Positions 1-62,352 of a stretch of 62,352 nt of DNA are shown one piece after another; positions within the stretch are counted from its first letter, which is position 1, and the number at the start of each line of letters is the position of its first letter. The stretch covers positions 1 through 62,352 of the IMG/VR virus record IMGVR_UViG_3300050821_003061. One strand, written 5' to 3'. The DNA is from a virus. The translations under genes were made by a program, and so were the position numbers. The notes beneath the pieces are model-generated. The model had not been told where the DNA came from, ran no database searches, and worked only from the letters and a program-made list of their open reading frames with translations.

Positions 1-9
1 CTCATCCAA

Positions 10-198
10 ATGCCGGCGCCAAATAATCTTATCCTCAACCCAATGTTGCGTGGCTCGCCAATCATCGGCGGCGATTACACTCTGATCAACATGCGAACCG
101 TCATCTGGATTAACGAGCCAACGGCTGGTCTGCACAAGGCCTATCATGCCGCCCGCGCTGGGCTTGTTTTGGCTGCGGCGCAGTCGGTGAACCAGTAG
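10..198 (+). CDS. Hypothetical protein, possibly the C-terminal end of a larger gene
   Basis: The 62-residue product is not recognised. The frame is open from base 1 (three codons precede the first ATG), so it may be the tail of a gene cut by the window edge. The last third is Ala-rich and mildly hydrophobic. It stops a few bases before the next gene, in the same direction as the appendage genes that follow. A link to the open gene at the far end of the window is not supported: the frames do not match if the ends are joined. Confidence 0.5.
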   Translation: MPAPNNLILNPMLRGSPIIGGDYTLINMRTVIWINEPTAGLHKAYHAARAGLVLAAAQSVNQ

Positions 199-201
199 AT
201 C

Positions 202-414
202 ATGATGGCAAGGCCGAAGAAGCAGAAGACGATCTTCGAGATGGAATTCGCGAAACCGGAGCCGCCGGTTCGGCTAAGCCAAGAACAAAACTTCGCGTTC
301 CTACGCGCGCTTCTGGAGGAACAAGGAAATGCCCTGGACGCCGGACGACGCGACGCGGCACACGAAGAAGGCGAAGTCGGCAAAGTCCAAACGCGCGTTT
401 GCGCACGCGGCTGA
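202..414 (+). CDS. Small basic/acidic hypothetical protein
   Basis: A 70-residue protein of unknown function beginning with a Lys/Arg-rich segment (MMARPKKQK) followed by an acidic helix-like region. Two consecutive ATGs (202 and 205) are possible starts. Its last 86 bases overlap the next gene in a different frame, and that part looks like the shadow of its neighbour, so only the first 40 or so residues carry convincing character. Confidence 0.5.
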   Translation: MMARPKKQKTIFEMEFAKPEPPVRLSQEQNFAFLRALLEEQGNALDAGRRDAAHEEGEVGKVQTRVCARG

Positions 415-508
415 TTCCGTCCTTGCGAGGACCGGCGACGAGGGCCGCGCGGTGCGCGCCGGTAACGCGGCGGTGAACAAATCAAACGCGAAGTCGAAGA
501 GAAAATGA
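329..508 (+). CDS. Small conserved-type phage protein (MPW...TGDEGRAVRAGN)
   Basis: A 59-residue basic protein. A good ribosome binding site (GGAGGAACAAGGAA) lies just before the ATG. The pattern of a Lys-rich N-terminal half, an 'AHAADSVLARTGDEGRAVR' stretch and a final Ala/Asn/Lys tail resembles small proteins common in phages of Proteobacteria whose function is unknown. It overlaps the preceding gene in another frame and is followed directly by a tiny membrane protein. The start is set by the strong Shine-Dalgarno sequence. Confidence 0.7.
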   Translation: MPWTPDDATRHTKKAKSAKSKRAFAHAADSVLARTGDEGRAVRAGNAAVNKSNAKSKRK

Positions 509-595
509 ATGATCAGACTTCTGCTTGACATGGGCGGCCTCTGCTTCGGGCTCGCCGCTATCCTCGACCTTATCATGATGATCCGCGCTGGATAG
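509..595 (+). CDS. Tiny single-membrane-segment protein
   Basis: A 28-residue product beginning MIRLLLDMGG that is almost entirely one hydrophobic segment ending in a basic residue. It begins one base after the stop of the preceding gene and ends three bases before the next start, which is typical of translational coupling. No function can be assigned. It is one of several very short membrane ORFs wedged between virion genes in this genome. Confidence 0.5.
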   Translation: MIRLLLDMGGLCFGLAAILDLIMMIRAG

Positions 596-598
596 CCA

Positions 599-1147
599 AT
601 GGCCAATCCCCCGCCCCCGACCCAAGCATCGAGCCGAACCGTAACCTCGATCGCGATCCCCTTCCTGCGGGTTGTGCTCGACCTCGATCCGACCTTCGAG
701 CGCGATAAGCACGACGAAATCTTTTATCCGTTCGGCGAGGCTGGGCATCGCGCGCGGAATTTCTACGGTGATCCTTACGTGTCCGGCGCCTATGCGCCTC
801 CTGTCAGCGGATCGCCGGTCAATATCTCGATCCCGGTCATTTCCGGTTCGCCGACTGTCGGGAAGACACTCCAAGCGTCAACTGGAACATGGTCAGGATC
901 GCCGACGAGCTTCGTCTACCGTTGGTTCCAGAACGGCGTACCGATCATCGGCGCCGTCTCGCAAAGCTACGTTATGACGGTCGGCGATGCCGGCAAAGCA
1001 ATCACGGTCGGCGTCGAAGGCGTGAACAACATCGGGGCCGGGGCCGAGGCGATTAGCGCACCTGCGAGCGGTGGGGCTGGATCACTATTGATCGACGGCA
1101 GCGGACGGCTTCTTGAGACTGGCGCGGGAGGCTTGGAGACGACATGA
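599..1147 (+). CDS. Ig-like domain virion appendage protein
   Basis: A 182-residue protein. Residues 75-155 match the bacterial/phage Ig-like fold seen in appended virion domains: 'PVISGSPTVGKTLQASTGTW' followed by a central YRWFQNG strand and a final 'VGVEGVNNIGAG'. The C-terminal 20 residues are Gly/Ser-rich. Such domains decorate capsids or tails and are thought to bind surface carbohydrate weakly. It overlaps the following fibre-like gene by four bases (ATGA). A related Ig-like module opens the beta-helix protein at 32517. Confidence 0.7.
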   Translation: MANPPPPTQASSRTVTSIAIPFLRVVLDLDPTFERDKHDEIFYPFGEAGHRARNFYGDPYVSGAYAPPVSGSPVNISIPVISGSPTVGKTLQASTGTWSGSPTSFVYRWFQNGVPIIGAVSQSYVMTVGDAGKAITVGVEGVNNIGAGAEAISAPASGGAGSLLIDGSGRLLETGAGGLETT

Positions 1148-2493
1148 GACGATCTGCTTTCGCAGTCTTTTTGGTTGCGATCGCAGTTGTTATAGGACGC
1201 CCCGCATGGGCACAGGCTGTCTTCCCGCAAAACAACTCTGCCGCCTCCGCGCTTACTGGCCTCGAACAGTTCCCGTGCATTCAATCCGCTTCCACCAAAA
1301 TATGCACGATTACTCAGGCCGTCACCTTTACCTACTCGCTGCTTTCTGGTGATCTTTCCTGCACGAGCGGCGGGGCGTGTACCGTAACGAAGACCAACGG
1401 GGCGGCTTTCGGTTCGCTGGCTACAGCGGGCACACCGCTCTCAGTGGCCAACGGTGGCAATGGCACCGCATCGCCTGGAATTACCGCGGGCACGGGAATA
1501 GCGGTAGGAGGAAGCTGGCCCGCGCAGTCGGTGTCCATCACAACGCCAGTTTCTATCGCCAACGGCGGCAATGGAACGGCGAGCCCCGGCATCACGGCTG
1601 GCACTGGCATAACGGTAGGGGGCTCGTGGCCAACTCAATCTGTGGCCCTCACGACGCCCGTATCAGTGGCGAATGGCGGCAATGGCACGGCGACACCTGC
1701 CATCACGGCTGGCTCCGGCATAACCGTTGGGGGATCGTGGCCGGCTCAGTCAGTAGCACTGACGACACCCGTCTCAGTCGCGAATGGTGGAACCGGAACC
1801 TCTACCCCGTCGCTTATCGGCGGGACCAACGTTACGATCACCGGCACGTGGCCAAATCAGACAGTAACGGCGAGCGGCGGCAGCGGAAGTGCGCAAGGTG
1901 ACTATTCAACTGGCAAAATATATCTACCTTATGGAGTTATTCCTAGCATTTCCGCAGGAGCAACCAACGCTAATGTAATCAAGTGCATCCAAGGTAGGGT
2001 TCTACAGAAGCTTACCATCCCGGCACTCGGATTTAACTTTACAACGTTGTCCGCCGGGGGGAATGCCCAAGCCGCCATATACAAGTCTGTTGCAGGTGTC
2101 CCGGATGCGAAAATCGACTCCACTGCCAGTATAAGCACTGCGGCTACAGGATATGTGACCGGCAATCTCGGCGTCTCACGGCAAGTAGGACCAGGTGGCA
2201 CTGATGGAGATCAAGTTCTTTGGTGGTGCTCCAACTTTGACAACAGTGTGGCTGTTGCCACTCCTGGAGCGATAGTACCTGGATTGCAGGACGGCATAAT
2301 TGGGTCTGCCACCGCCGCAAATTTATTCTCTGCCGCATCTAACGTGAGCGGCATTAGTTGCAGCGCTGCGGCCTGTAATGGGGGCTCTTCCACCTTTGGT
2401 ACATGGCCTGCCACCTTGGCAGGATCAACATGGACCGATGTCGTAGCCAGAACTACGGCTATCCCAGGGTTCCAACCAAGCTCGATCCCTTAA
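1144..2493 (+). CDS. Fibre-like protein with signal peptide and four 37-residue repeats
   Basis: A 449-residue protein. The N-terminus is a Sec-type signal peptide: positive start (MRR), hydrophobic core, and an AWA/Q cleavage site near residue 23. Residues 97-244 hold four tandem 37-residue repeats containing a GGNGT or GGTGT motif typical of phage tail-fibre shafts. The C-terminal 200 residues look like a separate globular beta domain with paired Cys residues. A fibre with an export signal is unusual, because virion proteins normally assemble in the cytoplasm. Either this is a secreted phage product or the leader is a membrane anchor used during assembly. Confidence 0.7.
   Translation: MRRSAFAVFLVAIAVVIGRPAWAQAVFPQNNSAASALTGLEQFPCIQSASTKICTITQAVTFTYSLLSGDLSCTSGGACTVTKTNGAAFGSLATAGTPLSVANGGNGTASPGITAGTGIAVGGSWPAQSVSITTPVSIANGGNGTASPGITAGTGITVGGSWPTQSVALTTPVSVANGGNGTATPAITAGSGITVGGSWPAQSVALTTPVSVANGGTGTSTPSLIGGTNVTITGTWPNQTVTASGGSGSAQGDYSTGKIYLPYGVIPSISAGATNANVIKCIQGRVLQKLTIPALGFNFTTLSAGGNAQAAIYKSVAGVPDAKIDSTASISTAATGYVTGNLGVSRQVGPGGTDGDQVLWWCSNFDNSVAVATPGAIVPGLQDGIIGSATAANLFSAASNVSGISCSAAACNGGSSTFGTWPATLAGSTWTDVVARTTAIPGFQPSSIP
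1432..1875 (+). repeat. Four tandem 111-bp coding repeats
   Basis: Four in-frame units of 37 codons each start with a TP(V/L)S motif and carry ANGG(N/T)GT and GSWP or GTWP. The first three are near-identical; the fourth is diverged. They form the shaft of the fibre-like protein. Copy number could change by slippage or recombination. Confidence 0.85.
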
Positions 2494-2514
2494 CCTAAGC
2501 AAAGGATTAAATAA

Positions 2515-3360
2515 ATGAGAACGGCATTAGTGTTGCTGATTCTACTCAGCACTGCGGCTATCGCACATGCTTACACGATCCAGGGTAGGACGTACGTTTC
2601 CACTTCCGGGACAGACATCAATAACAACTGTACAGTCCAAACAAACCCGTGCAAGACGATCACCCACGCAGTCGCGCAATCCGGTGGTGCAGGCTGGGAC
2701 GTTATCCCTGCGTCCGGCACGTATCATGAGAACGTGGTGGTCGCGAAGTCAGGGAGCGCAGCGGCGCTGCTCAGGATCATTCCGGCATCCGGTTCGCATG
2801 TTTATATTGACGGCACGGGCATGGGTCCGATTGGCATGGACGTTACCGGCAGCTACGTGACGATGATCGGGGGCTATGTCCAGAACTTCTCCGGCGACTG
2901 CATTTATGTGCACGGAGCGGATGCGACTCATCATCAGGTCAATATGCATTTCGATCTTGTCGGCGCGTTGAATTGCGGCGGCTACGTCGTTCATGCCGAG
3001 CACACGGACCTGTTTGATGATGGTTACGGACGCATCTTCAACGGCAAGAAGGGTCCGGTTTATCTTAACGATAGTCCGACGTTTCACATTCACGATCAGA
3101 ACATTTACAATCTGCCACAGGATGGCTATCCTTCTACGATTGGTGCGCTGATCGTCGATAGCGCGAATGGTAGTTTTGAGGGCGTGAACGGGAAGATCAG
3201 CGGCGTCTCGCCGACGCTGGACGCCGAGAGTTCGGCTTATATGTCGATCATCAACAACAATCCACCCGCGCCGTTGTCGAACACTTTTACGTGTGTGATC
3301 AATCCTTCGACGGATCGCGCGACGGATACGATCTCAGGCAACGGGACTGGTTGCCAATAA
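2515..3360 (+). CDS. Secreted beta-helix (pectate-lyase fold) protein, tailspike-like
   Basis: A 281-residue protein with a signal peptide ending AIAHA/Y near residue 19. The mature part begins with 'YVSTSGTDINNNC...NPCKTI', the start typical of DUF1565/parallel beta-helix proteins, and continues with short repeating beta-rungs rich in Gly, Asp and Asn. The fold is common in tailspikes and polysaccharide lyases. No catalytic site can be identified by eye. It follows the repeat-fibre gene at a 21-base gap and probably belongs to the same appendage cassette. Confidence 0.65.
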   Translation: MRTALVLLILLSTAAIAHAYTIQGRTYVSTSGTDINNNCTVQTNPCKTITHAVAQSGGAGWDVIPASGTYHENVVVAKSGSAAALLRIIPASGSHVYIDGTGMGPIGMDVTGSYVTMIGGYVQNFSGDCIYVHGADATHHQVNMHFDLVGALNCGGYVVHAEHTDLFDDGYGRIFNGKKGPVYLNDSPTFHIHDQNIYNLPQDGYPSTIGALIVDSANGSFEGVNGKISGVSPTLDAESSAYMSIINNNPPAPLSNTFTCVINPSTDRATDTISGNGTGCQ

Positions 3361-3367
3361 ATCAGCC

Positions 3368-3736
3368 ATGATCGCCAATCAAATATCGCAAGGCGCGGCG
3401 GACGCGTGGGTAGGCGCGCGGGAAATCGAAATGGCGCGCCGCATCCTGGAATTCATCGATCGCGAGTACCCCGGATTTATCTGGACGGTGAAGGTGGACT
3501 TGGGAAAATACCAAGGCGCCGCGATCTCGCTACCTGTTCTGCTTCCGCCGCATACCTACAACGTCGTGCCGGCGCGCTTTCTCTGCACTGAGAACGACAT
3601 GAAGCGGTATTGCCTCGAAGCGGCCGGAAATCTTCTCGAACGCTACAAGGTCCCGCGTTCGTCGATGAAGATGTCCGAGGTCGCGTTCCTTGAGGCGCGC
3701 GCCAAGGCCGGGCGCAAATCCATCGTTCCTGCATGA
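3368..3736 (+). CDS. Hypothetical protein upstream of the portal
   Basis: A 122-residue soluble protein without recognisable motifs. It has a helical N-terminal half (AREIEMARRILEFIDREY) and a mixed C-terminal half. It is the first gene of the head block, coupled by ATGA to a tiny membrane protein and then to the portal. Position suggests a late role in head assembly or regulation, but there is no direct evidence for either. Confidence 0.7.
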   Translation: MIANQISQGAADAWVGAREIEMARRILEFIDREYPGFIWTVKVDLGKYQGAAISLPVLLPPHTYNVVPARFLCTENDMKRYCLEAAGNLLERYKVPRSSMKMSEVAFLEARAKAGRKSIVPA

Positions 3737-3822
3737 CCTCGTACGAATGGTTCTCGGTCGGATGGGCGGCAGCTTCGATCGTGTGGCTGATCGTGATCGT
3801 TTTCGTATGGCGGTATTTTTGA
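3733..3822 (+). CDS. Tiny membrane protein before the portal
   Basis: A 29-residue protein beginning MTSYEWFSVGW that is one transmembrane segment ending WRYF. Its ATG overlaps the previous stop (ATGA) and its stop abuts the portal start, so it is translationally sandwiched. Function unknown. Confidence 0.6.
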   Translation: MTSYEWFSVGWAAASIVWLIVIVFVWRYF

Positions 3823-6495
3823 ATGATCCCAACCCTTGCGGGCAACTTTCCGGTCGATGGCTCAGACACAACGACCGCTGGGTTCAGAGGGACGCAAGGA
3901 GGCACGTCTGGCGGCCCAACGTCTTCGAGCGGAGACGAAGACCAGCGCGTGCTGCTCGAACAGGAAGCGCTGCGCGAGGGCAATATGCTGCGTCTCGCGC
4001 AGGAAGCCGAAAGCCAGGGCTCGACTTTCTTTCAAACTGCGGTGCGTTCGTTCTGGGCACGCAACTACCGCGCGTATCGCTCTCAGCACTTCGAGGGATC
4101 GAAATATCTGTCTCAGCGCTTTGCCGGAAGGTCAAAGACCTTCCGCCCCAAAACGCGCGATGCCGTCCGCAAGAAAATGCAAGCCGCCGCAACGGCCCTT
4201 TTCTCGACTGGCGATGTCGTTTCAATCACACCGGAAAACGAAGCCGATCAGGTCCAGGCGGCAAGCGCGGCCCTCAAACAAGAGCTGATAAATTATCGTC
4301 TGTCTCGGGAAACCAAACGGAACGGCATTAAGTGGTTCTTGATTGCCTCCGGTGCCGTCCAGACGATGCAAATCACCGGGGTCTGCGTTTCAAAGCAGTC
4401 ATGGATTTTCAAAGAGGAGAAAACCGACAAGCGCGGCGAGAACGAGCGCCGTAACGAACAGAGTTTTGCTTTGTCCCAAAGCATTCCTCAGGGGCCTGCC
4501 ATGGGGCCTGGAGGAGGTATGCCAGGGGCAAACCCCGGGGGCGTCGCGGCCCCCGGGCCGACCCAAGTTCCAGGGGGAGCGCCTGTTGCTCCGCCGGCGC
4601 CGTCCAGCCCAGCAGGTTTGACGCCGAGCGGCGGTGCTCCTCCTGGACCGCCCCAAGGTCTCAGTAATGGGCCTCAAGCTCCAAGTATGGGGCCTCAAGC
4701 TCCAAGTAGCCCTCCGCCGCCGCCAAATCCGCCAGGTCAATTGCAGGCGTCGATCCAATCGCCGCCGTTCGAGCCGGAGGAGCGGAAAAAGACACGGATC
4801 ATCGTGGACCGGCCGGATATCGACTTAATCGCGCCGGAGAACGTCATCTTCGATCCCAATTGCAATTGGACCGATCCGGCGCAATCGTCACAGTATCTCA
4901 GGATCGCCCGCCCAATGTCCGCGGATGAGGCTTGGCTGCACGTCTCGCGCTCGCAGGGGCAAGATAAAAAAATCCCTTTCCTCGATACGCCGATCGAAGT
5001 CTTCCGATCCGCTGTGTCGCCGACATCCGGGCCTTCCGACAGCATCGCAAGCCGTGTGTCTCGTAACGAGGGCACCGACCCGATTATGATGGTCAGCGGG
5101 ACATTCGGGAGGGTCTGGCTTTACGAATGGTACATGCGGATCGCCGGAGCAGACTACACGTTTTGGACGCTCGGCATACAGCGGATGCTATCGACACCGG
5201 TCTTGACCGCCGATGCCTACCCTGAGCAGGGCGGCGCGCGGCCGGTCGTCATCGGCCTTGGAGCCATTGAGGCGTTCCGCCCCTATCCCATGTCGCCGGT
5301 CGAGAGCTGGCAGCCGCTCCAACTCGAATTGAATGATCAGGTCAATTTGAGATTGGACCATCTCAAGCAATGCATTGCGCCTCCTGCGTTGGTCAAGCGG
5401 GGCGCCGATGTCGATCTCAAGGCGATCCAGAAACGCGGCGCCGATCGCATCATCATGATCACCAACCAGGGCGATGTCGAATGGGCGCAAATCCCCGATA
5501 TCCCGCAATCCGCAGCCCAGCAAGACGCGCAACTGAACAGCGATTTTGACAGTCTTGCCGGCGTCATGAACATGGGGACCGTGCAGACGAACCGGCAGCT
5601 CAATGAGACCGTTGGCGGGATGAACCTGCTCGCCGGGGATGCGTCGTCAACCTCCGAGTTCGACCTGTCGGTCGAAACAGAGACATGGGTTGCCCCCGTC
5701 CTTGAGCAGGTTATGAAGCTTGAGGAATATTACGAGAGCGACGAAACCGTGTTGGCGATTGCCGGCGAAAAGGCGAGACTGTTTCAAAGGTTCGGTATGT
5801 CGGAAATAACCGACAGCCTTCTGACGGCGGAAACAAGCCTTACGATCAAAGTTGGGGTTGGCGCGGCAAATCTGCCGATGCAGCGGTTGCAGAAATTCCA
5901 AATGGCGGCGCAGACCGTTGGGCAAGTGCTTGAACCGTTCGTCGTGGCCGGCGTGATCAAGCCGCCAACTCCAAACGTCGAGGAAATTGTTAACACCGTG
6001 TTCGGTGCGGCAGGCTTCCGCGACGGAGGCGATCGATTCTTTACCGATCTTGGCGGTGCGCAAGACCAGGCGCCGGACCCGAAGGCGCAAGCCATGATGG
6101 CCGAGCAGGACACCAAGAAGCAGGCCAACGTGATCGCCGCGCAGAAGATACAGTCGGACGCGCAAATCAAGCGCGAGGAACTCGCCCAAAAGGATCGCCA
6201 GGACGCGGCGAAGATCGAACTCGAAAGAATGCGCTCGCGTACCGAACTCTCCAAAAACGTGGTCTCTATGGGCCACGATCGCGGCAAGCAAGCCGCCGAT
6301 CACGTCCACAACCTGCACAAGCAGGCACAGGATCATGCGCACCAGGCGCGCACGGCACAAAATTCAGACCTTGCAAAGCTCTTTGGCAACGCCATGAGCG
6401 GCGCGAGTGGAGGCCAGGGTGGTCAGAGCGGCGAGATGCCAGGAGGCACCCCTGCCGCGCCGCCAACGCAGCCTGACATGGTGCCCGCCGCATGA
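3823..6495 (+). CDS. Portal protein
   Basis: An 890-residue protein, in the size range of large podovirus portals. It forms the dodecameric ring at the unique capsid vertex through which DNA is packaged and ejected. An N-terminal helical region (about 40-200) is followed by a Pro/Gly/Gln-rich insert (about 225-320), then the alpha/beta core (about 330-690). A long charged coiled-coil C-terminus (about 740-850) resembles the barrel of P22-type portals. It is followed by the scaffold and capsid genes in the expected order. The Pro-rich insert is odd and may be a surface-exposed linker. Confidence 0.85.
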   Translation: MIPTLAGNFPVDGSDTTTAGFRGTQGGTSGGPTSSSGDEDQRVLLEQEALREGNMLRLAQEAESQGSTFFQTAVRSFWARNYRAYRSQHFEGSKYLSQRFAGRSKTFRPKTRDAVRKKMQAAATALFSTGDVVSITPENEADQVQAASAALKQELINYRLSRETKRNGIKWFLIASGAVQTMQITGVCVSKQSWIFKEEKTDKRGENERRNEQSFALSQSIPQGPAMGPGGGMPGANPGGVAAPGPTQVPGGAPVAPPAPSSPAGLTPSGGAPPGPPQGLSNGPQAPSMGPQAPSSPPPPPNPPGQLQASIQSPPFEPEERKKTRIIVDRPDIDLIAPENVIFDPNCNWTDPAQSSQYLRIARPMSADEAWLHVSRSQGQDKKIPFLDTPIEVFRSAVSPTSGPSDSIASRVSRNEGTDPIMMVSGTFGRVWLYEWYMRIAGADYTFWTLGIQRMLSTPVLTADAYPEQGGARPVVIGLGAIEAFRPYPMSPVESWQPLQLELNDQVNLRLDHLKQCIAPPALVKRGADVDLKAIQKRGADRIIMITNQGDVEWAQIPDIPQSAAQQDAQLNSDFDSLAGVMNMGTVQTNRQLNETVGGMNLLAGDASSTSEFDLSVETETWVAPVLEQVMKLEEYYESDETVLAIAGEKARLFQRFGMSEITDSLLTAETSLTIKVGVGAANLPMQRLQKFQMAAQTVGQVLEPFVVAGVIKPPTPNVEEIVNTVFGAAGFRDGGDRFFTDLGGAQDQAPDPKAQAMMAEQDTKKQANVIAAQKIQSDAQIKREELAQKDRQDAAKIELERMRSRTELSKNVVSMGHDRGKQAADHVHNLHKQAQDHAHQARTAQNSDLAKLFGNAMSGASGGQGGQSGEMPGGTPAAPPTQPDMVPAA

Positions 6496-6602
6496 AGCGT
6501 GATTTGCCGGCTTTGTGCCTCGTTTTCATCGTCGTCGTTATATTGAGTGCGGTGATATTCCACTGGATGATGACGTACGTTCCTTTTCGACACGATCTAT
6601 GA
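6492..6602 (+). CDS. Tiny membrane protein after the portal
   Basis: A 36-residue protein beginning MKRDLPALC with a single hydrophobic helix. Its ATG overlaps the portal stop (ATGA), and its own stop overlaps the next ATG in the same way. Function unknown. Confidence 0.6.
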   Translation: MKRDLPALCLVFIVVVILSAVIFHWMMTYVPFRHDL

Positions 6603-6952
6603 GCCGTGATTACTCGGTCGAAATGGCCGAGCGCGCCATTCAGGCTTTCTCTGACAACTACTTCGCAGAAGCCGTGCTGCCAAAAGGCGGTCCGATCCTG
6701 CACCTGCTTGCTTGCTCAAGGGCCGAGGCCGCGGAAGCTCTTCTCGCCTTGATCGATGCCGACGCGGAAGAGCCAAAGATCATCCGCAGTCTGCAAAACA
6801 AGATCAAGATGCACCTTAATTTGCTGGAATGGTCGAAAAAATCGATCAACGAAGGTGAGCAGATTTACCAGAAAATGAAGATCGAGGAGCGCGAGGACAT
6901 GCAATTGGCGGTGCTGACGCGTCACGGCGACGCAATGATGCTGGACGATTGA
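6599..6952 (+). CDS. Hypothetical helical protein in the head operon
   Basis: A 117-residue protein. The start at 6599 is preferred over an upstream in-frame start because it overlaps the previous stop as ATGA. It is predominantly helical and acidic, with a Lys-rich middle. It lies between portal and scaffold, so an assembly role is possible, but no family is recognised. Confidence 0.65.
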   Translation: MSRDYSVEMAERAIQAFSDNYFAEAVLPKGGPILHLLACSRAEAAEALLALIDADAEEPKIIRSLQNKIKMHLNLLEWSKKSINEGEQIYQKMKIEEREDMQLAVLTRHGDAMMLDD

Positions 6953-7233
6953 TGATGGATGACTGGTGGGGGCGCCTCAGAACCGCACCTGAATACTCGC
7001 GTGAGCAGCAAGAGGCGCTGCGAGCCGATGAGACGCGCATCGGTGGCCTCCTACGGACAGAGACTCGTCAGGCGATAGCAATGGTCCAATTTGCGCGACC
7101 AGGATGGATCATCGAGTTGATCAACAACCAAAGAAAATGGAACACAGAATTAGACAACAAGCGCGACAGGATAGTCGCTCTGTATCGAAATGATCGACCT
7201 CCTGGACGGGCGCTTAGAACCACGGAAATGTAA
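6952..7233 (+). CDS. Hypothetical protein in the head operon
   Basis: A 93-residue protein beginning MMDDWWGRLR, charged and probably helical. The ATG at 6952 shares its A with the preceding TGA. It ends exactly at the scaffold start. No homology is evident by eye. Confidence 0.6.
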   Translation: MMDDWWGRLRTAPEYSREQQEALRADETRIGGLLRTETRQAIAMVQFARPGWIIELINNQRKWNTELDNKRDRIVALYRNDRPPGRALRTTEM

Positions 7234-8603
7234 TGGCCGAAACAGACAAACTTGCCGGATATAGAGGCGACCCAAAGTCAATTCCGCAGCCTGTGGAAGA
7301 TGGAACCGCTGCGCCTCCGGCTATGCCCCATGAGGGCGAAGACGCCGCCGCTCGAAACATCGCGACAGCACCACCTGTCGCGTCGCCGCTCGTCACTGGT
7401 GATCGCACGCCCGCATTCCAAGACCGTCAGCGTCAGGCAATCGCCAATCGGTTCAAAGCAGAGAGGGCAGCCGAGCGCAAAGAGTCTGTCCCGGCAAGCC
7501 ATGTTCCATTCATCGACGGCGACAACCCGGCTATCCCGGGCGCAATTCCGGTCGAAGGCGCCGCCGAACCGGCAGCGCCCAGCGAACCTACCGAACCTGC
7601 CGATCTTGATGCCGCGGCCAGAGAGAAAGAGCGCATCGAGGGTGAGGAACTCGCCGCCCGCGCCGCTGCGGAGCGGCAGGCCACCACCAAAACATATTTG
7701 CTCAAAGTAGACGGCAATCAATTCAGCGTCTCCCGCGAGGAGCTGCTTCGCTACGCGGAGGTCGATCCGGCCGACGCCGAGCAATTCAGCGAAGTTGCCC
7801 TCCAGCGGCTCGCGCAAAAGCAAATCGCGTTCTCAAATCGTCTTGCGGAAGCCAATGCTCTCAAGGATCAAGCGCGCAGACAGACGCCGCCAGCGCCGGC
7901 TCAGACTGTTGCTCCGGCTCCAGCGGCCTCGCCTACGCGACCTGATCCGGCGCTCATCAGCGCAATCGAGAAAATTCAGTTAGGCGACCCGGAAGAGGCT
8001 GCGCGCGCCCTTCAAGAGGTCTTCGACGCTGGCGTTAGCCATGCCCTCCGTACCAATGACCACACGCGCGCGATGGGCTCCGTGCAGCAAGAATACGCCA
8101 GAGCCGTCGAGAACTTTGCAGCCGATAACCATCACATCATTGCGAGTCCGTATCTATCCAGGGCGCACATCTCGTTCGTCGCTGGAGAAATCGCCGATGA
8201 CATAAAGGCACTCGGGCTCGTGGATGACAACCAGTATGCGGCCATCGCGACCAACCCCAGGCTTGCAGCGGATGTTTTGACCGCCGCGCTAGTTGAGGGA
8301 AGACCGGTTCGCTCTCCGGATAAAATTTTTCGTGCAGCGAGTGACAAGCTTGCTGAAACTTTTGGGATCGCAGACGCAAATATTGGCCAGACAAGGCCAA
8401 ATTTCACGCCGGTCCCGCCCCAACCCCGAGTCGCGCCATCCCGCATCGAGGAGAAGCGCGCGCTCATGCCCCAACTTGCACGCAGCGGAATTTCTAATAT
8501 CGGAACGGGCGCCCCCGAACCGGCTCCGGCAGACGACCGGATCGCTGTCCATTCGGCAGCCATTCAAAAAATGCGAAAGGCGAGGTTCCAACCGACATCT
8601 TAA
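7233..8603 (+). CDS. Probable scaffolding protein
   Basis: A 456-residue protein located between portal and major capsid genes, where scaffolding proteins of this phage type lie. The first 150 residues are low-complexity Ala/Pro/Glu-rich. A middle segment has a short beta motif (TYLLKVDGNQFSVSREELLRYA), another linker is Pro-rich, and the rest is helical ending in a basic tail (QKMRKARFQPTS). A long disordered acidic front with a basic C-terminus that docks on the shell is typical of scaffolds. Assignment is by position and composition, not by a diagnostic motif. Confidence 0.7.
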   Translation: MAETDKLAGYRGDPKSIPQPVEDGTAAPPAMPHEGEDAAARNIATAPPVASPLVTGDRTPAFQDRQRQAIANRFKAERAAERKESVPASHVPFIDGDNPAIPGAIPVEGAAEPAAPSEPTEPADLDAAAREKERIEGEELAARAAAERQATTKTYLLKVDGNQFSVSREELLRYAEVDPADAEQFSEVALQRLAQKQIAFSNRLAEANALKDQARRQTPPAPAQTVAPAPAASPTRPDPALISAIEKIQLGDPEEAARALQEVFDAGVSHALRTNDHTRAMGSVQQEYARAVENFAADNHHIIASPYLSRAHISFVAGEIADDIKALGLVDDNQYAAIATNPRLAADVLTAALVEGRPVRSPDKIFRAASDKLAETFGIADANIGQTRPNFTPVPPQPRVAPSRIEEKRALMPQLARSGISNIGTGAPEPAPADDRIAVHSAAIQKMRKARFQPTS

Positions 8604-8645
8604 GGAAATCCGTCCTGCTTGCTCTACGAGCAAAGGACAACGCCA

Positions 8646-8750
8646 ATGGCCGGACAACTATGGACGGTCTCAAGCGAGGGCGGCTTTGCATATTCAGATG
8701 AACTTTCTGACTATATGCGCATCGTCACTCAGCCACTTACTAAATTCCGT
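8646..8750 (+). CDS. Major capsid protein, exon 1 (N4-gp56 family)
   Basis: Thirty-five codons starting MAGQLWTVSSEGG and ending QPLTKFR. This is the usual N-terminus of N4-gp56-type major capsid proteins, which normally continue directly into QFV or similar. Here an in-frame TAA follows at 8751, exactly at the predicted 5' splice site of a group I intron. Without splicing only a 35-residue peptide would be made. The last eight exon bases pair with the intron guide sequence at 8760-8767, ending in the diagnostic U-G pair. Confidence 0.85.
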
Positions 8751-9573
8751 TAACAACTGGCGGAATTAGGAACGTATCGCAAAATGCAGTTCTGCGATGC
8801 TCCCGATGGAGAACAGAAAGGTCTCAATCGTGGAGATTTGTTCCACTGGAATGTTTCGCGAAAAGTGTAGGCATTCCTTAAAGCCTGCTATATGCTGGAA
8901 CAGCTTCAAAAGACCGGCTCTCCTGATCATGGAAGAATGAGCGGTACACGGAGCCAATCAGCAGGAAACCTTAATGGTAAGCGAAGCAGAAATGGGATGG
9001 CTTGCCGGGATTATCGACGGAGAGGGAACGATTGTTCTTTTTGTCGGCTTTAGGAAAGGCGGCAAACTTAACACAGCCTCTCCCCAGGTTATCATCGGCA
9101 ACACGGAAAAGGTAATGATCGAGAAGGTGGCCGATATCTACGGTCGCCTTGGCGTAGGTGTCCATATTTATCACCATGAGCCAAAATCAGCCTGTGGTGT
9201 TCCTGGCCGCGTCTTGTCAAAATACAAGACAATGTATCACGCAAGCGTCGTCGGCTTCCAACGGACACAGAAGCTCCTAACCGTGATTTCTCCATATCTA
9301 ATTACGGTCAAGCGGCAAAAGGCCGAGGCCGTACTTCGCTTCATCGAGCAACGCGGCAAGAAAATCTTCAAGGACGGGAAATTCCGGTGCGGCCAATTCC
9401 AAGGCAGCAAATACGACATCGATGATCTAACTATGATCAGAGATATCGTCGCAAGCGGATCACGATCCAAGAAATTGCCGCTCATCGAAGGGCTCCTCAG
9501 AGACTACACGCAGGCGCGAGACGCACAACCTCGCATGATATAGTCCGAACTCCCGCGAAATCGGGAGAGCGCG
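8751..9573 (+). ncRNA. Group I intron in the major capsid gene
   Basis: The 5' splice site follows T8750. Exon bases 8743-8750 pair perfectly with 8760-8767, with U8750-G8760 wobble (P1). A hairpin ATCGCA/TGCGAT (8776-8781, 8793-8798) suits P2. P4 is formed by TGCTG (8893-8897) and CAGCA (8959-8963), within the conserved P and Q elements. The R element (TCAGAGACTACA, 9497-9508) and S element (GATATAGTCC, about 9537-9546) pair as GACTA/TAGTC in P7. A CTCCCG/CGGGAG hairpin (9550-9555, 9562-9567) fits P9. The 3' end is placed after G9573 because that keeps the capsid frame; G9574 would not. The intron carries a homing endonuclease gene. Confidence 0.85.
8974..9543 (+). CDS. LAGLIDADG homing endonuclease, intron-encoded
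   Basis: A 189-residue protein with the motif LAGIIDGEG at residues 10-18, the metal-binding dodecapeptide of LAGLIDADG enzymes, in a single-motif architecture that should act as a homodimer. It would cut intronless capsid genes at the exon junction and spread the intron by repair. The Shine-Dalgarno sequence (CAGGAAACC) lies inside the Q element, and the TAG stop lies inside the S element, so translation and intron folding must compete. Only this gene separates the two capsid exons. Confidence 0.9.
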   Translation: MVSEAEMGWLAGIIDGEGTIVLFVGFRKGGKLNTASPQVIIGNTEKVMIEKVADIYGRLGVGVHIYHHEPKSACGVPGRVLSKYKTMYHASVVGFQRTQKLLTVISPYLITVKRQKAEAVLRFIEQRGKKIFKDGKFRCGQFQGSKYDIDDLTMIRDIVASGSRSKKLPLIEGLLRDYTQARDAQPRMI

Positions 9574-10443
9574 GCAGAAATGACGCGCCGCCAGCACCCC
9601 GCTGGTCAACAAGCAACAGCAAGCTACACCAATATCGGCACTCAAGGGCGCCAGCTCGACGAGCGCCAGGCAATGCCCGAGGGCGGCTTTACGATCCTAC
9701 AGCGGACGCTGACGATCACCGAAGCCGGTATCTCGGTGCCATTCACCGGCAAACTGATGGACCTCGCCAAGCATGACATCATGGCGATCATCAATCAGAC
9801 GCTGAAAAACGACGCCAGGAAATACTTCGACATCCAGGCCTTCTTGCAGTTCAAGCAGACCCCGCTTCGAGCTGCACCAACAGGCGGAACTTCCCTCACG
9901 TCAGTCACGGTCTCAACGGCTGGCTCAACGGCGATCACCAACAACGTCGGCCTGAACACCGGGCATATCAAGGCTCTTTCAGACTACATGAAAGAAGCCA
10001 ACATCCCGCCGTTCAAAGACGACGACTACATGATGATCTCGCGGCCGACGACATACCGGCCGTTTAAGAACACCCTCGAAGGCATCAAGCAGTACACGGT
10101 CCTTGGCATCGCCGAAATCTTCTCCGGCGAAATCGGACGCTACGAAAACACCCGCTTCATTGAACAGACGTTCATCCCGGCGGGCGGTTCCGATGCTTCG
10201 GTTCTCTTCGATCCTTACGCGCAAGTAGCCGATCCATGGGCGAACGGACAATCCTCATGGGCCTTCCTGTTCGGCGCCGATACCGTGACGGAAGCGATTG
10301 CTCTTCCCGAGGAAATCAGGGCGAAAATCCCCGACGACTACGGAAGATCGCGCGGCGTTGCTTGGTACTACCTCGGCGGCTTCGGCATCGCCCATCCCGA
10401 CGCGGCAAACGCCAAAATCGTCATGTGGGATTCCGCAACTTAA
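9574..10443 (+). CDS. Major capsid protein, exon 2 (N4-gp56 family)
   Basis: The bulk of the capsid protein. It contains 'MPEGGFTILQRTLTITE', 'SVPFTGKL', 'LPEEIRAKIPDDYGRSRGVAWY', and the final 'GGFGIAHPDAANA', all characteristic of N4-gp56-type shells. The natural N-terminus is exon 1; spliced length would be about 324 residues, normal for the family. An ATG at 9580 could be mistaken for a gene start, but no good ribosome binding site precedes it and the family N-terminus would be missing. It is followed by two hairpins. Confidence 0.9.
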   Translation, partial: AEMTRRQHPAGQQATASYTNIGTQGRQLDERQAMPEGGFTILQRTLTITEAGISVPFTGKLMDLAKHDIMAIINQTLKNDARKYFDIQAFLQFKQTPLRAAPTGGTSLTSVTVSTAGSTAITNNVGLNTGHIKALSDYMKEANIPPFKDDDYMMISRPTTYRPFKNTLEGIKQYTVLGIAEIFSGEIGRYENTRFIEQTFIPAGGSDASVLFDPYAQVADPWANGQSSWAFLFGADTVTEAIALPEEIRAKIPDDYGRSRGVAWYYLGGFGIAHPDAANAKIVMWDSAT

Positions 10444-10446
10444 AAT

Positions 10447-10505
10447 AGAGAAAGGGGACTTTCTCTAACTGACAACCTATTGATGGCGCGTCACTATTTC
10501 GCGCC
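10447..10505 (+). terminator. Paired hairpins after the capsid gene
   Basis: Two inverted repeats lie just after the capsid stop: AGAGAAA/TTTCTCT (10447-10453, 10460-10466) and GGCGCG/CGCGCC (10485-10490, 10500-10505). Neither has a proper T-run. They may protect or attenuate the abundant capsid mRNA rather than fully terminate it. Confidence 0.45.
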
Positions 10506-10538
10506 GTCCCCCCTTATCTCTAGCCACAGGAGGGCGCG

Positions 10539-11054
10539 ATGCCCGGTGCAGCTTACAACGTAAATAGTCCTTTGCTGATTACCATGCGGTATCCAGCCTT
10601 GGCTTTCGGCGGCGCCATCACGGCGCTGAATATCCCGGTCCCGGCCGGGTGGGTTGCGTCAGTGCGCGGTATCATGGCGATCTGCACGACGACCTTCGTG
10701 GGCGCCACGACCAATTGGGGCGTCATCCAAGTCGGCGATGGCACGACCGTCAATAAGTTCGGGCAGCTACAAACGAACCTGACGGCCGCGCCGTTTACGG
10801 CTGGTCAGACCAAGATGATCTTGGACAAGCCACCGCCGCTCGCCGGCCTTACGGCCGCGGGCCTCGGCACGTCGGACCAAAGCGGCATGACCGGGCGCAA
10901 TCCGGCTAATGCGCCGGTCTCCGGCGTTTCAGGATCGTTCTTGTTCGCGAGTTCGACGACCGGTCTCGTTGTGTCGTTCGTTGTCCCGTCCGGCGCCGGG
11001 AATGCTGGCGTGGCCGATGTTGCCATCGTCTACGAACTATCCGACGTAGGCTGA
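10539..11054 (+). CDS. Probable virion structural protein next to the capsid gene
   Basis: A 171-residue beta-rich protein rich in Ala, Gly, Thr and Val with no charged clusters, preceded by a strong ribosome binding site (CAGGAGGGCGCG). Location directly after the major capsid gene and this composition fit a minor capsid or decoration protein. No specific family is recognised. Confidence 0.6.
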   Translation: MPGAAYNVNSPLLITMRYPALAFGGAITALNIPVPAGWVASVRGIMAICTTTFVGATTNWGVIQVGDGTTVNKFGQLQTNLTAAPFTAGQTKMILDKPPPLAGLTAAGLGTSDQSGMTGRNPANAPVSGVSGSFLFASSTTGLVVSFVVPSGAGNAGVADVAIVYELSDVG

Positions 11055-11068
11055 AACAGGAGGCTCAA

Positions 11069-11347
11069 ATGAGCTTTAACGCACGCGCCCCGATCTACAT
11101 TCTTAAGCCGCTAGGCCGTAACTCGGCTACGCGGCACGAAGAGGACCGGACGGGAGACGACCGCCTGAACCAAACCGGGATGGAGGTTGCGCGAGCCGGG
11201 TACGAAGTGCTCGACCGCACGACGCGCGCCGAGCCCTTCTTCCCATTTGGCGTTCCTCGCGCGCCGAGCAAGGCGCCGGCCATCCCGTCGAACACTAGCG
11301 CCGATCCGCATTGGGATCGCACCACCATAAAAGTTGGAGAACTCTGA
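11069..11347 (+). CDS. Hypothetical protein after the capsid gene
   Basis: A 92-residue basic/acidic mixed protein (MSFNARAPIY...) with a Pro-rich C-terminus. A GGAGG-type site lies upstream. It overlaps the next start (TGATG). No function can be inferred beyond membership of the head operon. Confidence 0.6.
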   Translation: MSFNARAPIYILKPLGRNSATRHEEDRTGDDRLNQTGMEVARAGYEVLDRTTRAEPFFPFGVPRAPSKAPAIPSNTSADPHWDRTTIKVGEL

Positions 11348-11655
11348 TGAAAAGAACGAAGAGCAACGGCATCGACGACAAGGTGCCTGACATGACCGAA
11401 ACCGGCCATTCCGGCAAGACGAATGGCGGCACGTACCGTACAAAGGCGGATTTTGGGCAAACGATCATCTGCTATCATCCGCTCGATCGCTCGACGATGT
11501 ACGGCAAAGAGAGCGAGGAATGCGGGCGAGAACTCGCGGGCGCCGACGATGATCTCGGGCATTCGCTCGACGGAGCCAAGGTCTCGCGCGCGGCCGTGAC
11601 CGGCCCGGATCGGCGCGGCGCGAAGGACACCACGATCAAATCAGCGACAAGGTAA
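11347..11655 (+). CDS. Hypothetical protein in the head operon
   Basis: A 102-residue, Lys/Asp/Gly-rich, probably poorly ordered protein beginning MKRTKSNGID. The ATG at 11347 shares a base with the previous stop and is preferred over an in-frame start 36 bases upstream. Function unknown. Confidence 0.6.
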   Translation: MKRTKSNGIDDKVPDMTETGHSGKTNGGTYRTKADFGQTIICYHPLDRSTMYGKESEECGRELAGADDDLGHSLDGAKVSRAAVTGPDRRGAKDTTIKSATR

Positions 11656-11659
11656 GCCG

Positions 11660-12139
11660 ATGCCTACCGTTCCCTCAGACCAGCTCGTCAAGCTGGACAA
11701 AGGCAAGCCGTTCTCTGTGGTCGTTCCCCCCGAAAATGGAGCCCATTTTTTCCAAGATGGGTTCTATTTCACTCACCATGGAGAACTCGCTCCAGACATG
11801 CTAGACGCCGATGCCCACGAGCGATTACGCAAGCTGGAAAACCGCAAGATGGCCGATGCCGCCGCGAACGAGGCGCGCAGGAAATTCATGGAGCAATCGG
11901 GTCTTTCCGCTGCCGATCTTGAGGGCGAAGACGCGCTCACGAACGTCATGCAAGCCGCGACCGTGGACACTGGTGTCATCGATCTCATCGGCTGGGCGAA
12001 GGGCGAGAAGCAGTACCCGTTCTTCGCCGTCCGCAAGGCCGTCAAAGATCAATACGCCTATGCTGGCGATACAAGGGACGCGATCCTTACCTGGATGGTG
12101 GACAACAAAAAGATCGCGGAGCAGGACGTGAACCGATGA
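11660..12139 (+). CDS. Hypothetical protein, head/neck region
   Basis: A 159-residue protein with an N-terminal beta segment (FSVVVPPENGAHFFQDGFYF) followed by helical Ala-rich sequence. Proteins with this order of elements often precede the adaptor in related phage genomes, but no function is established. It overlaps the next tiny gene by ATGA. Confidence 0.6.
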   Translation: MPTVPSDQLVKLDKGKPFSVVVPPENGAHFFQDGFYFTHHGELAPDMLDADAHERLRKLENRKMADAAANEARRKFMEQSGLSAADLEGEDALTNVMQAATVDTGVIDLIGWAKGEKQYPFFAVRKAVKDQYAYAGDTRDAILTWMVDNKKIAEQDVNR

Positions 12140-12234
12140 TCTTAGATTTTGCGGACCTAAACCTACTCAATTGTGGTTTAGCGGGCATCATCTGGTTGTT
12201 GGCCTTATGGCACCAGGACATCACGGAGGTATGA
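12136..12234 (+). CDS. Tiny membrane protein in the neck region
   Basis: A 32-residue protein with a hydrophobic stretch (LAGIIWLLALW) near its centre. Start overlaps the preceding stop. The GGAGG inside its own end serves as ribosome binding site for the following tiny gene. Confidence 0.5.
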   Translation: MILDFADLNLLNCGLAGIIWLLALWHQDITEV

Positions 12235-12235
12235 A

Positions 12236-12358
12236 ATGCGGACCGAATCCACCGGCATAAGCTGGCGCGAAATGCTGATCATCGGGTCACTCGGTGTAAT
12301 GGCGATCGTGTTGCAGGCGATCATGTTCGTGTTCAGCGTTTTTAACGCGGCACAATGA
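12236..12358 (+). CDS. Tiny membrane protein before the adaptor
   Basis: A 40-residue protein, one hydrophobic helix preceded by a short charged N-terminus (MRTESTGISWREM). It has a GGAGG ribosome binding site and its stop overlaps the adaptor ATG. Function unknown. Confidence 0.55.
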   Translation: MRTESTGISWREMLIIGSLGVMAIVLQAIMFVFSVFNAAQ

Positions 12359-13077
12359 ACTACACTGACCTGATCGGGCCGAAGACGACCCCTGGCTCGA
12401 TCGCCAACTACGCCAATTACGGGCTCGCGCCAGCAACGGAAGTCCTGCTCGACGCCCAGGCGCTTATCTATCAAAGGTTGCGCGTTCGCGAAATGCGCGT
12501 CGGCCCATATCCGATCTCGCTTGTCGTCGGCGCGATCACCGCCCCTTTGCCGCCCGGCTTCCTCGATCCGATTTCGGTGCATGATTCGTTTTTCTCTCCT
12601 GTCCGCATGAAGGACCCGGAGTCGCTGCTAAGACGTCGATTTGTGACCCCTCAGACAGGCGATTTTGCCTTCCCTGACTTCAATCCCCTAGACTTTTCGA
12701 CGACCGCGATTTGGCAGCAGGGCGTACCGCGCTTCGCTTCCATCTTCGGCGAACAACTTCAATTCGATGTCGCTGCCAATGCGCCGATGATCTATTGGAT
12801 GATTTATTACGGCGCTCCCCCCGTGCTCGGAACGACCGCGCCATCGACGAACACCAACTTTCTAACCAACCGGTATCCGCACATCTTGCGCGCCGCAGTT
12901 CTCGCCGCGGCGGCTGACTTCCGCAAGGATGACGCCGACTATCAAAGGTCTATGCAGCGTCTCACCGGTCTCATCCAAGACGCGAAGACGCAGGATGACC
13001 TCGCGAACCGCGGCATCGAGGTTGATGCCGATTACTCGCACGTGCACAGCGGCCATTACAACGGGGCATCCTTCTAA
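12355..13077 (+). CDS. Head-tail adaptor / tail tubular protein A-like
   Basis: A 240-residue protein. The N-terminal half is beta-rich; the C-terminal region 'LTNRYPHILRAAVLAAAADFRKDDADY' is the helical signature of adaptors of the T7 gp11 / P22 gp4 class, which form the ring below the portal. It sits between capsid and tail genes, exactly where the adaptor belongs, and is followed at a one-base overlap by a tail-collar protein. Family placement rests on that helical motif and position. Confidence 0.65.
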   Translation: MNYTDLIGPKTTPGSIANYANYGLAPATEVLLDAQALIYQRLRVREMRVGPYPISLVVGAITAPLPPGFLDPISVHDSFFSPVRMKDPESLLRRRFVTPQTGDFAFPDFNPLDFSTTAIWQQGVPRFASIFGEQLQFDVAANAPMIYWMIYYGAPPVLGTTAPSTNTNFLTNRYPHILRAAVLAAAADFRKDDADYQRSMQRLTGLIQDAKTQDDLANRGIEVDADYSHVHSGHYNGASF

Positions 13078-14042
13078 TGGCAGTCGTTGATTCCATTTCG
13101 CCGCTCCTCGGTATGACACTGATGGGCGACGGGCTCGATTTTAATACGTGGGGTGACACCGCCAACGCCAATTTTACTACCATCGAGAACGCGATTGCCG
13201 GCGTCAGCGTCATCCCAATCATAGGCCCAACCCAAACTCTAACGATCGCCCAAGCTAGCGCGGCGATTCTTGCTTTCACCGGGGCGCTGACCTCGAACTC
13301 GCTGGTCACGCTTCCGCCGGTATCCAGAAAGTTCATCGTTTCCAATCAGACCACTGGTCCGTTCACGCTGAGTTTGCAGGCAGGCGCGAATGTGCCGGTC
13401 GTAATTCCGGCGGCGTCGAACCAGACCAATATCTATTGGACTGATGGCCAGAATATTTTCAATGCATCGACGAGCGTGGCCGCTGTTACCGCGGCAATCG
13501 CGGCGTATTTGCCGCCTGGTGTAATGCTGCCATTTTCCGGTCAGGTAGCACCTTCCGGGTGGCTGTTTACCAATGGAGCCGCATATCTGATCTCGACATA
13601 TCCGGCGCTAGCGGCGGTCCTTGGAACAACCGGAACGGACGGCGTGTCGTGGAATCAAACCGCGCCGCCCCCAACTGGCTCTTTCCATGTGCCGGATATT
13701 CGCGGTGTTGGAATTCGCGGATGGGACAACGGGAAAGGACTCGACCCGGGGCGTGCTTTTGCATCCTACCAGCCGGATATGTTTGCGTCGCACACCCACG
13801 TTCAAAATCCTCATGCTCACGGGACGACGGAAGCTGGCCATTCGCATAGTTATGGCTCCATCGTTACGTCTAATAGCTTTGGAGCAGGTGGGTCTACCGC
13901 CGTAAATTCCAGCACTCCAGCCAGTACTGGCGCAACGGCGACAGGTCTCTCGATTAATAATGCCACCGCCGTCAACCAAAATACCGGATCGACGGAAACT
14001 GTCGGGAAAAACATAGCCGCTCCTTTCATCATAAGGACGTGA
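13077..14042 (+). CDS. Tail collar-domain fibre protein
   Basis: A 321-residue protein. Residues 155-235 match the phage tail collar domain: 'PPGVMLPFSGQVAPSGWLFTNGAAY', then 'FHVPDIRGVGIRGWD' and 'PDMFASHTH'. The His-rich stretch (HTHVQNPHAH...HSH) fits the metal-coordinating trimer interface seen in several fibre tips. The C-terminus is Ser/Thr/Asn-rich with a final hydrophobic strand typical of trimeric fibres. It lies between the adaptor and the tubular protein. Confidence 0.8.
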   Translation: MAVVDSISPLLGMTLMGDGLDFNTWGDTANANFTTIENAIAGVSVIPIIGPTQTLTIAQASAAILAFTGALTSNSLVTLPPVSRKFIVSNQTTGPFTLSLQAGANVPVVIPAASNQTNIYWTDGQNIFNASTSVAAVTAAIAAYLPPGVMLPFSGQVAPSGWLFTNGAAYLISTYPALAAVLGTTGTDGVSWNQTAPPPTGSFHVPDIRGVGIRGWDNGKGLDPGRAFASYQPDMFASHTHVQNPHAHGTTEAGHSHSYGSIVTSNSFGAGGSTAVNSSTPASTGATATGLSINNATAVNQNTGSTETVGKNIAAPFIIRT

Positions 14043-14043
14043 C

Positions 14044-15681
14044 GTGGGAACCAAATACGATCCGATCCCGCTCGTTGCGCCGCCTGGCTTTCTACTCACC
14101 CAATCGCCACTTGCCTCAAAGGGACGGTTCACCGCTGGCTTCGGGGTTAGGTTCAGAAACAACTTCCCGGAAAAAAGGGCCGGGTTTTCGGCGCTCACCA
14201 CGACGCCGCTCACGGGGGTCCCACGCGGGTCATTCGCATGGAACGACCTGACCGGGCGCGAATTGATCGGCGTCGGAACCGCCTCTAACCTCTATGCCAT
14301 CCCGGACACGAATTTTGTTCCGATGGACATCACGCCGCCGGGGCTAGTGGCCGGGAACACCTATCAGACGCAACTGTTCGGCTGGGGCACTGGATATTTT
14401 GGAAAAGGGGCCTGGGGCAGATCGCAGCCAGGTCAATTCATCATCGGACAGCCACGCATCTGGTCGATGGGGAATTTCGGCAGGATAGGGTTGTTTTGTC
14501 CTGGCGGTCCTGGCGGCATTTATTTTTGGGACCCGGCTGCACTTGTCGGCCAAGCGGCCATTGTGCCGACCGCTCCGACTGCGGCCGGAATTGTATCGAC
14601 ATCAGATAATCTCGTCATTGCCTATGGCACGAACTTCAATCCCGCCACGCAACTTGCCGGCGGCCCAAGCGATCCGTTGCAAATATGGAATGCCGCGCAA
14701 GGCGATTACACGAATTGGAACACGACCGCGATTGCGGGCGAGTCCGGCGCGCCATCGCAAGTTCGCAGGATAAACGAGGGCAACGCAATCATCGCGGCGG
14801 CCGATCTCGGCACGCACATCACGCTTTTCTGGACAGATTTCTCGCTTCACGCGCTCCAGTACACCGGATCACAGTTCGTCTTTGATGAATATCCCGTGGG
14901 GCTTCAATGTGGCCTCATCGGACCAATGGCTTTTGCTGTGGTGAATTCGACGGCGTACTGGATGAGCACGCAGGGATTTTTCGTTTATTCCGGCGGCGTG
15001 TCGGCCATTCCAAATCAGGACGACATTCGAGAGTTTGTGTTTGGTGCAAACGCGGCGACTCCTGGGGCTCTCACCGCGTCCGCGGTTGCCAATGTCGTAT
15101 GCTGGTACGATCAATTCTTCAACGAAGTGTCTTGGGCGATCCCGATCAACGGCAGCTTAGAGAACTCGGTCATCGTTATCTACAATATCTCTGGCCAGTT
15201 CTGGTACACCGACACGATGATTGTCGAGCGGACATCCGCGGCGAGCCTATCGAGCCCGATAACAAACCCGTTGTTTTTCGGTACTGATGGACTGCTCTAC
15301 GAGGACAATGTTGGTCTCGATGCAAACGGCGTCGATAAGCCGTGGTCGCTCACCTACGGCTTGGTTGAGGCAGGCTCCTTTGGAACCTCCCAAGTGGCCG
15401 TGATTGCCGGCCAGGCGTGGATCGAAGCGCTTGGAATTTTCCTCGATATGCAACGGCAAATCGGGAACGTGACGGCAACCATGACGGCATTCGATAGGAC
15501 ACAACCAGGCTCGCCAATCGTCGATACCGCGATCGGAACCGCTGACCCAACAACGTCATTGATCGACATGCGCGTATCTGGAAGACAGCTCGCCTTGACC
15601 ATTTCCGGCGACGGGCTCGGTTGCGATTTCAGGCTCGGCGTGCCGCGGATCGAAATGGGCATCAGCGGGACTAGAAGGTAA
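14044..15681 (+). CDS. Tail tubular / DNA stabilisation protein (gp10- or gp12-like)
   Basis: A 545-residue protein with a GTG start. It is beta-rich throughout, with repeating strand-turn units and aromatic/Gly motifs ('LFGWGTGYFGKG', 'NTTAIAGESGAPSQVRRINEGNA', 'VNSTAYWMSTQGFFVYSGG') typical of the beta-propeller nozzle proteins of podoviruses. These include T7 gp12 and P22 gp10, which plug and extend the tail tube. Position after the adaptor and before ejection proteins supports this. No catalytic residues are expected. Confidence 0.65.
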   Translation: MGTKYDPIPLVAPPGFLLTQSPLASKGRFTAGFGVRFRNNFPEKRAGFSALTTTPLTGVPRGSFAWNDLTGRELIGVGTASNLYAIPDTNFVPMDITPPGLVAGNTYQTQLFGWGTGYFGKGAWGRSQPGQFIIGQPRIWSMGNFGRIGLFCPGGPGGIYFWDPAALVGQAAIVPTAPTAAGIVSTSDNLVIAYGTNFNPATQLAGGPSDPLQIWNAAQGDYTNWNTTAIAGESGAPSQVRRINEGNAIIAAADLGTHITLFWTDFSLHALQYTGSQFVFDEYPVGLQCGLIGPMAFAVVNSTAYWMSTQGFFVYSGGVSAIPNQDDIREFVFGANAATPGALTASAVANVVCWYDQFFNEVSWAIPINGSLENSVIVIYNISGQFWYTDTMIVERTSAASLSSPITNPLFFGTDGLLYEDNVGLDANGVDKPWSLTYGLVEAGSFGTSQVAVIAGQAWIEALGIFLDMQRQIGNVTATMTAFDRTQPGSPIVDTAIGTADPTTSLIDMRVSGRQLALTISGDGLGCDFRLGVPRIEMGISGTRR

Positions 15682-15687
15682 AGGCCG

Positions 15688-17772
15688 GTGCGCGCGCTTT
15701 CCTTAACCGGGATGCCGCCGCCAAACGCTTCGACCGATGCCAAGCTCGCCTGGTGTATGCAGGCGCTTACGACGATCGCCGCGTTCTCCCGGCAAGAGGG
15801 AAGCACGCTAGCCGACGCTTATACCATAAAGGCTCCTACCCCGCCGCTCAGAAAACTCGATGTTACCAACAACACGCCTACGCAAACGGCGGAGGTTCTC
15901 GCCACCTTTCTTCGCGACATGCAGAAGCGCGGCGTGCAGGGTGGCGACGGAGTTACCGCCGAAGACGAAGGCGGCGGCGGCCCGCCAGGACCGCCCGGTC
16001 CCACGGGGCCTTCCGGTCCGGCAGGTTCCTCGGGTCCGGCAGGTCCTACGGGGCCTGCGGGTGCTGCCGGTCCGACAGGTTCCTCCGGGCCGGCAGGTGC
16101 TTCTGGGGCAAGCGGGCCTCCAGGTCCGATACTCTTCTTCGATCCGGCCGAGCCCGATGAACCGGCCATGGTGCCAGGTCAGGCGGGTGCGGCTGGCCTG
16201 CCAGGCTCCCCTGGCTCTCCGGGCGCGCCCGGTCCGCAAGGCGCCACTGCGTACCTTGAGGGGCCGGAGGCGGACGAGCCGATCGTCATTCCCGGCGCAC
16301 CAGGCCAGTCAGGCGCGCCAGGTCTGACGGGCGCTCCGGGGCCTATCGGACCTCCAGTCTATTTAGAGGCTCCCGAGGCTGACGAACCGCTTCCTGGTCC
16401 GCCAGGCGCGCCTGGCTTGCAGGGCATACCAGGCATTCCGGGGCCGGTCGGTCCACCAGTCTATTTGGAAGCTCCAGAAGCCGACGAACCGGTGATGTTC
16501 CCCGGTGTGGCGGGAGCCGCAGGGGCTCCTGGCATTCAGGGGCCTGCCGGGCCGCAGGGCGCGACGGCGTTCCTTGAGGGACCAGAGGCTGATGAGCCTC
16601 TAGTAATACCAGGTCCGGCTGGTTCCCAGGGCTCGCAGGGAACCACTGGTGCGACCGGCGCGCAGGGTCCTCTCGGCCCTGCCGTCTACCTTGAAGCACC
16701 CGAGGCGGATGAGCCTATAGTTCAGCCGGGGCCGCCGGGTTCCCCGGGCACGTCAGGCACGACGGGAGGACAAGGCCCCGCTGGTCCTGCCGTCTATCTC
16801 GAAGCGCCAGAGGCTGACGAACCGATAATCACGCCGGGAGTTGCTGGAACCCCTGGCTCGCCGGGTACGACCGGCGCTCAAGGACCTCTCGGGCCGCCGG
16901 TCTATCTTGAGGCACCGGAGGCCGATGAGCCGATAACGCAGCCAGGCCCCACTGGTTCGCAGGGCATCCAGGGCATCCAGGGCGTACCAGGACCGGTGGG
17001 CCCCCCTGTCTATCTTGAAGCCCCGGAAGCCGACGAGCCCGTGGTTATCCCGGTTGTCGGGCCACAGGGCATTCAGGGAATAACCGGCGCGCAAGGACCT
17101 CTTGGGCCGGCCGTTTACCTTGAGGCTCCAGAGGCGGACGAGGCCGTTGCACTTGGTCCGGTTGTCGGACCGCAGGGCATCCAGGGCATAACGGGCGCGC
17201 AAGGGCCGCTCGGACCGGCAGTCTACCTCGAAGCGCCGGACGCCGATGAGCCGGTAGTCCAGCCAGGTGGACCATCCATTCCAGTGCTGGGATTGGTAGG
17301 GGTGCCTCTGTCAACCGGCGCCGTGACAATCGCCGCGACGGTTACCCCAACTAGTTGTGGAGTATCTTATTCAACACCACCATGTAATACAACGCAAATA
17401 TATAGACTGACAGCCATTGGTACATACACGGCTGTGTCGAGTGCCACGGCTAGGAGCGCTGAGGCGATAGTTAAATGGGGGGCTAATCTTGGCGGCATTA
17501 CATTGCCGGTCGCATTATCCACTGCTCAAACTACTAACTTCCGTCTTGAGTTTTTTGTTGTTGGTGCTTCTTCTTCAACAGCATATCTAACAGGCTCAAT
17601 ATTTACATCTTTAAATTCTACTACCGGGGTGTTTTCACAGATTAACATAGCACCGGTAACCAGTAGTACAACAGGGGCAACGACTAACATCTTCCTCGAA
17701 TTCGCGATGACTGTCGTTGTGACCGGCGACATATGGACTATTCAGCAGGCAATAATCGAAAGGCTTCAGTGA
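15688..17772 (+). CDS. Collagen-like fibre with [10 protein letters not shown] spacers
   Basis: A 694-residue protein (GTG start). The first 95 residues are a helical head. Residues about 96-530 consist of Gly-X-Y collagen triplets broken by eleven copies of an acidic spacer, consensus (V/A)[10 protein letters not shown], most preceded by GP(P/A). The C-terminal 165 residues form a beta-rich Thr/Ser domain likely to be the trimerising, receptor-binding tip. The last part (from about 17320) is visibly more AT-rich than the shaft, suggesting exchange of the tip by recombination. Confidence 0.8.
15979..17265 (+). repeat. Collagen-like and acidic-spacer repeat tract
   Basis: Gly-X-Y coding tract with eleven acidic spacers at roughly 80-120 base intervals. 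Spacers 3-11 are almost identical at protein level, while the triplet blocks between vary in length. Confidence 0.85.
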
Positions 17773-17773
17773 A

Positions 17774-18145
17774 ATGGCATCGAACAAAATCATCCGGCTC
17801 GGCCCGGTCATCCTATCGGCCACACTCACAACCAATGTCGTCAACCCGGCAATCGCCGGCACTGGCGCCGTTGGCTACACGGCGACGGCTGATTATCTCC
17901 TCATCCGGCACATCAGAATCACGAACAAGACGGCGTCGGCCGCTACCTTCTCATTCTGGATTGGCGCCACTGGCGGCAACGTGGCCGGCACCGAGGTTAT
18001 CGGGCAAGGCCTCTCCGTCGCTGCGAACTCGGCATTTGACTGGTTCGGCTTGCTGCGGCTCGATGCGGCAGACTTTCTCGTCGGTGGTGCTGGCACTGCG
18101 ACCGCGCTTACCTTCGAGGGAGAGGCCGAGGTCGGCAAGGTCTAA
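17774..18145 (+). CDS. Small beta-rich virion protein
   Basis: A 123-residue protein rich in Ala, Thr, Gly and Ile, with the look of a jelly-roll accessory protein (YLLIRHIRITNKTASAATFSFWIG). It starts two bases after the collagen-like gene and precedes the GNAT gene. Function unknown; a tail or fibre accessory protein is likely. Confidence 0.6.
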   Translation: MASNKIIRLGPVILSATLTTNVVNPAIAGTGAVGYTATADYLLIRHIRITNKTASAATFSFWIGATGGNVAGTEVIGQGLSVAANSAFDWFGLLRLDAADFLVGGAGTATALTFEGEAEVGKV

Positions 18146-18147
18146 TC

Positions 18148-18645
18148 GTGAAAAACGGCCTGACCTCGCGTCCGGCGACGCAGGAGGACGAAGAGGCAAT
18201 CGCGAAATTACTGTTCTGCATGTACCAAGAAGTCGGCAGATGTCCTCTCAATCCTCAGAAGGCGTGCATGGAGATCGTCGATACGGTCAGAAATCACGCC
18301 TGTTTCGTCGTCGAGCACAACGGCATGATTGTCGGGACTGTCGGGATTTCTCCTTTGCCCGGGGGCTTATTTTACAGTGACGCGCCGTGGCTGATCGACA
18401 AATGGTTTTACATCATGCCCTCGTATCGCCCAGAGAACCTCGATGGTGGCGCGTTCAGTCTTCTCCTGGACGAGGTAAGGACGCTTTGCACACGCACGCG
18501 AATCCCCTGCTTTTTGCGCATATTCAACGACAAGCGGACACGCGCACGAGACGATACAGACCGGATCGGCCGCTCGTTTTGTTGTTATCCAGCAGGAGCG
18601 ACGATTGAAATTCATCCTGCGCAACCGAAGGTGCTGATGCAATGA
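18148..18645 (+). CDS. GNAT-family N-acetyltransferase-like protein
   Basis: A 165-residue protein (GTG start). The order of elements fits GNAT enzymes, which move an acetyl group from acetyl-CoA to an amine: an N-terminal helix pair, then 'CFVVEHNGMIVGTVGISPLP' (beta4 region), 'WFYIMPSYRPENLDGGAFSLLLDEVRTLC' (cofactor loop and helix) and a C-terminal 'RIFNDKRTRA'. The pyrophosphate-binding loop is degenerate (RPENLDGG). Such genes occur in podovirus tail operons, with unknown substrate. Confidence 0.65.
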   Translation: MKNGLTSRPATQEDEEAIAKLLFCMYQEVGRCPLNPQKACMEIVDTVRNHACFVVEHNGMIVGTVGISPLPGGLFYSDAPWLIDKWFYIMPSYRPENLDGGAFSLLLDEVRTLCTRTRIPCFLRIFNDKRTRARDDTDRIGRSFCCYPAGATIEIHPAQPKVLMQ

Positions 18646-19730
18646 GCGGGCAATCCACAAGCACCCAACAGCAAAACACTTCCTCATCGCAGAACTTTCC
18701 GCAATGGACGCAAAACGCTGGCCAAAATCTCTATCAAGGCCTCGCGTCGCAGTATCCAAGTTGGACGCCATACAGCGGCCCTACTTCCGCCGCCCCAACG
18801 AGTGCCCAGAATACCGCGCAGAATTACGCGACCGGGGCGGCCACCGGACAATCAGGCCCGCTTGCATCGGTCATCAATTCGATCAATCCGTCGCTTGGCC
18901 CTGGCCAGTACATGAATCCTTATGTACAGGCGACGCTCAATCCGACACTGCAAAATCTCCAGACCGCAAATGCCCAGGAAAACCAGCAAACCGGCGCCGC
19001 CGCGACGCTATCAGGAGCATATGGCGGGACCGGTCAGGGGGTGCAAACCGCGCTCAACAACTATTTCACTGGCCAGAATGTCGCCAACGCTTCTGGGCAA
19101 GCCTACTCCAATGCCTACAACAGCGCCATCCAACAACAACAAAACAGCCTCCAGGACCTTCTTGGGGCGGCCGGCGCTCAGACGAGTGCCGCCGGATTGC
19201 TCTCTGGCCTCGGCGCGCAGGAGCAAAATGTTGGCCAGACCGGTATCCAGAACGCGATCAATCTAAATCAGCAAAATCAGACGATGCCGCTGTCGCAGGG
19301 GTTGTCGCTCGCCAGCATTCTGTCGGGCATCCCAAAGGATACTTGGGGAAATAGCCAAAGTTTCAGTCAGACCCAAACGCCGAATAACGTGCTCTACGCG
19401 CTCATGGGCTCGCTGTTGGGCAATTCCGGCCTTGTCGGCGGCAGCAACCCGACTACCGGTGCCTCGACCGGCCTTACAGGATTGTTGAGTTCAGACGTGC
19501 GCCTGAAAACCGACATCGCGCCAGTCGGAAAGCTTTACGACGGTCAAAACGTCTATGCGTTCCGCTACAAGGGCGATCCTACGCCGCGCATCGGCCTTAT
19601 GGCTCAGGAAGTCGAAAAGACGCGCCCAGACGCGGTGCACACGGCGCCGAGCGGCCTAAAAGCCGTTGATTATGGGAAGGCGACGGAAGGGTCTCGTCTG
19701 ATCGACATTATCAATCGGATCGCCGCGTAA
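18642..19730 (+). CDS. Gln-rich virion protein with S74 intramolecular chaperone domain
   Basis: A 362-residue protein. Residues 1-280 are Gln/Asn/Ser/Ala-rich and probably form a helical, elongated segment. The last 80 residues match the Peptidase_S74 self-cleaving chaperone: 'SSDVRLKTDIAPVGKLYDGQ' then 'FRYKGDPTPRIGLMAQEVE' and 'GLKAVDYGKAT'. The Ser of SSDVRLK is the usual cleavage position. This domain trimerises its client and is then cut off. It overlaps both neighbours (ATGA and one base), linking it to the ejection proteins. Confidence 0.75.
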   Translation: MSGQSTSTQQQNTSSSQNFPQWTQNAGQNLYQGLASQYPSWTPYSGPTSAAPTSAQNTAQNYATGAATGQSGPLASVINSINPSLGPGQYMNPYVQATLNPTLQNLQTANAQENQQTGAAATLSGAYGGTGQGVQTALNNYFTGQNVANASGQAYSNAYNSAIQQQQNSLQDLLGAAGAQTSAAGLLSGLGAQEQNVGQTGIQNAINLNQQNQTMPLSQGLSLASILSGIPKDTWGNSQSFSQTQTPNNVLYALMGSLLGNSGLVGGSNPTTGASTGLTGLLSSDVRLKTDIAPVGKLYDGQNVYAFRYKGDPTPRIGLMAQEVEKTRPDAVHTAPSGLKAVDYGKATEGSRLIDIINRIAA

Positions 19731-21160
19731 TGGCTCTCTCGGACCTTCTCAACCAGGCCGGCAGCGGTGGACCAAATCCGCTCGCATTTCTCGCACAATT
19801 AGGGCAGCCACAGCCACCGCCCGCGCCGCCTCAGACTGGCGTTCCACAAGCTGCTCCGATCGATCCAACCGGCGCGACAGTTCTGCCCGCCGCCGCGCCG
19901 GGGAACGTTCTCGCGCGATTGCAATCCGGCTCGGCTCCAACACCACCAGCCATAACGACGCCTCACCTATTCTCCGGTGTGCCGGACGTGAAGGGCATGT
20001 CGCGCGGTGCCGCATTCGCCAGCGGTCTTTCCGGCGGCCTCGGAGACGCCTCGAAGCAGGCGCTTCTCGCCCAGCAAGCGCAAAGCCAGAATTTTCAAAA
20101 CAATCTCGAACTCTACAAGACGCTGTGGGGACAGAAGAATACCGAGGCCTCGCAGGCGGAAACAGCCAAGCGCGATCAAGCACTACAAAGTATGTGGGCC
20201 GCGCAGTCGGACCCGGAATTGCAGGGCAAGCTGGCCAAGGCGAAAGCCGAGAATGCCGAGCCTGATGAAGTGGCCAATGCCGCCGAGCGCGGGAAAATCC
20301 TTGCCGCCATCGATGCGGCTCATGGGAACCCGGAGGGCACATTTTTAAAAACCCCGGAAGGATCGCAGTTCTATGCGGAAGGGAAATTCCCCACCAAGGC
20401 CCAATCGAGTGCGGCCGGGTCCTTAAACAAAACGGAAGAAGACGCCGTTATAAAAGGTCAAACGAAGATAGATGCTCTTAGCAATTCGCTCGATACGTTG
20501 AAGCAGGCTCGCGGCGTCATCGCAAATGGCGATATCTACAGCGGGTACACCGGAGACGTGGCGCAATGGATCGCCAATAAGCTCCCCGGCAATGTTTCGT
20601 CGGCCATGCAAGTCGATCAGGACAAAGCCGCCCGTACGACGGCCTATAATAACGCGATCCAGAGTGCGGTCTTGCCTCAAGCCAAGGACAACTTCGGGGC
20701 GCGGGTGAGCAACTATGAAGAGCGGATTATGCAAAATCTCGCGCCGACATCGGCGGTTTCGCCACAGGCGCGCCAGCAAATTCTAGATACCATCATTCAC
20801 AGACGAGAAGCAGCACTTGCCGGCGAATATCAGACCATAGACGACATCAAATCGCGGAAAATGTTCCAGCCTGGCTACCGCGCGCCAAACCCTTACGAAA
20901 ATTGGGACCCGGATAAAGATTTGACCCCTGCTGGGAAGACAATCCCAGCGACCGCGCCAGCGGCTCCCGCGCCGCCTCAGACCCCCGGCAACAGAGCTGC
21001 CGCCGCGCCGCCGCCGCGCGTGGTGGGTGCTGGCATCGTGTCTCCGGCCGCCGCCGCCACGGCCCAGAGGGTGAAAGTAAGTACACCGGCCGATCTCGCG
21101 AAACTCCCGTCCGGCACACCGTTCATTACCGATGACGGGCGCACCGGAACAAGGCAATGA
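19730..21160 (+). CDS. Internal virion / ejection protein candidate
   Basis: A 476-residue protein with Pro/Ala-rich ends and a long charged helical centre (about 90-370). It is coupled by overlap to the next, larger ejection candidate. Composition and place after the tail tube and before the giant polyvalent protein fit the class of proteins stored in the head and injected with DNA. No enzymatic motif is visible. Confidence 0.55.
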   Translation: MALSDLLNQAGSGGPNPLAFLAQLGQPQPPPAPPQTGVPQAAPIDPTGATVLPAAAPGNVLARLQSGSAPTPPAITTPHLFSGVPDVKGMSRGAAFASGLSGGLGDASKQALLAQQAQSQNFQNNLELYKTLWGQKNTEASQAETAKRDQALQSMWAAQSDPELQGKLAKAKAENAEPDEVANAAERGKILAAIDAAHGNPEGTFLKTPEGSQFYAEGKFPTKAQSSAAGSLNKTEEDAVIKGQTKIDALSNSLDTLKQARGVIANGDIYSGYTGDVAQWIANKLPGNVSSAMQVDQDKAARTTAYNNAIQSAVLPQAKDNFGARVSNYEERIMQNLAPTSAVSPQARQQILDTIIHRREAALAGEYQTIDDIKSRKMFQPGYRAPNPYENWDPDKDLTPAGKTIPATAPAAPAPPQTPGNRAAAAPPPRVVGAGIVSPAAAATAQRVKVSTPADLAKLPSGTPFITDDGRTGTRQ

Positions 21161-23319
21161 ATGACGACCCTTGGGCTGGCCTCGCCAATTGGGACGCAAC
21201 CGCGCCACCGCCGGCACAAACGCCGCTCGAAAGCCGGCTAGCGGCACTAAAAGCATCGAATATCCCGGCTTCCGGCTCATTTTTGCAAGGCACCCTGCAA
21301 GGCGGCAGTCAAAATTGGTATGACCGGATCGCGGCTATGTCGGCCGCGTCGCCGCTTCAAGAAGAGGGGCAAGCCTATGGGCCAGGAAATTCGGCGATCG
21401 GCGCCGCAAGGCTCGCTGGCGAAAATCTCTTGCCCAAGCTTTTCGGAACCGGAGGAACACAAGCCTACGATAAGGCCCTCGAAGAGCAACGCGCCGAAAG
21501 TGAACTTTTCAACAAGGCGCATCCTGGGGCGTATGGTGCTGGCGAACTTGCAGGCGGTTTCGGAACAGGGCTGGCGCTTCCTCTAGCCGAGCCGTTCGAA
21601 CTCGCAAAGGGCGGTAGCACAATCGCGAACGCGGCGCGCACCGTTGGCAATCTCGGCGCGACCGGCGCGACCTATGGCGCCGTGAATGCGGCGGGCGCGG
21701 CCCCATCGAGCGCCGATATGCCGTCCGCTGCCGCCAGCGGCGCGCTAACCGGCGGAGCAACGACCGCGGGTCTTGGCGGGGCGTTGGGCCTCGGCGGCAA
21801 TCTTCTCGGGAACCTATTCGGGCACATAGGCGCAACGTTTAGGCCCGAAGCGGCAGGCGAAAGGCTCGTCCAAGATAAATTGCAGCAAGGAGGCGCCGAT
21901 CCGCAGGCGTTGGCCGATAAGGTCGCGGCCATGCACGCAGCCGGGCAGACGAATTACACCCTGGCTGACGCCGCGCAAGATCAGCTCGGCGGCTTGGCGG
22001 GCACGATATCAAGACAGCCGGGGGAAGGCCGGGCTGCGGCGCGCGAGTTCATCAACGAGCGGCAATTCGGAAATGCCCTCGATACCGGCGCCCGGGTGCG
22101 CAATGATCAGGCGCTCTCTGATTTTCTCGGGTCTGACGGCAGTCTCGCGACGGAAAACGCCCTGACCGCAAGGCAAAAGGCGGCGGCGGCGCCTCTTTAC
22201 GAGGCGGCGAACCAAGACCCGATCGAAATGAACGACACGTTGGCGAAATTGGTCCCTCGCCTCCAGGCGACTGGCGCCTATCAGGATGCCACGCGCCGAA
22301 TGGCGATCCGGGGCACCGGCCCGGCCGATCTTTCGACGCTAGAGCCCTGGCAGGCCATGAAGGAAGACCTAGACGCGACAATTAATGCCCGCCAAGCGTC
22401 CGGCGACAAGAGCGCGGCGCGCGATGCGACGATGCTGAAAAACGAACTCACAGGCGAGCTTTACAAGCAAAGTCCAAATTACCAGCAGGCAAATGCCGTT
22501 TGGAAATCTGACGCGGATATGAAGGACGCCCTCGAACTCGGGCGCAAGACCGCCAATCCAACCTATACTCGCGAACAGCTCACGTCGGATTTCAATGGTC
22601 TCTCTCCTGGCGAACAAAATATGTTCCGCCTCGGCGCCGCCAACGCGCTGCGCGAAAAGCTTGCCAATCAATCCGGGACCGGCGGGTTGCCCACCGCTGC
22701 AACGGGCGGAACGGCCCTCGGGCAAAAGCTCAAGATCATCGCTCCCGACGAGGATAGCCATAACCTCTTCATGCAACGGATGCAGGGCGAAGCGGACATG
22801 GCAAGAACGCGGCAGGCGGCTACCGGCGGCTCGCAAACAGCCGAGCGTCTCGCGGAGGATCAGGGTTCAGCCGGAGACGTCGGGAAATCGATCATGCTCG
22901 GCGCGTCGGTCGGCATGGGTCACGCGCATTGGGCGCTTCGCGAGGCCGTGCGCTATGCGAAGGAACTCGATCCGAAGATGCGCGGGCCGGTCCTGAATGA
23001 AGCGCGCAAGATCATCCTGAACCCCGATCCCGGCGCGGCGCAGCAATTTGCCGCCAAGATGCACGACATTGGCGCGCCGCCGGAGCCGACATCGAAAATC
23101 TTGAACCTCGTCTCGCGCGCGCCGCAGTCGTTGCAGGGCACGCCTGGCAGCGCCTCGATCCGGGCCATGACGCCAGTGGAAATGCAACAAGGCGAACCGC
23201 AGCAAGCGCAGCCACCGGCCCCGGCCACTTGGAAACTCATTCGCCGCCAAAACGACGGCGCAACATTTCTGCACAATCCGAATACCGGCGAAATGCAACC
23301 ATATGCGACAGGGCAATAA
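21157..23319 (+). CDS. Ejection protein candidate with DPWAGLANWD leader
   Basis: A 720-residue protein starting MNDDPWAGLANWD. It has Gly/Ala-rich hydrophobic segments around residues 125-230 that could insert in the host membrane, a long helical region (240-560), and a disordered Pro/Gln-rich end. Membrane-active Gly/Ala segments are typical of podovirus ejection proteins. The ten-residue leader recurs exactly in the polyvalent protein at 25469, which suggests a shared packaging or ejection signal. Confidence 0.6.
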   Translation: MNDDPWAGLANWDATAPPPAQTPLESRLAALKASNIPASGSFLQGTLQGGSQNWYDRIAAMSAASPLQEEGQAYGPGNSAIGAARLAGENLLPKLFGTGGTQAYDKALEEQRAESELFNKAHPGAYGAGELAGGFGTGLALPLAEPFELAKGGSTIANAARTVGNLGATGATYGAVNAAGAAPSSADMPSAAASGALTGGATTAGLGGALGLGGNLLGNLFGHIGATFRPEAAGERLVQDKLQQGGADPQALADKVAAMHAAGQTNYTLADAAQDQLGGLAGTISRQPGEGRAAAREFINERQFGNALDTGARVRNDQALSDFLGSDGSLATENALTARQKAAAAPLYEAANQDPIEMNDTLAKLVPRLQATGAYQDATRRMAIRGTGPADLSTLEPWQAMKEDLDATINARQASGDKSAARDATMLKNELTGELYKQSPNYQQANAVWKSDADMKDALELGRKTANPTYTREQLTSDFNGLSPGEQNMFRLGAANALREKLANQSGTGGLPTAATGGTALGQKLKIIAPDEDSHNLFMQRMQGEADMARTRQAATGGSQTAERLAEDQGSAGDVGKSIMLGASVGMGHAHWALREAVRYAKELDPKMRGPVLNEARKIILNPDPGAAQQFAAKMHDIGAPPEPTSKILNLVSRAPQSLQGTPGSASIRAMTPVEMQQGEPQQAQPPAPATWKLIRRQNDGATFLHNPNTGEMQPYATGQ

Positions 23320-23323
23320 AACA

Positions 23324-24979
23324 ATGCGCAAAATGGCCGTTCTCAAGGCGTTCTTTCCGCTTATTGTCCTCGGCGGAGGCATCGCGAATGCCCAGACGCC
23401 AAACTCCGTTCCACTTTCGCCGACGCAAATACAGGCCGCGACCAATGCCGCCATCGCGCCGGCCGTTCCAGGCGGCCTCACCGCTGCCACCCTCAACGGA
23501 ATATTCAACCAATTTGATCCCTTCACAAACTTGTGGTTCGACGCGAGCAACGCGCAGAATGGATTGCTGAATAAATGGAACGGAACGGCGTGGGTTCCTC
23601 TGATCATCACGGCCGCCAATGGCGGGTCCGGCGTGACGACCGCGACGGCGAATACGTTCCTTGCCGGCCCGGCGACAGGAAGCCCGGCCGCGGGTGCGTA
23701 TAGGGCGATCGTACCGGCTGATATTACGACCGCGCTCACGACCTCTCTCACTTCACCGCCGCCGATCGGCGCGACGGCCCCGAACAGCATCGCTGCAACC
23801 ACACTCTCGGCCAGCGGCGCGACAACCCTCACCGGCGCAATATCCGGGGCCGGGGTAACGGCTCTTCTCGCGGCGCCTTCGCCTATCGGATCGACAACAC
23901 CAAGTACCGGGGCATTTACCAGTTTATCCTCAACCCTGGCCTCACCCATTGCCGGAATTCCGTTCAATCCGAGCGTTCCAGTCTCAAGCACTTTTTCGGG
24001 TCCAAATGAACCGGGAATATTGCTGACAGGCGGCATCCCGCTCAATATCGCGAGCACATTTACGACTGCGGGGAGCCAAACACCGGCAGGCGTGGCCTAT
24101 TTCAGCAGCACCGAAACTTATGTTGGCGCGCCAGGCGCTGGGACGTTCCCAGCGGTTTACGGGTTTAATAAGATTGGCGGTGGCGCCCAGGGGCCGCAGG
24201 CTGGGTTGCTCGGCGTTGCGTTCAACGGCAATACCGTGGGCAGCCAGCCATCTGGTCCCTCTGGCGCGATCGGAACCTATGGGCAGGGTATTTGTGGCGT
24301 TTCCGGCTGTACCGCGACATGGGGAGGCGTCATGGCCGCGTATGGCTTTGGCGCCGCTAATCCAACTAATCCCTCGATAGGTTTGGAGGTTGATAATTAC
24401 GACATTGGGACAGATAATAACGGGGTTAGAGTAGACCTGCAATTAGTCTGCGCGAAAGGTAGTTTTGTAGGAACAGCACCTACCTGTACTAATATAATTC
24501 TAGCAAGTGGAAATGCAGGGAATGTCTTTAATTATACAGGCACGGCAACAAACGGAATCAATTTCAATGGCGCGTCGTTAACAAATGTAATTATATCGCC
24601 AGCGTTCACCGTAAGTGGCTTAGGTGATATTACAGGTCGCAACATCGTCGCGAATACACTGAACTTAAGTGGCGCCGTGTTTTGGGGAACAGATACAGGA
24701 ACAAGCGGCGGACAAATCCTACTTGATTCGGGTTCAGGAAATTTTTTCTTTGATGATCTCACTGGCGGCTCGTGGGTTTTCCGCACAACGGCAGCCGCCG
24801 AGGTTGCGAGAATCACGAACACCGGAATACTCAACATAACCGCCGCTGGCGGTTTCGCGGCCAATGGCTCGGTTGCTACGGTGCTCGGATCGTTGGGGCC
24901 ACCGGGATCGCACACGACGGTTCAACAATGGTTGGTCGTTCAAAAGAGCGGCACGACTGGCTGGATTCCTATGTTTTGA
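23324..24979 (+). CDS. Fibre-like protein with signal peptide
   Basis: A 551-residue protein. The ATG at 23324 gives a clean signal peptide (MRKMAVLKAFF..., cleavage near IANA/Q) and is preferred over one 21 bases upstream. The mature part is Gly/Thr/Ser/Ala-rich with tail-fibre-like phrases ('ANGGSGVTTATANTFLAGPATGSPAAGAYR', read in two parts) and no catalytic motif. Bases from about 24400 are more AT-rich than the front, a sign of a separately acquired C-terminal domain. Confidence 0.6.
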   Translation: MRKMAVLKAFFPLIVLGGGIANAQTPNSVPLSPTQIQAATNAAIAPAVPGGLTAATLNGIFNQFDPFTNLWFDASNAQNGLLNKWNGTAWVPLIITAANGGSGVTTATANTFLAGPATGSPAAGAYRAIVPADITTALTTSLTSPPPIGATAPNSIAATTLSASGATTLTGAISGAGVTALLAAPSPIGSTTPSTGAFTSLSSTLASPIAGIPFNPSVPVSSTFSGPNEPGILLTGGIPLNIASTFTTAGSQTPAGVAYFSSTETYVGAPGAGTFPAVYGFNKIGGGAQGPQAGLLGVAFNGNTVGSQPSGPSGAIGTYGQGICGVSGCTATWGGVMAAYGFGAANPTNPSIGLEVDNYDIGTDNNGVRVDLQLVCAKGSFVGTAPTCTNIILASGNAGNVFNYTGTATNGINFNGASLTNVIISPAFTVSGLGDITGRNIVANTLNLSGAVFWGTDTGTSGGQILLDSGSGNFFFDDLTGGSWVFRTTAAAEVARITNTGILNITAAGGFAANGSVATVLGSLGPPGSHTTVQQWLVVQKSGTTGWIPMF

Positions 24980-24990
24980 AGGTGTGACGC

Positions 24991-25461
24991 ATGAAAAAAA
25001 TGTTGCTTGTCGTATCGACGCTGCTCTGTTGCTCTCCAGCGTTCGCGAACTCCTTCAAGATGACCTTCAATCAAGTCATGGCACTTCGAGGGGCGCTCGC
25101 GGCGCTCGACGGCGCGCCGCAGATCATCAAGGACGGCTCGCGGGAAACATCGGTGATAGTGCCCTACAAACTTGGAGCAGGTATGCGACTTCTGATCGCT
25201 CGTGATATTGCGAGCGCGGACAAGCTCATCAGCACGGTCAGAACCGCAGCCAAGCCGGTCGCCGAAGAATTGCAAAGGTTGCAAGGCGCCAACGCTAGCC
25301 AGGGTGAGATTGGCAAAGCCACGGCGGCCATCAATGCCCTTGGCGAAGAAGAGCAAACGATCGATCTCGAACCGATCAACACCAAGGAACTTGCGCTCGA
25401 CCAAAATCAAGTCCCAGCCTCCAATCTCGCGGCCTTAGCCCCAATCCTAGTGGACAATTAG
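24991..25461 (+). CDS. Small secreted protein of unknown function
   Basis: A 156-residue protein with a signal peptide (MKKMLLVVSTLLCC, cleavage near AFA/N). Cys residues lie in the leader but there is no clear lipobox. The mature part is helical ('MTFNQVMALRGALAALDG', 'KPVAEELQRLQGAN'), ending in an acidic tail. It sits between a fibre-like gene and the polyvalent gene. A periplasmic role during infection is possible but unproven. Confidence 0.6.
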   Translation: MKKMLLVVSTLLCCSPAFANSFKMTFNQVMALRGALAALDGAPQIIKDGSRETSVIVPYKLGAGMRLLIARDIASADKLISTVRTAAKPVAEELQRLQGANASQGEIGKATAAINALGEEEQTIDLEPINTKELALDQNQVPASNLAALAPILVDN

Positions 25462-25468
25462 ATTTGAA

Positions 25469-28400
25469 ATGACGGACGCAGCAGCAGCGGACCCGTGGGC
25501 CGGCCTTGCTAATTGGGACCATCCACTCCCTCCCGGCTTTGAATATGTCGATGACAAGAACTATCCCCCGCCTCCGCGCCAAACCTCGGCGCGCAGCGTC
25601 CTAGGCGCCGGAGCATCCGGCATCAACGCCGGCCTTGCGGGAACGCTTGGGCTCCCCGTCGATGTCGCCAACACGGCGCTGCGCGGGGTTGGCCTGCAAA
25701 CCAACCCAGCCCCGATCATGGGCTCGGCATGGCTGCGCGGAATCGAGCGCAGCGTCGGGATCAATCCCGATCTCGCGTCCGACGCGACGACGGCCGAGAA
25801 GATCGCCCACGCTGGCGGTTATGGCGCGGCGGCCGCAACCGTGCCAGCCGCGGGCGTTGGGCTTGCCGGCGAGGCTGGTGCACTCACCGGACCGGCCTTA
25901 GAGACGGCGCAGGCGATTACCGGTGCACCGACCGCCACGACAGCAGGATTGGGCGCCGTAGCCGGCGCGGCCGGCGGGGCCGCCGCCGAAGCGGCGCCGA
26001 AGGGATTTGAGACAGCGGCTTCACTCGCTGCTCAATTGGCGGCCGGACACGGCTTTGGGAAAGGGGTATCGAGCCTTACCTCGACACCCCCCCCAAGCGA
26101 TATCGAGCAGTTCCTGAACGAGGCTGACGTTGCCTCGGCGCGCGCGGCCGGCGCAAAGACGCGGGTAGAGATCGATGAATTTATCCGAAACAAAGAGGCT
26201 GGTACGACGGCCGCCCTCCCGGCTCCTGCAAGCATGGTGGGAGAGGGTGCCCCCGCGAATGCGCCTCATGTCGCAGAGCCTCCACAAGCCGAAGCGCAAG
26301 CTCCTCCCAACATTGTGGCCCCCGAGAATGCGCCTCCTGTCGCAGAGCAAGCCGGAGCCGCTCAGGCCGGAACTCGCCAAGCGCCCGTCAAGGTACAAGC
26401 CCCCGACGAAATCGAGCCTGCTCGCAATGTGGCGGACACTGCACCTTCGCCTGCTCAATCCGAGGCCGGTAACTATCAGAAGGGCCACGCGAATTTCGAC
26501 GGGTTGCCCGTCACGATCGAAAATCCAAAGGGTTCGATCAGATCAGGCACCGATCCGAATGGCACGCCATGGAGTTCCGTCCTTCCGGCGGACTACGGCT
26601 ACGTAAAAGGCTCGGTTGGCAAGGACGGCGATCATGTCGATATTTTCCTCGGCGACAAGGGGCCGAACGGAAAAGCCTTCGTCATCGACCAGAACGACCC
26701 AGCGACCGGTAAGTTCGACGAGCACAAGATCGTCGCTGGCGTCGATAACGTAGCAGAAGCGGCGCAAATCTACCATGGCGCCTTCCAGGATGGCTCCGCG
26801 CCGCAGCGCATCGGCGGAATTACCGAAGTTCCGATTGATCAGCTCAAAACCTGGCTCGCGAGCGGGCCGGTAAAGAAGCCGTTCGCCAAACCGGCTCCGC
26901 TACCGGAGGGGTTCGTTCCTTACACTGGTTTTGAAGATGGGACCGACCGGCCGGTCACTGCAACAAAACCCGCGCAAAATATTCCTGAAAATATTACCGC
27001 GGGCCTGACGGCGGAACAGGAAGCCGTCGTCACATCGCACCTAAAAGCATCGGGACTCACGCAGGCCGATATCGGCCAATTGTGGCCGCTTGGCCTCCGT
27101 CCGATCGATATCGATCCGCAGGCCGCTGCCGCTGCCAAGCAGCATGAGGCGGCGGGCGCGCCGCCGGACACAGCGTACGAGAGAGCCGTCATCGAGGCGG
27201 CGCTCGCCGATCCGAAAGTTCAAGGTATTAACGATGGCGAACAGCTCCCCGCTGCCCCCGAACCAATACAAAGTTCTGTTGCGACGGCTCCAGAGCCTCG
27301 CCCGCCTGTCGCGGGGGCCGGACCAGTTACGCTACCAGCGCTGGGCAAAAGCCCTGCTCCTGGCGCACCGGAAACGGCACCCACAAGCCTAACAGACGCC
27401 GCCGGGCGCCAGCATGTTCTCGATACATCGCAGCCATCGGACGCGATCGCGAAGCATCTCCTGGAAAAAGGTTCTCTTTCCAGAGAAGACGCCGCAAAGC
27501 TCACCGGCCACAATCTCAGCGATCCGAACCAGCTAAAGGCTTTCGAGGAAAATGTCGAGCTTGGCGTCGTCAAGGCCGCGCGGCACATCATTAGGGCAAT
27601 AGCCCAACCGGAAGTCTTCGACCGGCTCGTCAAACTCTACGGCGATCAGCCCAAGCTCGGCACACGAACCTCGACCTCGATGCGCGATCAGGCGTACAGC
27701 ACGCCCATACCGCTGGCCTATGCCGCTTCGAGGCTTTCCGGTGTCGCGCCGGACAAAACTGTTTACGAGCCGTCCGCGGGCAACGGTGCGCTTTTGATCG
27801 AGGCGCACGCCGTCGATACCGTCGCCAATGAATTGAATCCTGGACGGCTAAATGCATTGAAAAGCCAAGGCTTCCTTGCTATGAACAAGGATGCCTCGAA
27901 ACCAACTACAGCCGAAGCGGCGGTCAAGCAAAACGATGGTCCGTTCGATATTGTATTGCTCAATCCTCCTTTTGGAGTGCGTCACGGCGAAGGTGGTGCA
28001 GGGGACCGTTTTGACCTATCGCGTTTCCAGCCTGGCTATGAGACTGGCGAGATCGATCATGCTATCGCGCTGAACTCGCTTGCCGCGATGAAGCCGGACG
28101 GGCGCGCCGTCCTGATCCTCGGCGGCCCATCGCCACTTGCGAAATCGGACGAGGCCCGCACCAAGGCTTACGGAGCGAAGGCCAAGCGCGAGTTTTACAA
28201 GACCCTTTACGATAAGTTCAACGTCGATGGACATTTCACGGTCTCCGGCGACCTCTACGAAAAGCAGGGCGCCGGCTGGCCGGTTGATGTAATTACGATT
28301 TCGGGAGCCGGAAAGTCCGCGCTCCTCTACCCTATGATGACCGCGCCCCCCATGTTGAATACGTGGGCCGCAGTGAAGGAGAAGGCTCTTGCCGAGCAAC

Positions 28401-31400
28401 CAAGCCATCCGCAGCCAGTTAGCGAGCCACGCGGCGAAGCTCATGCACCGAGTCCCACAGTCGGAGCGCCCGGACATGATATTGAGGATCAACCGCTCAA
28501 TGGCGGACTCGGGAATGCTGGACCCCCTAATCGACCCGAAGGCGAACCCGGAGCACTTCGGCCAACAGGCGTTCCTCAACAACATGAGCATCGAGAACCA
28601 TCTGCCGCACCTGAACCTACCGAACATCCTGTGCGCGGAGAACCCGGAGGACATGGCCAACCGCGTCCTACCGAACGACGGCCACCTGGAGTAGAGAACC
28701 GCATTTCGGCTGTCCTTGGCGATCTTGCAAACTATGATGGCAATCGCGTGTACCTATCGACGGTGCGCGCCGCGCTTTCTGACTTGCCACGCGCCGAGCA
28801 AGACGCTGCGATCAAGAGCTATGCGGCCAGCCACGACGTTGGGCTTTATCCAAACGACAATAGGATAACAATTACGCAAGATCAGCGCGACAACGCCGTT
28901 CACATCGGCAATGAGCCTCGACATTTCTTTTTTGTTGGGAACCCACCACCGCCACGCCATGCCGCGCCAGCACGCCAACCGCGCGCGGCTCCGGCGCCCC
29001 CTTCGCAGCCAGAAGCGCCGAAGGAAGCCGAAACCGAAAATCAGGTCGCATACTCGCCAAAGTCCACGGCAGGCACCAAACTTGGCACCCTCGCCCCCCG
29101 CAATATGCGTGACGCTTCTGACGCCGCTCTCGCCAGCGTGGAAAGCCGGCATGGCCCAATCGCCAAATACGTCTCAAGCGAGCTTGGCTACAAAGCCGCC
29201 GATCTTGGCAAGCATTACTCGGCCGAGCAGGTTGACGCTCTCGGCCTCGCAATCGACAACATCGAGCGCGGCGGATCGTTGATCCTCGGCGATCAGACCG
29301 GCATCGGCAAGGGCCGCGTCCTCGCTGGGCTCATTCGGTATGGCCTGCGCAAGCGTATGACGCCGATCTTCGTTACCGAGAAGGCAAACCTCTATGCCGC
29401 CATGTTCGACGACATGACGGACATCGGTATGACGGACATGCTCGGCCGCGAGCCCCGCATTCTACCCACCGACAGCAACTTGAAGCTCCCGATCGGCAGC
29501 CAAGGAACAATTCTGAAAACGCCGGACGGTCCAGAGCAGGAGAAGCAACTTCGCGATGTCGCCGCCAATGGCAAGTTGCCCGATCACGACATGATCATGA
29601 CCACCTACTCGCAAATGCAGACGGTCAAGGGCCAAGACACGGCGCGCCGTGGATTTCTGCGGTTGATGGCACCGAATGCCATCATCCTTTTCGACGAGAG
29701 CCACAATGCCGGCGGCGCGGCAGTCGAGAAGCGCATTGCTAAGGGTAAACCACCGCCGCCGCCAGACCGCGCCGAATTCGCCCGCGAGCTCGTTCAGAAG
29801 GCCAAGGCCGTAGTCTATTCCTCGGCGACCTACGCCAAGCGGCCGGACAGCATGCGGCTCTATTCGAAGACCGACATGCGCTACGCCGTCGCCGACATGA
29901 AGGACCTCGGCGAAGCGATCAAAAAGGGCGGCGTGCCGATGCAGCAAGTCGTTGCATCCGCGCTTGCCGAAAGCGGCCAGTATCTTCGCCGCGAACGATC
30001 CTTCGACGGTATCAAGTACGATATGGAAGTGACGCCGATCGATCGCGCGCTCTACAGCGGGTTCTCCAAGGCGCTGCGGGCGATCAACGATTTCTCGAAG
30101 AAAGCCGGGAAATCCGTCAAAGACATCGACAAGGAAGTCAAGGCCGAGGCGGCAATCGCCGGCCAGGACGCCTCGGTTGGGGCGGCTGGCGCGGAAAGCA
30201 CGAATTTTACCTCCCTCATGCACAACGTTGTCTCGCAGTTCCTGCTCGCCTCGAAGGCGGAGCGCGCGGGCCAGCTTGCGGTCGAGGCGATCAACAGAGG
30301 GGAGAGGCCGGTCATCGCCGTCGCGAACACGCTGGAAAGCTTCGTGTCTGACTATATGGAGCAGACTGGCGCGAAGACCGGCGATCTCATCAGGGCGAGC
30401 TTCGGCGATCTTCTCTCACGCTACCTCGATCGCTCGCGTGTCGTGACGATCAAGAAGCCGTTCGGCGCCGTGACCGACAAGCACACGATGACCGACGAGG
30501 AACTAGGACCCGAAGGGCTGGCGGCCTACCATGCCGCGCAAGCCGTCATCAACGGTCTGGATTTCGGCAAACTCCCGATTTCCCCGATCGACAAAATCCG
30601 CCAGGTGATTTCGCAAGCCGGCCATGCGGTTTCCGAGATCACCGGGCGCAACAATGTGCTCGATTACGGCAAAGGCAACATTCCGCAGATCGGCACGCGA
30701 TCCGGGAAGGAAAGGTCCGTCGCTGGGCGTACGCAGACGGTAAAGGATTTCAATTCAGGAAAGTTGAAAGCGCTAATTCTCAATGAAAGCGGTGCGACCG
30801 GCATATCGCTCCACGACAGCGAGGCGTTCCCGGAAAGCGGACGCGGCCAGCGGGCCATGATCATCGCCCAGGCGCATCCGAACATTGACACGCACATGCA
30901 AATGCTCGGGCGCGTCAACCGCACCGGCCAGGTATCCAAACCGCGCTATGCCCAGCTCGGCGCCGATGTCGCGGCGGAAAAGCGGCCGATGGCCGTGCTC
31001 GCCAAGAAACTCGCCTCCCTCAACGCCAATACGACGGCGAGCGCGAAGAGTGGACTTTCCGGCAAAGGAGCGGTCGATTTCCTGAACCGCTACGGCGATG
31101 AAGTGGTAACGCAGGTCATGCTGGATGACATGCGGGCTCATATCGACATGGGCGAGCCGCTCAAGGAGTCGCTCAGTCCAACAGAACCGATGGAGGACGC
31201 CGCGCGCCGGGCGACCGGCCGCATCGCGTTCCTGGAACCGGATATCCAGGACCGTATCATGGACGCGATCGAGAGCCAGTATAAGGCCAAGATCGACGAT
31301 CTCGACGAGCGCGGAGAAAACGCGCTTGAGGCGAAGCACCTTGACTTACAGGCCAAATACGAGGGTGGCGCGGACATCTCTCAAAAGACCGGCGATAGCC

Positions 31401-32449
31401 CCTTCCAAGACGCCGTGCATGTCGGCACCTACGACGTAAAGAGCGACCGCAAGCCGCCGAAATTCGACGACGTGATGAAATCGGCCTATGCGATGCTCGG
31501 GCGCGAGATCGTTCCGAAATATGCGCCGCTCGAAGCGCTGCAAACGGCTGGCGGGAAGACAGTCTCAGCGATGATGACCCGCGCCGATCAGGCGTTCGCC
31601 GAGTACAAGAGCGCGATGCGAGCGATTACCAAAGACCCGGATATCGCGGCAGAGCAAGCCAATCGATTGGCGGACGGCAGAGAGGCAATGCGGGCCAAGC
31701 TCGCCGTCGTCTATCCTGGCTCAATTTTGCATCTCGACGAGAACGATCAAGTCCCGCTGCCCTATGCGATTGTGATGGTGGTGAAACACGAGGGAAAGGC
31801 GCTCAATCCTTATGCGCCGTCGAGTTGGCAGGCCACGATGGCATTCCCCGGTTACGGCATGAGAACGGTTCCGTTTTCGCAGTTGGGAACGAGGGAAACC
31901 GCCGAACCGGATGCGATGCAGGTAGCGCCAGCATCTATGAAACCGGATGAACTCGCCAAGATGTTCGACAGCTTCAAGAGCGAGCTTCGCGAAAAGCGGG
32001 TGATCGCCACGGGCAATCTACTTACGGCCTTCGATCTCCTACGCCATGCTGGCCAGATCGCGCATTTCACGATGGACGACGGCACGGTTCGCCAGGGCAT
32101 CATTCTCCCGCGCAAGCAGACCTCATTCAAGGACGTTGCCGGCGGGGCCGTCAAGAAACTTCGAGAGCCGAGCGACATCATCAAATTTCTGGAGAAACCC
32201 GGGGGAACCGCGGTTTCCGCGGATGGAGCGATCACGATAAGCCGCCTATATGGCGGCTTTCTTATTTCCGTCGTTGGCGCGCGATCCATAGGCGGAAAAT
32301 ACTTCCTCGATCCCGGCGTTCTTGAGGCGCTAGGCCGTGACGAATTCATCAAACGCGGCAGCGAAATGCGTGCGTCTGCGCCCCCCGACAGAGCCACGGC
32401 TGTCTTCGAGGCCCTGATCAAAGCCGGCGCGAATTTCCAGCAGAAGTAA
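25469..32449 (+). CDS. Giant polyvalent protein: InPase-like, N6-methylase and SBNO-type helicase
   Basis: A 2326-residue protein. The leader DPWAGLANWD (8-17) matches the ejection protein at 21157. An InPase-like domain spans about 338-470 (IENPKGSIRSG...GKDGDHVDIFLG...FDEHKIV). An N6-adenine methylase follows with EPSAGNGA (767-774) and NPPF (832-835). A Strawberry-notch-like SF2 helicase has GDQTGIGKGR (1274-1283), DESH (1409-1412) and MLGRVNRTGQ (about 1812-1821). This is the architecture of phage polyvalent proteins related to P1 DarB, injected with DNA to protect it from host restriction. The Pro/Gly linker at about 974-1075 overlaps another gene. Confidence 0.85.
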   Translation: MTDAAAADPWAGLANWDHPLPPGFEYVDDKNYPPPPRQTSARSVLGAGASGINAGLAGTLGLPVDVANTALRGVGLQTNPAPIMGSAWLRGIERSVGINPDLASDATTAEKIAHAGGYGAAAATVPAAGVGLAGEAGALTGPALETAQAITGAPTATTAGLGAVAGAAGGAAAEAAPKGFETAASLAAQLAAGHGFGKGVSSLTSTPPPSDIEQFLNEADVASARAAGAKTRVEIDEFIRNKEAGTTAALPAPASMVGEGAPANAPHVAEPPQAEAQAPPNIVAPENAPPVAEQAGAAQAGTRQAPVKVQAPDEIEPARNVADTAPSPAQSEAGNYQKGHANFDGLPVTIENPKGSIRSGTDPNGTPWSSVLPADYGYVKGSVGKDGDHVDIFLGDKGPNGKAFVIDQNDPATGKFDEHKIVAGVDNVAEAAQIYHGAFQDGSAPQRIGGITEVPIDQLKTWLASGPVKKPFAKPAPLPEGFVPYTGFEDGTDRPVTATKPAQNIPENITAGLTAEQEAVVTSHLKASGLTQADIGQLWPLGLRPIDIDPQAAAAAKQHEAAGAPPDTAYERAVIEAALADPKVQGINDGEQLPAAPEPIQSSVATAPEPRPPVAGAGPVTLPALGKSPAPGAPETAPTSLTDAAGRQHVLDTSQPSDAIAKHLLEKGSLSREDAAKLTGHNLSDPNQLKAFEENVELGVVKAARHIIRAIAQPEVFDRLVKLYGDQPKLGTRTSTSMRDQAYSTPIPLAYAASRLSGVAPDKTVYEPSAGNGALLIEAHAVDTVANELNPGRLNALKSQGFLAMNKDASKPTTAEAAVKQNDGPFDIVLLNPPFGVRHGEGGAGDRFDLSRFQPGYETGEIDHAIALNSLAAMKPDGRAVLILGGPSPLAKSDEARTKAYGAKAKREFYKTLYDKFNVDGHFTVSGDLYEKQGAGWPVDVITISGAGKSALLYPMMTAPPMLNTWAAVKEKALAEQPSHPQPVSEPRGEAHAPSPTVGAPGHDIEDQPLNGGLGNAGPPNRPEGEPGALRPTGVPQQHEHREPSAAPEPTEHPVRGEPGGHGQPRPTERRPPGVENRISAVLGDLANYDGNRVYLSTVRAALSDLPRAEQDAAIKSYAASHDVGLYPNDNRITITQDQRDNAVHIGNEPRHFFFVGNPPPPRHAAPARQPRAAPAPPSQPEAPKEAETENQVAYSPKSTAGTKLGTLAPRNMRDASDAALASVESRHGPIAKYVSSELGYKAADLGKHYSAEQVDALGLAIDNIERGGSLILGDQTGIGKGRVLAGLIRYGLRKRMTPIFVTEKANLYAAMFDDMTDIGMTDMLGREPRILPTDSNLKLPIGSQGTILKTPDGPEQEKQLRDVAANGKLPDHDMIMTTYSQMQTVKGQDTARRGFLRLMAPNAIILFDESHNAGGAAVEKRIAKGKPPPPPDRAEFARELVQKAKAVVYSSATYAKRPDSMRLYSKTDMRYAVADMKDLGEAIKKGGVPMQQVVASALAESGQYLRRERSFDGIKYDMEVTPIDRALYSGFSKALRAINDFSKKAGKSVKDIDKEVKAEAAIAGQDASVGAAGAESTNFTSLMHNVVSQFLLASKAERAGQLAVEAINRGERPVIAVANTLESFVSDYMEQTGAKTGDLIRASFGDLLSRYLDRSRVVTIKKPFGAVTDKHTMTDEELGPEGLAAYHAAQAVINGLDFGKLPISPIDKIRQVISQAGHAVSEITGRNNVLDYGKGNIPQIGTRSGKERSVAGRTQTVKDFNSGKLKALILNESGATGISLHDSEAFPESGRGQRAMIIAQAHPNIDTHMQMLGRVNRTGQVSKPRYAQLGADVAAEKRPMAVLAKKLASLNANTTASAKSGLSGKGAVDFLNRYGDEVVTQVMLDDMRAHIDMGEPLKESLSPTEPMEDAARRATGRIAFLEPDIQDRIMDAIESQYKAKIDDLDERGENALEAKHLDLQAKYEGGADISQKTGDSPFQDAVHVGTYDVKSDRKPPKFDDVMKSAYAMLGREIVPKYAPLEALQTAGGKTVSAMMTRADQAFAEYKSAMRAITKDPDIAAEQANRLADGREAMRAKLAVVYPGSILHLDENDQVPLPYAIVMVVKHEGKALNPYAPSSWQATMAFPGYGMRTVPFSQLGTRETAEPDAMQVAPASMKPDELAKMFDSFKSELREKRVIATGNLLTAFDLLRHAGQIAHFTMDDGTVRQGIILPRKQTSFKDVAGGAVKKLREPSDIIKFLEKPGGTAVSADGAITISRLYGGFLISVVGARSIGGKYFLDPGVLEALGRDEFIKRGSEMRASAPPDRATAVFEALIKAGANFQQK
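28389..28694 (+). CDS. Probable nested gene inside the polyvalent gene, other frame
   Basis: A 101-residue ORF in the +1 frame with a TTG start. AAGGAG (28376-28381) lies seven bases before it. Of its 101 codons, about 89 end in G or C, like genuine genes here, whereas the polyvalent frame over the same bases has mostly A/T third positions and reads as a Pro/Gly/His-rich linker. The predicted protein has ordinary composition (LASHAAKLMHRVPQSERPDM...NLPNILCAENPEDMA). An overprinted gene is the simplest reading; two compensating frameshifts in the big gene are the alternative. No function is known. Confidence 0.6.
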   Translation: MPSNQAIRSQLASHAAKLMHRVPQSERPDMILRINRSMADSGMLDPLIDPKANPEHFGQQAFLNNMSIENHLPHLNLPNILCAENPEDMANRVLPNDGHLE

Positions 32450-32470
32450 ACGGACCCTAACCCCATCGAG

Positions 32471-32492
32471 AGCCGCCTTCGGGCGGCTTTTT
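32471..32492 (+). terminator. Rho-independent terminator after the polyvalent gene
   Basis: A perfect seven-base stem AGCCGCC/GGCGGCT with a TTCG tetraloop, followed by TTTT. It lies 22 bases after the polyvalent stop and before the tailspike-like gene, ending the long virion operon. Confidence 0.9.
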
Positions 32493-32516
32493 CGCGAGCA
32501 CTGAAAGGATTCCACG

Positions 32517-34361
32517 ATGACCGAAATGATCATGATCTCAACCACGCCGCCACAGGTCGGACAGACCCTTACGGCGACGGGCGGCAGCGGCGGCTATCAG
32601 TGGTACAACGAGGGGTCTGCGATATCCGGCGCGACTTCCGCCACCTATACGCTTCAAAACAGCGATATCGGTTGCCTGATAAGCGTCGAGAGCGCGAGCG
32701 GCGTTTTCAGCTCGCTCGTTGGGCCAGTGCTTGGGTCAACTGTCCGCTACGTCAGCATGACGGATGGGCTCGATACCAACGACGGCACGACCTCGATTCC
32801 CGGGGCTCCACACGGCCCATGGAAAACGCTCGCGCATGTGAATGCGCAAACGTTCGCGGCAGGCACGTCGATCTTGTTCAAGCGCGGCGACACATGGCGC
32901 ACAGATGGGAACGCCGGCAATTCCCTCGGTGCGCAGCTGCGCCCGCCATCGAGTGGCACGGCCGGTAATCCAATCGTATTTGACGCTTATGGGACCGGCG
33001 CAAATCCGATCATCGATGGATCATGGGACGCAAGCCAAACAAGCCAATGGACGCTCACCACGACCTCCAACGTCTGGCAGAGCAATCAACAATTTTCGCC
33101 GGCAACTGGTAACGGGCTTCCCAACAACCAGGCAAACGACGTCGGAAATATCCTTTGGGGGTTTTCTCCTATAGGCGGAACTAATGTTCCACCTGCTTTA
33201 CAAAACGCCAGTTTTGGACAAATGAGGGGAGGAGGAGCAGGCGGAATTTTCTATAAAGCGGGCGACGCTCAGGCAAACATTGGAACGACACAAGGAAATT
33301 GGAATTTCAATACTGATAATTTCAGGGTGCAAATTTATTCAACATCGAACCCTGCCACGGCAATGCCCGGCCTAAGTCTCGCGATCGACACCGCTTGTAT
33401 TTACATCGTCGGACAGAGTTATTTAATATTCCAAAACCTGACCCTGAATAATTGCGGTATGTCGCCGATCATGTCTCAACAAGCCGGGACAACCGGGGCG
33501 AATAATATCATCATCCGTGATTGCGTCATTCAATGGTATGGCGGCGGAAATCAAAATGGCGGCAACATCGTCAGGTTTGGCGACGGTATCGATATCGAGG
33601 GCAGTGCGCAACACTGGCTGATCGAGCGTATTTGGTTTTATCAAGGATGGGATATTTGCGTCGGGCCTCAATGCGGCGGAGCGCATCAGGATGATATCAC
33701 CGTACGCAATTGTGTTTGCACAAAGACCGGTGGGTTCTTTGTTACCTTTATTTTTGGCACTCCAACTACGGTAGGTTTAAAGCTGTATAACAATACATGC
33801 TATTGCGCGCCAGATAGTTGGTCCGTTAATCAAAGATCAAACGGAAATGCAAATAACCTTGGTCTTTTCCTTGGAGCCCTAGCTCAAACCAGCATGATCA
33901 TAGAGAACAATATCTTTGCTGGCATCGGTGGGCAAGGTACGAACCCCGGCTTTGGCATTAATGGCGCGGGAGCACATTGGAGTACAACCGGTAACTATGC
34001 AAATCCGTTCAACTATATGTGGCTAGACTATAATTTCTGGCCGAAAAATACAGAGACCGGCAACTCGCAGCAGATCGCTCTCACCGTACCGGGGGGGGGC
34101 GGGAACTTCAATCTGAAGGATTGGGTCAAGGGCGTTAACACTCCTACCGGGGCGGGAACCTTCACTCCTGCCCTTGAGGTGCACGGCATATTCGATCAAG
34201 ACCCGCTGTACACGAATCAGGGGGCGCTCAATTTCGTTCTTCAAACAGGCTCGCCCTGCCGCAACGCTGGGCTGAACCTCTATAGCGCTGGCGTGGTCTG
34301 GGACATCAACAAGAACCCCCGCCCGGCTACCGGGGCCTTTTCGATGGGCGCGTTCCAATGA
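32517..34361 (+). CDS. Tailspike candidate: Ig-like head and parallel beta-helix
   Basis: A 614-residue protein. Residues 8-72 form an Ig-like module ('PPQVGQTLTATGGSGGYQWY...'). From residue 77, 'RYVSMTDGLDTNDGTT...GPWKTLAHVN' begins a right-handed beta-helix, with many short rungs ('LIFQNLTLNNCGMSP', 'NIIIRDCVIQWYGGG', 'LIERIWFYQGW'). The fold is usual for capsule- or LPS-degrading tailspikes. Asp-rich turns near residue 360 could be catalytic, but this cannot be settled by eye. A ribosome binding site GAAAGGA precedes it. The centre is AT-richer than the flanks. Confidence 0.75.
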   Translation: MTEMIMISTTPPQVGQTLTATGGSGGYQWYNEGSAISGATSATYTLQNSDIGCLISVESASGVFSSLVGPVLGSTVRYVSMTDGLDTNDGTTSIPGAPHGPWKTLAHVNAQTFAAGTSILFKRGDTWRTDGNAGNSLGAQLRPPSSGTAGNPIVFDAYGTGANPIIDGSWDASQTSQWTLTTTSNVWQSNQQFSPATGNGLPNNQANDVGNILWGFSPIGGTNVPPALQNASFGQMRGGGAGGIFYKAGDAQANIGTTQGNWNFNTDNFRVQIYSTSNPATAMPGLSLAIDTACIYIVGQSYLIFQNLTLNNCGMSPIMSQQAGTTGANNIIIRDCVIQWYGGGNQNGGNIVRFGDGIDIEGSAQHWLIERIWFYQGWDICVGPQCGGAHQDDITVRNCVCTKTGGFFVTFIFGTPTTVGLKLYNNTCYCAPDSWSVNQRSNGNANNLGLFLGALAQTSMIIENNIFAGIGGQGTNPGFGINGAGAHWSTTGNYANPFNYMWLDYNFWPKNTETGNSQQIALTVPGGGGNFNLKDWVKGVNTPTGAGTFTPALEVHGIFDQDPLYTNQGALNFVLQTGSPCRNAGLNLYSAGVVWDINKNPRPATGAFSMGAFQ

Positions 34362-34435
34362 CCCGGGAAGAACACTTTCTCCAGTGGATTATCGTTCTTG
34401 ATGCCGCGCTGTTCATCCTTTGGATAGTTACATGA
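34358..34435 (+). CDS. Tiny membrane protein before the lysis gene
   Basis: A 25-residue protein (MTREEHFLQW...) that is nearly all one hydrophobic helix. It overlaps the tailspike stop and the endolysin start by ATGA at both ends. It might influence lysis, given its place, but this is only inference. Confidence 0.55.
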   Translation: MTREEHFLQWIIVLDAALFILWIVT

Positions 34436-35556
34436 CGACGGTCCATGTCACTGCGCCGATGCTCGCGGCGTACAACCATTTCCTTGCAGTCGGCTTCACG
34501 GAAAACGGCGCGGCGGCCCCGGTCGGAAACGGCTGCCAGGAAAGCGGCGAGTTCCTGGTCGCCACAATGTTCCGCGCGCATCCCGACTGGTCCGGCGGTG
34601 TCCCTGAGGCTTTGAAGTCCGGCGGCTTCGAGGAATGGATGGGCGATCGAAAGACCGCCTGCATTGCGTTCATCGGACGGGCGGAAACCCGGCTCGGCGT
34701 CGCCAAGGGATCGCTTTTGAATGATTTAGGAACGCAGTGCGATTTCGTGGTTTACGAACTCCAGACCAACCCGAGATATCTCACCCTCTACAGGCAATTG
34801 ACCACCGGATCGCGGTCGATAACGAACCTTACCGCGAACTTCATGGCGATCTATGAGGTTCCGGCGCTCAGGACCGCCAATTTGGACAATCGGATAGCCC
34901 ATGCCGAGGCGGTGGCGGCGCGGGCGAGAGAAATGAAAGCGGCCGTTCCAGTGCCTCAGCCGCGCGCGCCCGCAACCGTTCCGCAAGCGGCGGCACCGGA
35001 GGCGCCGATACCAGTTCCCACGGCCCCAGCGTCTCCGCCCAGCCTCCCCACGATATCACCGCCCGCGGCCGGCAGGATCACCGCCGTTCTCGACAATCTC
35101 ATGGCGCTGCATACGACCTATCTCGCCGAGCGCGCGTCTATTGACGCGGAAATCGCCATCCTCGAAACAACTATCGCAGATTTTGGAAAATTGCAGGGAG
35201 CGGCGCCGAATCCGATTCCTCCACTTTTGCAGAAACCGGCCGCCAAACCGGCGGTAACACCACAACCACAAGGAAACCCAATAATGAATCCGCAAGTTTT
35301 GGCAACAATTAGGTCCATTCTCCTGGCCTTCGGCGGCGCCGCTGTCAGCAAAGGCGTAATCGATGAATCCACGATGACGAGTTTGGTTGGTGGTGCGACC
35401 GCCGCAGCATCATTTGGATGGTCGTTATGGACCCACAGCACGACCAATACCATCGCCGCGGCTGCTTCTCTGCCGGAGGTCCAAAAGATCGTGACAACTC
35501 CGGCGATCGCTAATTCTCCGAAGTTCGCCGCGAACGACACGGTCGTAGCCCACTAA
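34432..35556 (+). CDS. Endolysin-holin fusion protein
   Basis: A 374-residue protein. Residues 1-165 resemble phage tail lysozyme-type muramidases: 'FTENGAAAPVGNGCQESG' with E37 as likely catalytic acid, then 'GGFEEWMGDRK' and 'ANFMAIYEVPA'. A Pro/Ala linker (170-230) and a helical stretch follow. The last 90 residues ('NPQVLATIRSILLAFGGAAVSKGVID...FGWSLWTH') match Pam3-gp28-type holins. Muramidase and holin are usually separate genes. An internal ATG at 35284 with AGGA upstream may release the holin alone. The start at 34432 overlaps the preceding stop (ATGA). Confidence 0.75.
   Translation: MTTVHVTAPMLAAYNHFLAVGFTENGAAAPVGNGCQESGEFLVATMFRAHPDWSGGVPEALKSGGFEEWMGDRKTACIAFIGRAETRLGVAKGSLLNDLGTQCDFVVYELQTNPRYLTLYRQLTTGSRSITNLTANFMAIYEVPALRTANLDNRIAHAEAVAARAREMKAAVPVPQPRAPATVPQAAAPEAPIPVPTAPASPPSLPTISPPAAGRITAVLDNLMALHTTYLAERASIDAEIAILETTIADFGKLQGAAPNPIPPLLQKPAAKPAVTPQPQGNPIMNPQVLATIRSILLAFGGAAVSKGVIDESTMTSLVGGATAAASFGWSLWTHSTTNTIAAAASLPEVQKIVTTPAIANSPKFAANDTVVAH
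35284..35556 (+). CDS. Possible free holin from an internal start
   Basis: In frame with the endolysin fusion. The ATG (codon 285) is preceded by AGGA at 35271-35274, a nine-base spacing. The product (90 residues, MNPQVLATIRSI...) would be a complete Pam3-gp28-like holin with one or two membrane segments. In-frame nested starts are known for other lysis genes. Proof requires detection of both proteins. Confidence 0.5.
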   Translation: MNPQVLATIRSILLAFGGAAVSKGVIDESTMTSLVGGATAAASFGWSLWTHSTTNTIAAAASLPEVQKIVTTPAIANSPKFAANDTVVAH

Positions 35557-35940
35557 ATGAACGACGAAGACTTCAAACAGACCGTTCTCGATTATTTCGG
35601 GATGGTCGCACCACGGAGGCACGAGGAAATTATGGCTACACTAGCAGATATCAAAGCGCAGAACGAGGCAAACGGCAAAGCACTCGACGGCAAGATCACC
35701 GCAATTGCGGCAGCGCAAGCGGCCCATCACGCGGCGGTCGATAAGGCGCTCGCCGATCTGGCGGCAACCGGCGCGGCAGGTCATTCTGCCGTACTCGATG
35801 AGATCGCCGCCGACAACTCTGCCATGGCGAAGAAGATCGACGCCATCGACGCGCCGACAACGATGGCGGCAATGACGGATGAGATTGTCAAAGCCATTGG
35901 CGCGAACCCGACGCCATCCCTATCCACGCCCCCCGCATGA
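35557..35940 (+). CDS. Helical hypothetical protein in the lysis region
   Basis: A 127-residue Ala-rich, probably coiled-coil protein starting MNDEDFKQTVLDYFG. It directly follows the lysis fusion stop with no gap. No membrane segment is seen, so it is not an obvious spanin. Function unknown. Confidence 0.6.
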   Translation: MNDEDFKQTVLDYFGMVAPRRHEEIMATLADIKAQNEANGKALDGKITAIAAAQAAHHAAVDKALADLAATGAAGHSAVLDEIAADNSAMAKKIDAIDAPTTMAAMTDEIVKAIGANPTPSLSTPPA

Positions 35941-36263
35941 CCACGCCGACTGTCGGCCAGGTCAAAGCGCACGCCGTCACGCTCGCCGCGATGGCGTCCG
36001 CGCTGCTCACGGCTCTGGAGAGCGGGAAATACGCGCCCGAGATCGCCTTGACCGAAAAAGTCCTTGGCGAACTCGGTGTCGTCCTGCCGCCACCAGAGGA
36101 TGCGGAAATGGCACTCAAGGCGTTCTCATTCTTGAATGCCCTGACCGCGCCGCGCGGGCGCATCGTGCCGGATGGACGCGGCGGCGAAGCGAACATTACG
36201 AACAGCCGCGTCATGCCGGACGGGTCTTTTCGCGCTTATGATCCGGCGATCGACGGGACATGA
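35937..36263 (+). CDS. Hypothetical protein in the lysis region
   Basis: A 108-residue protein, helical in the first two thirds and Gly-rich at the end (RGRIVPDGRGGEANITNSRVMPDGS, read in parts). It overlaps the preceding gene by ATGA. No family recognised. Confidence 0.6.
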   Translation: MTTPTVGQVKAHAVTLAAMASALLTALESGKYAPEIALTEKVLGELGVVLPPPEDAEMALKAFSFLNALTAPRGRIVPDGRGGEANITNSRVMPDGSFRAYDPAIDGT

Positions 36264-36278
36264 CAGATGGTGGGCTGA

Positions 36279-36401
36279 ATGACGCAGGTCGATGAGGAAA
36301 TGTGGATGGTCATCCACATCGGGCTCGCCATTATCTACGGCCAAGCGGCTGTTTCGGCGGTTGCCGTTATTGTGATCATTGTCGAGATGGCGTTCTCATG
36401 A
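36279..36401 (+). CDS. Small membrane protein
   Basis: A 40-residue protein with a long hydrophobic segment (IIYGQAAVSAVAVIVIIVEMA). It overlaps the next gene by ATGA. It could be an accessory holin or spanin component given its neighbours. Confidence 0.55.
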   Translation: MTQVDEEMWMVIHIGLAIIYGQAAVSAVAVIVIIVEMAFS

Positions 36402-36667
36402 AAACCAAGATCATGTGGGATGCGCTTGTCGGCGTGGCCGTCGTGCTGATGATTGCGGCGGCGATTATCGCTTTCACGGTGGCCCATGACCCAAAGGGAG
36501 GCGTGCAAGCCCCATGGCGGATGGGCGATTGGGCGACATGCCGCGACGGAATCCAAGTCTATTCGCGCAATCCGCTCTATCCGCTTGAGCCGCCCGCGGA
36601 AGAGCCATGCGTCGGGCACGGTGGCGTGCGGGCTTACGGCATAGGTAAACGCCTGAACGAGAGATAG
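36398..36667 (+). CDS. Small membrane-anchored protein
   Basis: An 89-residue protein with an N-terminal transmembrane helix (residues 8-28) followed by a soluble Pro-rich domain with two Cys residues (TCRDG, EEPCVGHG). An upstream in-frame start is possible, but the ATG at 36398 is coupled to the preceding stop. The layout (in, one span, periplasmic tail) would suit an envelope-disrupting or exclusion protein; neither is shown. Confidence 0.55.
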   Translation: MKTKIMWDALVGVAVVLMIAAAIIAFTVAHDPKGGVQAPWRMGDWATCRDGIQVYSRNPLYPLEPPAEEPCVGHGGVRAYGIGKRLNER

Positions 36668-36677
36668 GAGACTGAAA

Positions 36678-36854
36678 ATGCCAATCGGAATGATTTTCTG
36701 GATGCTGATGATTCTGTGGTTTTTCTTCGGAATCGCATGGAACTCGAATTCGACGATGTTCGGGACATGGGGTCTATGGGGCAACTGGCTCTTGCTGTTC
36801 GTCCTGTTCTTCATCCTCGGCTGGAAAGAGTTCGGCTTCGTGGTTCACGGCTGA
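36678..36854 (+). CDS. Two-span hydrophobic small protein
   Basis: A 58-residue Trp/Phe-rich protein with two hydrophobic helices separated by a Gly/Asn/Ser turn, beginning MPIGMIFWML. AGGAG lies eight bases upstream. Size and topology are compatible with an antiholin or small holin. Confidence 0.6.
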   Translation: MPIGMIFWMLMILWFFFGIAWNSNSTMFGTWGLWGNWLLLFVLFFILGWKEFGFVVHG

Positions 36855-37038
36855 ACCCAATGGGCGACGTGCTCCGCCATTCTCGCTGCACGGGCATAAG
36901 ATTTTTATGGCGATGCACGCGCGCCGGCATGTGGCGATTGCCGTGGGCAAGACGCATCGCGCTTCGCCATATTGTTCCGCGCTACCGAATGCGTGAGCCA
37001 ACCGAAATCATGCGCGCGGCGGCGGCGGTACGTGAGCC

Positions 37039-37061
37039 GGGACCGGCAAAGCGCCGGCCCC
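37039..37061. terminator. Hairpin between convergent genes
   Basis: GGGaCCGGC/GCCGGcCCC with a five-base loop forms a nine-pair stem with one mismatch. It lies between the rightward lysis genes and the leftward gene ending at 37074. It may stop transcription from both sides. The rest of 36855-37073 shows only Arg-rich frames that I do not believe to be genes. Confidence 0.5.
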
Positions 37062-37073
37062 GATTCCTTCATT

Positions 37074-37295
37074 TCAGCCTTCAATTCGGCAGACGGTCGC
37101 GCCAATCCGAATAATTGCGCGAGAGCCTTCGCCGGAAAATAGGAATTCGGCGAAGTCCGCAGATCGCGCCCGCTTTTCGGATTCGGCCAAAGCCTTCTTC
37201 GCCATCGTCTCAACCGCTCCCCAAGTTGCTAGATCAGTTTGCGGTGAAAGCCTCGCGGCGATTGCAAGAGCTTGTCTTTCTTTGCCTTTTGCCAT
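37074..37295 (-). CDS. Small helical protein, leftward
   Basis: A 73-residue protein beginning MAKGKERQALAIAARLS, with charged helices and a short hydrophobic end. The ATG at 37295 has GGAG eight bases upstream and is preferred over an ATG inside the operator palindrome at 37325. Its promoter region carries a perfect inverted repeat, so it is probably regulated independently of the lysis genes. Function unknown. Confidence 0.6.
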   Translation of the reverse strand: MAKGKERQALAIAARLSPQTDLATWGAVETMAKKALAESEKRARSADFAEFLFSGEGSRAIIRIGATVCRIEG

Positions 37296-37320
37296 GGTTA
37301 TTACTCCATTAGTGTGTTTA

Positions 37321-37390
37321 TTCATACCTTATTGGTATGAACAATTCCTATAATTAGAGTATATCAAAGCAAACGTCAAGTATCTCGTCG
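37321..37390. promoter_or_regulatory. Divergent promoter region with operator palindrome
   Basis: TTCATACC-N5-GGTATGAA (37321-37328, 37334-37341) is a perfect inverted repeat. On the minus strand, TTGACG (37375 region) and TAATTA are spaced by 17 bases, reading towards the gene at 37295. On the plus strand TATAAT (37349-37354) faces the gene at 37417. This AT-rich island stands out from its GC-rich surroundings. Confidence 0.5.
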
Positions 37391-37416
37391 TAAAACGTTC
37401 TGGGAATGGTAGAAAA

Positions 37417-37812
37417 ATGGGTGAAAGCGGCTATCTCATCATCGCGGCAATCATCGGCCTCTTTGGGAATATCATCGCAACGGTCGGCGCCTCCTTTTTA
37501 AATCAGCGGGCCAACAGGAAGGCTCAGGAGGCCGCACGCGATGCGGCAGAGGCCGCCGCAAAGGCGCAAATCGCGACGGAGCACGCAGCTCGCGATGCGG
37601 CCAATGCGGCGCGGGCGCTGGTCGAGGCGGCGAAGACGACCGATGCGCGATTGACCGGCCTCCAAAAATCGGCCGATGAAAATATGGACGTGACCCGAGG
37701 AACCCACACGATCGTCAACAGCCAGCGAACGGCGATGGAGGAACAAATTGATGCACTGAAAGGGACTGTGGCCGGTCTCGTCAAGAAACTGGAAAAATTA
37801 CAGGGACCTTAG
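37417..37812 (+). CDS. Membrane-anchored coiled-coil protein (spanin-like topology)
   Basis: A 131-residue protein: hydrophobic segment at 6-28 (LIIAAIIGLFGNIIATVGAS), then a long Ala/Glu/Lys-rich coiled coil with an Arg-rich start. One N-terminal span plus periplasmic coiled coil is the layout of inner-membrane spanins, but no outer-membrane partner with a lipobox was found nearby, so this remains a suggestion. It has its own promoter region upstream. Confidence 0.55.
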   Translation: MGESGYLIIAAIIGLFGNIIATVGASFLNQRANRKAQEAARDAAEAAAKAQIATEHAARDAANAARALVEAAKTTDARLTGLQKSADENMDVTRGTHTIVNSQRTAMEEQIDALKGTVAGLVKKLEKLQGP

Positions 37813-37814
37813 AC

Positions 37815-37988
37815 GTGACGAAAGAAAAGCCGTCTGAGCGCGTCATGATCAGCGCGCGCGATCTCAAGGACATAATTCGCGATGAGCTTTACGCTCTGCA
37901 ATCTCGGCCAGATACGGCGATCCCGAATGAACTGGTCAAGGAAATCGCGAAGGCGATCGTGAAGCGCGCGCTCCTGTCGCCGAGGTAG
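37815..37988 (+). CDS. Small charged hypothetical protein
   Basis: A 57-residue protein with a GTG start ([11 protein letters not shown]...), helical and rich in charged residues. It lies two bases after the preceding stop. Its last 53 bases overlap antisense with the end of the ClpX-finger gene. Function unknown. Confidence 0.5.
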
Positions 37989-38196
37989 CTATCATTCTCG
38001 CGTGGAACCCGCGCCTCTGCTCTTCGTCTATGATTACAGGCACCAATAATGCCCGGTTCTCGCGTATGATCTTTACGCAAATGTCCACACATTCATCACA
38101 AATGAAAACGCACGGACCGGCAATGAGTTTGCCCACGTCACGAACGTTCTTACCGCAAAATGAACAATATAGTTTATCCGCCTCAGCAGGTGTCAT
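37936..38196 (-). CDS. Stand-alone ClpX-type zinc-finger protein
   Basis: An 86-residue protein. Residues 8-45 ('[20 protein letters not shown]...[12 protein letters not shown]') match the N-terminal zinc-binding domain of ClpX, with C11, C14, C33 and C36 as ligands; the ATPase is absent. In ClpX this domain dimerises and recruits adaptors and substrates. A free copy could compete for adaptors or redirect ClpXP (inference). It starts inside the end of the LuxR-type gene (14-base overlap), so the two are translated together. Confidence 0.75.
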
Positions 38197-38425
38197 TTTG
38201 CAGCTCCATTCTGACGACAAACGCGGCGATCGCGCTTTGCCGGCGCAGACCGGTCTTGTCGCGAATGCTTGTAAGGTGCTTGCGCACGGTTTCATGAGAG
38301 CGGCCGATTATCACTGCGACCTGCACGGCGTTCTTGCCCTGCGCGATGATTAAGGCGACGCGGATTTCGGCTGGCGAAAGGCCGAGGGTTTGGAGTTTCG
38401 CTTCCGTGATACGGGGAGGGGTCAT
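38183..38425 (-). CDS. LuxR/GerE-type HTH regulator, minimal
   Basis: An 80-residue protein that is almost only a GerE-type helix-turn-helix: '[45 protein letters not shown]', with no receiver or autoinducer domain. It should bind DNA as a small activator or repressor. A palindrome made of the same half-site as the phage operators (GTAGCC-GA-GGCTAC) lies 13 bases upstream of its ATG. It forms an operon with the ClpX-type finger gene and lies beside attP. Confidence 0.75.
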
Positions 38426-38437
38426 GGCGCCGCGCTT

Positions 38438-38451
38438 GTAGCCGAGGCTAC
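38438..38451. promoter_or_regulatory. Palindromic operator GTAGCCGAGGCTAC
   Basis: A perfect 14-base palindrome immediately upstream of the LuxR-type gene. Its half-site GTAGC/GCTAC is the same as in the immunity region at 47334-47373 and 47923-47964, and TTGTAGCCG occurs in both places. Likely target of the phage repressor or Cro-like protein. Confidence 0.55.
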
Positions 38452-38556
38452 ATCGCGTCCCGCATTCGCCCCGAATACTCGCGAATCGATGCGTGTTGAA
38501 CCGGGGCTATTCGTTTCGATCTGCGTTGATTTCATTCGATTATCCACCTAGGTTCG

Positions 38557-38605
38557 TCCCTTCACACGGGAGGGGTCACAGGTTCAATCCCTGTCGCGCC
38601 CACCA
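38557..38605 (+). other. attP core: 3' half of tRNA-Val(CAC)
   Basis: The bases from the anticodon arm to the 3' CCA of a tRNA: anticodon loop TTCACAC with CAC at 38563-38565, T arm ACAGG-TTCAATC-CCTGT (38578-38594), acceptor strand CGCGCCC, then ACCA. The 5' half (acceptor, D arm) is absent, so this is not a functional tRNA gene. The integrase gene ends about 390 bases away. Such a fragment restores the host tRNA on integration. Only one copy is present and phage genes lie on both sides, so the site looks unrecombined. Confidence 0.85.
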
Positions 38606-38700
38606 ATGTTTTCATATAGTTAGTTGACAATTTGGCGATCCATTTCGGGGCCGATTTCAGGGGCCGCTCCTAGAACTGTGTCGATGTTGCCAGCTCGCCA

Positions 38701-38799
38701 TCAGCCAAGTAGATGCCAAAGCGACCAAAAGGCTATTCCGAAGCCAAATCCAGATAAGAAAAAACTTGCACATGCGAGCCAAAGCCAAAAATTTTCCAT
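38701..38799 (-). CDS. Tiny membrane protein near attP
   Basis: A 32-residue protein beginning MENFWLWLAC, mainly hydrophobic with Phe/Trp residues. GGAAAGG lies just upstream and its ATG overlaps the preceding stop (ATGA). Last gene of the integration operon. Function unknown. Confidence 0.55.
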   Translation of the reverse strand: MENFWLWLACASFFLSGFGFGIAFWSLWHLLG

Positions 38800-38987
38800 C
38801 ACCTTTCCTTCCCCGAAACAAGCCGCTCCACGTCTTTCGAAAGGTCAAAGTCGATCACGATAGGCTGTTCGTCTGGGTGCGTCTCGTTCCAATGGTCAAT
38901 GTCGTCCTTCATTTGGCGAAGCTCTCTGAGAATTGCGTTGCGGCGGCGCGCAAATAGGACTGAAGCGTTACCTGTGGCCAGCTTCAT
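38799..38987 (-). CDS. Small charged protein downstream of the integrase
   Basis: A 62-residue protein beginning MKLATGNASVLFARRRNAIL, helical and highly charged. It starts five bases after the integrase stop, so it is probably co-expressed. Function unknown. Confidence 0.6.
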   Translation of the reverse strand: MKLATGNASVLFARRRNAILRELRQMKDDIDHWNETHPDEQPIVIDFDLSKDVERLVSGKER

Positions 38988-38991
38988 CAGA

Positions 38992-40164
38992 TCATCTTCT
39001 CTTTCCCGACACGCTGGCCACAAGTCCGCGCAGCGCGCTTGGCGAAAGATGCGCGTAGGTCGCTTCCACCACCCTTTCCGTCGTTCCAATCGCGCTCGCG
39101 ATCATCGCGAACGAATAGCCCGCCTGAACAGCCCAAGATGCGAAGGTGTGGCGAAGAATATGAGGCGTCACTTCCGGCCCGAGTGCAGCCTTGACGCGCG
39201 CGGTATGCCAGGCCCGCCGCATCTTGGCGATCGGCAAGCCGCCCCATTCGATGACATGGACGCAATTTCGGGAATCTGGTTGACTGACTTCAAGCCCGGG
39301 TTTCCACCTTCGCAAATGCGCGGCAAGCCGTGGCGAGATCGGAACCGGCGGGCGCCGCTTGCTGGACTCGCTCTCCCCGGCGCCGCGGCGGTAAATCAGC
39401 CCAGCGTCGAGATCGATCCAGCCAGCGTCCACGGACGGCAGCCAGCGAAGCCGCAGAATGGCATCGTGACGCGTCCCGGTGTAGAGGCCCAGCAAGATGA
39501 ACCTGGCGACGTGGCGGTGCCCGGAGCGCCATGCAGCCCATAGCAAACGCGCGGCCTCGGATCTAGTGAGCCAGCGCAGCCGAGCGGGCGAGGGCTTCGG
39601 CAGATCCACCGGCACCGGATATTTCAGCTTGCCTTCGCGATGCGCGTAATTCAGCGCCGCGGCAAGGAGACCAAGTTCCCTACGCGCGGAAGATGGTGTG
39701 ACGGTGCGAATGCGCGACGCAAAATTATCCTCCGAGCTAAATTTAGTCGAAGTACTAACAAACTCTAATTTTGTCTTGAAACTGGCAATTGGCTGCGCGG
39801 TGCGCCATGTGGCGTACTCTCGGCTGCGGCCTGCCGTCACGTCGGACACCATCTTGTCGCCCCACCATCTGGCGAGCGGCGCCATCGTATAGGCTGCGAG
39901 TTCTGGACGGCGCATCATTGGCGCGTGTTCTTTGAGGTAGAGAGTAAGGACGTCGGCGACGGGAATTCTGGCCGGATCACCGTCGCCGAAGGCCGGTCGG
40001 TATTTTGCGGCGAGATATTCCGAGAGCCTTTTTTCAGCTTCTCCATGCTGGCTTGCAGCTGAGCCCGTGCCGATCTCATGCCCTCCGTCTCTAATTGACC
40101 ATTGCGGCTGTCGTCCTTTTCTTTTCCGCAAATATAAGTGCGCTCCCTTACTAGGGCGGGGCAT
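38992..40164 (-). CDS. int: Tyrosine recombinase integrase
   Basis: A 390-residue protein. The catalytic set is visible: R232 (TGTRHDAILRLRW), H335-x-x-R338 (PHILRHTFASW) and nucleophile Y370 (VVEATYAHLSP). An N-terminal arm-binding region and a central core-binding domain (about 65-190) precede it. It joins attP and attB at a tRNA-Val gene by strand exchange through a 3'-phosphotyrosine. Its first 250 bases overlap the excisionase gene in another frame. The ATG at 40164 is kept because residues 8-50 resemble the usual N-terminus of alphaproteobacterial phage integrases. Confidence 0.9.
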   Translation of the reverse strand: MPRPSKGAHLYLRKRKGRQPQWSIRDGGHEIGTGSAASQHGEAEKRLSEYLAAKYRPAFGDGDPARIPVADVLTLYLKEHAPMMRRPELAAYTMAPLARWWGDKMVSDVTAGRSREYATWRTAQPIASFKTKLEFVSTSTKFSSEDNFASRIRTVTPSSARRELGLLAAALNYAHREGKLKYPVPVDLPKPSPARLRWLTRSEAARLLWAAWRSGHRHVARFILLGLYTGTRHDAILRLRWLPSVDAGWIDLDAGLIYRRGAGESESSKRRPPVPISPRLAAHLRRWKPGLEVSQPDSRNCVHVIEWGGLPIAKMRRAWHTARVKAALGPEVTPHILRHTFASWAVQAGYSFAMIASAIGTTERVVEATYAHLSPSALRGLVASVSGKRR

Positions 40165-40373
40165 ATTGGGTAAGCTCCTTCAATCGCGGAAAGGGTTGTA
40201 TAATATCTTTTCCCGACACATGTAAACGCTAGTTTCCCTTGGCGGATAGCAGCCCTAAGCGTGCTCGCAGTCGTTGTGCCGTCCGGGAAGGCCAATGCTG
40301 CGGCGACTTCCAAGCTCAATTTATCGTCGCGAGAAATCTCCGGCCGCACGATGTTGATTGTCCGGCGGCTCAT
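39915..40373 (-). CDS. Excisionase-like protein
   Basis: A 152-residue protein. The front (SLEVAAALAFPDGTTTASTLRAAIRQGKLAFTCVGKRYYTTLSAIE, in parts) has the winged-helix layout of alphaproteobacterial excisionases encoded before integrases, and the tail ('ARAQLQASMEKLKKGSRNISPQNT') resembles their conserved C-terminus. It would bend attachment-site DNA and favour excision. It overlaps the integrase by 250 bases in another frame, with both frames looking genuine. It begins four bases before the end of the HNH gene. Confidence 0.65.
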   Translation of the reverse strand: MSRRTINIVRPEISRDDKLSLEVAAALAFPDGTTTASTLRAAIRQGKLAFTCVGKRYYTTLSAIEGAYPICPALVRERTYICGKEKDDSRNGQLETEGMRSARAQLQASMEKLKKGSRNISPQNTDRPSATVIRPEFPSPTSLLSTSKNTRQ

Positions 40374-40891
40374 CGCACCCTCGCAAATTCGTCAAATTCC
40401 TTATTCGCAGCGGCACAATAGGCCGCGTGCGCTTCCTCTTTTGTGGTGTAATATCCAAGCCAACGCTTTTGGCCTCTGACACCGATTTGGGCCTCCCATT
40501 TTCCTGTCTTCTTGCAGAACTTAGCTCCTTTCAAGCCGCTGGTATTATTCGATTGAGCTAATCTGTTTGCCATGTTCTGTGAGCGCGTTGCGCATCTTAG
40601 GTTGCTCCACCTATCATCGGCGCGGATCATGTTGCGATGGTCAACCATGTTGCCGGTCATGTAGAGAAACGCGAGTCGAGATGCCCGATATCTTTTGCCG
40701 TCGATCATAATATCTCGATAGCCAGTTTGATTAATCCGCCCTGCGATCTCTCCGGCTAGATAATGCGATGTGCTGATAAGACGAATGGACACGCCAGTGT
40801 CTGGATCGTAATGCAATACCTCACGCAACCTCTCCGCAGTAAGCGTATCCCTGGTCACGTCCGATCGCGGGAAGATGGCGCGGGTGGTCAT
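40370..40891 (-). CDS. HNH-AP2 endonuclease
   Basis: A 173-residue protein. Residues 75-110 carry an HNH nuclease motif (VDHRNMIRADDRWSNLRCAT), and the C-terminus ('TSGLKGAKFCKKTGKWEAQIG' onward) is an AP2 DNA-binding domain. This pairing is typical of free-standing homing endonucleases in phages. The start at 40891 overlaps the DUF4326 gene. It is a second, independent homing-type nuclease besides the intron-encoded one. Confidence 0.8.
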   Translation of the reverse strand: MTTRAIFPRSDVTRDTLTAERLREVLHYDPDTGVSIRLISTSHYLAGEIAGRINQTGYRDIMIDGKRYRASRLAFLYMTGNMVDHRNMIRADDRWSNLRCATRSQNMANRLAQSNNTSGLKGAKFCKKTGKWEAQIGVRGQKRWLGYYTTKEEAHAAYCAAANKEFDEFARVR

Positions 40892-41298
40892 TTGTTTGCC
40901 AGCTCCAAGAGAACGTCGGCGTGGCACGCTCGATCGAAAGGGCAAAAGCAAGCCAAATTTTTCCCGCGCAGTTCTGCAACTTTGCTCGCGCTGTAGAATC
41001 CGGTATCCGCTAATTTTCGAAATAAATTGACGGCGATCTCTTGGTTCGCAACGAACGTGAAAGCTGGAGTTGCATATTCTTCCGTCGTTTCGCACCAAGC
41101 CATTCTAAAAAAAGATCGGCCGGATGGGTCAGGATCGCCGACTTTGAAGTATGCCCCAATCCTAGCTGGATTGCCCCATCCGCTCGGCCGCGCGACATTG
41201 ACCGCCGGAAGCCCGTTCGTCGCGCGAGAATGAGCTTGCAAGTTGAAACCCTTCGCGCGTGAGAGATGAAGGCGCACGGGGCGCTGCTCGGCGGTCAC
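40888..41298 (-). CDS. DUF4326-family protein
   Basis: A 136-residue protein. 'VRLHLSRAKGFNLQ' near the start and 'GKNLACFCPFDRACHADVLLELAN' at the end are the two conserved blocks of DUF4326, with Cys residues in the second block probably binding metal. Function in phages is unknown. The GTG at 41298 overlapping the previous TGA is preferred over an ATG at 41331. Confidence 0.75.
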   Translation of the reverse strand: MTAEQRPVRLHLSRAKGFNLQAHSRATNGLPAVNVARPSGWGNPARIGAYFKVGDPDPSGRSFFRMAWCETTEEYATPAFTFVANQEIAVNLFRKLADTGFYSASKVAELRGKNLACFCPFDRACHADVLLELANK

Positions 41299-41474
41299 GG
41301 CTTCGGCTCCGCAATCATGTATTTTCGGCATATATCGAGCAATTCAATCAACCTCGTCATGCTTTCGGGAGACGAGACCAGCGCATTTAACAAGAGGCGG
41401 CGCCCTTCATCTTCAAAGTTGATGCGAAAATAATCATCAGGGAGAATTACAGGCTCGTCAGTCACGGATGTCAT
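41295..41474 (-). CDS. Small acidic hypothetical protein
   Basis: A 59-residue protein beginning MTSVTDEPVILPDDYF, acidic and helical. A strong AGGGAGGA lies upstream. It overlaps the DUF4326 gene by its stop codon. Confidence 0.6.
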   Translation of the reverse strand: MTSVTDEPVILPDDYFRINFEDEGRRLLLNALVSSPESMTRLIELLDICRKYMIAEPKP

Positions 41475-41875
41475 TCCTCCCTGAGTCTTTCCGCTTGCTC
41501 TGGAGACGGCCAGTTTTCGTTCTCCTGCGGGTTGGGGAACTCGCGAATGGTATGGATCAATCCGCGATCCTCGATGGTTCCGATAATGCGCCCGCTGCTC
41601 TCCGGCGGGTTGGTGAGATCGCCGCGCGCGGCCATGGCGCGGAAGATATCCTCATACTCGGCGCTTCCGCAATGAAAGGCCGCATCGACCATCTCCTCCG
41701 TCGCCTCGATCGGATTGACGCGCGCGATGCCGTGCAGGGAGTCGAGAATGTGGGCGGCCTTTTCTTTGGCTATGGCAATGGTCTGTGGGGAGAAAGTCAC
41801 GAGGCCATGTTCGTAGCGCAGCTCCTCCAAAGCCATCGCCTCGATGCACTGCGCGCGGTCTTCGGCGGGAGTCAT
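41471..41875 (-). CDS. Hypothetical protein, early leftward operon
   Basis: A 134-residue soluble acidic protein beginning MTPAEDRAQCIEAMALEELR. It is coupled by ATGA-type overlaps to both neighbours. No domain recognised. Confidence 0.65.
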   Translation of the reverse strand: MTPAEDRAQCIEAMALEELRYEHGLVTFSPQTIAIAKEKAAHILDSLHGIARVNPIEATEEMVDAAFHCGSAEYEDIFRAMAARGDLTNPPESSGRIIGTIEDRGLIHTIREFPNPQENENWPSPEQAERLREE

Positions 41876-42063
41876 TGGACCTCCACGGGAGGCTCTTGAG
41901 GCTTCAATGGAATGTTTGACTCTGGCCAGTTCTGCGGGTCTGCCTTCTGCGGCGCAATCGGCACAGTCCAGATAGTTCCAAACTCATCACGACATTCGAA
42001 GTGCGTAGTGACTTGGACGCATGTGATACAAAGAACAGCCAAAATGAGGTAGTCGCTGGTCAT
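41872..42063 (-). CDS. Small membrane or exported protein
   Basis: A 63-residue protein with an N-terminal hydrophobic helix (LILAVLCITCVQV) and a Pro-rich soluble tail. Cys residues occur at the end of the helix, but the lipobox is not clear. Possible envelope or exclusion function; unproven. Confidence 0.55.
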   Translation of the reverse strand: MTSDYLILAVLCITCVQVTTHFECRDEFGTIWTVPIAPQKADPQNWPESNIPLKPQEPPVEVQ

Positions 42064-42290
42064 GACCCGGCCTCCTCGGCGGCGATGGCGGCTTGCAGAT
42101 TCTCAAGTTTAGCCGATCCCCAAACTGAAATAACTTCCTTCGCCGCCGCGAGCAGCCGGGCGTGCGATTTAAAGAGACGCCGAAATTGTGCTTCGGCGGC
42201 GGCGGCGCGTGCTCTTTCGAATTCTTCGTTGGTGCGAAGGCGCTGCAACTCCGCTTCAAATTCCTCTTGCGCGCGCTCTACCCCGTTCAT
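42060..42290 (-). CDS. Coiled-coil hypothetical protein
   Basis: A 76-residue, Glu/Arg/Ala-rich helical protein (MNGVERAQEEFEAELQRLR). Overlaps both neighbours by four bases. Function unknown. Confidence 0.6.
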   Translation of the reverse strand: MNGVERAQEEFEAELQRLRTNEEFERARAAAAEAQFRRLFKSHARLLAAAKEVISVWGSAKLENLQAAIAAEEAGS

Positions 42291-42586
42291 GAGATCGCTT
42301 TCATCTGTTTCTTGATGTCATCCATCGCCGCTCCTGTGTCGGTCTTGCCGTCCTTTTTTTTCTTGCGCCGCAACTCGCCGCTCTCGCGACGCTTGTCCGC
42401 AATGATGTTGCCGGCGCGCTCGATGGCGTTGGCGAGTGGTATGTCGAGCCGAGCTAGTGCGTTACGAACTTGTTCCTCTGTCCGGCCGATCAAAAGATCA
42501 ATCATCGCCAGTTGTTGCTCGTACTCCCGGCAGTCGGCGGCCGTGTAGAACGTGCTTCCGTCGTCGGCTTCAAAGGTCGTTTTCAT
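42287..42586 (-). CDS. Hypothetical protein, early leftward operon
   Basis: A 99-residue protein beginning MKTTFEADDGSTFYTAADC, with a Lys-rich C-terminal part. It resembles small early phage proteins acting on host functions only in general composition. No family recognised. Confidence 0.6.
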   Translation of the reverse strand: MKTTFEADDGSTFYTAADCREYEQQLAMIDLLIGRTEEQVRNALARLDIPLANAIERAGNIIADKRRESGELRRKKKKDGKTDTGAAMDDIKKQMKAIS

Positions 42587-42593
42587 ATCAGCC

Positions 42594-42797
42594 TCATTTG
42601 TTGGCTAGGTCAAAAAGCGTGTCCTTCTGCGCAAGCGCGCGGTAGTCTTCGACGATCGCAGACATTAGCGCGATCTCTCGGTCTGACTTTTCTTTCGAAA
42701 AGCGGCCGTTCTCAACAAACCTTGGATACACCTGGAGGCGTAATTTCAGCTCACGCTCGGCGCACTTCAATTTTTCCTCGGCGGTGAACGCGGTCAT
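42594..42797 (-). CDS. Helical hypothetical protein
   Basis: A 67-residue protein beginning MTAFTAEEKLKCAERELKLR. The ATG at 42797 overlaps the stop of the preceding gene and is preferred to upstream starts. Function unknown. Confidence 0.6.
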   Translation of the reverse strand: MTAFTAEEKLKCAERELKLRLQVYPRFVENGRFSKEKSDREIALMSAIVEDYRALAQKDTLFDLANK

Positions 42798-43000
42798 TTG
42801 ATCCTCATTCTCGCATCGGTGGCCGCCTTCCAGACGTTGCGAAGTAGGCGGGCCTCGTCGCGGAGTTCGATGGCCTCGTCGCGCAAGTCCTGCAATTCCT
42901 CGAAGGCACGCCACGCGCGAACAAGCATCCACACAGCGGCGCCAATTAGGATCACAATGACCACCGTCGCCAACCAATCGAAATATCCCGCGTTGCACAT
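42794..43000 (-). CDS. Membrane-anchored coiled-coil small protein
   Basis: A 68-residue protein (start MCNAGYFDWL) with one transmembrane helix (VVIVILIGAAVWMLV) followed by a charged coiled coil. The ATG shares a base with the preceding TGA. Function unknown. Confidence 0.6.
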   Translation of the reverse strand: MCNAGYFDWLATVVIVILIGAAVWMLVRAWRAFEELQDLRDEAIELRDEARLLRNVWKAATDARMRIK

Positions 43001-43755
43001 CAGATCAGCCCATTTCCCCACGGCGATGCCTTGATCTCGGATGCGGGCTCCACCGCGTCGTGCGCCGACTGCGGGGGATTAGCTTCGGCCTTCACGCCGG
43101 AGAGCGCGCCTTCGACAAAATCATTTTCGTCTTGGGTCAAACCACCGCGGTCTGCGTCGGCGGCCGTACGTTTCCATGATTCGAGCTGCGCGGCGCCGCC
43201 CGCATCGCGCTTTTGATCAGGGGGTAGCTTCCGCCAGAAATCCGAGAGAGCAGCCATTCCTTTTTCAGCCGCGCGATGCCCGTGCTCAATGGTAGTTTCG
43301 GCTCGCGCCGCCATATCATTAAGCTGCCCCAATAGCTCTCCTGCTCGGCCCCGTTGCGTGAGCGGGTGAACGGTGAACGGCTTGCGATTGCTGCGTGAGG
43401 CGGTCAAGGCCAGCGTGACCTCGTTCTTGATCCCTGACATATGCGAAATGCGAATGCCCCCCACTTCTGCCCCGGCGAAAAGGACGTGCTCGTCGCGATA
43501 GATCGTCATCGATCGCCCGACCCATGCGCCTGTGTCCGGCCCCCACACGAACACCAAAACGCGCCGCATGGATTTTCCCGGTTTATATGGTCTGCCCTCG
43601 TCGCCATCGAAGTAGACGGTGACCGGCTGATCTCCCTTGCCGCCCTCGCTGACCGTCACTTTCTTAACCGTTATCGTGAGCGTGCGGCCGAGCAGACTAT
43701 CGGCGTTGAGCTGATCCGATTTTGGCTCGATCGTTTTCAGGATGTCGTCGTTCAT
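43000..43755 (-). CDS. Hypothetical protein linked to phage recombination genes
   Basis: A 251-residue protein. The first 115 residues contain conserved-looking blocks ('GRTLTITVKKVTVSEGGKGDQPVTVYFDGDEGRPYKPGKSMRRVLVFVWG', read in parts; 'GRSMTIYRDEHVLFAGAEVGGIRISH') found in phage proteins of unknown function that sit beside exonucleases and annealing proteins. The C-terminal half is helical and acidic, ending SPWGNGLI, like the acidic tail of single-strand-binding partners. A role in recombination is inferred from context only. Confidence 0.6.
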   Translation of the reverse strand: MNDDILKTIEPKSDQLNADSLLGRTLTITVKKVTVSEGGKGDQPVTVYFDGDEGRPYKPGKSMRRVLVFVWGPDTGAWVGRSMTIYRDEHVLFAGAEVGGIRISHMSGIKNEVTLALTASRSNRKPFTVHPLTQRGRAGELLGQLNDMAARAETTIEHGHRAAEKGMAALSDFWRKLPPDQKRDAGGAAQLESWKRTAADADRGGLTQDENDFVEGALSGVKAEANPPQSAHDAVEPASEIKASPWGNGLI

Positions 43756-43982
43756 AGCGTAATCTCGATCTTCTTCGCGCCCGCGTGTTTTAAAATAAGC
43801 CGTGCGAATTCAATTGCCTCTGGAGGATAGAGCCCAAGCCACGCAACCGGCTTTCCAAATTCTATGCGCACAATGCGAGCGGACGGATCAAAGGTCACCG
43901 CAAAACGAAGTTCGCCTTCATCGGACTCGTCCAAATGACCCTTCGGAAATTTTCCTGTGGCTCCTAGTTTCTCGTCATTCAT
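43752..43982 (-). CDS. Small hypothetical protein beside the exonuclease
   Basis: A 76-residue protein beginning MNDEKLGATGKFPKGHLDE, ending in an alpha/beta segment with Lys. Its ATG shares a base with the exonuclease stop. Function unknown. Confidence 0.6.
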   Translation of the reverse strand: MNDEKLGATGKFPKGHLDESDEGELRFAVTFDPSARIVRIEFGKPVAWLGLYPPEAIEFARLILKHAGAKKIEITL

Positions 43983-44890
43983 TATATTGCCTCCATCGGC
44001 GTGCTGACCATCAGCTCTAATTCCCGATCGAGCCACGCCGTCTCGGCCCATGCCGGATACTTTGGCCGCTCGATCTTGCGCGGATAGCCAGGCCAGCGAT
44101 TTTCGGTGAGGCACTTGTGCCATTTGTTGATTGCGTACCTGGCTTTCCTGTCGCCGAAGTCGCGCGTAATTCCGTCCATTTCGAAAACTCGGGCCTCGAA
44201 AGGCGCCCCGCTTTCGACGAAAATCCAACGGTAGACAAAGCGTCCTGGGGGCACCTCCTCAAGCTGTTCGAGCCCGCGAAGATAAAAGGCCGCGCGCATG
44301 TCGAACGCGGTATCCGCGGCGGCGATCAGGTTGTTCAAGGACCGATCATCGAGCCCAGTTCCGGTCGTCTTGAGATCGTAAATCGCGCCGTCGTCGAGAT
44401 CGAGCCAGTCAGGCATCGCGCGGCAAAGCGGACCATCGCCATTATCACGCCAGATCACTACGGTTTCGGCGATGCCCATGCCTCCCATGACCGCGCGTTC
44501 GGCGCCTGGGATTTCGGCAAGCGCGGCACGGACGGCGTCGGCGACGTGGATGGCAGCGATAAGCTCCGGTTGCTTTAGCGGGATTTTCCCACGCAGAGTA
44601 ACATCATCGCGCCAGTCGCGTGCCTTCTGTGTCGTGTAATTGTCGAATGGACAAATTTCGAGGCCGCTTCCTCTGCCAAGTAAGATTTCGTGCGCCGCGG
44701 AGCCAAAGTCCATTGCCTTCGTTCCAACCCGCGTTGCCTCTGGATTGAGCCTCGGGTGAGCGGCGCGCGCATGGCGTGGTGTCTTTTGGATCAGCAATTT
44801 TGCGATCGAACTCGAAAGGCTCGGCTCATCCGCCGGGTCTGCATGATATTCGGCCGCTGGCATGTCGCGGTAAAGCCCTGGTCCGGTCAC
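43982..44890 (-). CDS. PD-(D/E)XK exonuclease, RecE/lambda-exo-like
   Basis: A 302-residue protein with a GTG start. The N-terminus 'YHADPADEPSLSSSIAKLLI' and 'AMDFGSAAHEILLG' fit the RecE-type PD-(D/E)XK exonucleases. The active site is seen as D in 'CRAMPDWLD' and D-x-K in 'IYDLKTTG'. It would resect double-strand ends for phage recombination. No annealing protein of RecT or Erf type is recognised nearby; the gene at 43755 is the best candidate partner. Confidence 0.75.
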   Translation of the reverse strand: MTGPGLYRDMPAAEYHADPADEPSLSSSIAKLLIQKTPRHARAAHPRLNPEATRVGTKAMDFGSAAHEILLGRGSGLEICPFDNYTTQKARDWRDDVTLRGKIPLKQPELIAAIHVADAVRAALAEIPGAERAVMGGMGIAETVVIWRDNGDGPLCRAMPDWLDLDDGAIYDLKTTGTGLDDRSLNNLIAAADTAFDMRAAFYLRGLEQLEEVPPGRFVYRWIFVESGAPFEARVFEMDGITRDFGDRKARYAINKWHKCLTENRWPGYPRKIERPKYPAWAETAWLDRELELMVSTPMEAI

Positions 44891-44899
44891 GCCTTCCTC

Positions 44900-45520
44900 C
44901 TAGTCAACATAAAAGATATTGAGGCGCGCTAACGCTTCGGGAGAATTTGCAGTTTGGCGCAGCAATTCCGCGATCGCGCCATTGCAGACCGTAAAGCCTT
45001 GCTTGCCATACTTGAGCATTCGGCGAACCGAAGCAGTTGGGTAGGTAATTTTGTGAACGGCTAGCCTTTTACGGCCCAAATCCCACAGCGCGTGTTCGCC
45101 ACTCGTCAAAGTTTCTCCGTCGAATGCAAACATGCAAATCGTGAAGTCGAAACTGTCGATAACAGCGGCGGCATTCTCATAAAATGCGATCTTGATCGCC
45201 TGAACATCGCGCTCTTTTTCTTCGTTGCCTATCTTCCCGCGATAGTGGATATGGTGCTCCGTCTCGCGCAGCTTGACCAAGCCTTGCGCGGTTACGTGAG
45301 CCGTGAATGCCTCAAGCTGCCATTCGTCTTTAAAAAAATAATCGAAGTCGGTTTCAAGAGGTTCCGCAATAAGAGTTCGCCGAATGGCGCCGCCTGCGAT
45401 CCATGGGCCTTCTGGCGATATCTGAGGCAGCTTCGTGAGAGCCTTACGAAGGTCCGTTTGCTCTGGCGGAAGATCAGCCGAGCGCGCCAAAAATTGATCC
45501 ATGTTGTGAACGAAGCTCAT
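44900..45520 (-). CDS. Nucleotidyltransferase-like protein
   Basis: A 206-residue protein. 'WIAGGAIRRTLIAEPLETDFDYFF' contains the GG-x-x-RR and D-x-D pattern of the pol-beta nucleotidyltransferase fold (tRNA CCA/poly(A) polymerase and related enzymes). A third acidic position may be the D in 'VIDSFDFTICMF'. Target and nucleotide are unknown: tRNA, RNA or protein are all possible. It is expressed just before the exonuclease. Confidence 0.65.
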   Translation of the reverse strand: MSFVHNMDQFLARSADLPPEQTDLRKALTKLPQISPEGPWIAGGAIRRTLIAEPLETDFDYFFKDEWQLEAFTAHVTAQGLVKLRETEHHIHYRGKIGNEEKERDVQAIKIAFYENAAAVIDSFDFTICMFAFDGETLTSGEHALWDLGRKRLAVHKITYPTASVRRMLKYGKQGFTVCNGAIAELLRQTANSPEALARLNIFYVD

Positions 45521-45651
45521 TGTCTCTTTTCCACTTCGCGCCAGATAGCTCGCTGTTGCCGCAAGTCAGCGCTGTTGATGAAGTATCTGGGAGGATTGTC
45601 GCGGAACTTCCGGCAGTAGATGGTGGCCGATGTTGAACAGGCTGCGCACAC
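45517..45651 (-). CDS. Cys-containing mini-protein, uncertain
   Basis: A 44-residue reading frame with a GTG start (VCAACSTSATIYC...) and C-terminal 'FRDNPPRYFINSADLRQQ'. Its stop overlaps the next ATG. The front carries CxxC plus a third Cys, but no Shine-Dalgarno sequence is evident. A competing frame of 40 codons overlaps it. Confidence 0.35.
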   Translation of the reverse strand: MCAACSTSATIYCRKFRDNPPRYFINSADLRQQRAIWREVEKRQ

Positions 45652-45684
45652 GATTGAGAAATGCGTACATGGCGAGATCGCGCG

Positions 45685-45945
45685 TCATTGCGTCAGCTCC
45701 GGCGTTGGGTGCGTGGCAAGATGCCAATTCACACGGTCTGCGGCGATTTGCTCGCGAGTGCGTTCGAATGCCATCTCAACCACGATGCGCTCGGGGCCTG
45801 GTAGTTCCGCAATCAAAGCCTTCGCATATTTGATTTTCCCGGCGCTATCCGGTGGTAGCGGCAAGCAGCCGAATGGCACCCCCAGGTAGGTGCGCGTCTC
45901 GGCGAGAAGGTGAAAGAGCAGGAATGCTATCTCGTCATCGTTCAT
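45685..45945 (-). CDS. Hypothetical helical protein
   Basis: An 86-residue protein beginning MNDDEIAFLLFHLLAETR, mixed helical, with no domain recognised. It overlaps its upstream neighbour by 11 bases. Confidence 0.6.
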   Translation of the reverse strand: MNDDEIAFLLFHLLAETRTYLGVPFGCLPLPPDSAGKIKYAKALIAELPGPERIVVEMAFERTREQIAADRVNWHLATHPTPELTQ

Positions 45946-46135
45946 GATGCTGGCTCCTCTGTTGCTCTCGTTCCCTTTTCAACTCATCCAGATCGGTAGA
46001 ATATTTATCGAGGGCCGCTGCTGCTTCCTTGAGCCTGTCTTCATAAGAGAGCGCGTCTGCGTGCCGCGCGAGACAACGCAAATAGCCATTCATGAAGGCT
46101 ACTCGTACGTTGGCTAAAACAAGGTCATCGCTCAT
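45935..46135 (-). CDS. Small coiled-coil protein
   Basis: A 66-residue protein beginning MSDDLVLANVRVAFMNGYL, with a charged Gln/Arg/His-rich C-terminal helix. Function unknown. Confidence 0.6.
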   Translation of the reverse strand: MSDDLVLANVRVAFMNGYLRCLARHADALSYEDRLKEAAAALDKYSTDLDELKREREQQRSQHHER

Positions 46136-46239
46136 GGGCGCTTATCCTTGAAGACGAAATCGAGAAGCGCGATTGTGCCGTGGTAAGCGATCTTGGCCGA
46201 CACAATGACGCAGAGAGTTGCAAAGAGCGCTTCTGTCAT
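46132..46239 (-). CDS. Tiny membrane protein
   Basis: A 35-residue hydrophobic protein beginning MTEALFATLCVIVSAK. Overlaps both neighbours with ATGA-type junctions. Confidence 0.5.
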   Translation of the reverse strand: MTEALFATLCVIVSAKIAYHGTIALLDFVFKDKRP

Positions 46240-46439
46240 GGCGCGGCCCTGTTTCGGCGTGTGAGGATGATTTCACGCCTGTGCCTGAACTCCGCCATGG
46301 CCTCGTCGGGGCGTTGCTCATTAGAATTCCGCAGCGCGTAATCCCAAACCATGTCCATCAATGCCGCCTTCGAAAGTTGCTCGATCTCATATTGAAATTC
46401 GAACGGGACAAAGATCGGCTTCCTATTCTTGAGGTTCAT
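46236..46439 (-). CDS. Small basic hypothetical protein
   Basis: A 67-residue protein beginning MNLKNRKPIFVPFEFQYEI, ending in Arg-rich sequence. The ATG overlapping the previous stop is chosen over in-frame upstream starts. Confidence 0.55.
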   Translation of the reverse strand: MNLKNRKPIFVPFEFQYEIEQLSKAALMDMVWDYALRNSNEQRPDEAMAEFRHRREIILTRRNRAAP

Positions 46440-46591
46440 GGCGTGGCCTTGTCCGCGTATGGTGCGTATCCTGGGCCGGTTGAGCCGTCGTGTTTGATGC
46501 CGCCGGTTTCGCATCCGACATATTCACCGTAGGCCATGCCAAGAAGAAACATCCCGAGCGTCCATATTTGGAATAGGACCGTGCGCGTCAT
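46436..46591 (-). CDS. Small exported or membrane protein
   Basis: A 51-residue protein with an N-terminal hydrophobic helix and a Gly/Tyr/Pro-rich soluble end, beginning MTRTVLFQIWTLGMFLLG. Coupled on both sides. Confidence 0.5.
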   Translation of the reverse strand: MTRTVLFQIWTLGMFLLGMAYGEYVGCETGGIKHDGSTGPGYAPYADKATP

Positions 46592-46794
46592 GCCCGTTCC
46601 CCCGCGCGGCCGTGCCAGAATTCATCAGCGGTTGGCTCGCCATGGGCCGCCGCGTCTGCGTCACGGTGCGCCGCGTTCGCAGTGAAAATGTCTTCGATCT
46701 CGGATGAGAGATATTCGAGAGCGATGGCCTCGCGCGACGTCGGGTCCATGACCGGCGCGAACGAAAGAGGGTTGGACGAGGGGCGCGCGGTCAT
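46588..46794 (-). CDS. Small acidic hypothetical protein
   Basis: A 68-residue protein beginning MTARPSSNPLSFAPVMDP, with an acidic helix and a His/Asp-rich centre. ATGA overlap to the preceding gene decides the start. Confidence 0.55.
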   Translation of the reverse strand: MTARPSSNPLSFAPVMDPTSREAIALEYLSSEIEDIFTANAAHRDADAAAHGEPTADEFWHGRAGERA

Positions 46795-46976
46795 GGCGTG
46801 GCCCACCATGGTGGATCGAGGCAAGGCGTGTCTTCATGTGGCTCCGCACGTGCGTGCGCATTATTCCAATCGGCGATGGAGGCGCGGCATTCTTCGATCG
46901 TGTCGAAATAGCCGTCTTCTTGCCAATAGAAGCCGTCCTCGTTCTGCGAGATCGTGAAGCCTTGGAAGTTGGTCAT
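46791..46976 (-). CDS. Small hypothetical protein, beta-type front
   Basis: A 61-residue acidic protein beginning MTNFQGFTISQNEDGFYWQ. The front has the strand-turn-strand look of small phage proteins of unknown function. Coupled to both neighbours. Confidence 0.6.
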   Translation of the reverse strand: MTNFQGFTISQNEDGFYWQEDGYFDTIEECRASIADWNNAHARAEPHEDTPCLDPPWWATP

Positions 46977-47287
46977 GGGCGCCCCCCGGCCGCTTCGATG
47001 GCTTCGGCTATTTGCAAGGCCACGTACTGCAACCCGCTTGGGCTCGTCGCGCGATTGTCGAGATGTTGACATAGGAACAAATGCCATTCATCGGCATTCG
47101 ATCCAGCCGGGCGGCTGAGACGCTTCGTCACCATGTCCGTTAGAATGTCGAGCTGAACGCAATCAAGATCGCCTTGTGTCCAGCCATCAAGAAAGTCGCG
47201 GAGCGCGTCGCCTTCCGGCGCCTTGCGCACGGATTGCTTTAGGAACGCTGCGGCCGCGTCCGCTACGGCTTTAAGGTTCTTGGACAA
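46973..47287 (-). CDS. First gene of the leftward early operon, hypothetical
   Basis: A 104-residue helical protein with a TTG start (preceded by GGAG). It begins about 40 bases after the predicted leftward promoter start. No function recognised. Confidence 0.6.
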   Translation of the reverse strand: MSKNLKAVADAAAAFLKQSVRKAPEGDALRDFLDGWTQGDLDCVQLDILTDMVTKRLSRPAGSNADEWHLFLCQHLDNRATSPSGLQYVALQIAEAIEAAGGRP

Positions 47288-47331
47288 TTTGGCTCTCCAT
47301 TCCCCGGCGAGCGCCGAGGTTGATGGAGAAG

Positions 47332-47373
47332 TTGCTACACTACGTAGCCGCGAAAGTCAACACACCATGTAGC
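47332..47373 (-). promoter_or_regulatory. Leftward early promoter with operators
   Basis: On the minus strand: TTGACT (47360-47355), a 17-base spacer, TAGCAA (47337-47332). The operator GCTAC-N5-GTAGC (47334-47348) covers the -10 and part of the spacer, and a further GTAGC half-site lies at 47369-47373. A bound dimer would block RNA polymerase. The remainder of 47288-47458 includes an AT-rich stretch and no gene. Confidence 0.6.
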
Positions 47374-47458
47374 GATTTTGAAAAAAATATTTTCCCCGTT
47401 CAGGGCGGTGCGACGTTCTTGGACCGCAACATTACCGTATTTTAATAGCTGTTAACCA

Positions 47459-47896
47459 TCATGGATGTTTTCGAGGCGTCAATTTGCTCGGTGATCTTAG
47501 ACCGGGAGACGGAGCTGGTGATGCTCCTTGCCGCTGGGCATCCGGTGCAAGAAGAGCTGGCTGTTGTTCGTGCGCTGCTTCGATTGATCGCTTTAGCAAC
47601 CGCTCCAATTCCGCTAGAGCGGATGCACTGAGCTTGTGGCGCGTTTCCTCGGGAAACATTATGTCGATCGCCGTCACCGTGGCGCCGTGGTGGCTAAAGA
47701 AGGCCGCATATCGCTCCGCGTCGTCCTGCCCGATCGTGCGGCTTCCGCGCTCATGGGCCGTATAGGTCGATGCCTTCCATTTTGCGCGCGCTGAGGAGGC
47801 CTTGACGGCCTTCGCCGCTGAGGTAAAGCCGGCTTCTAGTCGAGCCGCCATAAGGCGCCGTCCTTGCTCGATCCGTATTTTGGCGCGGTCTTCCAT
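47459..47896 (-). CDS. Probable phage repressor (XRE-type HTH)
   Basis: A 145-residue protein. Residues 1-70 ('RAKIRIEQGRRLMAARLEAGFTSAAKAV', 'YTAHERGSRTIGQDDAERYAAFF') have the layout of an XRE helix-turn-helix; the C-terminal half is Pro/Ser-rich and lacks a LexA-type peptidase. It lies between two divergent early promoters, as lysogeny repressors do. The ATG at 47896 is preferred over an upstream TTG. Without an autoprotease domain, induction must work by another route. Confidence 0.65.
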   Translation of the reverse strand: MEDRAKIRIEQGRRLMAARLEAGFTSAAKAVKASSARAKWKASTYTAHERGSRTIGQDDAERYAAFFSHHGATVTAIDIMFPEETRHKLSASALAELERLLKRSIEAAHEQQPALLAPDAQRQGASPAPSPGLRSPSKLTPRKHP

Positions 47897-47922
47897 CGCT
47901 ACGCAACGTAACAAAAAAATTG

Positions 47923-47964
47923 GCTACATGCGGTATTGACAAAAGCTAGCACTCGTTGTAGCCG
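47923..47964 (+). promoter_or_regulatory. Rightward early promoter with operators
   Basis: TTGACA (47936-47941), a 17-base spacer, TAGCCG (47959-47964). Half-sites GCTAC (47923-47927), GCTAGC (47945-47950) and GTAGC (47958-47962) flank and overlap it. It mirrors the leftward promoter: both have a TAGC-type -10 lying inside an operator half-site. Confidence 0.6.
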
Positions 47965-47972
47965 TTTCCAGG

Positions 47973-48221
47973 ATGAAGAACTTTCGGGAAATTATCGATG
48001 CCTTTGGCATCGGAAACTTTGCGAAGCTCCTTGGAGTGGAGAAAAGCCATGTCCGCGTGATGAAAGTCAGGAACGTTATCCCGCCTCAGTATTGGCGGAA
48101 ACTGCTAGAAGCGCCGAGGCCCGCCACGTTGGCCACATTGAGCCTTGCGGACCTCGACGATCTCTATTCGTCGTCGGCGCCACGCCGACAGAACGCCACC
48201 GAACGCGAGGCGGCCGAATGA
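47973..48221 (+). CDS. Cro-like small DNA-binding protein
   Basis: An 82-residue protein. 'IIDAFGIGNFAKLLGVEKSHVRVMKVRNVIPPQYWRKLL' has the pattern of a Cro/C1-type helix-turn-helix, including the phrase 'IPPQYW' seen in Cro-like proteins of alphaproteobacterial phages. It is the first gene rightward, divergent from the repressor. Its ATG lies only nine bases past the predicted -10, so the mRNA leader is very short or absent. Confidence 0.75.
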   Translation: MKNFREIIDAFGIGNFAKLLGVEKSHVRVMKVRNVIPPQYWRKLLEAPRPATLATLSLADLDDLYSSSAPRRQNATEREAAE

Positions 48222-48538
48222 GCCGCTGGACCGGAGAGCGCATCGCCCGTCTTGGGTTCCTTATCGGCCTTGGCTGGAGCGCCAAACTCATCGCCGCTGA
48301 TCCAATCGTCGCTTCGACCGACCACAATGTGCATATCCAAGCGTCCAGATACGGCCTCTCATTTCGCCGGGCTAAAGGCATCGCGACGTTCTTACCAGCG
48401 CGCGCCATCCATCATTTTGAGCGAGCCGCCACCAAGCGCGGGCTTTCTTACGACGCGCTGATTAGGCTCCTGCTTCTCGAAATCGCCGCCGATCCAAACC
48501 TTCTAGACAACATCCTCGATTTTGAGCCCGCGGCATGA
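48218..48538 (+). CDS. GcrA-like N-terminal HTH protein
   Basis: A 106-residue protein. 'WTGERIARLGFLIGLGWSAKLIAADP...HIQASRYGLSFR' resembles the N-terminal DNA-binding helix-turn-helix of GcrA, the alphaproteobacterial cell-cycle activator that reads CcrM methylation. The C-terminal half is different from GcrA. It overlaps the Cro-like gene by ATGA. A second-position regulator of the lysis/lysogeny choice is plausible. Confidence 0.6.
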   Translation: MSRWTGERIARLGFLIGLGWSAKLIAADPIVASTDHNVHIQASRYGLSFRRAKGIATFLPARAIHHFERAATKRGLSYDALIRLLLLEIAADPNLLDNILDFEPAA

Positions 48539-48543
48539 CGCAC

Positions 48544-48681
48544 TCACTTTTTCGCAGCGTGCCGCTTGGCGATTGCGGCCAGGTCCAAGACCTCCGCGGG
48601 GTTGAGAATACCGCGCGCGGCGAGGATCGCAATCAAGCGCGCGAGAATTTGGAACACGGCGCGCAGCGCTGGATCGCTCAT
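48544..48681 (-). CDS. Small helical protein, leftward
   Basis: A 45-residue Ala/Leu-rich amphipathic protein (MSDPALRAVFQILARLIAIL...). It converges with the GcrA-like gene. Its stop lies five bases past that gene's stop. Function unknown; no promoter is evident. Confidence 0.45.
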   Translation of the reverse strand: MSDPALRAVFQILARLIAILAARGILNPAEVLDLAAIAKRHAAKK

Positions 48682-48762
48682 TCAAATCGTCCGGCCGGAC
48701 ATGAAAACTGAATTCGAGTTCGGGTGAAACCTGTGGCCGTACATATGCAGCGATGATCCCGA

Positions 48763-48916
48763 GCCCCTGGTTGGCAGACGGCGCTGGCCAGGGGCACCGT
48801 TTCTGAGCTTCCCCGCGAGGGGAGGGTACGCCGGGGCTGAACCGGCGATTTTGTAGGTAGGTTGGTGGGTATGCCGGGCGGCGCGGATGGTTTGGTTGCC
48901 TCTTTCCGTCCGCGCC
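48763..48916 (+). ncRNA. Structured intergenic region, possible RNA element
   Basis: The gene-free stretch 48682-48958 holds four stems: GCCCCTGG/CCAGGGGC (48763-48795), CCCC/GGGG on a GCGA loop (48811-48822), CGCCGG/CCGGCG (48829-48847, followed by ATTTT), and an 11-pair stem GGCGCGGATGG/CCGTCCGCGCC (48880-48916) with one G-U pair. It lies upstream of a gene with a clear ribosome binding site. It could be a leader, attenuator or small RNA; no known family is assigned. Confidence 0.4.
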
Positions 48917-48958
48917 GTCTCCTTTCGCTGGTGAATAAACCACGGAAGGAGTGGCTAA

Positions 48959-49363
48959 GTGCACAAAGAGTTTTTGGGATCAGAGCAAAACGCGATGGAT
49001 GCAGCGGCATTTGTCGATAGCGCCCGCGAAATGGCGGCGTCCCTCGAAGACCGGGAGATACCGGCGGCCAGGTCGCGCCCGCTCGCACGCTTGCGTGTAT
49101 CTAGGCTAGCCGGGGTGTCGGCGTCCCTTCTCCATTCCCTGCGCTATAGGCCGCCGAAGCAGATCGCGGCGGACGTATTCGAGCGCCTTTGCATTGCCGT
49201 CGAGCGGCAAGCGCTCACTCAAATCAGGACATTGGAGAATGAAATTGCGGCGGCTCATGCGCGCCGGCTTGGCGCTGACGATCGCGATCTCGGGAAGGTT
49301 CAAACTGCGCTGGCTGTCGCTCGCGCGCTTATGGAAGGAAGAGAAAAATGGGCAGACCGCTAG
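48959..49363 (+). CDS. Hypothetical HTH-type early protein
   Basis: A 134-residue protein with a GTG start and AAGGAG upstream. Residues 43-80 ('RLRVSRLAGVSASLLHSLRYRPPKQIAADVFERLCIAV', in parts) look like a helix-turn-helix with a following support helix. The C-terminal half is helical. It overlaps the GapR-like gene by 16 bases. Confidence 0.6.
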   Translation: MHKEFLGSEQNAMDAAAFVDSAREMAASLEDREIPAARSRPLARLRVSRLAGVSASLLHSLRYRPPKQIAADVFERLCIAVERQALTQIRTLENEIAAAHARRLGADDRDLGKVQTALAVARALMEGREKWADR

Positions 49364-49701
49364 GAAGCAAGAATAAGCCGAAAGACGGCAACGGCGACGA
49401 TGTACCGCTGCGGGTCAATACCGTAAGCGGCGATGAACTTCACGCGTACATCGATCGGATCGAATACTGCAACGAGCAGCAGAAAGAGATTTCGTCCGAT
49501 CGCAGTCAAATCTACAGGGAGTTGAAGCAGGCCGGCTACGACCGCGATACCGTACGGGCGATCGTCGCGCGCCGCAAGCTTACGGCCGAGCAATGCGAGG
49601 CGGCTGATACTCTCATGGATCAATACCTGAGCGCCCTTGGCGACTTCGCCAGCACGCCGCTCGGGCAAGCCGGGGCTGAGAGCTTGCACGCTGGCGCGTA
49701 G
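49348..49701 (+). CDS. GapR/DUF2312-like DNA-binding protein
   Basis: A 117-residue protein. The start MGRPLGSKNKPK is AT-hook-like. 'VSGDELHAYIDRIEYCNEQQKEISSDRSQIYRELKQAGYDRDTVRAIVARRKL' (read in parts) follows the DUF2312/GapR pattern of a long helical hairpin that wraps overtwisted DNA in alphaproteobacteria. A phage copy may help replication fork progress or shape phage DNA. Confidence 0.7.
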   Translation: MGRPLGSKNKPKDGNGDDVPLRVNTVSGDELHAYIDRIEYCNEQQKEISSDRSQIYRELKQAGYDRDTVRAIVARRKLTAEQCEAADTLMDQYLSALGDFASTPLGQAGAESLHAGA

Positions 49702-49710
49702 GTGCGCGTG

Positions 49711-49812
49711 ATGCCAGACAAAGATCATAGAGCGGTCCAGAAAGGACCGAAAACGGTCCAAAAAGGACCGCCAAACCGCAAGCTCTTCTCTCCTAAACCA
49801 CTGCCTGAGTAG
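49711..49812 (+). CDS. Short ORF overlapping tandem hairpins, doubtful
   Basis: A 33-codon frame (MPDKDHRAVQKGPKTVQKGP...) between the GapR-like and RuvC-like genes. Its middle codons are formed by two tandem inverted repeats, so the frame may be incidental. Confidence 0.3.
   Translation: MPDKDHRAVQKGPKTVQKGPPNRKLFSPKPLPE
49733..49770. repeat. Two tandem CGGTCC-N5-GGACCG inverted repeats
   Basis: CGGTCC/GGACCG occurs twice with identical arms (49733-49749 and 49754-49770), spaced four bases apart, each with a five-base A-rich loop. This looks like a pair of protein-binding sites or iterons, or RNA hairpins, rather than a terminator (no T-run). Confidence 0.8.
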
Positions 49813-49817
49813 CGGCC

Positions 49818-50408
49818 ATGCGCATTCTCGCTCTCGACCTCGGCAAACGGATGGGCGTCGCGGACGGCGATTCCGCGTTGCTTCGTGGCACGAAGGTGCA
49901 TGGCGTCACCATCGAAGCCGTGACCTTGCGTGGGACGAGCGCGGAAGCGCGGGTGAGGTATCTGGCAAGGTGGCTTGATAAGCAGATATGCGAGCGCGGC
50001 CCTGGTGATCCTTTCCTTATCGTCACCGAAGCGCCGATGAACCCGGCTGCGCAGCGGAGCGATCACGCCACGATCGACATGCAGGCGTACTATTTCTGTC
50101 TCCATACCGTCGCCGGATTGTTGGATATCGACGTTGAACCAGCGCCGGTGATGGCGGTCCGCAAGCATTTCGTAGGAATGGCGTGCGCGCCGAGAATCAA
50201 GGGCCGCAAGAGAACGCAGGCCGAGGCGCAGGAAGCGCGCAAGTTCATCAACGAGGCGGTGCTCAAGCGCGCCATTCTGCTTGGCTATCTCCCGGAAGGA
50301 TCGAAAGATTGGGATCAAGCGAACGCTTGTGCGCTTTGGGACTGGGGTTGCGCCAAATTCGGCCGCGCGCAGCCTAGCGAACTCATCATGTTTGGAGCGC
50401 GGGCATGA
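49818..50408 (+). CDS. RuvC-like Holliday junction resolvase
   Basis: A 196-residue protein with an RNase H-like fold: D7 (ALDLGK), E71 (VTEAP) and late acidic residues (DWDQANA, D166) as metal ligands. Phage resolvases of this type cut branched DNA during recombination and before packaging. It sits in the rightward replication operon and is followed by a basic protein and a nuclease. Confidence 0.8.
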   Translation: MRILALDLGKRMGVADGDSALLRGTKVHGVTIEAVTLRGTSAEARVRYLARWLDKQICERGPGDPFLIVTEAPMNPAAQRSDHATIDMQAYYFCLHTVAGLLDIDVEPAPVMAVRKHFVGMACAPRIKGRKRTQAEAQEARKFINEAVLKRAILLGYLPEGSKDWDQANACALWDWGCAKFGRAQPSELIMFGARA

Positions 50409-50701
50409 GTCGCAATTACCGCAAAGAATATCTGAGTAGGACAAAAACCGAAGAGGATAGGATGCGTATTCGCGAGTATATGCGCGAGTATATGAAAGAT
50501 TACAGGGCCTATATGAAAGAACACCAGCGCTGGCCAGAATCGCGTGCTGCAAATGTTGGACGTGTCGTTGCGTTTAGAGCGCGCAAGGTTCGGCAAGCGG
50601 TCGCGGTAGAAAAATTTCTCGAAGCTTTTGACCACTTCGAGCACATGCGGCGCTGCGCGGAGTTTAGAACGGAAATGCGCGGGCGGAGATCGCTGTCATG
50701 A
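50405..50701 (+). CDS. Basic hypothetical protein
   Basis: A 98-residue protein with Tyr/Arg/Glu-rich heptad-like start (REYMREYMKDYRAYMKEH) and basic C-terminus. It may bind nucleic acid. Overlaps both neighbours by ATGA. Confidence 0.6.
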   Translation: MSRNYRKEYLSRTKTEEDRMRIREYMREYMKDYRAYMKEHQRWPESRAANVGRVVAFRARKVRQAVAVEKFLEAFDHFEHMRRCAEFRTEMRGRRSLS

Positions 50702-51087
50702 GCGACGATCCAGTTTCCTTCAACCGCGATAACAAATTTGATCTTCAATTGAGCCAAGCGCGATTGCGGGAGCACGCGCTAGCGGACATCCTTTGCCACG
50801 GGCGGATCGAACTCAAGAGCGAGACATGGCAGTGGGAGCAGACTGGTAATATTTGCATCGAGTATCTGCAAAACGGTAAGCCTTCGGGGATTGCGACAAC
50901 TACCGCGGACGTATGGGTTCACGAGCTGCGCCGTGAGGATAGCACGCTCGTTTATTTAATGTTTCCAGTAGAGCGACTGAAGGCTCTTGCGCGTTCGGCG
51001 ATCGAGGCTGGTCTATGGCGCAATGGCGCTGGCGATGGCGGCCGGTTCACTGTCGCGCTGATCAGGCTCAAGGACATTTTGAGATGA
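50698..51087 (+). CDS. PD-(D/E)XK-like nuclease, small
   Basis: A 129-residue protein. 'FDLQLSQARLREHALADILC' followed by 'IELKSETWQWEQTGNICIEYLQNGKPSGIATTTADVW' (in parts) is the pattern of small phage PD-(D/E)XK proteins: E-x-K in IELKSE and a following Glu (ICIEY). Probably a junction or nick-processing nuclease; it has not been tested in this family as far as I know. Confidence 0.65.
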   Translation: MSDDPVSFNRDNKFDLQLSQARLREHALADILCHGRIELKSETWQWEQTGNICIEYLQNGKPSGIATTTADVWVHELRREDSTLVYLMFPVERLKALARSAIEAGLWRNGAGDGGRFTVALIRLKDILR

Positions 51088-51947
51088 GCGGATTAGTTTC
51101 GCTTGACGATCTCGCTATGAAGATACGCGAGGCTTACGCGGGTTTGATGGAGACCGCGACCGAGCGGGCTTTGAGAGTTGGTCGTTTACTTTTGGAAGCC
51201 AAGAAGCATGTTTCCGAAGGTAAATGGGAAACCTGGCTTGCCGCGAATGTTCCCTTTGGCGTGCGCTCTGCACAACGATTTATGCAACTTACACGCGCTC
51301 CAAAGTTACACGCGACAAGCTTGTCGTTTCTGGCGAATAACGAAGCAAAAACAATAGAAAAAAAAGAAGCACGCGCGGCACGAGAAGCTGAACTTGGCGC
51401 AGCACAAATGGCTCTGCCAAACAAAAAATACGGCCTTATATACAGCGACCCTGAGTGGCGGTTCGATGTATGGTCGCGCGAAACCGGCATGGATCGCGCG
51501 GCAGACAATCACTATCCGACGAGCGGTATTGAGGCGATTATCGAGCGCGATGTGGCATCCATCGCTGCCGATGATTGCATGCTTTTTCTGTGGGCTACAG
51601 TTCCAATGTTGCCTCAAGCGCTTCGCGTGATGTGCGCATGGGGTTTTGAGTATCGTTCGCATTTCGTCTGGGCAAAAGACAAGATTGGAACAGGGTATTG
51701 GAACCGCAATAAGCATGAGCTTTTACTGATCGGCGTGCGCGGGAACATCCCAGCTCCGGCAATGGGAACGCAGGCTGCGTCGCTGATTGAGGCACCAGTA
51801 GGCAAGCATTCCGCGAAGCCTGAAAAATTCCTTGAAATAATCGAGAGCTACTTTCCGTCACTGCCGAAGATAGAACTAAATCGGCGTGGTTCACCGCGGC
51901 CCGGTTGGGATGCGTGGGGAAACGAAGCCGCGGAGGCTGCCGAATGA
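51084..51947 (+). CDS. MT-A70 adenine methyltransferase with DUF3102-like front
   Basis: A 287-residue protein. Residues 5-75 resemble DUF3102 ('MKIREAYAGLMETATERALRVGRLLLEAKK...'). From about 112 the MT-A70 fold starts, with DPEW (122-125) replacing the usual DPPW and 'LFLWATVPMLPQAL', 'FVWAKDKIGTGYWNRNKHELLLIG' (in parts) following. It would methylate adenine N6 in DNA. The start at 51084 overlaps the preceding stop. It is coupled to a PD-(D/E)XK gene. Confidence 0.8.
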   Translation: MSGLVSLDDLAMKIREAYAGLMETATERALRVGRLLLEAKKHVSEGKWETWLAANVPFGVRSAQRFMQLTRAPKLHATSLSFLANNEAKTIEKKEARAAREAELGAAQMALPNKKYGLIYSDPEWRFDVWSRETGMDRAADNHYPTSGIEAIIERDVASIAADDCMLFLWATVPMLPQALRVMCAWGFEYRSHFVWAKDKIGTGYWNRNKHELLLIGVRGNIPAPAMGTQAASLIEAPVGKHSAKPEKFLEIIESYFPSLPKIELNRRGSPRPGWDAWGNEAAEAAE

Positions 51948-52531
51948 GCAAATTTGTGTTGCCTGGAAATGTGTTGGAAAAAATTATGAACGCTTCATTC
52001 GAAAATGTACAGGCCAACATTTGCGCTCATACTAATGAGGTTGGAGTAGAATGTTGCGATAGTCCAATTGAGGCCATTTTAATCATAGCGTTACAAGCGG
52101 AGACTGAATATGGATTTGGAGCATTTAAGTATGTAAAGTTTGTATGCAAACCACCAGTAGATTTCTATGACGATGATATTTATAATCTCGACCACATCGC
52201 AGAGAATGGATTTAGAACGTTGTTTGTACAACACCAGGCTCAATTAAAGGGTTGGCGTGTAGATTTTTTGATCAATGTTGCTAGTCAGTTCAGCGGAAAT
52301 ATTTATCCTCTCATAGTAGAATGCGACGGGCACGAATTCCATGAAAGGACAAAAGAACAAGCTGCGAAAGATCGCGCGAGAGATCGCGAATTTCAAGCTA
52401 AAGGTTTTACGGTTTTCAGATTTACCGGCGCGGAAATTTACCGAGACCCGTGCAAATGCGCGGTTCAAATTACGGAGTGGGCCGAAGAGAAATTGTATGC
52501 CGATAAACCAAAAAGAGCAGCGGCAGGGTGA
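51944..52531 (+). CDS. PD-(D/E)XK endonuclease, DUF559/Vsr-like
   Basis: A 195-residue protein. 'SPIEAILIIAL' (40-50), 'WRVDF' with D107, and 'IVECDGHEFHERT' with E126 and D128 are the conserved blocks of DUF559-type nucleases. The ATG overlaps the methyltransferase stop. The gene is clearly more AT-rich than its neighbours (bases 51944-52350), a sign of recent acquisition. Together they resemble a modification/restriction pair. Confidence 0.75.
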   Translation: MSKFVLPGNVLEKIMNASFENVQANICAHTNEVGVECCDSPIEAILIIALQAETEYGFGAFKYVKFVCKPPVDFYDDDIYNLDHIAENGFRTLFVQHQAQLKGWRVDFLINVASQFSGNIYPLIVECDGHEFHERTKEQAAKDRARDREFQAKGFTVFRFTGAEIYRDPCKCAVQITEWAEEKLYADKPKRAAAG

Positions 52532-53160
52532 TGACCGACATTCCCGCAATGTTGCTCTGGACCGATGCTTATTTGGGCGACACATCGCATTTATCGACGT
52601 TCGAACATGGCGCGTATTTGCTGATTCTAATGGCCATGTGGCGCGCTGGGGGAACACTGCCTGGGGATGATGAAACGCTGGCCAGATGTGCAAGGGTGAC
52701 ATTCGATAAATGGAGAAAGATATCCCCGCAAATCAGAGCCTTTTTGATACCTGTTGCGGAAATGTCGCAAAAATCCCAATCGGTTTCCAAATCGGTATCC
52801 CAAGCGGATTACAAAGGGATACCGATTGATAATGGCCATTATAGTAAAAACAACGGGTTAGTGACGCAGAAGAGATTATGGCGAGAGTTGAATACAGCCA
52901 AAAGCCGAATGGAAAAAAGAAAGTCTGCAAGCTTTATCGGCAATAGGGCTAAAGCATTGAAAAGACAAGGGCCGACCCCTCCCCATCCATATCCATATAT
53001 TAAAAAAGATTCTTTAAATGGTGAATTAAGGCAAGAGGGCGGATGGGTCCCGACAAAACGGATAGGGTCTAGGCTGTTCAAGGTTGGCGAGTTGGCGCCA
53101 GCTTACGATGGACAGCCGCCAAGTAGTTGGAAAAAACTAGAACCTAAGGATTGCACATGA
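52531..53160 (+). CDS. DUF1376-type replication protein
   Basis: A 209-residue protein. 'MLLWTDAYLGDTSHLSTFEHGAYLLILMAMWRAGGTLPGDD' (in parts) is the DUF1376 signature found at the N-terminus of phage replication/replisome-organiser proteins. The rest is basic with many Lys and Ser and could contact DNA. Several frequently A-rich codons mark it as atypical here. No separate helicase or primase gene is seen, so it probably recruits host machinery. Confidence 0.7.
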   Translation: MTDIPAMLLWTDAYLGDTSHLSTFEHGAYLLILMAMWRAGGTLPGDDETLARCARVTFDKWRKISPQIRAFLIPVAEMSQKSQSVSKSVSQADYKGIPIDNGHYSKNNGLVTQKRLWRELNTAKSRMEKRKSASFIGNRAKALKRQGPTPPHPYPYIKKDSLNGELRQEGGWVPTKRIGSRLFKVGELAPAYDGQPPSSWKKLEPKDCT

Positions 53161-53387
53161 CAACCAACGAACGAGCCCCCGTAAGCACGCTAATCCGCGA
53201 ATTGGCGGCCAGCATGAAGGCGTTTCCAAACGCGAAAAAGCGCGATGCGCAGCGCTACGAACAACATTTGCCATCAGGCGATCTCGAAGCCGAACTCGCC
53301 GCCAAATACCGCGACAAGCCACTACCGCCGCTATCCGCCAAACTGCGCGCGAAGCTCGGCGTCGGCATACCTGAAATCGCGGAATGA
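53157..53387 (+). CDS. Small hypothetical protein
   Basis: A 76-residue protein beginning MTTNERAPVSTLIRELAASM, charged and helical. Coupled to the replication gene by ATGA. Confidence 0.6.
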   Translation: MTTNERAPVSTLIRELAASMKAFPNAKKRDAQRYEQHLPSGDLEAELAAKYRDKPLPPLSAKLRAKLGVGIPEIAE

Positions 53388-53393
53388 TCGCCC

Positions 53394-53888
53394 ATGGACC
53401 TGTGGAACTCAGAGCTTGTGGGTGATGCGCTCGTGGCAGCATTCGTCACGCTCGACCACATGCCGCAAGTTGGGGGGCCGCGCGGTCCTGGCGGAAATTG
53501 GCCAACAACGATGACGGAATGGGCCGATCAACTCGGGATCGATCCGATTGAACGCAAGATGCGTGAAGAGGCCGCAAATCGTGGACGCAGGCCGCAGCCG
53601 AGTGGAGAGGAGATTAAGCGCATGGAAGCGGCGTTCGACTGGCTACGAGAGCTGCGCGTGGAGGATTCCGGCATGGCGCTGGTGACGACCTTGTGGGCTT
53701 TGCGCACGGCGCAGGGCCGATCGATCAAACGGCTGTGTCACGAGAAAAAATGGGCGCCGCGAACGTTTTGGAGGAAGCGGGCAAAGGCGCTCTGCATGTT
53801 GGCGGCGTCCCTCAATGCGCGCGCGGTTCTTGTCTGGGAAGTATGCCAACCACAGCCCATCCGCGTCACACGGATGGGCCTCTATTAG
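53394..53888 (+). CDS. DUF6362-like sigma-type HTH protein
   Basis: A 164-residue protein. 'RMEAAFDWLRELRVEDSGMALVTTLWALRTAQGRSIKRLCHEKKWAPRTFWRKRAKALCMLAASLN' (in parts) follows the DUF6362 pattern, with a sigma region 4-like helix-turn-helix at 'SIKRLCHEKKWAPRTFWRK'. Being the last gene of the early rightward operon and just before the packaging genes, it is a good candidate late-gene regulator. Confidence 0.65.
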   Translation: MDLWNSELVGDALVAAFVTLDHMPQVGGPRGPGGNWPTTMTEWADQLGIDPIERKMREEAANRGRRPQPSGEEIKRMEAAFDWLRELRVEDSGMALVTTLWALRTAQGRSIKRLCHEKKWAPRTFWRKRAKALCMLAASLNARAVLVWEVCQPQPIRVTRMGLY

Positions 53889-54290
53889 CGCAAATATGGC
53901 GGTTTATTTTAGTTCTCAACAAAATAGTTGTGCCAACCCATTGACAAGAGGGGAAAAATGGCGGTCCCGTGCTCGCGCGTGCGGCGGAAAGTCGCGCCTT
54001 GGTATCAGCCTACAATCCTGGCGGATTGCAAACAATCTATCACCTACCTTTCTCCGGGGAGGCTTCGACCGGTGAGAGACTTAACGGGAGCCAAAGTTTC
54101 GCCTCGGTTCATACGCGCCAGCCGGCTCAATCTTGCACAGCATTTTTCAACCGTACTGAGCCATGACCCGAGGCGGACAACCAACCACACGCCCTACTCC
54201 GGGGCAATGTGAAGGCCCCTTGCCCTCTGTCGCGAAGATAGGCAAGGGGCCAAATCATAATAATCCACCAAACTAGTAGAAAAGTGTAAA
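53889..54290. other. Gene-free stretch before the terminase genes
   Basis: About 400 bases without a convincing gene. A TTGACA (about 53941) followed by AGAGGGGAAAA-ATG could start a weak frame at 53958, but its codon usage is not gene-like. A strong 11-pair hairpin sits at 54214-54251. Location between early genes and small terminase makes it a candidate late promoter and pac/cos region. Confidence 0.5.
54214..54251 (+). terminator. Strong hairpin before the small terminase gene
   Basis: GGCCCCTTGCC/GGCAAGGGGCC, a perfect 11-pair stem with a 16-base loop, followed by AAATCATAAT rather than a T-run. It can end the early operon, or mark a DNA packaging signal. Confidence 0.5.
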
Positions 54291-54647
54291 ATGGCCGGCA
54301 AAGGTGCTCCGCCTGGTCACGCCAAGATGGGCGGACGCGCACCAGGAACGCCAAATCGCATCACGACAGACCTCCGCGAAGCGATCATGAACGCCTTCAC
54401 CACCGTAGGTGGCGAAGCTTATCTCGTACGCGTTGCGAAGAAAAATCCAACCGTGTTCTGCGCTCTGCTCGCCCGCATTTTGCCGCTCCAACTTCAAGCT
54501 TCAAGGGAGGGCGGTTCGCAATCGCCGGCGTTGAAGATTGCGGAAACGCTGGAGCTGCTCAGAGCCCGGCTTGGGCCGCCGCAGCTCCCGTATATCGAGG
54601 CTGCGCGCGGTCGAGAAAAGCAAGATATATCTAGTCCACCAAATTAA
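54291..54647 (+). CDS. Terminase small subunit candidate
   Basis: A 118-residue protein. 'GGRAPGTPNRITTDLREAIMNAF' and 'GEAYLVRVAKKNPTVFCALLARILP' follow the pattern of small terminase-like proteins ('GRPKGTPN... Yl..lA..nP..F..Ll.k..P'). A basic front and helical middle suit DNA recognition. It lies upstream of the large terminase, separated by an antisense membrane gene and a hydrolase gene. Confidence 0.65.
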   Translation: MAGKGAPPGHAKMGGRAPGTPNRITTDLREAIMNAFTTVGGEAYLVRVAKKNPTVFCALLARILPLQLQASREGGSQSPALKIAETLELLRARLGPPQLPYIEAARGREKQDISSPPN

Positions 54648-54651
54648 TAGA

Positions 54652-54981
54652 CTAGTTGCAAGTCACCATGCCTCCGGCGAGCGGCTGACAGAAGACTTGC
54701 CGCGGCGGGAGTTCTGGCGGTGGGGCAAACGGCGGTGGCTGTTGGGTGATGATGAACCCATTGCCTAGCGGCTGCGCCATCGATCCGTCGCTACCGATGA
54801 TCGTGTCGCCGAGGCGCTGGTAGGTTTGAGCGTGCGCCGATCCGGTGGCGAGATAAGCGTAAAATCCAAAGGCCGCCAGCAGAACCAGACACAACGCGAT
54901 TGTGCCAATCATGGGATAAACGATCACCGTGACCCACAATGGTTTGGTTATCGCTTCTTTCTCGAACCATATCCTGAACAT
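54652..54981 (-). CDS. Antisense membrane protein between terminase genes
   Basis: A 109-residue protein with one N-terminal transmembrane segment (about 16-42) and a soluble Pro/Gln-rich domain with two Cys near the end. AAGGAAAATCAG precedes the ATG. It is the only minus-strand gene in this late block and could be a lysogeny-conversion or exclusion gene (inference). Confidence 0.6.
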   Translation of the reverse strand: MFRIWFEKEAITKPLWVTVIVYPMIGTIALCLVLLAAFGFYAYLATGSAHAQTYQRLGDTIIGSDGSMAQPLGNGFIITQQPPPFAPPPELPPRQVFCQPLAGGMVTCN

Positions 54982-55052
54982 CTGATTTTCCTTTCGTGTG
55001 TGACGATTAACGATAAACGAAGATCGCGGCAAAATTAGGTTGGGCAAAATAA

Positions 55053-56030
55053 ATGGACCTGTCCGGCAACGACCTCGACAACGTAACGAGGACGATTCTT
55101 GCCGAGGCTGGCCAAAATGCCACACCTGCGTCGATGGCCGCGGTCGCGAGCGTCATTCGTAATCGCCTCGCGGCGGGCGGTTATGGGAACACTCCATCCG
55201 CGATCGTCCACGCGCCAAATCAGTTTGAGCCGTGGAACCCGAATTCCGGCAACGATCCCAGCCGGTTCGATCAGAACAGCCCGGCGTACAAGCAAGCGGC
55301 GGCGCTCGCGCAAGGCGTGTTCAGCGGCGTCGTCAACGATCCAACCGCCGGGGCGACGCATTTTTTCGCCCCGGCGGCGCAGGCGGCGTTAGGCCGTTCG
55401 CGGCCGACATGGGCAGGATCACCACCTACCGCGGAGATCGGCGGCCATCAGTTCTTTGCCCCATCTGGTCCAGTTACCGCCGACGCCATCGGGGCGGTCA
55501 GCGCTACTCCTGGCTACGCTCCTGGCGGTCCTGAGACGGCAACGCCGTATTCCGGTCCCGGCAGCCAGCCCACACCGCAAAACGCCCCGCCGATCACAGT
55601 CCCGCCGACAGGGCAAACGCAACTCGCCGCGCTGCTCGCCGGGATGAAGGGCTCGCAGCCACAAGGCGGCGGCGGTGGCGGCGGCCTGCTCGGCAACCTT
55701 TTGTTCGGCCGGCAAGGCATCATGGGATTGCTTCCGCAGCAAATTCAGCAAAGCGGCCTTGTGGGCTCAGCCATAAATGGGCTGGGAAGCGTGCTGAGAG
55801 GCGGCGCCGGAGGGAATGCTCCAATTCCTCCGGCGCCCCAACAAACGGCGCAGGCGCCTGCCGCTGCCCAGGCGCCTGGCATTATTCCGGGTCAACGCGA
55901 TCCGCATCAACCAGGATTTGACGCTGGTTCGGTGCCATACCTCGGCAAGACCGCGGACGCTGGCCAACCGCCGCCGATTGCGGGTCTTCTCGCGCAACTG
56001 TTCGGAAGTCAACAGGCGTCGGCAGCATAG
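55053..56030 (+). CDS. SleB-type cell-wall hydrolase
   Basis: A 325-residue protein. Residues 8-130 match Hydrolase_2/SleB: 'TRTILAEAGQNATPASMAAVASVIRNRL', 'QFEPW', 'GVVNDPTAGATHFFAP', 'RPTWAG'. The catalytic Glu is E18. The rest is Pro/Gln/Gly-rich and disordered. It is probably a virion-associated hydrolase that opens peptidoglycan for DNA entry. Its place between the terminase subunits is unusual. Confidence 0.75.
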   Translation: MDLSGNDLDNVTRTILAEAGQNATPASMAAVASVIRNRLAAGGYGNTPSAIVHAPNQFEPWNPNSGNDPSRFDQNSPAYKQAAALAQGVFSGVVNDPTAGATHFFAPAAQAALGRSRPTWAGSPPTAEIGGHQFFAPSGPVTADAIGAVSATPGYAPGGPETATPYSGPGSQPTPQNAPPITVPPTGQTQLAALLAGMKGSQPQGGGGGGGLLGNLLFGRQGIMGLLPQQIQQSGLVGSAINGLGSVLRGGAGGNAPIPPAPQQTAQAPAAAQAPGIIPGQRDPHQPGFDAGSVPYLGKTADAGQPPPIAGLLAQLFGSQQASAA

Positions 56031-56039
56031 ATTTCGGAC

Positions 56040-57773
56040 ATGAAGGGCGAGCGATACCTCGATGCGGCTAACCGCCAGCTCGTCGATCTCACCGCTGACC
56101 TCGCCTATGCGGATATGCCAACCGCAATTGCAAGCTACGAGAACCTGGTCGGCTCGGGTAAACTGCGCGCCGCCGACTACGCGCTTCTCGGTTGCCTAGA
56201 CCGCTTCTTTCTCTGCGTCTGCGTCCTCGGCCGGCGCGACATGATCCATCCGTGGGTTTATGATCGATGTCGCGAGGTCGAAGCCGCGCCTGACGGCTAT
56301 CTCGATCTCTGGGCACGAGAGCACTACAAATCGACAATCATCACCTGGGCGGGCACGATCCAGGACGTGGTAAGCGATCCTGAGCAGACGGTCGCGATCT
56401 TCTCATGCACGCAAAAAGCGGCGCGTAAGTTCCTCCATCAGATCAAGCAGGAGTTCGAAACCAACACGCTTTTGCGGTGGGCTTACGCTGACGTAATTTG
56501 GGCTGCGCCGAAGATAGAAGCTCCGCGATGGGGCCTCGACGGACTCGTGTTGCGACGCCAATCAAATCCGAAAGAGGCGACAATCGAGGCGTGGGGCCTC
56601 ATCGACGGAATGCCAACCGGCGGCCACTACACGATCCTGAAATACGATGACGTCGTGACTCTGGAGACGGTTCGCAATCCCGAAATGGTCCAGAAAGCTA
56701 TGGAAGCGTGGGAGCTTTCGGACAACCTCGGCGCCGGTGATGTGCGCAAGCAACACGTAGGCACGCGGTACAGCTTCGGCGACACCTACGGACAAATTCT
56801 AGAGCGGAACATCTTAAAGCCCAGGATTTATCCGGGCAGCGATGACGGAACACCGACCGGCAATCCGGTCATGATGAGCCTTGAGCGGTGGAAGGAAAAG
56901 CTGAAAACCCAGCGCTCGACCTTCTCGGCGCAAATGCTGCAAAACCCGCTCGCCGGCTCGGAACAGATATTCAAGCCGGAGTGGTTCGAGAGCCGCTGGG
57001 AAGTTCGCCCGGCGGTCTTGAACGTCTACATCATGGCGGACCCATCAGCAGGCCGGACGAGATCGAGCGACAATACCGCAATTGCTGTCGTTGGCGTTGA
57101 CAAAGGCGGATCGCGGTACTTCCTCGATGGCTACTGTCATCGGATGTCGCTCACCGAGCGCTGGGATAAATTGAAAAGGCTTCGCCGCAAGTGGAAGTCA
57201 GAGCCCGGCGTCAAGCTCGTAAAGGTTGGCTATGAACGATACGGAATGCAGGCCGATCTTGAATATTTCCAACTCGAAATGCAAAGGACCGGCGAGGTTT
57301 TCGCGATCGAAGAAATCGCGTGGCCGCGCGAAGGCGAGCACTCGAAATGGTCTCGGATTGAGCGCCTCGAACCTGATGTTCGCGACGGGCGGTTCTATTT
57401 TCCTAGTCTCATATCGGTTAAAGGGCTCGGAGATTGTTATTGGCATATGGCCACCGGTGAAGGAAACTCCGGGGGGAGCCGTAACCACGTTGTAACGATC
57501 CCGATGAAAGGCCCGTCGCGAGCGATGCGCACGGCGAAGGAAGTCGGGCGCGACAGCTATATCGTGCGCGGACTTCGACGCCGGGACGCGGACGGCGAAC
57601 CGTACGATCTCACCCGAATGCTGATCGACGAGTTGCTCTACTTCAAGTTCGCCCTGCATGACGACTTGGCGGACGCGACGTCGAGGTTTTACGACATGGG
57701 TCCGGTCGCGCCCGATCTCGACGAGCAGAAGGTCGCGGACGACGTGAACGCGGTTGATTTCGAGGATGCATGA
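56040..57773 (+). CDS. Terminase large subunit
   Basis: A 577-residue protein. 'AREHYKST' (92-99) is the terminase-type Walker A loop and 'YTILKYDDVVTLE' the Walker B region. The C-terminal nuclease carries 'IMADPSAGR' with D334 and a later 'SDNTAIAVVGVD'. It drives ATP-dependent packaging through the portal and cuts the concatemer. Full length; the start has no clear alternative. Confidence 0.9.
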   Translation: MKGERYLDAANRQLVDLTADLAYADMPTAIASYENLVGSGKLRAADYALLGCLDRFFLCVCVLGRRDMIHPWVYDRCREVEAAPDGYLDLWAREHYKSTIITWAGTIQDVVSDPEQTVAIFSCTQKAARKFLHQIKQEFETNTLLRWAYADVIWAAPKIEAPRWGLDGLVLRRQSNPKEATIEAWGLIDGMPTGGHYTILKYDDVVTLETVRNPEMVQKAMEAWELSDNLGAGDVRKQHVGTRYSFGDTYGQILERNILKPRIYPGSDDGTPTGNPVMMSLERWKEKLKTQRSTFSAQMLQNPLAGSEQIFKPEWFESRWEVRPAVLNVYIMADPSAGRTRSSDNTAIAVVGVDKGGSRYFLDGYCHRMSLTERWDKLKRLRRKWKSEPGVKLVKVGYERYGMQADLEYFQLEMQRTGEVFAIEEIAWPREGEHSKWSRIERLEPDVRDGRFYFPSLISVKGLGDCYWHMATGEGNSGGSRNHVVTIPMKGPSRAMRTAKEVGRDSYIVRGLRRRDADGEPYDLTRMLIDELLYFKFALHDDLADATSRFYDMGPVAPDLDEQKVADDVNAVDFEDA

Positions 57774-58201
57774 GCGATGATCTTAACACTTATCAAAGAT
57801 TGAGACGCGAGGAAGGTGACCATTATTTGGAAGGCATTGAAGATACGTTCGATCGAGGAGGATGCGTGATGACAAGTGAGGTAGAGGCTGCGGCGCGCGA
57901 ATATGATGAGCTGCGGCCACAGCAATACGACGGTCCCCTTTCTCGAACAGCTCAATGTCGGAAAGAGGCGCGCGAGAGCGACGACACAGAAGTCATTTCA
58001 AGGATTGAACCGAACACTGCCAGCTTGTCTCAAACCTACACCGAAGACTATTTGGCGTCGATCGCGATCTCGCTCAAGCGCATCGCGGACGTGCTTGAAA
58101 AACTGCACGCGCTTGAAAAACTCCCAGCAATCGTGCGTGCGAACGATGCGGACGCCTCGCCATTGGATCACCTACGCTCGAATACGGGGAAGGAATTTTA
58201 G
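57770..58201 (+). CDS. Hypothetical protein after the terminase
   Basis: A 143-residue acidic protein beginning MSDDLNTYQRLRREEGDHYL, with a helical leucine-rich C-terminus (IADVLEKLHALEKL). ATGA overlap with the terminase gene. Function unknown. Confidence 0.6.
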   Translation: MSDDLNTYQRLRREEGDHYLEGIEDTFDRGGCVMTSEVEAAAREYDELRPQQYDGPLSRTAQCRKEARESDDTEVISRIEPNTASLSQTYTEDYLASIAISLKRIADVLEKLHALEKLPAIVRANDADASPLDHLRSNTGKEF

Positions 58202-58461
58202 TGGGGAACGTCGTTCCGCTGAATGGCAACCTTCCGATCAAAGGCGAGCCTGATCCTGCCATCGTTGAGCAAATAGAGAACTTGTTGCAGGAGGCGAAAG
58301 ATGGCTGGATCGTATCTTTCGCGTATGCCTATTATTGGCCAACCGACTGCACGGGGCACGGTTGGTGCGTCGGTGCTTACGGCTTTCATCTCGCCGCGGC
58401 GATCCTGACGCTGCAACACGCGTTCTGCGAGATGCTAGCAGAGAGAGCCACAGACCAATGA
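58201..58461 (+). CDS. Hypothetical protein with Trp/Tyr-rich core
   Basis: An 86-residue protein with a GTG start; its centre 'WIVSFAYAYYWPTDCTGHGWCVGAYGFHLAAAILTLQHAF' (in parts) is hydrophobic but not clearly a membrane span. It overlaps the next secreted protein by ATGA. Confidence 0.55.
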   Translation: MGNVVPLNGNLPIKGEPDPAIVEQIENLLQEAKDGWIVSFAYAYYWPTDCTGHGWCVGAYGFHLAAAILTLQHAFCEMLAERATDQ

Positions 58462-59834
58462 GAGCCGCGCTTGCGGTTATCTGCTTTGTGATGCTGTGGT
58501 CGCACCTTCACGCACAGACCGTTCAAAACAGCAACCCAAATCCTCGTCCAGCCGGCATCGTCTCAGCGAATATCGCGGCTTGCGATCCGTATAACCCGCC
58601 AAGCTGCCTCATGCCGGCGGCGAGAACGAACGTGATTGCCTCCGGTACAACCGGCGCCGTCACGGCGACAATGCCGGCCGTGGCGGGAAGCACGAATTAT
58701 CTGTGCGCGATCGACGTCGAAGCGTCCGGTGGCACAGCCGCGGTAAGCCCGTTCACCATCATGGGCCTTTTGGGCGGTCCGTTAACGACAATCGGTCCGC
58801 CGCTGATATCTTCCGCGACCGGAGCTGGTGTTCAGAGAATATGGACGCCGTGCCTGCCGGCAACCAATCCGAACGTGCCGATCACCGTCTCGACGACGGC
58901 TGATGCAACGGCGAGTTCGGTCAAAGTCATGGCTTCCGGGTTTACGTCAGCGGATCGGGGGGCAACGCTGACCGAGAACTCGATCCTCTTCGCGTTGGGT
59001 GCGCCACAAGGCCCGGGTTATGTCGGGCTTCTTCAACTGACTAGCGCTGGGCCTCAAACCACAACCATTTCGAATGGGTTCTGCGGGCCGACAAGCACGG
59101 TTTGCTGGCCGGAATGGTCACCGGATAGCACGCGCATCGTCTTTCAAGCGGCGCTGCCCGGTCTCGGGTCCGGCATCTACATCATGAACAGCAACGGCAC
59201 CGGGCTTACTCGCCTCTCGGCCGGCGGCAGCACTGCCGACTCTTCCCCGAGCTTCGATCCCACCGGGCAGAAGATCGTCTACAACATCACCACCACCGGC
59301 AACCGTCCGTCGATAAACATTATGAATGCCGATGGGACCGGCGTTACCGCAGTCACTACACCGTCTGTCTCGACCTACTTTGTAGAGCCTCACTGGTCGG
59401 CCCAGAATCAGATTGTCGCCCTCTCCAACTTAGGAGGCGGGCAAGACGTCTACACGATGAACATAGACGGCTCGAACCAGACACGGCTCACATCAACCGG
59501 AAGTAGCGGCGATCCCGAATGGTCACCGGACGGCAATACGATCGGCTTCAGCCATACCCCGGACGGCGTGCAGTTGAACGTCTACACGATGCACAAGGAC
59601 GGGACCAACGTCGTTCAGGTTACGAACTTTGTGCAACCGCAAGAAGCTGCCGTGCCTTCCTTTAACTATGACGGGTCCCAGATTGCGATGGAGTGGGATA
59701 CCGGCGGCCTTATCGAAACGGTGACAACCGCCAGAACCGAGGTCTGGATCGTAAATTCGGACGGCACGAATCCGCACACGACTGGCCAGCCGTGCCCGAA
59801 TGTCGGCTGCCATCCAAAATGGGCGTGGAGATGA
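58458..59834 (+). CDS. Secreted TolB-like beta-propeller protein
   Basis: A 458-residue protein. Signal peptide ends near LHA/Q at residue 20. Residues 21-165 form a module shared with the next gene. From about 210 to 458, repeats such as 'PEWSPDSTRIVF', 'GIYIMNSNGTGLTRLS', 'SFDPTGQKIVY' and 'DVYTMNIDGSNQTRLT' match the PD40/TolB propeller. TolB couples to Pal and the Tol system in the periplasm. A phage copy may bind host envelope components or act as a fibre tip. Confidence 0.75.
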   Translation: MRAALAVICFVMLWSHLHAQTVQNSNPNPRPAGIVSANIAACDPYNPPSCLMPAARTNVIASGTTGAVTATMPAVAGSTNYLCAIDVEASGGTAAVSPFTIMGLLGGPLTTIGPPLISSATGAGVQRIWTPCLPATNPNVPITVSTTADATASSVKVMASGFTSADRGATLTENSILFALGAPQGPGYVGLLQLTSAGPQTTTISNGFCGPTSTVCWPEWSPDSTRIVFQAALPGLGSGIYIMNSNGTGLTRLSAGGSTADSSPSFDPTGQKIVYNITTTGNRPSINIMNADGTGVTAVTTPSVSTYFVEPHWSAQNQIVALSNLGGGQDVYTMNIDGSNQTRLTSTGSSGDPEWSPDGNTIGFSHTPDGVQLNVYTMHKDGTNVVQVTNFVQPQEAAVPSFNYDGSQIAMEWDTGGLIETVTTARTEVWIVNSDGTNPHTTGQPCPNVGCHPKWAWR

Positions 59835-60376
59835 AACAAGCAATCAGGTTGCTCTTCGCATCGATCATTGCCTATCTGGTTGTCGATTGGACTTTGCCGC
59901 CCGGCATCTTCGTCCTGTTCGGCGACACGGTGGCGGCGCAGACCACGCAGAGCGGCAATCCAAGCCCCGGACCAATAGGGGTCATTGGGGCAAACGTCGC
60001 AGTCTGCGATCCGTACAACCCGCAAAATTGCCTCACCCCGGCGGCTACCACGCTCGTCAATGCGTCGGGGACGACCGGCGTTGTCTCGGCGGGCATGGGG
60101 AATGTCGTCGGCAAGACCAACTACATTTGCGGCGTCGAGGTTGATGCAGTCGGCAGCGCGACCGGCAGCGTTAGTCCGATGACGCTAGCTGGCGTCCTCG
60201 GCGGCACGATCAGCTATCCGGGCTTCCAGGCTCTCGTCGCCCCAGGCGCGACCTTCATCAGAAATTACAACCCGTGTCTACCGGCCAGCGGCCCAAATAC
60301 CAGCATCGCGTTTGCAACCACGGCCGACGCCACAGGAACCGCAATCACCGTCATTTTATGGGGCTTCACCCACTAA
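59831..60376 (+). CDS. Secreted paralogue of the TolB-like protein's head module
   Basis: A 181-residue protein with a signal peptide (cleavage near VAA/Q). The mature part ('AVCDPYNPQNCLTPA', 'SGTTGVVSAGMGNVVGKTNYICGVEV', 'NPCLPASGPNT', 'FATTADATGTAITVILWGFTH', shown in parts) aligns along its length with residues 21-165 of the preceding protein. Conserved Cys pairs suggest disulphides formed in the periplasm. It overlaps the preceding gene by ATGA. Confidence 0.7.
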   Translation: MKQAIRLLFASIIAYLVVDWTLPPGIFVLFGDTVAAQTTQSGNPSPGPIGVIGANVAVCDPYNPQNCLTPAATTLVNASGTTGVVSAGMGNVVGKTNYICGVEVDAVGSATGSVSPMTLAGVLGGTISYPGFQALVAPGATFIRNYNPCLPASGPNTSIAFATTADATGTAITVILWGFTH

Positions 60377-60386
60377 GGAGACAACA

Positions 60387-61046
60387 ATGGTCGCGCCAGT
60401 CGGCACAACCCAGAAATTCATCAACCCGCCAGAAGATAACTACGGCGTCGATGCGGTCTTCACGGACATCTACCAAAATCCGAACTTCGTCGAGCCGTTT
60501 GGCCTTGGCCTCGCAGCGATCGCGCGCGAAGGTAATATCTTCCGGCAAGTTTCGGTAGCGGGCATCAACCCAGGTGCGACCGGCGCGGACAATGTGTTGG
60601 CTGCCTTCGTGTTGCCGGCCAACTCTCTTGATATTGCCGGCCGGGGCATCAGCCTCACGGCATCAGGAAAGACCGGTCCAACGAATGCCACCGGCAAGCT
60701 CATTCGTCTCTGGTGGGGGGCCACGACGGCGGTCGTCGGGAGCACGATAAGCGGCGGCACGCTCATCGCCGATACGGGATCGCAAACGACGGTGAGCGCC
60801 GGCTGGCTATTGATGGCGAACGTCTTCAAGGCCGGCGCCGCCGGCTCCAACACGCAGTATGCGCAATGCACGGGCGCAATTTTAGGGAACTCGCACCTAG
60901 GGTTGGGCGCTGCCGGCGCGCTCGGTATTCCTCTATTCCCGACCGTGGCGGAAAACGCCGCGATCATCATCGCGGTCACCGGGAACGCGACGACGGCTGT
61001 CGCCGATATCGTCCTGAACTTCTTCGAAATCAACGCAATGAACTGA
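60387..61046 (+). CDS. Virion protein candidate, beta-rich
   Basis: A 219-residue Ala/Gly/Thr-rich protein beginning MVAPVGTTQKFINPPEDNYG, no signal peptide, preceded by AAGGAGACAAC. The composition is like the capsid-adjacent protein at 10539. Likely structural; no family recognised. Confidence 0.6.
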   Translation: MVAPVGTTQKFINPPEDNYGVDAVFTDIYQNPNFVEPFGLGLAAIAREGNIFRQVSVAGINPGATGADNVLAAFVLPANSLDIAGRGISLTASGKTGPTNATGKLIRLWWGATTAVVGSTISGGTLIADTGSQTTVSAGWLLMANVFKAGAAGSNTQYAQCTGAILGNSHLGLGAAGALGIPLFPTVAENAAIIIAVTGNATTAVADIVLNFFEINAMN

Positions 61047-61070
61047 TCCAACAAACAAAGGAGACACGTT

Positions 61071-61802
61071 ATGTCTGGAATAAATCGAATCAATATCAAC
61101 ATCCCGCCGTGGTCTTCACAAGCAGCGACATCGCGTGACGAAGCTATTTCCAAGCTCGTCGCCACATACACACTCGTTGGCGATTTCTATAAATGGACAG
61201 ATGTAAATTCAGGGTGGGGCACTTGGACATATTTGTTCATTGGGTATGGCTATCTTGATGGCATTCCGACAATTGCCACAGTTATCTGTTCTGGCATGAC
61301 TCATCCTCCTTCTGGTTCCCCCATTTTAGCGGCGGCTGATCCTGGTGTCGGTTCTAATACGTGGTCGGCGGTTGGCACGTTGCCTCAGATAGGCATATCA
61401 AGTGGCGGTGGCGGCGGCTGGGGGTCAGCGCCAAATCAGAATTCTAGTGGTTATGTCTGGAATATACCTGGCAATTCTTCGACCGCTGCGGCTGACTTTA
61501 CGGCAGCAATTGCGGCGGTAGCAGCTCAAATGCCGAACACTAACATTTTCAAAAACCTATTCAAGTATGTGGACGCGATTTCAGGTGCTTGGCAGGTTTC
61601 GTGCGTGTGGTTTTCACCTGGCATCGCCCCGGTTAGCGGCTCTGCGTCCAACTGGCCAAACAGCAATATGATGTATGTCGTCACTTGTTCCGGTTCGCCT
61701 AATCCTCCATCGGGTAGTGGGATACAGCCTGTGACGATGCCATCATTTACGCAGACGTTCACGACTATAACCGGCCCGCTCTCATTTGGACCAATGCGGT
61801 AA
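61071..61802 (+). CDS. Hypothetical virion protein, Trp/Ser/Gly-rich
   Basis: A 243-residue protein beginning MSGINRININIPPWSS; AAAGGAGACACG lies upstream. Repeated short motifs (SGMTHPPSGSP, CSGSPNPPSGSG) suggest an internal duplication. Bases here are more AT-rich than the surroundings. Function unknown; probably part of the appendage cassette. Confidence 0.6.
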   Translation: MSGINRININIPPWSSQAATSRDEAISKLVATYTLVGDFYKWTDVNSGWGTWTYLFIGYGYLDGIPTIATVICSGMTHPPSGSPILAAADPGVGSNTWSAVGTLPQIGISSGGGGGWGSAPNQNSSGYVWNIPGNSSTAAADFTAAIAAVAAQMPNTNIFKNLFKYVDAISGAWQVSCVWFSPGIAPVSGSASNWPNSNMMYVVTCSGSPNPPSGSGIQPVTMPSFTQTFTTITGPLSFGPMR

Positions 61803-61879
61803 CCGGCTCTCTTAGGTCGATCGATATCGTGCCGCTGGCTTAACAACCGGCGGCATTGCCATTTAAAAAGAGGGTTGAG

Positions 61880-62352
61880 ATGCCTTTCCCTTACGAGTCC
61901 GATCCATCGACCTATACACCAACATACGGCCCCTCCGGTCCGCCTGGGGTTTATCCTTGGGTGCCCGCTCCGTCCGGTGTTCAGAAAGCCGGTTTCACCA
62001 TCTCCAGTATCGAGAATGAGCAGCGTGATTGGCTACCTGGTAATTTGGGCGGCGGTGGCGCGGGCGGAGTGGGAGCCGGCGGCGGCGGGTCGTCAGGACC
62101 CGGGTATGCCGATGGGACACCCTTGGGCTTTTATAATGGCCCTGGCGCCGCGGATGGTGGCCCTGGCGCCGCGTCCGGCGGGCAGGTTACTCCCGGCAAC
62201 GCTCACTATTATTCCGGCTATTGGGCGGGCGTACAGGAAGCCCTCTATGCGTGTGCGATGCCAGGTAGCGCTGCGGTTGCCCATGCGGCTACCAGCGCGG
62301 CTGCCTATGCTTTTGCGGTCGTCGGCGCGGCGGCGGGGGTGTCTCCGGCTAA
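61880..62352 (+). CDS. Gly/Ala-rich protein, cut by the window end
   Basis: An open frame from the ATG at 61880 (after AGGGTTGAG) to the last base; at least 157 residues beginning MPFPYESDPSTYTPTYG. It has Pro/Gly-rich front and Ala-rich end (YACAMPGSAAVAHAATSAAA). It is incomplete at the window edge. A GCCGCTGG/CCGGCGGC hairpin lies just upstream (about 61830-61855). Confidence 0.6.
   Translation, partial: MPFPYESDPSTYTPTYGPSGPPGVYPWVPAPSGVQKAGFTISSIENEQRDWLPGNLGGGGAGGVGAGGGGSSGPGYADGTPLGFYNGPGAADGGPGAASGGQVTPGNAHYYSGYWAGVQEALYACAMPGSAAVAHAATSAAAYAFAVVGAAAGVSPA

What the first reader, a model, noticed from the sequence alone, without database searches (positions are those of the whole stretch)
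8646..10443. Group I intron with LAGLIDADG enzyme splits the major capsid gene
Exon 1 ends at R35 exactly where N4-gp56 proteins continue; the next codon is TAA. The P1 guide (8743-8750 with 8760-8767, ending U-G), P4, P7 (R and S elements) and P9 pairings are all visible. Capsid production therefore depends on RNA splicing. Introns in capsid genes of temperate podoviruses of alphaproteobacteria are, to my knowledge, rarely described.
Basis: partly seen in the sequence, partly recalled or inferred. Interest (0 to 1): 0.85.

Follow-up and report, generated by a model that had tools for sequence, protein, structure and literature searches.

The report
Core-less 36-base intron in capsid gene
This phage's main shell-protein gene is interrupted twice: once by an ordinary self-removing intron carrying its own DNA-cutting enzyme, and once, 100 bases upstream, by a 36-base stub of a second self-splicing intron that kept its cut-and-join signals but lost its whole catalytic machinery, so the phage must use some other way, perhaps the neighbouring intron's machinery, to make its shell.

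Summary
Comparison with an uninterrupted close relative (L004) and 60 distinct full-length homologues shows that the capsid gene here has THREE exons (8646-8750, 8787-8854, 9624-10440) and TWO insertions. The large one, 8855-9623, is an ordinary group I intron (P1, P3-P5, P7-P9 and P10 all form; LAGLIDADG gene inside). That insertion starts with an in-frame TAA, has a perfect P1 ending in U.G, a perfect P10 and a terminal G, but no catalytic core. Full-length group I introns (209-712 nt) occupy exactly this codon boundary, with the same guide sequence, in four other phage lineages, so the 36-nt element is a group I intron stripped to its splice signals. Removal in trans by the intact neighbour's core, a natural counterpart of engineered trans-excision splicing, is the single most likely route to a working capsid (about 0.35). 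A dead allele (about 0.3) and translational restart, readthrough or hopping (about 0.2) are live rivals. The stub is unique in the collections searched; group I introns in phage capsid genes are already known.

The parts
8646..8750 (+). Capsid exon 1, 35 codons (MAGQLWTVSSEGGFAYSDELSDYMRIVTQPLTKFR)
   Evidence: 33/35 residues identical in L004; 14 synonymous and 2 nonsynonymous codon differences
8751..8786 (+). 36-nt core-less group I insert (TAACAACTGGCGGAATTAGGAACGTATCGCAAAATG); begins with an in-frame TAA, ends in G
   Evidence: absent from L004; same site, guide sequence and ends as full-length introns in L014, L081/L115, L106, L114
8743..8767 (+). P1 of the 36-nt insert: 8743-8750 pairs 8760-8767, 7 Watson-Crick pairs plus U8750.G8760 at the splice site
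   Evidence: 8/8 pairs; shuffle test
8755..8791 (+). P10 of the 36-nt insert: 8755-8759 AACTG pairs exon bases 8787-8791 CAGTT
   Evidence: 5/5 pairs; the partners differ in concert in L081 (AAAATG/CATTTT) and L106 (AATTG/CAATT)
8787..8854 (+).
   Evidence: present in L004 and in all 60 distinct full-length homologues; 11 synonymous, 0 nonsynonymous codon differences to L004
8855..9623 (+). Complete group I intron, 769 nt, starting U and ending G
   Evidence: boundaries fixed by L004 (AAT GT|C TAC gives N V Y); Rfam RF00028 17.4 bits over all 253 positions, E 0.12 in a 1.4-kb search, below the gathering score of 50; all core helices present
8848..8877 (+). P1 of the complete intron: 8848-8854 GGAATGT with 8871-8877 GCATTCC, U8854.G8871
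   Evidence: 7/7 pairs
8865..8870 (+). P10 guide of the complete intron, GTGTAG, pairs exon 3 bases 9624-9629 CTACAC
   Evidence: 6/6 pairs
8883..8963 (+). P3 5' strand 8883-8888, P4 8893-8898/8958-8963, P5 8916-8920/8951-8955
   Evidence: 6/6, 6/6 and 5/5 pairs; P3 is GCCTGC/GCAGGC here and CGCAAC/GTTGCG in L081 and L106
8974..9543 (+). LAGLIDADG homing-endonuclease ORF, 189 aa, reading through P7, P3' and P8
   Evidence: PF14528 E 6.6e-5
9502..9545 (+). P7 9502-9506/9541-9545, P3 3' strand 9510-9515, P8 9516-9520/9530-9534
   Evidence: 5/5, 6/6 and 5/5 pairs; P7 is GACTA/TAGTC here and GATCA/TGATC in L081, a compensated change
9550..9605 (+). P9 9550-9555/9562-9567 and two further 3' hairpins (9571-9591, 9591-9605)
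   Evidence: 6/6, 5/5 and 5/5 pairs
9624..10443 (+). Capsid exon 3 (from the last base of the V codon to the stop)
   Evidence: PHROG 1357 major head protein E 2.5e-12; 97-98% identical to L004

Best explanation
The capsid gene is split into three exons by two separate group I elements. (1) The element at 8855-9623 is a complete, mobile group I intron that most likely excises itself: exogenous G attacks after U8854 held in P1, then the exon attacks after G9623 held by P10 (about 0.93; pairings shown, splicing inferred). [quoted passage not shown] an internal deletion removed P3 to P9 and left only P1, J1/2, the P10 guide and the last bases with the terminal G (about 0.92). It cannot splice itself. 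The most likely single way the phage still makes capsid is that this stub is excised at RNA level by a catalytic core supplied from elsewhere, most simply the intact intron that begins 68 nt downstream in the same transcript: the stub's preformed P1 hairpin docks into that core and its own P10 and terminal G position the second step (about 0.35; wholly inferred). The confidence given below is for the anatomy and origin in (1) and (2), not for this last step.
For: Uninterrupted close relative L004 defines both insertions to the base. Full introns at the identical boundary CGT|CA in L014 (209 nt), L114 (233 nt), L081/L115 (686 nt, LAGLIDADG-like ORF read from the sequence) and L106 (712 nt), all with TGGCGGAAT as guide. 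P10 partners differ in concert between these lineages (window AACTG/CAGTT, L081 AAAATG/CATTTT, L106 AATTG/CAATT). Insert boundaries are U|...G|, as in group I introns. Shuffle test 5 in 400,000. All core helices of the downstream intron form, with compensated P3 and P7 differences to L081. No stop falls inside the best match of any of the 29 shared reading frames scored as intact, including terminase and other virion genes, so the genome does not look decayed. The deletion removed the core yet spared exactly the elements a trans-acting core would need. Engineered group I ribozymes excise 64-100-nt introns in trans (64-nt ones shown in E. coli in the passages read), and trans-excision splicing is known (PMC4094466).
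Against: No RNA data. The stub is seen in one assembled genome only; no second case by four pattern scans. A recent deletion in one lysogen would look the same. The stub is 36 nt, a multiple of three, with no further stop after TAA and with an in-frame ATG as its last codon after AGGA, which fits a translational solution somewhat better than chance. Known trans-excision ribozymes supply their own guide sequence, whereas here the stub carries its own. The complete intron scores only 17.4 bits with Rfam (long ORF inserted).
Confidence: 0.85

Rival explanations
1. Dead or defective allele: the core of the R35 intron was lost recently in a lysogen; the stub stays in the mRNA, TAA truncates the capsid protein, and this genome cannot make heads by itself.
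For: Single occurrence; an integrase gene (38992-40164, PHROG 1, E 9e-40) suggests a temperate phage, so a defective prophage could persist; a recent loss would leave all other genes intact, as seen.
Against: No shared gene scored as intact has a stop inside its match; all three exons keep the capsid frame with overwhelmingly synonymous differences to L004 (nucleotide identity over most aligned parts about 75-90%); the deletion kept P1, P10 and the terminal G intact, which a random deletion need not do.
Confidence: 0.3
2. Translational restart: ribosomes stop at TAA (8751) and restart at ATG 8784, the last codon of the stub, giving a 35-residue peptide and a second chain M-QFCDAP..., which together build the shell.
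For: In-frame ATG directly before CAG, with AGGA 12 nt upstream.
Against: The spacing is long and both sites sit in stable hairpins (z -4.3); residues 1-35 are joined to the rest in one chain in all 60 distinct full-length homologues; the bases TG before CA are already shared by the full introns L014, L114 and L081, so the ATG is partly ancestry.
Confidence: 0.1
3. Ribosome hopping as in T4 gene 60, or readthrough of TAA, carries translation across the 36 nt.
For: Stop codon right after the codon before the gap, a stem-loop there, a second stem-loop at the far end (GUAUCGCA/UGCGAUGC), in-frame length with no other stop. Gene 60 also has a take-off stop codon, take-off stem-loop and 3' stem-loop (PMC11194080).
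Against: The only identical landing codon, CGT 8773-8775, is out of frame; in-frame CGC 8778-8780 would need wobble and leave K-M in the protein. The hairpin and stop are explained by intron ancestry: the full introns of L014, L081 and L114 begin TAA too. TAA is an ordinary stop in this genome (9 of 23 reading frames checked).
Confidence: 0.1
4. The first reader's single intron, 8751 to 9623, spliced by the P1 at 8743-8767.
For: P1 is perfect and a core lies downstream.
Against: It would delete the 23-residue segment universal in homologues, shift the frame, and has no P10: the guide AACTG pairs CAGTT at 8787, not CTACAC at 9624.
Confidence: 0.02
5. Assembly artefact or chimera of intron-bearing and intron-free strains.
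For: A virus record assembled from environmental sequence; no reads could be inspected.
Against: An artefact would not be expected to yield an exact U|...G| boundary with P1 and P10 matched to this exon.
Confidence: 0.05

Closest known systems
Group I intron in the capsid gene of mycobacteriophage LittleE (PMC3706429) and of lactococcal phage Tuc2009 (cited there)
   Same: Intron in a major capsid gene, LAGLIDADG gene inside (LittleE), U at the exon end and G at the intron end, splicing shown there by RT-PCR and N-terminal sequencing
   Different: No core-less second insertion reported; a different phage group (siphoviral mycobacteriophages)
Trans-excision splicing and spliceozymes (engineered group I ribozymes, PMC4094466 and references there)
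   Same: A group I core removes a short segment lying in another stretch of RNA, guided by P1 and by contacts at the 3' splice site, in E. coli too
   Different: Engineered; the ribozyme brings the guide sequence, here the excised segment carries it; no natural case known to me
Trans-spliced group I introns of mitochondrial cox1 (Helicosporidium, Isoetes, Trichoplax; PMC2813288)
   Same: Natural group I splicing with pieces in separate RNAs
   Different: There the whole core is still present, in two halves; here no core belongs to the intron at all
Deletion derivatives of the Streptococcus thermophilus phage lysin intron (Foley et al. 2000, title only seen; paper not held)
   Same: Phage group I introns with internal deletions
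   Different: Extent of those deletions could not be read here
T4 gene 60 translational bypass element (PMC11194080)
   Same: Stop codon and stem-loop at the upstream edge, short untranslated gap, 3' stem-loop
   Different: Identical in-frame landing codon missing here; origin here is a group I intron

Membership tests
Group I intron (element 8855-9623) | P1 with U.G at the 5' splice site and guide sequence | tested here: met
   8848-8854/8871-8877, 7/7 pairs
Group I intron (element 8855-9623) | Conserved core P3, P4, P7, P8 | tested here: met
   all form; P3 and P7 differ from L081 with pairing kept; Rfam alignment covers model 1-253 but at 17.4 bits, below gathering 50
Group I intron (element 8855-9623) | Terminal G and P10 | tested here: met
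   G9623; GTGTAG/CTACAC 6/6
Group I intron (element 8855-9623) | Self-splicing | not testable with these tools
   needs RNA
Group I intron (36-nt element 8751-8786) | P1 with U.G, P10, U|...G| boundaries | tested here: met
Group I intron (36-nt element 8751-8786) | Shared insertion site and guide with full-length group I introns | tested here: met
   L014, L081/L115, L106, L114
Group I intron (36-nt element 8751-8786) | Catalytic core P3-P9 | tested here: not met
   only 36 nt; none present. Hence a relic or derivative, not a full member
Mobile (homing) intron | LAGLIDADG endonuclease ORF inside 8855-9623 | tested here: met
   PF14528 23.5 bits against cut-off 22.5; cleavage activity not tested
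Trans-excision splicing substrate | Excision by a core outside the segment | not testable with these tools
   needs an in vitro or in vivo splicing assay
Programmed translational bypass | Matched take-off and in-frame landing codons | tested here: not met
   CGT 8773-8775 is out of frame; only wobble partner CGC in frame

The most novel reading that the evidence does not exclude
A natural group I intron that has lost its entire catalytic core, reduced to 36 nt of splice signals, and is excised by the ribozyme of a different group I intron in the same gene: an intron that has become dependent on another's machinery, parallel to the proposed step from group II introns to spliceosomal introns.
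Probability: 0.3. Interest if true: 0.9.

Novelty: new variant of a known kind. Interest (0 to 1): 0.6.

Why it matters
Group II introns are thought to have given rise to short dependent introns served by a shared machine; for group I introns I know of no natural dependent intron. If the 36-nt stub is removed by its neighbour, it would be a minimal natural case, in an essential and highly expressed gene, testable with one transcript in a tube. If it is instead crossed by the ribosome, it would be an intron remnant turned into a recoding element. If it is dead, it still shows how group I introns can die in place. Separately, this capsid gene family proves to be a hot spot, with introns at about seven sites in ten lineages.

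Tried and rejected
Rfam scan of the whole window: nothing at gathering score; the only group I trace, even at E up to 10, is the intron at 8815-9567, so no second core was found in this genome. A genetic-code explanation (TAA read as sense) is rejected because TAA ends 9 of 23 checked reading frames. Pattern scans of IMG/VR for further stubs: 0 exact copies, 0 with the same guide, 13 looser matches, none in a locus with this capsid gene. The window's LAGLIDADG protein gave no confirmed relative in IMG/VR. No similar DNA in the phage collection; exon 3 protein not found in plasmids and only in the seed MAG among 148 genomes of its class. No solved structure matches the capsid profile.

Full report
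WHAT IS THERE. The window is a 62,352-base virus record, probably of a temperate phage (integrase gene at 38992-40164), with a head module in which the capsid gene lies at 8646-10443. The last 272 residues match PHROG 1357, major head protein (E 2.5e-12). The nearest relative found, L004 in record G001, is collinear over much of its length, mostly at about 75-90% nucleotide identity, and has the first 186 codons of the capsid gene uninterrupted...QPLTKFR-QFCDAPDGEQKGLNRGDLFHWNV-YTNIGTQGRQ.... Laying the window on it gives three exons: 8646-8750, 8787-8854 and 9624-10440, 990 nt, 330 codons.

THE LARGE INSERTION is an ordinary group I intron, 8855-9623, 769 nt. Boundaries: AAT GT|T......AAG|C TAC, joining to N-V-Y. 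P1 is GGAATGT/GCATTCC with U8854.G8871; P10 is GTGTAG/CTACAC; P3, P4, P5, P7, P8 and P9 all form without a mismatch. In the related intron of L081, P3 and P7 have different letters on both sides and still pair. Rfam's group I model aligns end to end but at 17.4 bits, under its threshold, presumably because of the long ORF; standard annotation would miss it. The ORF 8974-9543 is a LAGLIDADG protein.

THE SMALL INSERTION is 8751-8786: CGT|TAACAACTGGCGGAATTAGGAACGTATCGCAAAATG|CAG. Its boundaries are unambiguous. The exon before it ends in U, it ends in G, its bases 8760-8767 pair perfectly with the last eight exon bases (U.G at the junction), and the five bases before that, AACTG, pair with the first five bases of the next exon, CAGTT. 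These are the two pairings by which a group I intron finds its splice sites. In shuffles of the insert both together arise in about 1 of 80,000.

ITS ORIGIN. Complete introns sit at exactly the same codon boundary in other phages of the family: L014 (209 nt, CGT|TAATAGCTGGCGGAAT...ATTG|CAGTT), L114 (233 nt, CGT|TAAGTGCTGGCGGAAT...ATTG|CAGTT), L081 = L115 (686 nt with a LAGLIDADG-like reading frame, CGT|TAACAAAATGGCGGAATT...GTGTG|CATTTT) and L106 (712 nt, also with such a frame, with a longer P1 loop). P10 changes in concert with the exon: AACTG/CAGTT, AGCTG/CAGTT, AAAATG/CATTTT, AATTG/CAATT; in L114 the guide allows only about four pairs. The 36-nt element therefore is a group I intron of this site from which everything between J1/2 and the last dozen bases is gone. 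Three of the four full introns also begin TAA, so the stop codon is ancestral.

WHY IT MATTERS FUNCTIONALLY. With the stub in the mRNA, translation ends at R35. The exon after it (23 residues counting the split V codon) is universal: all 60 distinct full-length homologues carry the corresponding segment joined to the R35 position, and the window differs from L004 there by 11 synonymous and no nonsynonymous codons. Other shared genes are open; 29 reading frames of G001 match over more than 85% of their length without a stop, and the 14 frames flagged in that check were not examined singly beyond the printed matches, several of them being partial or antisense and one being the capsid gene itself. 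The phage therefore either removes the stub, crosses it, restarts after it, or is defective.

HOW IT MOST LIKELY WORKS. Shown: the anatomy and the homology. Inferred: the complete intron splices itself. Inferred with much less certainty: the stub is removed by a core not its own. Engineered group I ribozymes can do this to short segments, in E. coli as well (PMC4094466), needing P1, a terminal G and a contact at the 3' splice site; the stub has kept P1, the terminal G and P10. The nearest core belongs to the intron that begins 68 nt downstream. I put this at about 0.35. A dead allele is about 0.3. Restart at ATG 8784 is about 0.1, hopping or readthrough about 0.1 together; these gain a little from the stub being a multiple of three with a single stop and an in-frame ATG, and from a second hairpin at its 3' edge. 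Against hopping, the only identical landing codon is out of frame.

FAMILY CONTEXT. Of the capsid loci examined, ten distinct lineages including the window carry insertions of this kind in this gene, at about seven sites in window numbering: near W6 (L014, L059, L078 and apparently L114), after R35 (window stub, L014, L081, L106, L114), at V58 (window), near residue 83 (L021), near residue 90 (L059, L078), near P186 (L004, L027) and near W305 (L021, L078). Rfam confirms four of them at or above its threshold (L014 near W6 84.2 bits; L021 88.0, L078 68.1 and 50.7); the rest are assigned from the break in the protein and from recognisable core motifs. L078 appears to hold three introns in one capsid gene. 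Published capsid-gene introns exist (LittleE, Tuc2009; PMC3706429), so the intron itself is a new member of a known kind; the stub is the new variant.

LIMITS. One genome, no RNA, no reads. 

Noticed in passing
L078 3730-6273: One capsid gene with apparently three group I introns (near W6, near residue 90, near W305); two reach Rfam's threshold (68.1 and 50.7 bits).
   Followed up: partly
L004 4219-5000: The window's close relative has its own insertion near P186 of the capsid gene, with a LAGLIDADG-like ORF on the opposite strand (4329-4808); L027 is interrupted at about the same place.
   Followed up: partly
L106 4220-4931: The R35-site intron appears to end in A, not G, if the protein-defined boundary is right (ACTCA|CAATTT); unusual for a group I intron.
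   Followed up: no
window 8774-8800: The last bases of the stub (GUAUCGCA) pair with exon 2 (UGCGAUGC), putting the 3' junction in a hairpin loop; the 66-nt region folds at z -4.3.
   Followed up: partly
window 15688-17772: Tail fibre gene with collagen-like and internally repeated sequence (many overlapping self-similar hits to the relative).
   Followed up: no
window 25469-32449: A 2326-aa protein with matches to DarB-like antirestriction, DNA methyltransferase and virion protein families.
   Followed up: no
window 48984-49355: A 161-aa reading frame of the relative matches here at 40% identity with one stop inside; not examined.
   Followed up: no

Follow-up and report, generated by a model that had tools for sequence, protein, structure and literature searches.

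Evidence for a conserved gene nested in the linker of DarB-like methyltransferase-helicase genes of phages and mobile elements

Does the +1 open reading frame (ORF) lying between the methyltransferase and helicase parts of a giant phage polyvalent gene encode a protein of its own, or is it a shadow of the linker that it overlaps? The question is raised by a 62,352-base virus record, here called the window when the whole stretch is meant, which carries portal, terminase large subunit and tail genes. Its polyvalent gene is of the DarB-like methylase-helicase type, with an adenine methyltransferase followed by an SF2/Strawberry-notch helicase in a single ORF (Table 1). When the host protein was scored against Pfam, PF01170 lay above the cut-off and PF02384 below it, and both PF13872 and PF13871 scored strongly. 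A sequence-only reading had proposed that a real gene is embedded at this point. The idea is supported and appears essentially right, on a larger scale than was proposed: the ORF is very probably a genuine protein-coding gene, belonging to a new family that occupies one site, and is most likely expressed by internal initiation.

Table 1. Coordinates in the window of the polyvalent gene and of the features within it.
Feature	Position	Strand	Remarks
Host gene	25469..32449	+	Polyvalent protein of 2,326 aa whose domains are inorganic pyrophosphatase-like, N6-methyltransferase-like and a helicase of Strawberry-notch type
Methyltransferase region, just 5' of the nested gene	27566..28345	+	PF01170 at residues 749-780, weak PF02384
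SF2 helicase / Strawberry-notch region, 3' of the nested gene	29084..31141	+	PF13872, PF13871
Nested gene, 101 aa, TTG start, TAG stop	28389..28694	+	+1 frame of the polyvalent gene; conserved, under purifying selection
Shine-Dalgarno AAGGAG, 7 nt 5' of the TTG, overlapping main-frame codons	28376..28381	+	Conserved in relatives
+1-frame TGA stop, 4 codons 5' of the start, closing the nested frame upstream	28374..28376	+	From the sequence
Second nested +1 ORF candidate, 52 aa, ATG, just 5' of the methyltransferase	27234..27392	+	Flipped periodicity relative to L001, in one pair only

Across the ORF, GC content by codon position is 0.61/0.35/0.88 in the nested frame and 0.88/0.61/0.35 in the main frame, the GC3 of the whole main gene being 0.68. 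On recheck, the figures of the sequence-only reading (88% GC3, AAGGAG seven bases before TTG, and a proper stop) were all correct, and its statement that the main frame becomes a linker exactly here agrees with the shift in codon-position GC. The alternative frame is open and has a start, a Shine-Dalgarno (SD) sequence and a stop of its own. Two of the original arguments carry less weight than was claimed for them. When the main protein was held fixed, its codons redrawn synonymously and the longest +1 ORF in the linker scored, the mean was 151 aa against 105 aa for the real stretch (p = 0.85). The open length of the +1 frame is thus unremarkable, because Pro/Gly/Glu-rich linkers rarely yield +1 stops; chance suffices to explain it, and it was dropped as evidence of coding. 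The TTG start also lends less support, since it is rare in the family, most relatives using the stronger ATG.

The closest comparison is with a relative, L001, which has the same 101-residue product at 86% amino acid identity; its frame, SD and TTG start are likewise the same, and no indels occur across the ORF. Changes between the two at main codon positions 1/2/3 number 6/4/36 upstream of the ORF and 20/13/8 inside it (chi-square p = 3e-7), so that inside the ORF they fall mostly at the third position of the nested frame. Across the ORF the nested-frame translations agree at 88/102 positions, counting the stop, and the main-frame translations at 72/101. Directly 3' of the nested stop, the main-frame sequences of the window (28700-28970) and L001 (6310-6597) are unrelated and represent different inserted segments, after which similarity returns before the helicase.

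The same shift is seen in 35 independent pairs. Counted by main codon position 1/2/3, changes number 742/562/1925 on the methyltransferase side, 1094/682/609 within the nested ORF and 710/426/2107 on the helicase side. Only within the ORF, and in neither flank, do third-position changes shift to the nested frame. When each change was classed by its consequence in each of the two frames and 26 pairs were pooled, the overlap gave a dN/dS of 0.32 (95% interval 0.26-0.38) for the nested frame, indicating purifying selection, and 1.10 (0.90-1.26) for the main frame, so the residues of the big protein there are close to neutral. The proposal that the big protein merely reads through this stretch is borne out by these values. 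The main frame is nevertheless kept open, though its amino acids are neutral: if the nested residues are kept and their codons left to vary, each ORF would be expected to contain 6.1 main-frame stops, and the 113 loci have none. Linker length tracks the length of the nested ORF (r = 0.84). Codon usage in the nested frame is closer to that of flanking genes than is codon usage in the overlapping main frame at 78/113 loci (p 2e-10); for the window the figures are 0.21, against 0.22 for the flanks and -0.19 for the main frame. In effect, the linker may be regarded as an out-of-frame reading of the nested gene.

Other alternative-frame ORFs of at least 90 aa in the polyvalent gene behave differently. 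Four have the ordinary main-frame substitution pattern, among them one of 143 aa in another linker, and a fifth (27090-27392) includes the second nested candidate of Table 1. An antisense ORF of 214 aa (28016-28660) was rejected, its part 5' of the nested ORF showing the ordinary main-frame pattern.

The methyltransferase and helicase parts served as queries for gathering relatives from viral contigs and bacterial genomes; a direct scan of genome contigs with a two-sequence alignment of the nested protein had given no match, and the helicase route succeeded. Once negative controls, broken copies and duplicates were removed, the set, window and L001 included, comprised 113 distinct loci with an ORF at the same site, always in the +1 frame and always with the main frame open. 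The start codons chosen are ATG (104/113), TTG (5/113) and GTG (4/113). An SD of some kind precedes 106/113 starts, compared with 13% of random positions, and one of at least 5 nt precedes 78/113, compared with a background of 1%; no clear SD is present at 7 loci. The ORF is carried by phages and by mobile elements from cyanobacteria, alphaproteobacteria and Desulfovibrio; among the organisms that the records name are numerous filamentous cyanobacteria as well as Desulfovibrio and Paracoccus. Plasmids with the ORF come from Chroococcidiopsis, Gloeobacter, Picosynechococcus (pAQ6 of strain PCC 7002) and Leptolyngbya, and from Thalassospira with a less clear start. On pAQ6 the nested ORF has 168 codons' worth of product (168 aa) and lies at NC_010480.1 complement(100507..101013), within SYNPCC7002_RS15125. 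Bacteroides phage BS-TP4 probably has it as well, its product being too diverged for a BLAST link. The ORF is missing from control homologues, namely Bacteroidota genes and those on Yersinia, Pseudomonas, Vogesella and Persicobacter plasmids.

A search of 14 genomes for stand-alone copies found none: the extra copies examined, including cyanobacterial ones, also sit nested between methyltransferase and helicase, and one further copy is broken, with a shifted frame. In the second copy of Leptolyngbya sp. SIOISBB (L135), the nested frame continues into the downstream helicase frame; this shifted copy may be either a pseudogene or an assembly error. In another cyanobacterial copy (L238, 7-2600), about 2 kb of other sequence splits the methyltransferase part, perhaps as an insertion.

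One copy is already annotated. On Gloeobacter morelensis plasmid pGMOR1 (L208, 2279-2728) the nested ORF is listed as a CDS, "hypothetical protein" WP_230844304.1, and the helicase CDS begins where it ends, the main frame nonetheless being open through the region. The upstream methyltransferase part is missing from the gene list, with the caution that the PLSDB gene table is incomplete, and it looks as though the nested ORF led the gene finder to divide the giant gene. With the same caution, the Gloeobacter CDS is independent annotation support for the nested gene. In nearly all annotated records examined the family has been left unannotated, because standard annotation excludes long overlaps.

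The nested proteins occur in a short form of about 95-105 aa and long forms of about 130-170 aa. Single linkage by BLASTP joined 99/113 of them, the window's included, and left 14 unjoined. Against a null in which main-frame proteins were kept and codons redrawn synonymously, the window's product is significantly similar to those of L052, L005 and L050 (z 6.4, 9.1 and 7.7); taken singly, the distant L063, L068 and L111 are no more similar to it than the null. Short and long forms are connected by profiles only, pairwise similarity alone not exceeding the null. The short-form profile matches the long-form profile at E 1e-9 without shared members, and the profile comparisons A9-A5 and A7-A5 were excluded as evidence on account of shared members. 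AlphaFold, run on an alignment without one row taken from a database record, confidently predicts a globular fold for the long form, with beta strands followed by helices (pLDDT 92.7, pTM 0.87), and predicts six helices for the window protein (pLDDT 80.1, pTM 0.65).

This is a new family, without a match in Pfam, PHROGs, NCBIfam, PADLOC, PDB or BFVD. The search of the 101-residue product (P0001) against phage proteins, which the sequence-only reading had proposed, returned only the query's own record from Pfam, PHROGs, NCBIfam, PADLOC and GenBank phages, and searches with its relatives against phages and plasmids found nothing further. The best Foldseek values, E 1.5 (PDB) and 0.6 (BFVD), are not significant, and the alignments show no obvious conserved catalytic residues. 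An Rz1-type spanin lipoprotein was considered and rejected: there is no N-terminal signal peptide with a lipobox Cys, the N terminus is polar, and the sole Cys of P0001 is at position 82. In searches of the open-licence literature, no title dealt with such a nested gene in a polyvalent or DarB context.

Several other accounts of the ORF have to be weighed. It is very improbable that it is a by-product of a Pro/Gly-rich linker whose GC skew mimics coding; the openness of the +1 frame is indeed expected from main-frame composition, but this reading is refuted by the substitution data, both the periodicity, which moves to the +1 frame, and the contrast in dN/dS. It is equally at odds with the conserved SD and ATG, the confident predicted fold, and the ordinary pattern of the other alternative-frame ORFs in the gene. 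A main frame that switches to linker exactly at the ORF might also arise if two compensating frameshifts, real or due to sequencing errors, had moved part of the main protein. The probability of this is close to nil: the frame relation is the same in all relatives, which refutes it, and none has the amino acid sequence in its main frame, the observation that would have spoken against an embedded gene; moreover, the nested frame has its own stop and is closed upstream. Programmed ribosomal frameshifting, which would yield a fusion of methyltransferase and nested domain terminated by the nested stop, is improbable too. SD-like sequences stimulate shifting at other frameshift sites, and a +1 frame with the SD-like AAGGAG nearby could be reached in this way. 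Against this, the start is nearly always ATG, and a +1 stop lies within five codons 5' of it at 84/113 loci, directly abutting it at 36, so that the shift would be needed at the start itself and a fusion with the methyltransferase is unlikely; in the window, the stop upstream likewise leaves no open +1 frame for such a fusion.

Compatible with a gene made by internal initiation, though distinct from it, is the possibility that the nested frame is the younger of the two, having arisen by de novo overprinting of an existing linker, and was not read through following a later fusion of neighbours. We regard this as nearly evenly balanced, leaning slightly towards doubt. Where homologues lack the nested ORF, the fused linker is in some cases shorter, and the lack of stand-alone copies in the 14 genomes also fits. 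On the other hand, the nested codon usage is nearer to that of flanking genes, the main-frame residues are neutral, linker length follows ORF length, and the product has a predicted globular fold. We suggest, tentatively and with some reservation, that giant polyvalent proteins might be built in part by out-of-frame reading through neighbours, that the nested gene might be older than the linker, and that more than one nested gene might be kept per giant gene.

With regard to this last point, there may be a second, smaller nested ORF in the polyvalent gene (Table 1, last row). Its counterpart in L001 (4627-4782) has a near-identical product, and changes between the two by its own codon positions are 4/3/10, among them a series of synonymous exchanges of Leu and Arg codons. 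Another nested +1 ORF of about 67-73 aa is found 5' of the methyltransferase in L032 (3868-4086), L033 (3391-3609), L109 (4062-4280) and L083 (4356-4556); these four are mutually homologous, and an SD-like AAGGAG lies upstream in L032 and L083. Short helical-looking +1 ORFs are also present in L049, L052, L129, L139 and L162.

As for expression of the nested gene, ribosomes would initiate internally at the nested SD and TTG or ATG on the shared mRNA, giving a separate small protein, and ribosomes making the giant protein would read the same DNA in the other frame as a low-complexity, neutrally evolving linker between methyltransferase and helicase. Internal initiation at the SD would be the simplest route. 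The product would more likely be a binding or regulatory protein than an enzyme. Because every examined copy is nested in that methyltransferase-helicase gene, its genomic position prompts the speculation, the best we have on its role though less likely than not to be correct in this form, that a small helical protein assists or regulates the DarB-like one inside the cell that makes it, for example as a subunit, a chaperone or an inhibitor.

The DNA methylase-helicase dyad of DarB-type polyvalent proteins was described by Iyer et al. 2017 (PMC5512222). There, too, a methyltransferase is followed by a SWI2/SNF2-type helicase, in some cases with Strawberry-notch modules; what differs here is that the interval between the two hides a separate gene. 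A word search of the text of that survey found no occurrence of "overlap", "frameshift" or "linker". The nested gene would add an undescribed small protein to an antirestriction-type methylase-helicase module, and further hidden genes may be worth looking for in the low-complexity linkers of polyvalent proteins.

Same-strand overlapping genes nested one in another are known from phages, as in lambda Rz/Rz1 and phiX174 E in D. As in those cases, the overlap described here involves a full second gene on the same strand, in another frame and with its own start and SD. In contrast to them, the outer frame is neutral in the overlap and forms the linker of a giant multidomain protein, an inverted situation that leaves the passive part to the big frame, and the family spans phages and mobile elements of several phyla without a family match in the libraries searched. 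Overprinted genes have also been reported for E. coli O157:H7, where two reports (PMC4683798, PMC7103648) describe a recent orphan gene and an antisense gene. The likeness lies in an overlooked gene within an annotated one, whereas the nested gene of the methyltransferase-helicase linker is on the same strand and at one conserved site across distant phages.

Follow-up and report, generated by a model that had tools for sequence, protein, structure and literature searches.

Phage lysis is commonly taught as the work of two separate proteins, an endolysin that waits in the cytoplasm and a holin that opens the door for it. Two products from one lysis gene have been described among holins, where the S105/S107 and S21-68/S21-71 pairs each use two in-frame starts and the longer, N-terminally extended forms (S107 and S21-71) are antiholins that poison holin oligomers (PMC9636201). 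Their extensions are two to three residues long and carry no enzyme domain (PMC9636201). Among enzymes, the available parts of the reports on mycobacteriophage Ms6 lysA/lysA241 and on iTSS endolysins such as Ply2638A describe an in-frame internal start that yields a C-terminal short isoform beside the full lysin, and in Ms6 the loss of either lysA isoform alters lysis timing; there, the short product is an enzyme or wall-binding domain and not a holin (PMC3111421, PMC12203907).

A natural holin–endolysin fusion from Clostridium sporogenes (WP_163247266.1) likewise joins both functions in one polypeptide, and in the available part of that report it is discussed as support for non-lytic transport (PMC9527704). 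However, its holin is N-terminal, belongs to the TpeE family and has one TM helix, and the same part of the report describes no internal start for a free holin (PMC9527704). Among the papers examined in our search for natural endolysin–holin fusions, with limited coverage of subscription journals, only this holin-first protein and engineered ones turned up. Finally, gp28 of Pseudanabaena phage Pam3 (ON014755.1) is a PF23987 holin encoded by a separate gene 13 nt behind gp27, the gene for a lytic enzyme with PG_binding_1 and Peptidase_M15_4 domains rather than a lysozyme. It was the only match when a phage collection was searched with the holin module presented below.

The locus described here lies in IMG/VR record IMGVR_UViG_3300050821_003061, the whole of which (62,352 nucleotides; hereafter ‘the window’) was analysed. 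By its genes (SU10-type portal and adaptor, terminase and integrase), the window appears to represent a temperate podovirus-like phage. We judge it probable that a single lysis gene of this phage yields two proteins, a membrane-anchored muramidase and a free holin. In the literature searched, we found no description of a fusion that places the enzyme first and also keeps a conserved internal start from which the holin could be made alone.

The fusion gene and its relatives

The gene and its parts are as follows.
34432..35556, + strand: lysozyme–linker–holin fusion ORF of 374 aa, from ATG 34432 to a TAA ending at 35556, with no internal stop.
34462..34917, + strand: PF18013 Phage_lysozyme2 domain, residues 11-162, by profile match.
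34540-34542, + strand: probable catalytic Glu, E37, in GNGCQESG, by alignment.
34918..35283, + strand: Pro/Ala-rich linker with a predicted helix (about residues 210-255), common to all six fusions, including one with a different lysozyme.
35270-35274, + strand: AAGGA, predicted Shine-Dalgarno (SD) sequence of the internal holin start, with a 9-nt spacer to ATG 35284.
35284..35556, + strand: predicted free holin of 90 aa, PF23987 Pam3 gp28 family, by profile match; its first Met aligns with M1 of Pam3 gp28.

The initial annotation had proposed that an endolysin and a holin are fused in one protein, consisting of a tail-lysozyme-like domain, a linker and a Pam3-gp28-like holin. This architecture is borne out, given that the single 374-aa frame matches both PF18013 (E 4.8e-14, 53.2 bits, Pfam cut-off 28.2) and, at residues 286-334, PF23987 (Phage_holin_10, ‘Pam3 gp28 family’; 3.6e-13, 49.7 bits, cut-off 27), and that the modules are fused in six of six loci. 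The linker of approximately 120 aa between the two domains is first Pro/Ala-rich and then predicted to be helical. Residue E37 is invariant across the five PF18013 members of the alignment, and in a two-step alignment it pairs with a Glu of a staphylococcal tail lysin that itself pairs with E45 of phi29 gp13 (3csq), which we take to be the catalytic Glu of that enzyme. With this probable catalytic residue conserved, ‘muramidase’ seems a reasonable label for the N-terminal domain. AlphaFold2 models had low confidence, with a mean pLDDT of 37.6 (whole protein) or 48.6 (lysozyme domain), and the lysozyme alignment had no direct match among PDB sequences.

Searches of viral contigs revealed five further fusion loci (L002, L003, L005, L007 and L008), each a single open frame. 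Because the same fusion occurs in six separate records, an assembly error is an unlikely source of it. Four of the five relatives combine a PF18013 lysozyme with a different C-terminal two-helix module, of the NWKTT...AKDGNVTGG type, which we term a holin only from its two TM helices and its position behind endolysins. The fifth, L003, carries a linker and holin of the window type (holin 91% identical) and a PF00959 lysozyme instead. Given that lysozyme and holin-like modules swap between loci, the linker can be regarded as a shared core with both ends exchangeable. The layout of the C. sporogenes protein, with an N-terminal TpeE holin, was not encountered, the holin being C-terminal here and of the PF23987 or NWKTT type.

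The gene type belongs to a small group of soil-type phages. Genome contigs scanned with the lysozyme alignment gave 88 pattern matches and no relative, and viral contigs searched with the linker and lysozyme alignments gave no further members. The L003 lysozyme as query gave a single weak match (L085) and no further clear member. A full-fusion profile run class-wide over 385 genomes gave three weak matches, which on inspection were unrelated proteins.

A probable internal start for the holin

Ratios of nonsynonymous to synonymous change (dN/dS) were computed on pairs with unsaturated synonymous divergence. The PF18013 lysozyme is the most conserved part (0.07-0.11, where computable), the holin gives 0.13 in one close pair (the window and L003), and the linker, at 0.19-0.46, is under purifying selection. 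Several indels separate the linkers of each pair, all of them frame-preserving. Because the linker is under purifying selection and admits only in-frame indels, we infer that the full fusion is translated, with ribosomes reading through the junction, since otherwise the frame of the linker would not be kept. Conceivably, this long product is a precursor from which a host protease, by cutting the linker, releases an ordinary free endolysin and a free holin. The Pro/Ala-rich composition of the linker and its weaker constraint relative to the lysozyme domain would suit such processing, but no cleavage motif was identified, and the helical segment (AERA...AEIA) is kept in nearly all members. We consider this route distinctly unlikely.

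Within the translated fusion, ATG 35284 is codon 285. An in-frame ATG at this position with AGGA nine bases upstream had been pointed out in the initial annotation, and it is indeed preceded by AAGGA at a spacing of 9 nt. The junction of all six loci contains an in-frame ATG with AAGGA upstream and a spacer of 8-9 nt. When an SD match is scored as at least 5 nt with a spacer of 5-10, every one of the six junction ATGs has a match, compared with 0 of the 39 other internal ATGs in the same six genes. By the same measure, matches precede 3 of 239 internal in-frame ATGs of 31 window genes and 3 of the 31 window gene starts.

The motif is read as CAA GGA in the window, L003 and L007, as GAA AGG in L002, and as CAA AGG in L005 and L008, and thus lies in phase 1 in three loci and in phase 2 in three. 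Because it sits in two codon registers, the nucleotides, and not the peptide, appear to be conserved. Recoding the unchanged peptide before the Met at phage codon usage created an SD of this kind in 5-9% of trials at each locus, and random linker octapeptides gave one in 1%; given that the six loci are relatives and not six independent trials, the per-locus odds were not multiplied into one probability. In the five loci whose gene starts with ATG, predicted SD pairing is stronger at the internal ATG than at the gene’s own ATG or, in L008, essentially tied. Compared with most of the gene, the mRNA in the vicinity of the internal ATG has less structure (best 3-15%), and GC3 is reduced in this region. 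In the only close pair, the synonymous sites next to the start had no significant extra conservation (Fisher p 0.18).

Free relatives, namely Pam3 gp28 and the holin of the split pair in L018, begin by alignment exactly at the Met equivalent to the internal ATG (M285). In L018 and L019 (both IMG/VR), a PF18013 lysozyme with a Pro-rich tail precedes an NWQTT holin. As in the window, the holin ATG lies at the junction with an SD (here AGGAG) inside the end of the lysozyme gene, but a lysozyme stop codon is present, and it overlaps the holin ATG as ATGA such that the two genes are in different frames. Since these records carry the split form, the fusion is most simply viewed as an in-frame version of such a coupled gene pair.

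Loci from Bosea contain free PF23987 genes that begin at the equivalent Met and have their own AGGAG. Among the 385 genomes searched with the full fusion, two scored above the PF23987 cut-off, with every copy free-standing; one sub-threshold match was an unrelated membrane protein, and matches in Novosphingobium and Sphingomonas look spurious. The four fusions aside, NWKTT-type modules look free in the approximately 40 loci inspected. Several of the free genes examined lie behind a gene for a PF18013, PF00959, glucosaminidase, GH25, CHAP-like or M15 enzyme, a placement that favours a function in lysis for this module type. Separately, L028 encodes (2675-3199) a free lysozyme whose YWDVN..RIG.GSDT motif resembles that in the L003 lysozyme, located upstream of a free NWRTN holin-like gene.

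The split relatives (L018, L019 and Pam3) also readily explain how the internal site could have arisen, through loss of a stop codon or a change of frame. The ATG and its SD might accordingly be left over from a holin gene that was once separate, with only the fusion being made and working. Decay would then be expected, yet every copy keeps AAGGA, the 8-9 nt spacer and the ATG, in two registers, despite synonymous divergence of the fusion genes that is mostly around or above one per site, and a mere relic strikes us as very improbable. A functional internal holin start is well supported by the comparison of the six loci, and very probably lets a free holin also be made. Of the earlier proposal that one gene gives both a tethered muramidase and a free holin, the internal start is thus strengthened by this comparison, and the muramidase half continues to lean on the conserved Glu.

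Neighbouring genes and the role of the long product

Three further genes of the window are relevant to the function of the fusion.
34358..34435, + strand: single-TM mini-ORF of 25 aa (MTREEHFLQWIIVLDAALFILWIVT), TM score 2.31, with ATGA overlaps with the preceding gene and with the fusion start.
35557..35940, + strand: 127-aa gene that starts directly at the fusion stop (TAAATG).
55053..56030, + strand: second cell-wall hydrolase, PF07486 Hydrolase_2, just upstream of the terminase gene.

Because ATGA overlaps occur on both sides of the mini-ORF and the fusion stop is joined to the next start as TAAATG, the mini-ORF, the fusion and the next gene read as a putative coupled lysis operon. An ORF of 20-90 aa with a single TM segment ends at or beside the fusion start in six of six loci, versus 3.2% of random positions and 2 of 30 other gene starts. 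The sequences of these ORFs are unlike one another (L002 3742-3993, L003 3489-3626, L005 2891-3001, L007 2852-2995 and L008 2840-3001). The mini-ORF is possibly a coupling leader or peptide, a small membrane lysis regulator, an antiholin or a spanin-like protein. By inspection, an ORF resembling the 127-aa gene comes after the fusion in all six loci; in L007, an ORF that by eye is HNH-endonuclease-like (4059-4550) is inserted between the fusion gene and this conserved downstream gene.

Other window genes merit mention. Just downstream of the fusion are genes for a 58-aa protein with two strong TM segments (36678-36854) and for a protein with a TM segment and a long helical part (37417-37812) that could be an inner-membrane spanin. 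Elsewhere, a 2326-aa polyvalent protein (25469-32449) combines inorganic pyrophosphatase, methyltransferase-like and Strawberry-notch helicase parts (DarB-like), and a LAGLIDADG-like endonuclease ORF (8974-9543; E 6.6e-5) lies amid structural genes.

Since the phage also encodes the PF07486 hydrolase, the fusion need not be its sole endolysin, and this candidate may be an alternative or additional muralytic enzyme. Of the five related records, L003 has a PF07486 match; none was found in the remaining four, which may include fragments. The second hydrolase could be the endolysin, and the fused enzyme could instead be a virion tail lysozyme for DNA entry, with the holin module anchoring it or aiding membrane penetration. 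The fusion gene does come after a beta-helix, tail-like gene, and tape-measure or tail lysins account for most occurrences of PF18013 and of the phage proteins closest to the L003 lysozyme. However, the C-terminal module belongs to a holin family, and free genes of both holin types follow diverse endolysins. A tail protein would have little use for an internal start that yields free holin, and in L018 the PF18013 lysozyme has its own gene, coupled to one for a holin-like protein. A virion role consequently appears quite improbable.

The main rival to a lysis enzyme is a long product that acts mainly as an antiholin-like regulator, whose large cytoplasmic N-terminal domain blocks rearrangement of the first helix and poisons free-holin oligomers, with the ratio of starts setting the timing and any enzyme activity perhaps secondary. 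Holins with two starts and an N-terminally extended antiholin form are well established (PMC9636201), and the two-product layout is the same here. The helices of the window holin are also weakly hydrophobic: one lies above a simple hydropathy threshold and TM2 below it, whereas L003 and Pam3 gp28 have at least two above. Against this, conservation within the protein is strongest in the lysozyme domain, the probable catalytic Glu is kept, and L003 has swapped in another lysozyme rather than any bulky domain; because of these three features, enzyme activity itself appears to be selected. We regard a mainly regulatory long form as unlikely, although an antiholin-like role is compatible with enzyme activity.

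A candidate mechanism for lysis

For an anchored muramidase made together with a free holin, we envisage the following. Initiation at 34432 would give the 374-aa lysozyme–linker–holin protein, and independent, AAGGA-directed initiation at 35284 would give a free 90-aa holin identical to the C-terminal end of the fusion. Given that the internal SD is the stronger, the free holin is expected to be in excess of the fusion. The holin module would probably adopt a two-helix, N-in/C-in (class II-like) topology, because positive residues follow helix 2 in Pam3 gp28 and related modules. In this arrangement the lysozyme would wait at the cytoplasmic side of the membrane, held in oligomers shared with the free holin, and on the opening of a membrane lesion it could reach the wall via the long linker. 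We infer both products, the excess of free holin, co-assembly, topology and the lysis role from sequence comparison, and a muramidase tied in this way might have difficulty in reaching all of the wall.

More tentatively, and with somewhat less than even confidence, these loci may define a class of self-timed lysis genes in which a muramidase is tethered in mixed holin oligomers, the ratio of starts sets the time of lysis, and modules are exchangeable around a conserved linker and start. The ‘clock’ element, whereby the start ratio sets lysis timing, is offered as a hypothesis.

If this reading is true, the enzyme is tied to the holin while the holin is also made alone, which would fix both stoichiometry and location. 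Point mutations could then ask whether holin lesions must be of a size that frees the endolysin or merely expose a tethered one. The loci would also illustrate how a lysis locus can change between two split, coupled genes and a fusion in which the internal ribosome-binding site is retained, with two lysis functions packed into one reading frame.

Follow-up and report, generated by a model that had tools for sequence, protein, structure and literature searches.

The clusters of GTAGC and GCTAC at the two early promoters of this viral DNA are very probably the left and right operators (OL and OR) of an immunity switch of the lambda/P22 type, in the order OL-cI-OR. This reading is based on sequence, conserved geometry, gene neighbourhood and protein families. 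It concerns IMG/VR virus record IMGVR_UViG_3300050821_003061; the window, as we use the term, is the whole 62,352-nucleotide stretch that was analysed. The half-sites in these clusters are arranged in a way that is not due to chance, which is a property of their arrangement and not of the word GTAGC alone.

Arrangement of the half-sites

An earlier, sequence-only reading had proposed that one half-site, GTAGC/GCTAC, marks three regulatory regions, namely both early promoters and a palindrome in front of a LuxR-type gene, and that these form a repressor regulon. The copies it listed were all found (GCTAC at 47334, 47898, 47923 and 38447; GTAGC at 47344, 47369, 47958 and 38438). The same reading would have counted a motif frequency no higher than chance against itself, and by that standard the bare word fails: the window has 71 copies, compared with 64 +/- 8 expected from dinucleotide shuffles and 75 +/- 9 from a third-order Markov model. 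The spacing GCTAC-N30-GTAGC is a different matter. It occurs twice in the window, exactly at the two early promoters, where 0.017 occurrences are expected, and none of 300 simulations reached two. For these two clusters the regulon proposal has held up well, with strong comparative support; the third region has dropped out of it, as discussed below.

The unit that recurs is GCTAC-N5-GTAGC, repeated every 25 bp about a TTGAC -35 box, with the 15-bp operator consensus tcGCTAC-N5-GTAGCga. A symmetric operator matrix, trained on relatives only and then run over the whole window, places OR3 (19.7), OL1 (18.7), OL2 (15.5) and OR2 (10.2) at ranks one to four. In 60 simulated windows the top score averaged 10.7 and reached 17.3 at most; with a score close to that mean OR2 is not outstanding alone, and its support is its position. 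It is strongly supported by these patterns that the predicted binding unit is the 15-bp operator at fixed spacing and not the lone half-site.

The probable left and right operators

The leftward early promoter region, OL/PL (47334-47373, - strand), is recognised by its sequence, its array geometry and matrix ranks 2 and 3. It contains two operators, OL1 (47334-47348, GCTACactacGTAGC), which is perfect, and OL2 (47359-47373, AACACaccatGTAGC). They lie around a putative PL with the -35 box TTGACT (47355-47360), a 17-bp spacer and the -10 hexamer TAGCAA (47332-47337). The geometry of this array, 0/10/22/35, is identical to that in relatives. The leftward operon starts with a gene for a 104-aa protein of no known family (46973-47287, - strand; TTG start, GGAG upstream) and includes an exonuclease VIII-like recombination gene (43982-44890, - strand; PHROG 412, 3e-54), an HNH gene and, at its distal end, the integrase gene (38992-40164, - strand; Pfam Phage_integrase 1.8e-7, PHROG integrase 8e-40). 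A hairpin in the PL leader was considered and set aside as a general feature: the stem-loop after the PL start in the window has a z of -1.6, and the mean over 28 OL leaders is +0.4.

OR/PR-PRM (47898-47964, + strand) has three operators between the divergent cro and repressor genes, assigned from the geometry of relatives' OR arrays and the matrix. They are OR1 (47948-47962; right half degenerate, GCTACaacgaGTGCT on the - strand), OR2 (47923-47937, AATACcgcatGTAGC) and OR3 (47898-47912, GTTACgttgcGTAGC). OR1 has one good half-site only and a matrix score of -2. OR3 lies 1 bp further out than in relatives, at offset 50, which gives spacings of 25/25 instead of 25/24, and the 52% identity of the OR half-sites to relatives in fixed register results partly from this shift. 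The putative PR has TTGACA (47936-47941) as its -35 box and TAGCCG (47959-47964) as its -10 hexamer, again with a spacer of 17. To the right of OR are cro, a RuvC-like gene and genes for a methyltransferase, a primosomal-type protein and the terminase.

It had been claimed that the -10 elements of both early promoters contain the half-site. By position this is correct, since TAGC is part of GTAGC, but the hexamers are poor matches to a sigma-70 -10 element, and a generic scan gave no match. Non-canonical as TAGCAA and TAGCCG are, relatives keep their position with respect to the -35 box.

Viewed as 15-bp palindromes, the array consists of O1 (0-14), O2 (25-39) and O3 (49-63), with AAYAC as the left half of O2 because its AA belongs to the GTCAA/TTGAC of the -35 box. 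Two further stretches, GGCA at offsets 30-33 and TACRCT at 51-56, are conserved in OR arrays and not in OL arrays. Together these could form a weak repressor promoter whose start would coincide with the repressor ATG. On the other side the predicted PR start is close to the cro ATG, about 8 nt past the -10 hexamer, and therefore the cro mRNA is probably leaderless.

The repressor and the Cro-like protein

The gene between the two clusters encodes a cI-like protein of 145 aa (P0001; 47459-47896, - strand) with a helix-turn-helix (HTH) of the XRE/lambda-repressor type; its ATG is 1 bp beyond OR3. No Pfam domain was found in the protein itself, though some of its relatives have HTH matches in Pfam. 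Its AlphaFold model (pLDDT 84.5) shows a lambda-repressor-type HTH, and Foldseek matches it to HTH domains including those of the lambda cI NTD and BldD, with weak E-values and a probability near 1. The family consensus is STYRAHExGTRTIGQDDAERYA. A LexA-like Peptidase_S24 domain (PF00717) is present in 19 of the 26 family members and absent from the window repressor. Four more members are short as well, L019, L025 and L054 at 116-117 aa and L015 at 175 aa, with no room for both an HTH and S24. An S24-type domain is not required for the switch itself; it is required for lambda-style SOS induction. RecA-stimulated self-cleavage is unlikely in a repressor that has no S24 domain, and induction of this phage probably takes another route.

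The Cro-like protein (82 aa; 47973-48221, + strand) is assigned from a family profile, a fold match and the presence of Cro-like genes adjacent to OR arrays. As a single-sequence query it found no relatives among viral contigs. Among PDB sequences, XPH1, Xfaso 1 Cro and P22 Cro are matched by the family profile (E-values from 7e-4 to 3e-3). By fold, the protein's model (pLDDT 83) is nearest to 3bd1, Xfaso 1 Cro, at a Foldseek E of 0.3 and a probability of 0.97.

The array in other phages and prophages

A search among viral contigs with the repressor protein, in which the motif played no part, returned 16 relatives. When the whole locus is compared with the 0/10/22/35 part of the array, the best match falls in the gap between cro and the repressor gene in every one of the 16. 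The match has 0-1 mismatches in 20 positions in ten of them, and the remaining six have a drifted array such as ACTAC-N5-GTAAT. The complete array in relatives reads GCTAC at 0, GTAGC at 10, GTCAA (a leftward TTGAC) at 22, GTAGC at 35, GCTAC at 49 and GTAGC or a drifted copy at 59, followed by the repressor ATG at about 64. Among the ten near-perfect arrays identity is 94% in half-site columns and 100% in -35 columns, compared with 57% in the remaining columns and 45% at the start of the repressor coding sequence. A DNA similarity search of phages with the immunity region found none similar to it.

The same information can be used as a strict pattern, GCTACN5GTAGCN7GTCAAN8GTAGC, with 20 fixed bases. 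It matched 25 stretches in viral contigs, where two control patterns of equal stringency gave 0 and 0, and 13 stretches in a bacterial and archaeal genome collection of 84,980 species, all of them Alphaproteobacteria by record title. The hosts include Chelatococcus, Bosea, Bradyrhizobium, Microvirga, Methylorubrum, Azorhizobium, Tardiphaga, 'Rhodovulum' sp. PH10, a Rhodospirillales MAG and others. Across the whole genomes of four bacteria (5.5-6.8 Mb) the pattern is confined to one or both of the OL and OR sites, and Bradyrhizobium phage ppBeUSDA76-2 has both GCTAC arrays.

The arrays fall into two classes. Those of the OR class have all five half-sites; in nearly all cases a cro-like gene begins 8-12 bp off one side, and on the other side the repressor ATG is at offset 64-67. 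Those of the OL class are limited to the half-sites at 0, 10 and 35 and are followed by a short leader and a small gene, which is not the same from one phage to the next. Outward-facing OL and OR arrays with a repressor gene between them, 0.5-3.3 kb apart, are present in at least 18 other contigs.

The half-site itself is not the same everywhere. A GATAC/GTATC pattern of equal stringency matched 19 viral stretches, many of which keep the neighbours and the geometry, and two records of phages with Synechococcus hosts carry GATAC/GTATC on the same scaffold; a third class, GTTAC/GTAAC, had no matches in the pattern scan. The predicted recognition helix of Cro is mostly SHxR[TV][ML]KxR in GCTAC phages and mostly RQ[MW][KR]xR in GATAC phages, with exceptions such as L049. 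This difference between the classes is suggestive at most. We are inclined to think, if with reserve, that temperate phages of Alphaproteobacteria have a single rigid scaffold in common (operators at 0, 25 and 49-50 bp interlaced with TTGAC-N17-TAG promoters, and probably leaderless cro and repressor genes), on which a half-site (GCTAC, GATAC or the drifted ACTAC/GTAAT) swapped together with the recognition helices of Cro and repressor would change immunity specificity, even between otherwise unrelated repressors.

Other explanations of the clusters and the palindrome

Could the clusters be something other than operators? That they are a chance accumulation of a common 5-mer agrees with its overall frequency, which is at expectation, but the N30 spacing, seen twice here and never in the simulations, does not fit. 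Comparison with other phages and prophages rules this explanation out: identical arrays are present in dozens of them, and the control patterns are missing from viral contigs. It is also very unlikely that GCTAC/GTAGC is merely a -10 element of the host RNA polymerase. Alphaproteobacterial -10 boxes often contain GCTA, with GCTAnA-type elements in Caulobacter, and TAGC overlaps both inferred -10 hexamers. Yet conservation extends to the half-sites at offsets 10, 35, 49 and 59, outside the -10 elements of PR and PL; half-sites 10 bp apart pair as palindromes; and in other phages they change as a set to GATAC/GTATC while TTGAC stays as it is.

The third region is a separate case. The perfect palindrome before the LuxR-type gene does exist (TGTAGCCGAGGCTACA, 38437-38452, unstranded; TGTAGCC and GGCTACA around GA). 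It lies about 12 bp upstream of the start of a GerE-only gene, which encodes an 80-aa HTH protein of the GerE/LuxR type (38183-38425, - strand; Pfam GerE 9e-6). The shared TGTAGCC and the perfect 16-bp symmetry were what spoke for the same repressor binding here as well, which we now regard as improbable. As GTAGC-N4-GCTAC, its half-sites are inverted relative to the operators and separated by N4 instead of N5; its best matrix score, 4.5, is background, and 14 other places in the window score higher. An inverted pair equally close arises in 69 of 300 simulations, and palindromes of any sequence with 7-bp arms and N2 number four in the window, compared with 6.5 expected. In the bacterial genomes scanned, no third place has the strict array pattern. 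Moreover, the integrase gene adjoins a tRNA 3'-end piece, and the palindrome and its gene lie beyond this piece, beside the late region. This piece is probably attP, and the palindrome would therefore be at the other end of the prophage. The GerE protein has no orthologue among viral contigs or phages with which to compare it; five viral matches were rejected as relatives because the likeness is confined to a brief segment of much larger, unrelated proteins, and the best bacterial matches, which are GerE domains within larger open frames, were rejected as orthologues. The palindrome might instead be an operator of another protein, for instance in autoregulation by the GerE protein. Palindromes adjoining the starts of small HTH genes are often autoregulatory, but palindromes of this size arise by chance several times in a window of this size and no relatives were found in which conservation could be compared, so that we consider this possible but doubtful. 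Probably the palindrome is a chance look-alike outside the regulon, and neither it nor the GerE gene is assigned to the regulon here.

How the switch may work

With OL and OR as the operators of the immunity switch, the repressor and the Cro-like protein would both recognise the same 15-bp operator. OR1 would cover the -10 element of PR and OR2 its -35 box, and OR3, abutting the repressor start codon, would cover the -10 element of the presumed PRM. The OL operators would cover the -10 and -35 elements of PL, which would drive the leftward operon to the recombination genes and the integrase. In a lysogen, repressor bound to OL and OR would shut PL and PR; upon induction or infection, Cro would occupy the same sites. 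In this account binding, the promoter starts, leaderless translation and the preference of repressor or Cro for individual sites are inferences.

Comparison with known systems

No description of a GCTAC/GTAGC phage operator was found in the literature searched, which was mostly available without subscription. A recent survey of Sinorhizobium prophages searched for the operators of lambda and of 16-3 without finding any (PMC12429752). The same paper cites the names oL1, oL2, oR1 and oR2 for the operators of the C repressor of Rhizobium phage 16-3. Like the window, 16-3 is an Alphaproteobacterial phage with left and right operator pairs, but it has two oR sites where the window has three. This comparison covers operator names and number, and it showed no link to the GCTAC array.

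Among solved structures, Xfaso 1 Cro (PDB 3bd1), from a Xylella prophage element, and XPH1 (5w8y) come closest to the Cro-like protein in profile and fold, although the match is weak (profile E about 1e-3, Foldseek E-value not significant).

The likeness to lambda and P22 is broad. A repressor gene for an HTH protein stands between two outward early promoters that share one operator; there are multiple palindromic operators, one per 24-25 bp and three at OR, which overlap PR and the presumed repressor promoter; a Cro-fold protein, whose profile matches P22 Cro, is next to OR and first in the rightward operon; and the leftward operon has recombination genes and the integrase, with a lambda-like placement of the exonuclease VIII-like gene. 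The differences are the operator sequence, GCTAC-N5-GTAGC, the two operators at OL, the bases that OR2 shares with the -35 box of PR, a cro gene that is probably leaderless, and a repressor without the LexA/S24-type self-cleaving C-terminal domain of inducible lambdoid repressors. In lambda the centre of OR2 is about 42 bp upstream of the start of the repressor mRNA. Here it is about 32 bp upstream of the presumed start, and for this reason activation of PRM as in lambda is not obvious.

In rhizobia, Methylorubrum and related bacteria, few repressor operators of phages and prophages are known. The array supplies a rule for recognising lysogeny switches and immunity groups directly in the phage and prophage genome sequences of these bacteria, and its natural half-site variants on a fixed scaffold are material for studying how immunity specificity evolves. 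OL-cI-OR with Cro is a classical kind of system; the value of the present case is in the breadth and rigidity of its scaffold.

The repressor of the window (47459-47896) is short and lacks an S24 domain, and a subset of its relatives is likewise short (116-175 aa). These short repressors, in the window and in that subset, suggest induction by a non-SOS route. The recognition helix of the window repressor is preceded by an insertion that is absent from relatives.

Next to the leftward integrase gene, a tRNA gene is represented by its 3' half (GGTTCAATCCCTGTCGCGCCCACCA, 38576-38606), which is probably the attP core; no complete tRNA was found by ARAGORN. Within the PL leader there is a strong stem-loop (47280-47330, minus strand), and inside it sits the ribosome-binding site, GGAG, that serves the first PL gene, whose start codon is TTG. 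Conservation of this stem-loop was looked for in relatives and not found. The rightward early operon includes a DUF3102 domain fused to an MT-A70 adenine methyltransferase (51015-51947), and positions 25469-32449 encode a protein of 2326 aa that partly resembles DarB-like antirestriction proteins and minor head proteins.

Among other sequences carrying the same array scaffold, L063 (OM868076) and L064 (PP438430), both records of Synechococcus-host phages, have the GATAC/GTATC version at the OL and OR positions alike. L049 and L080 share the array geometry; the repressors behind their arrays have quite different HTH sequences.
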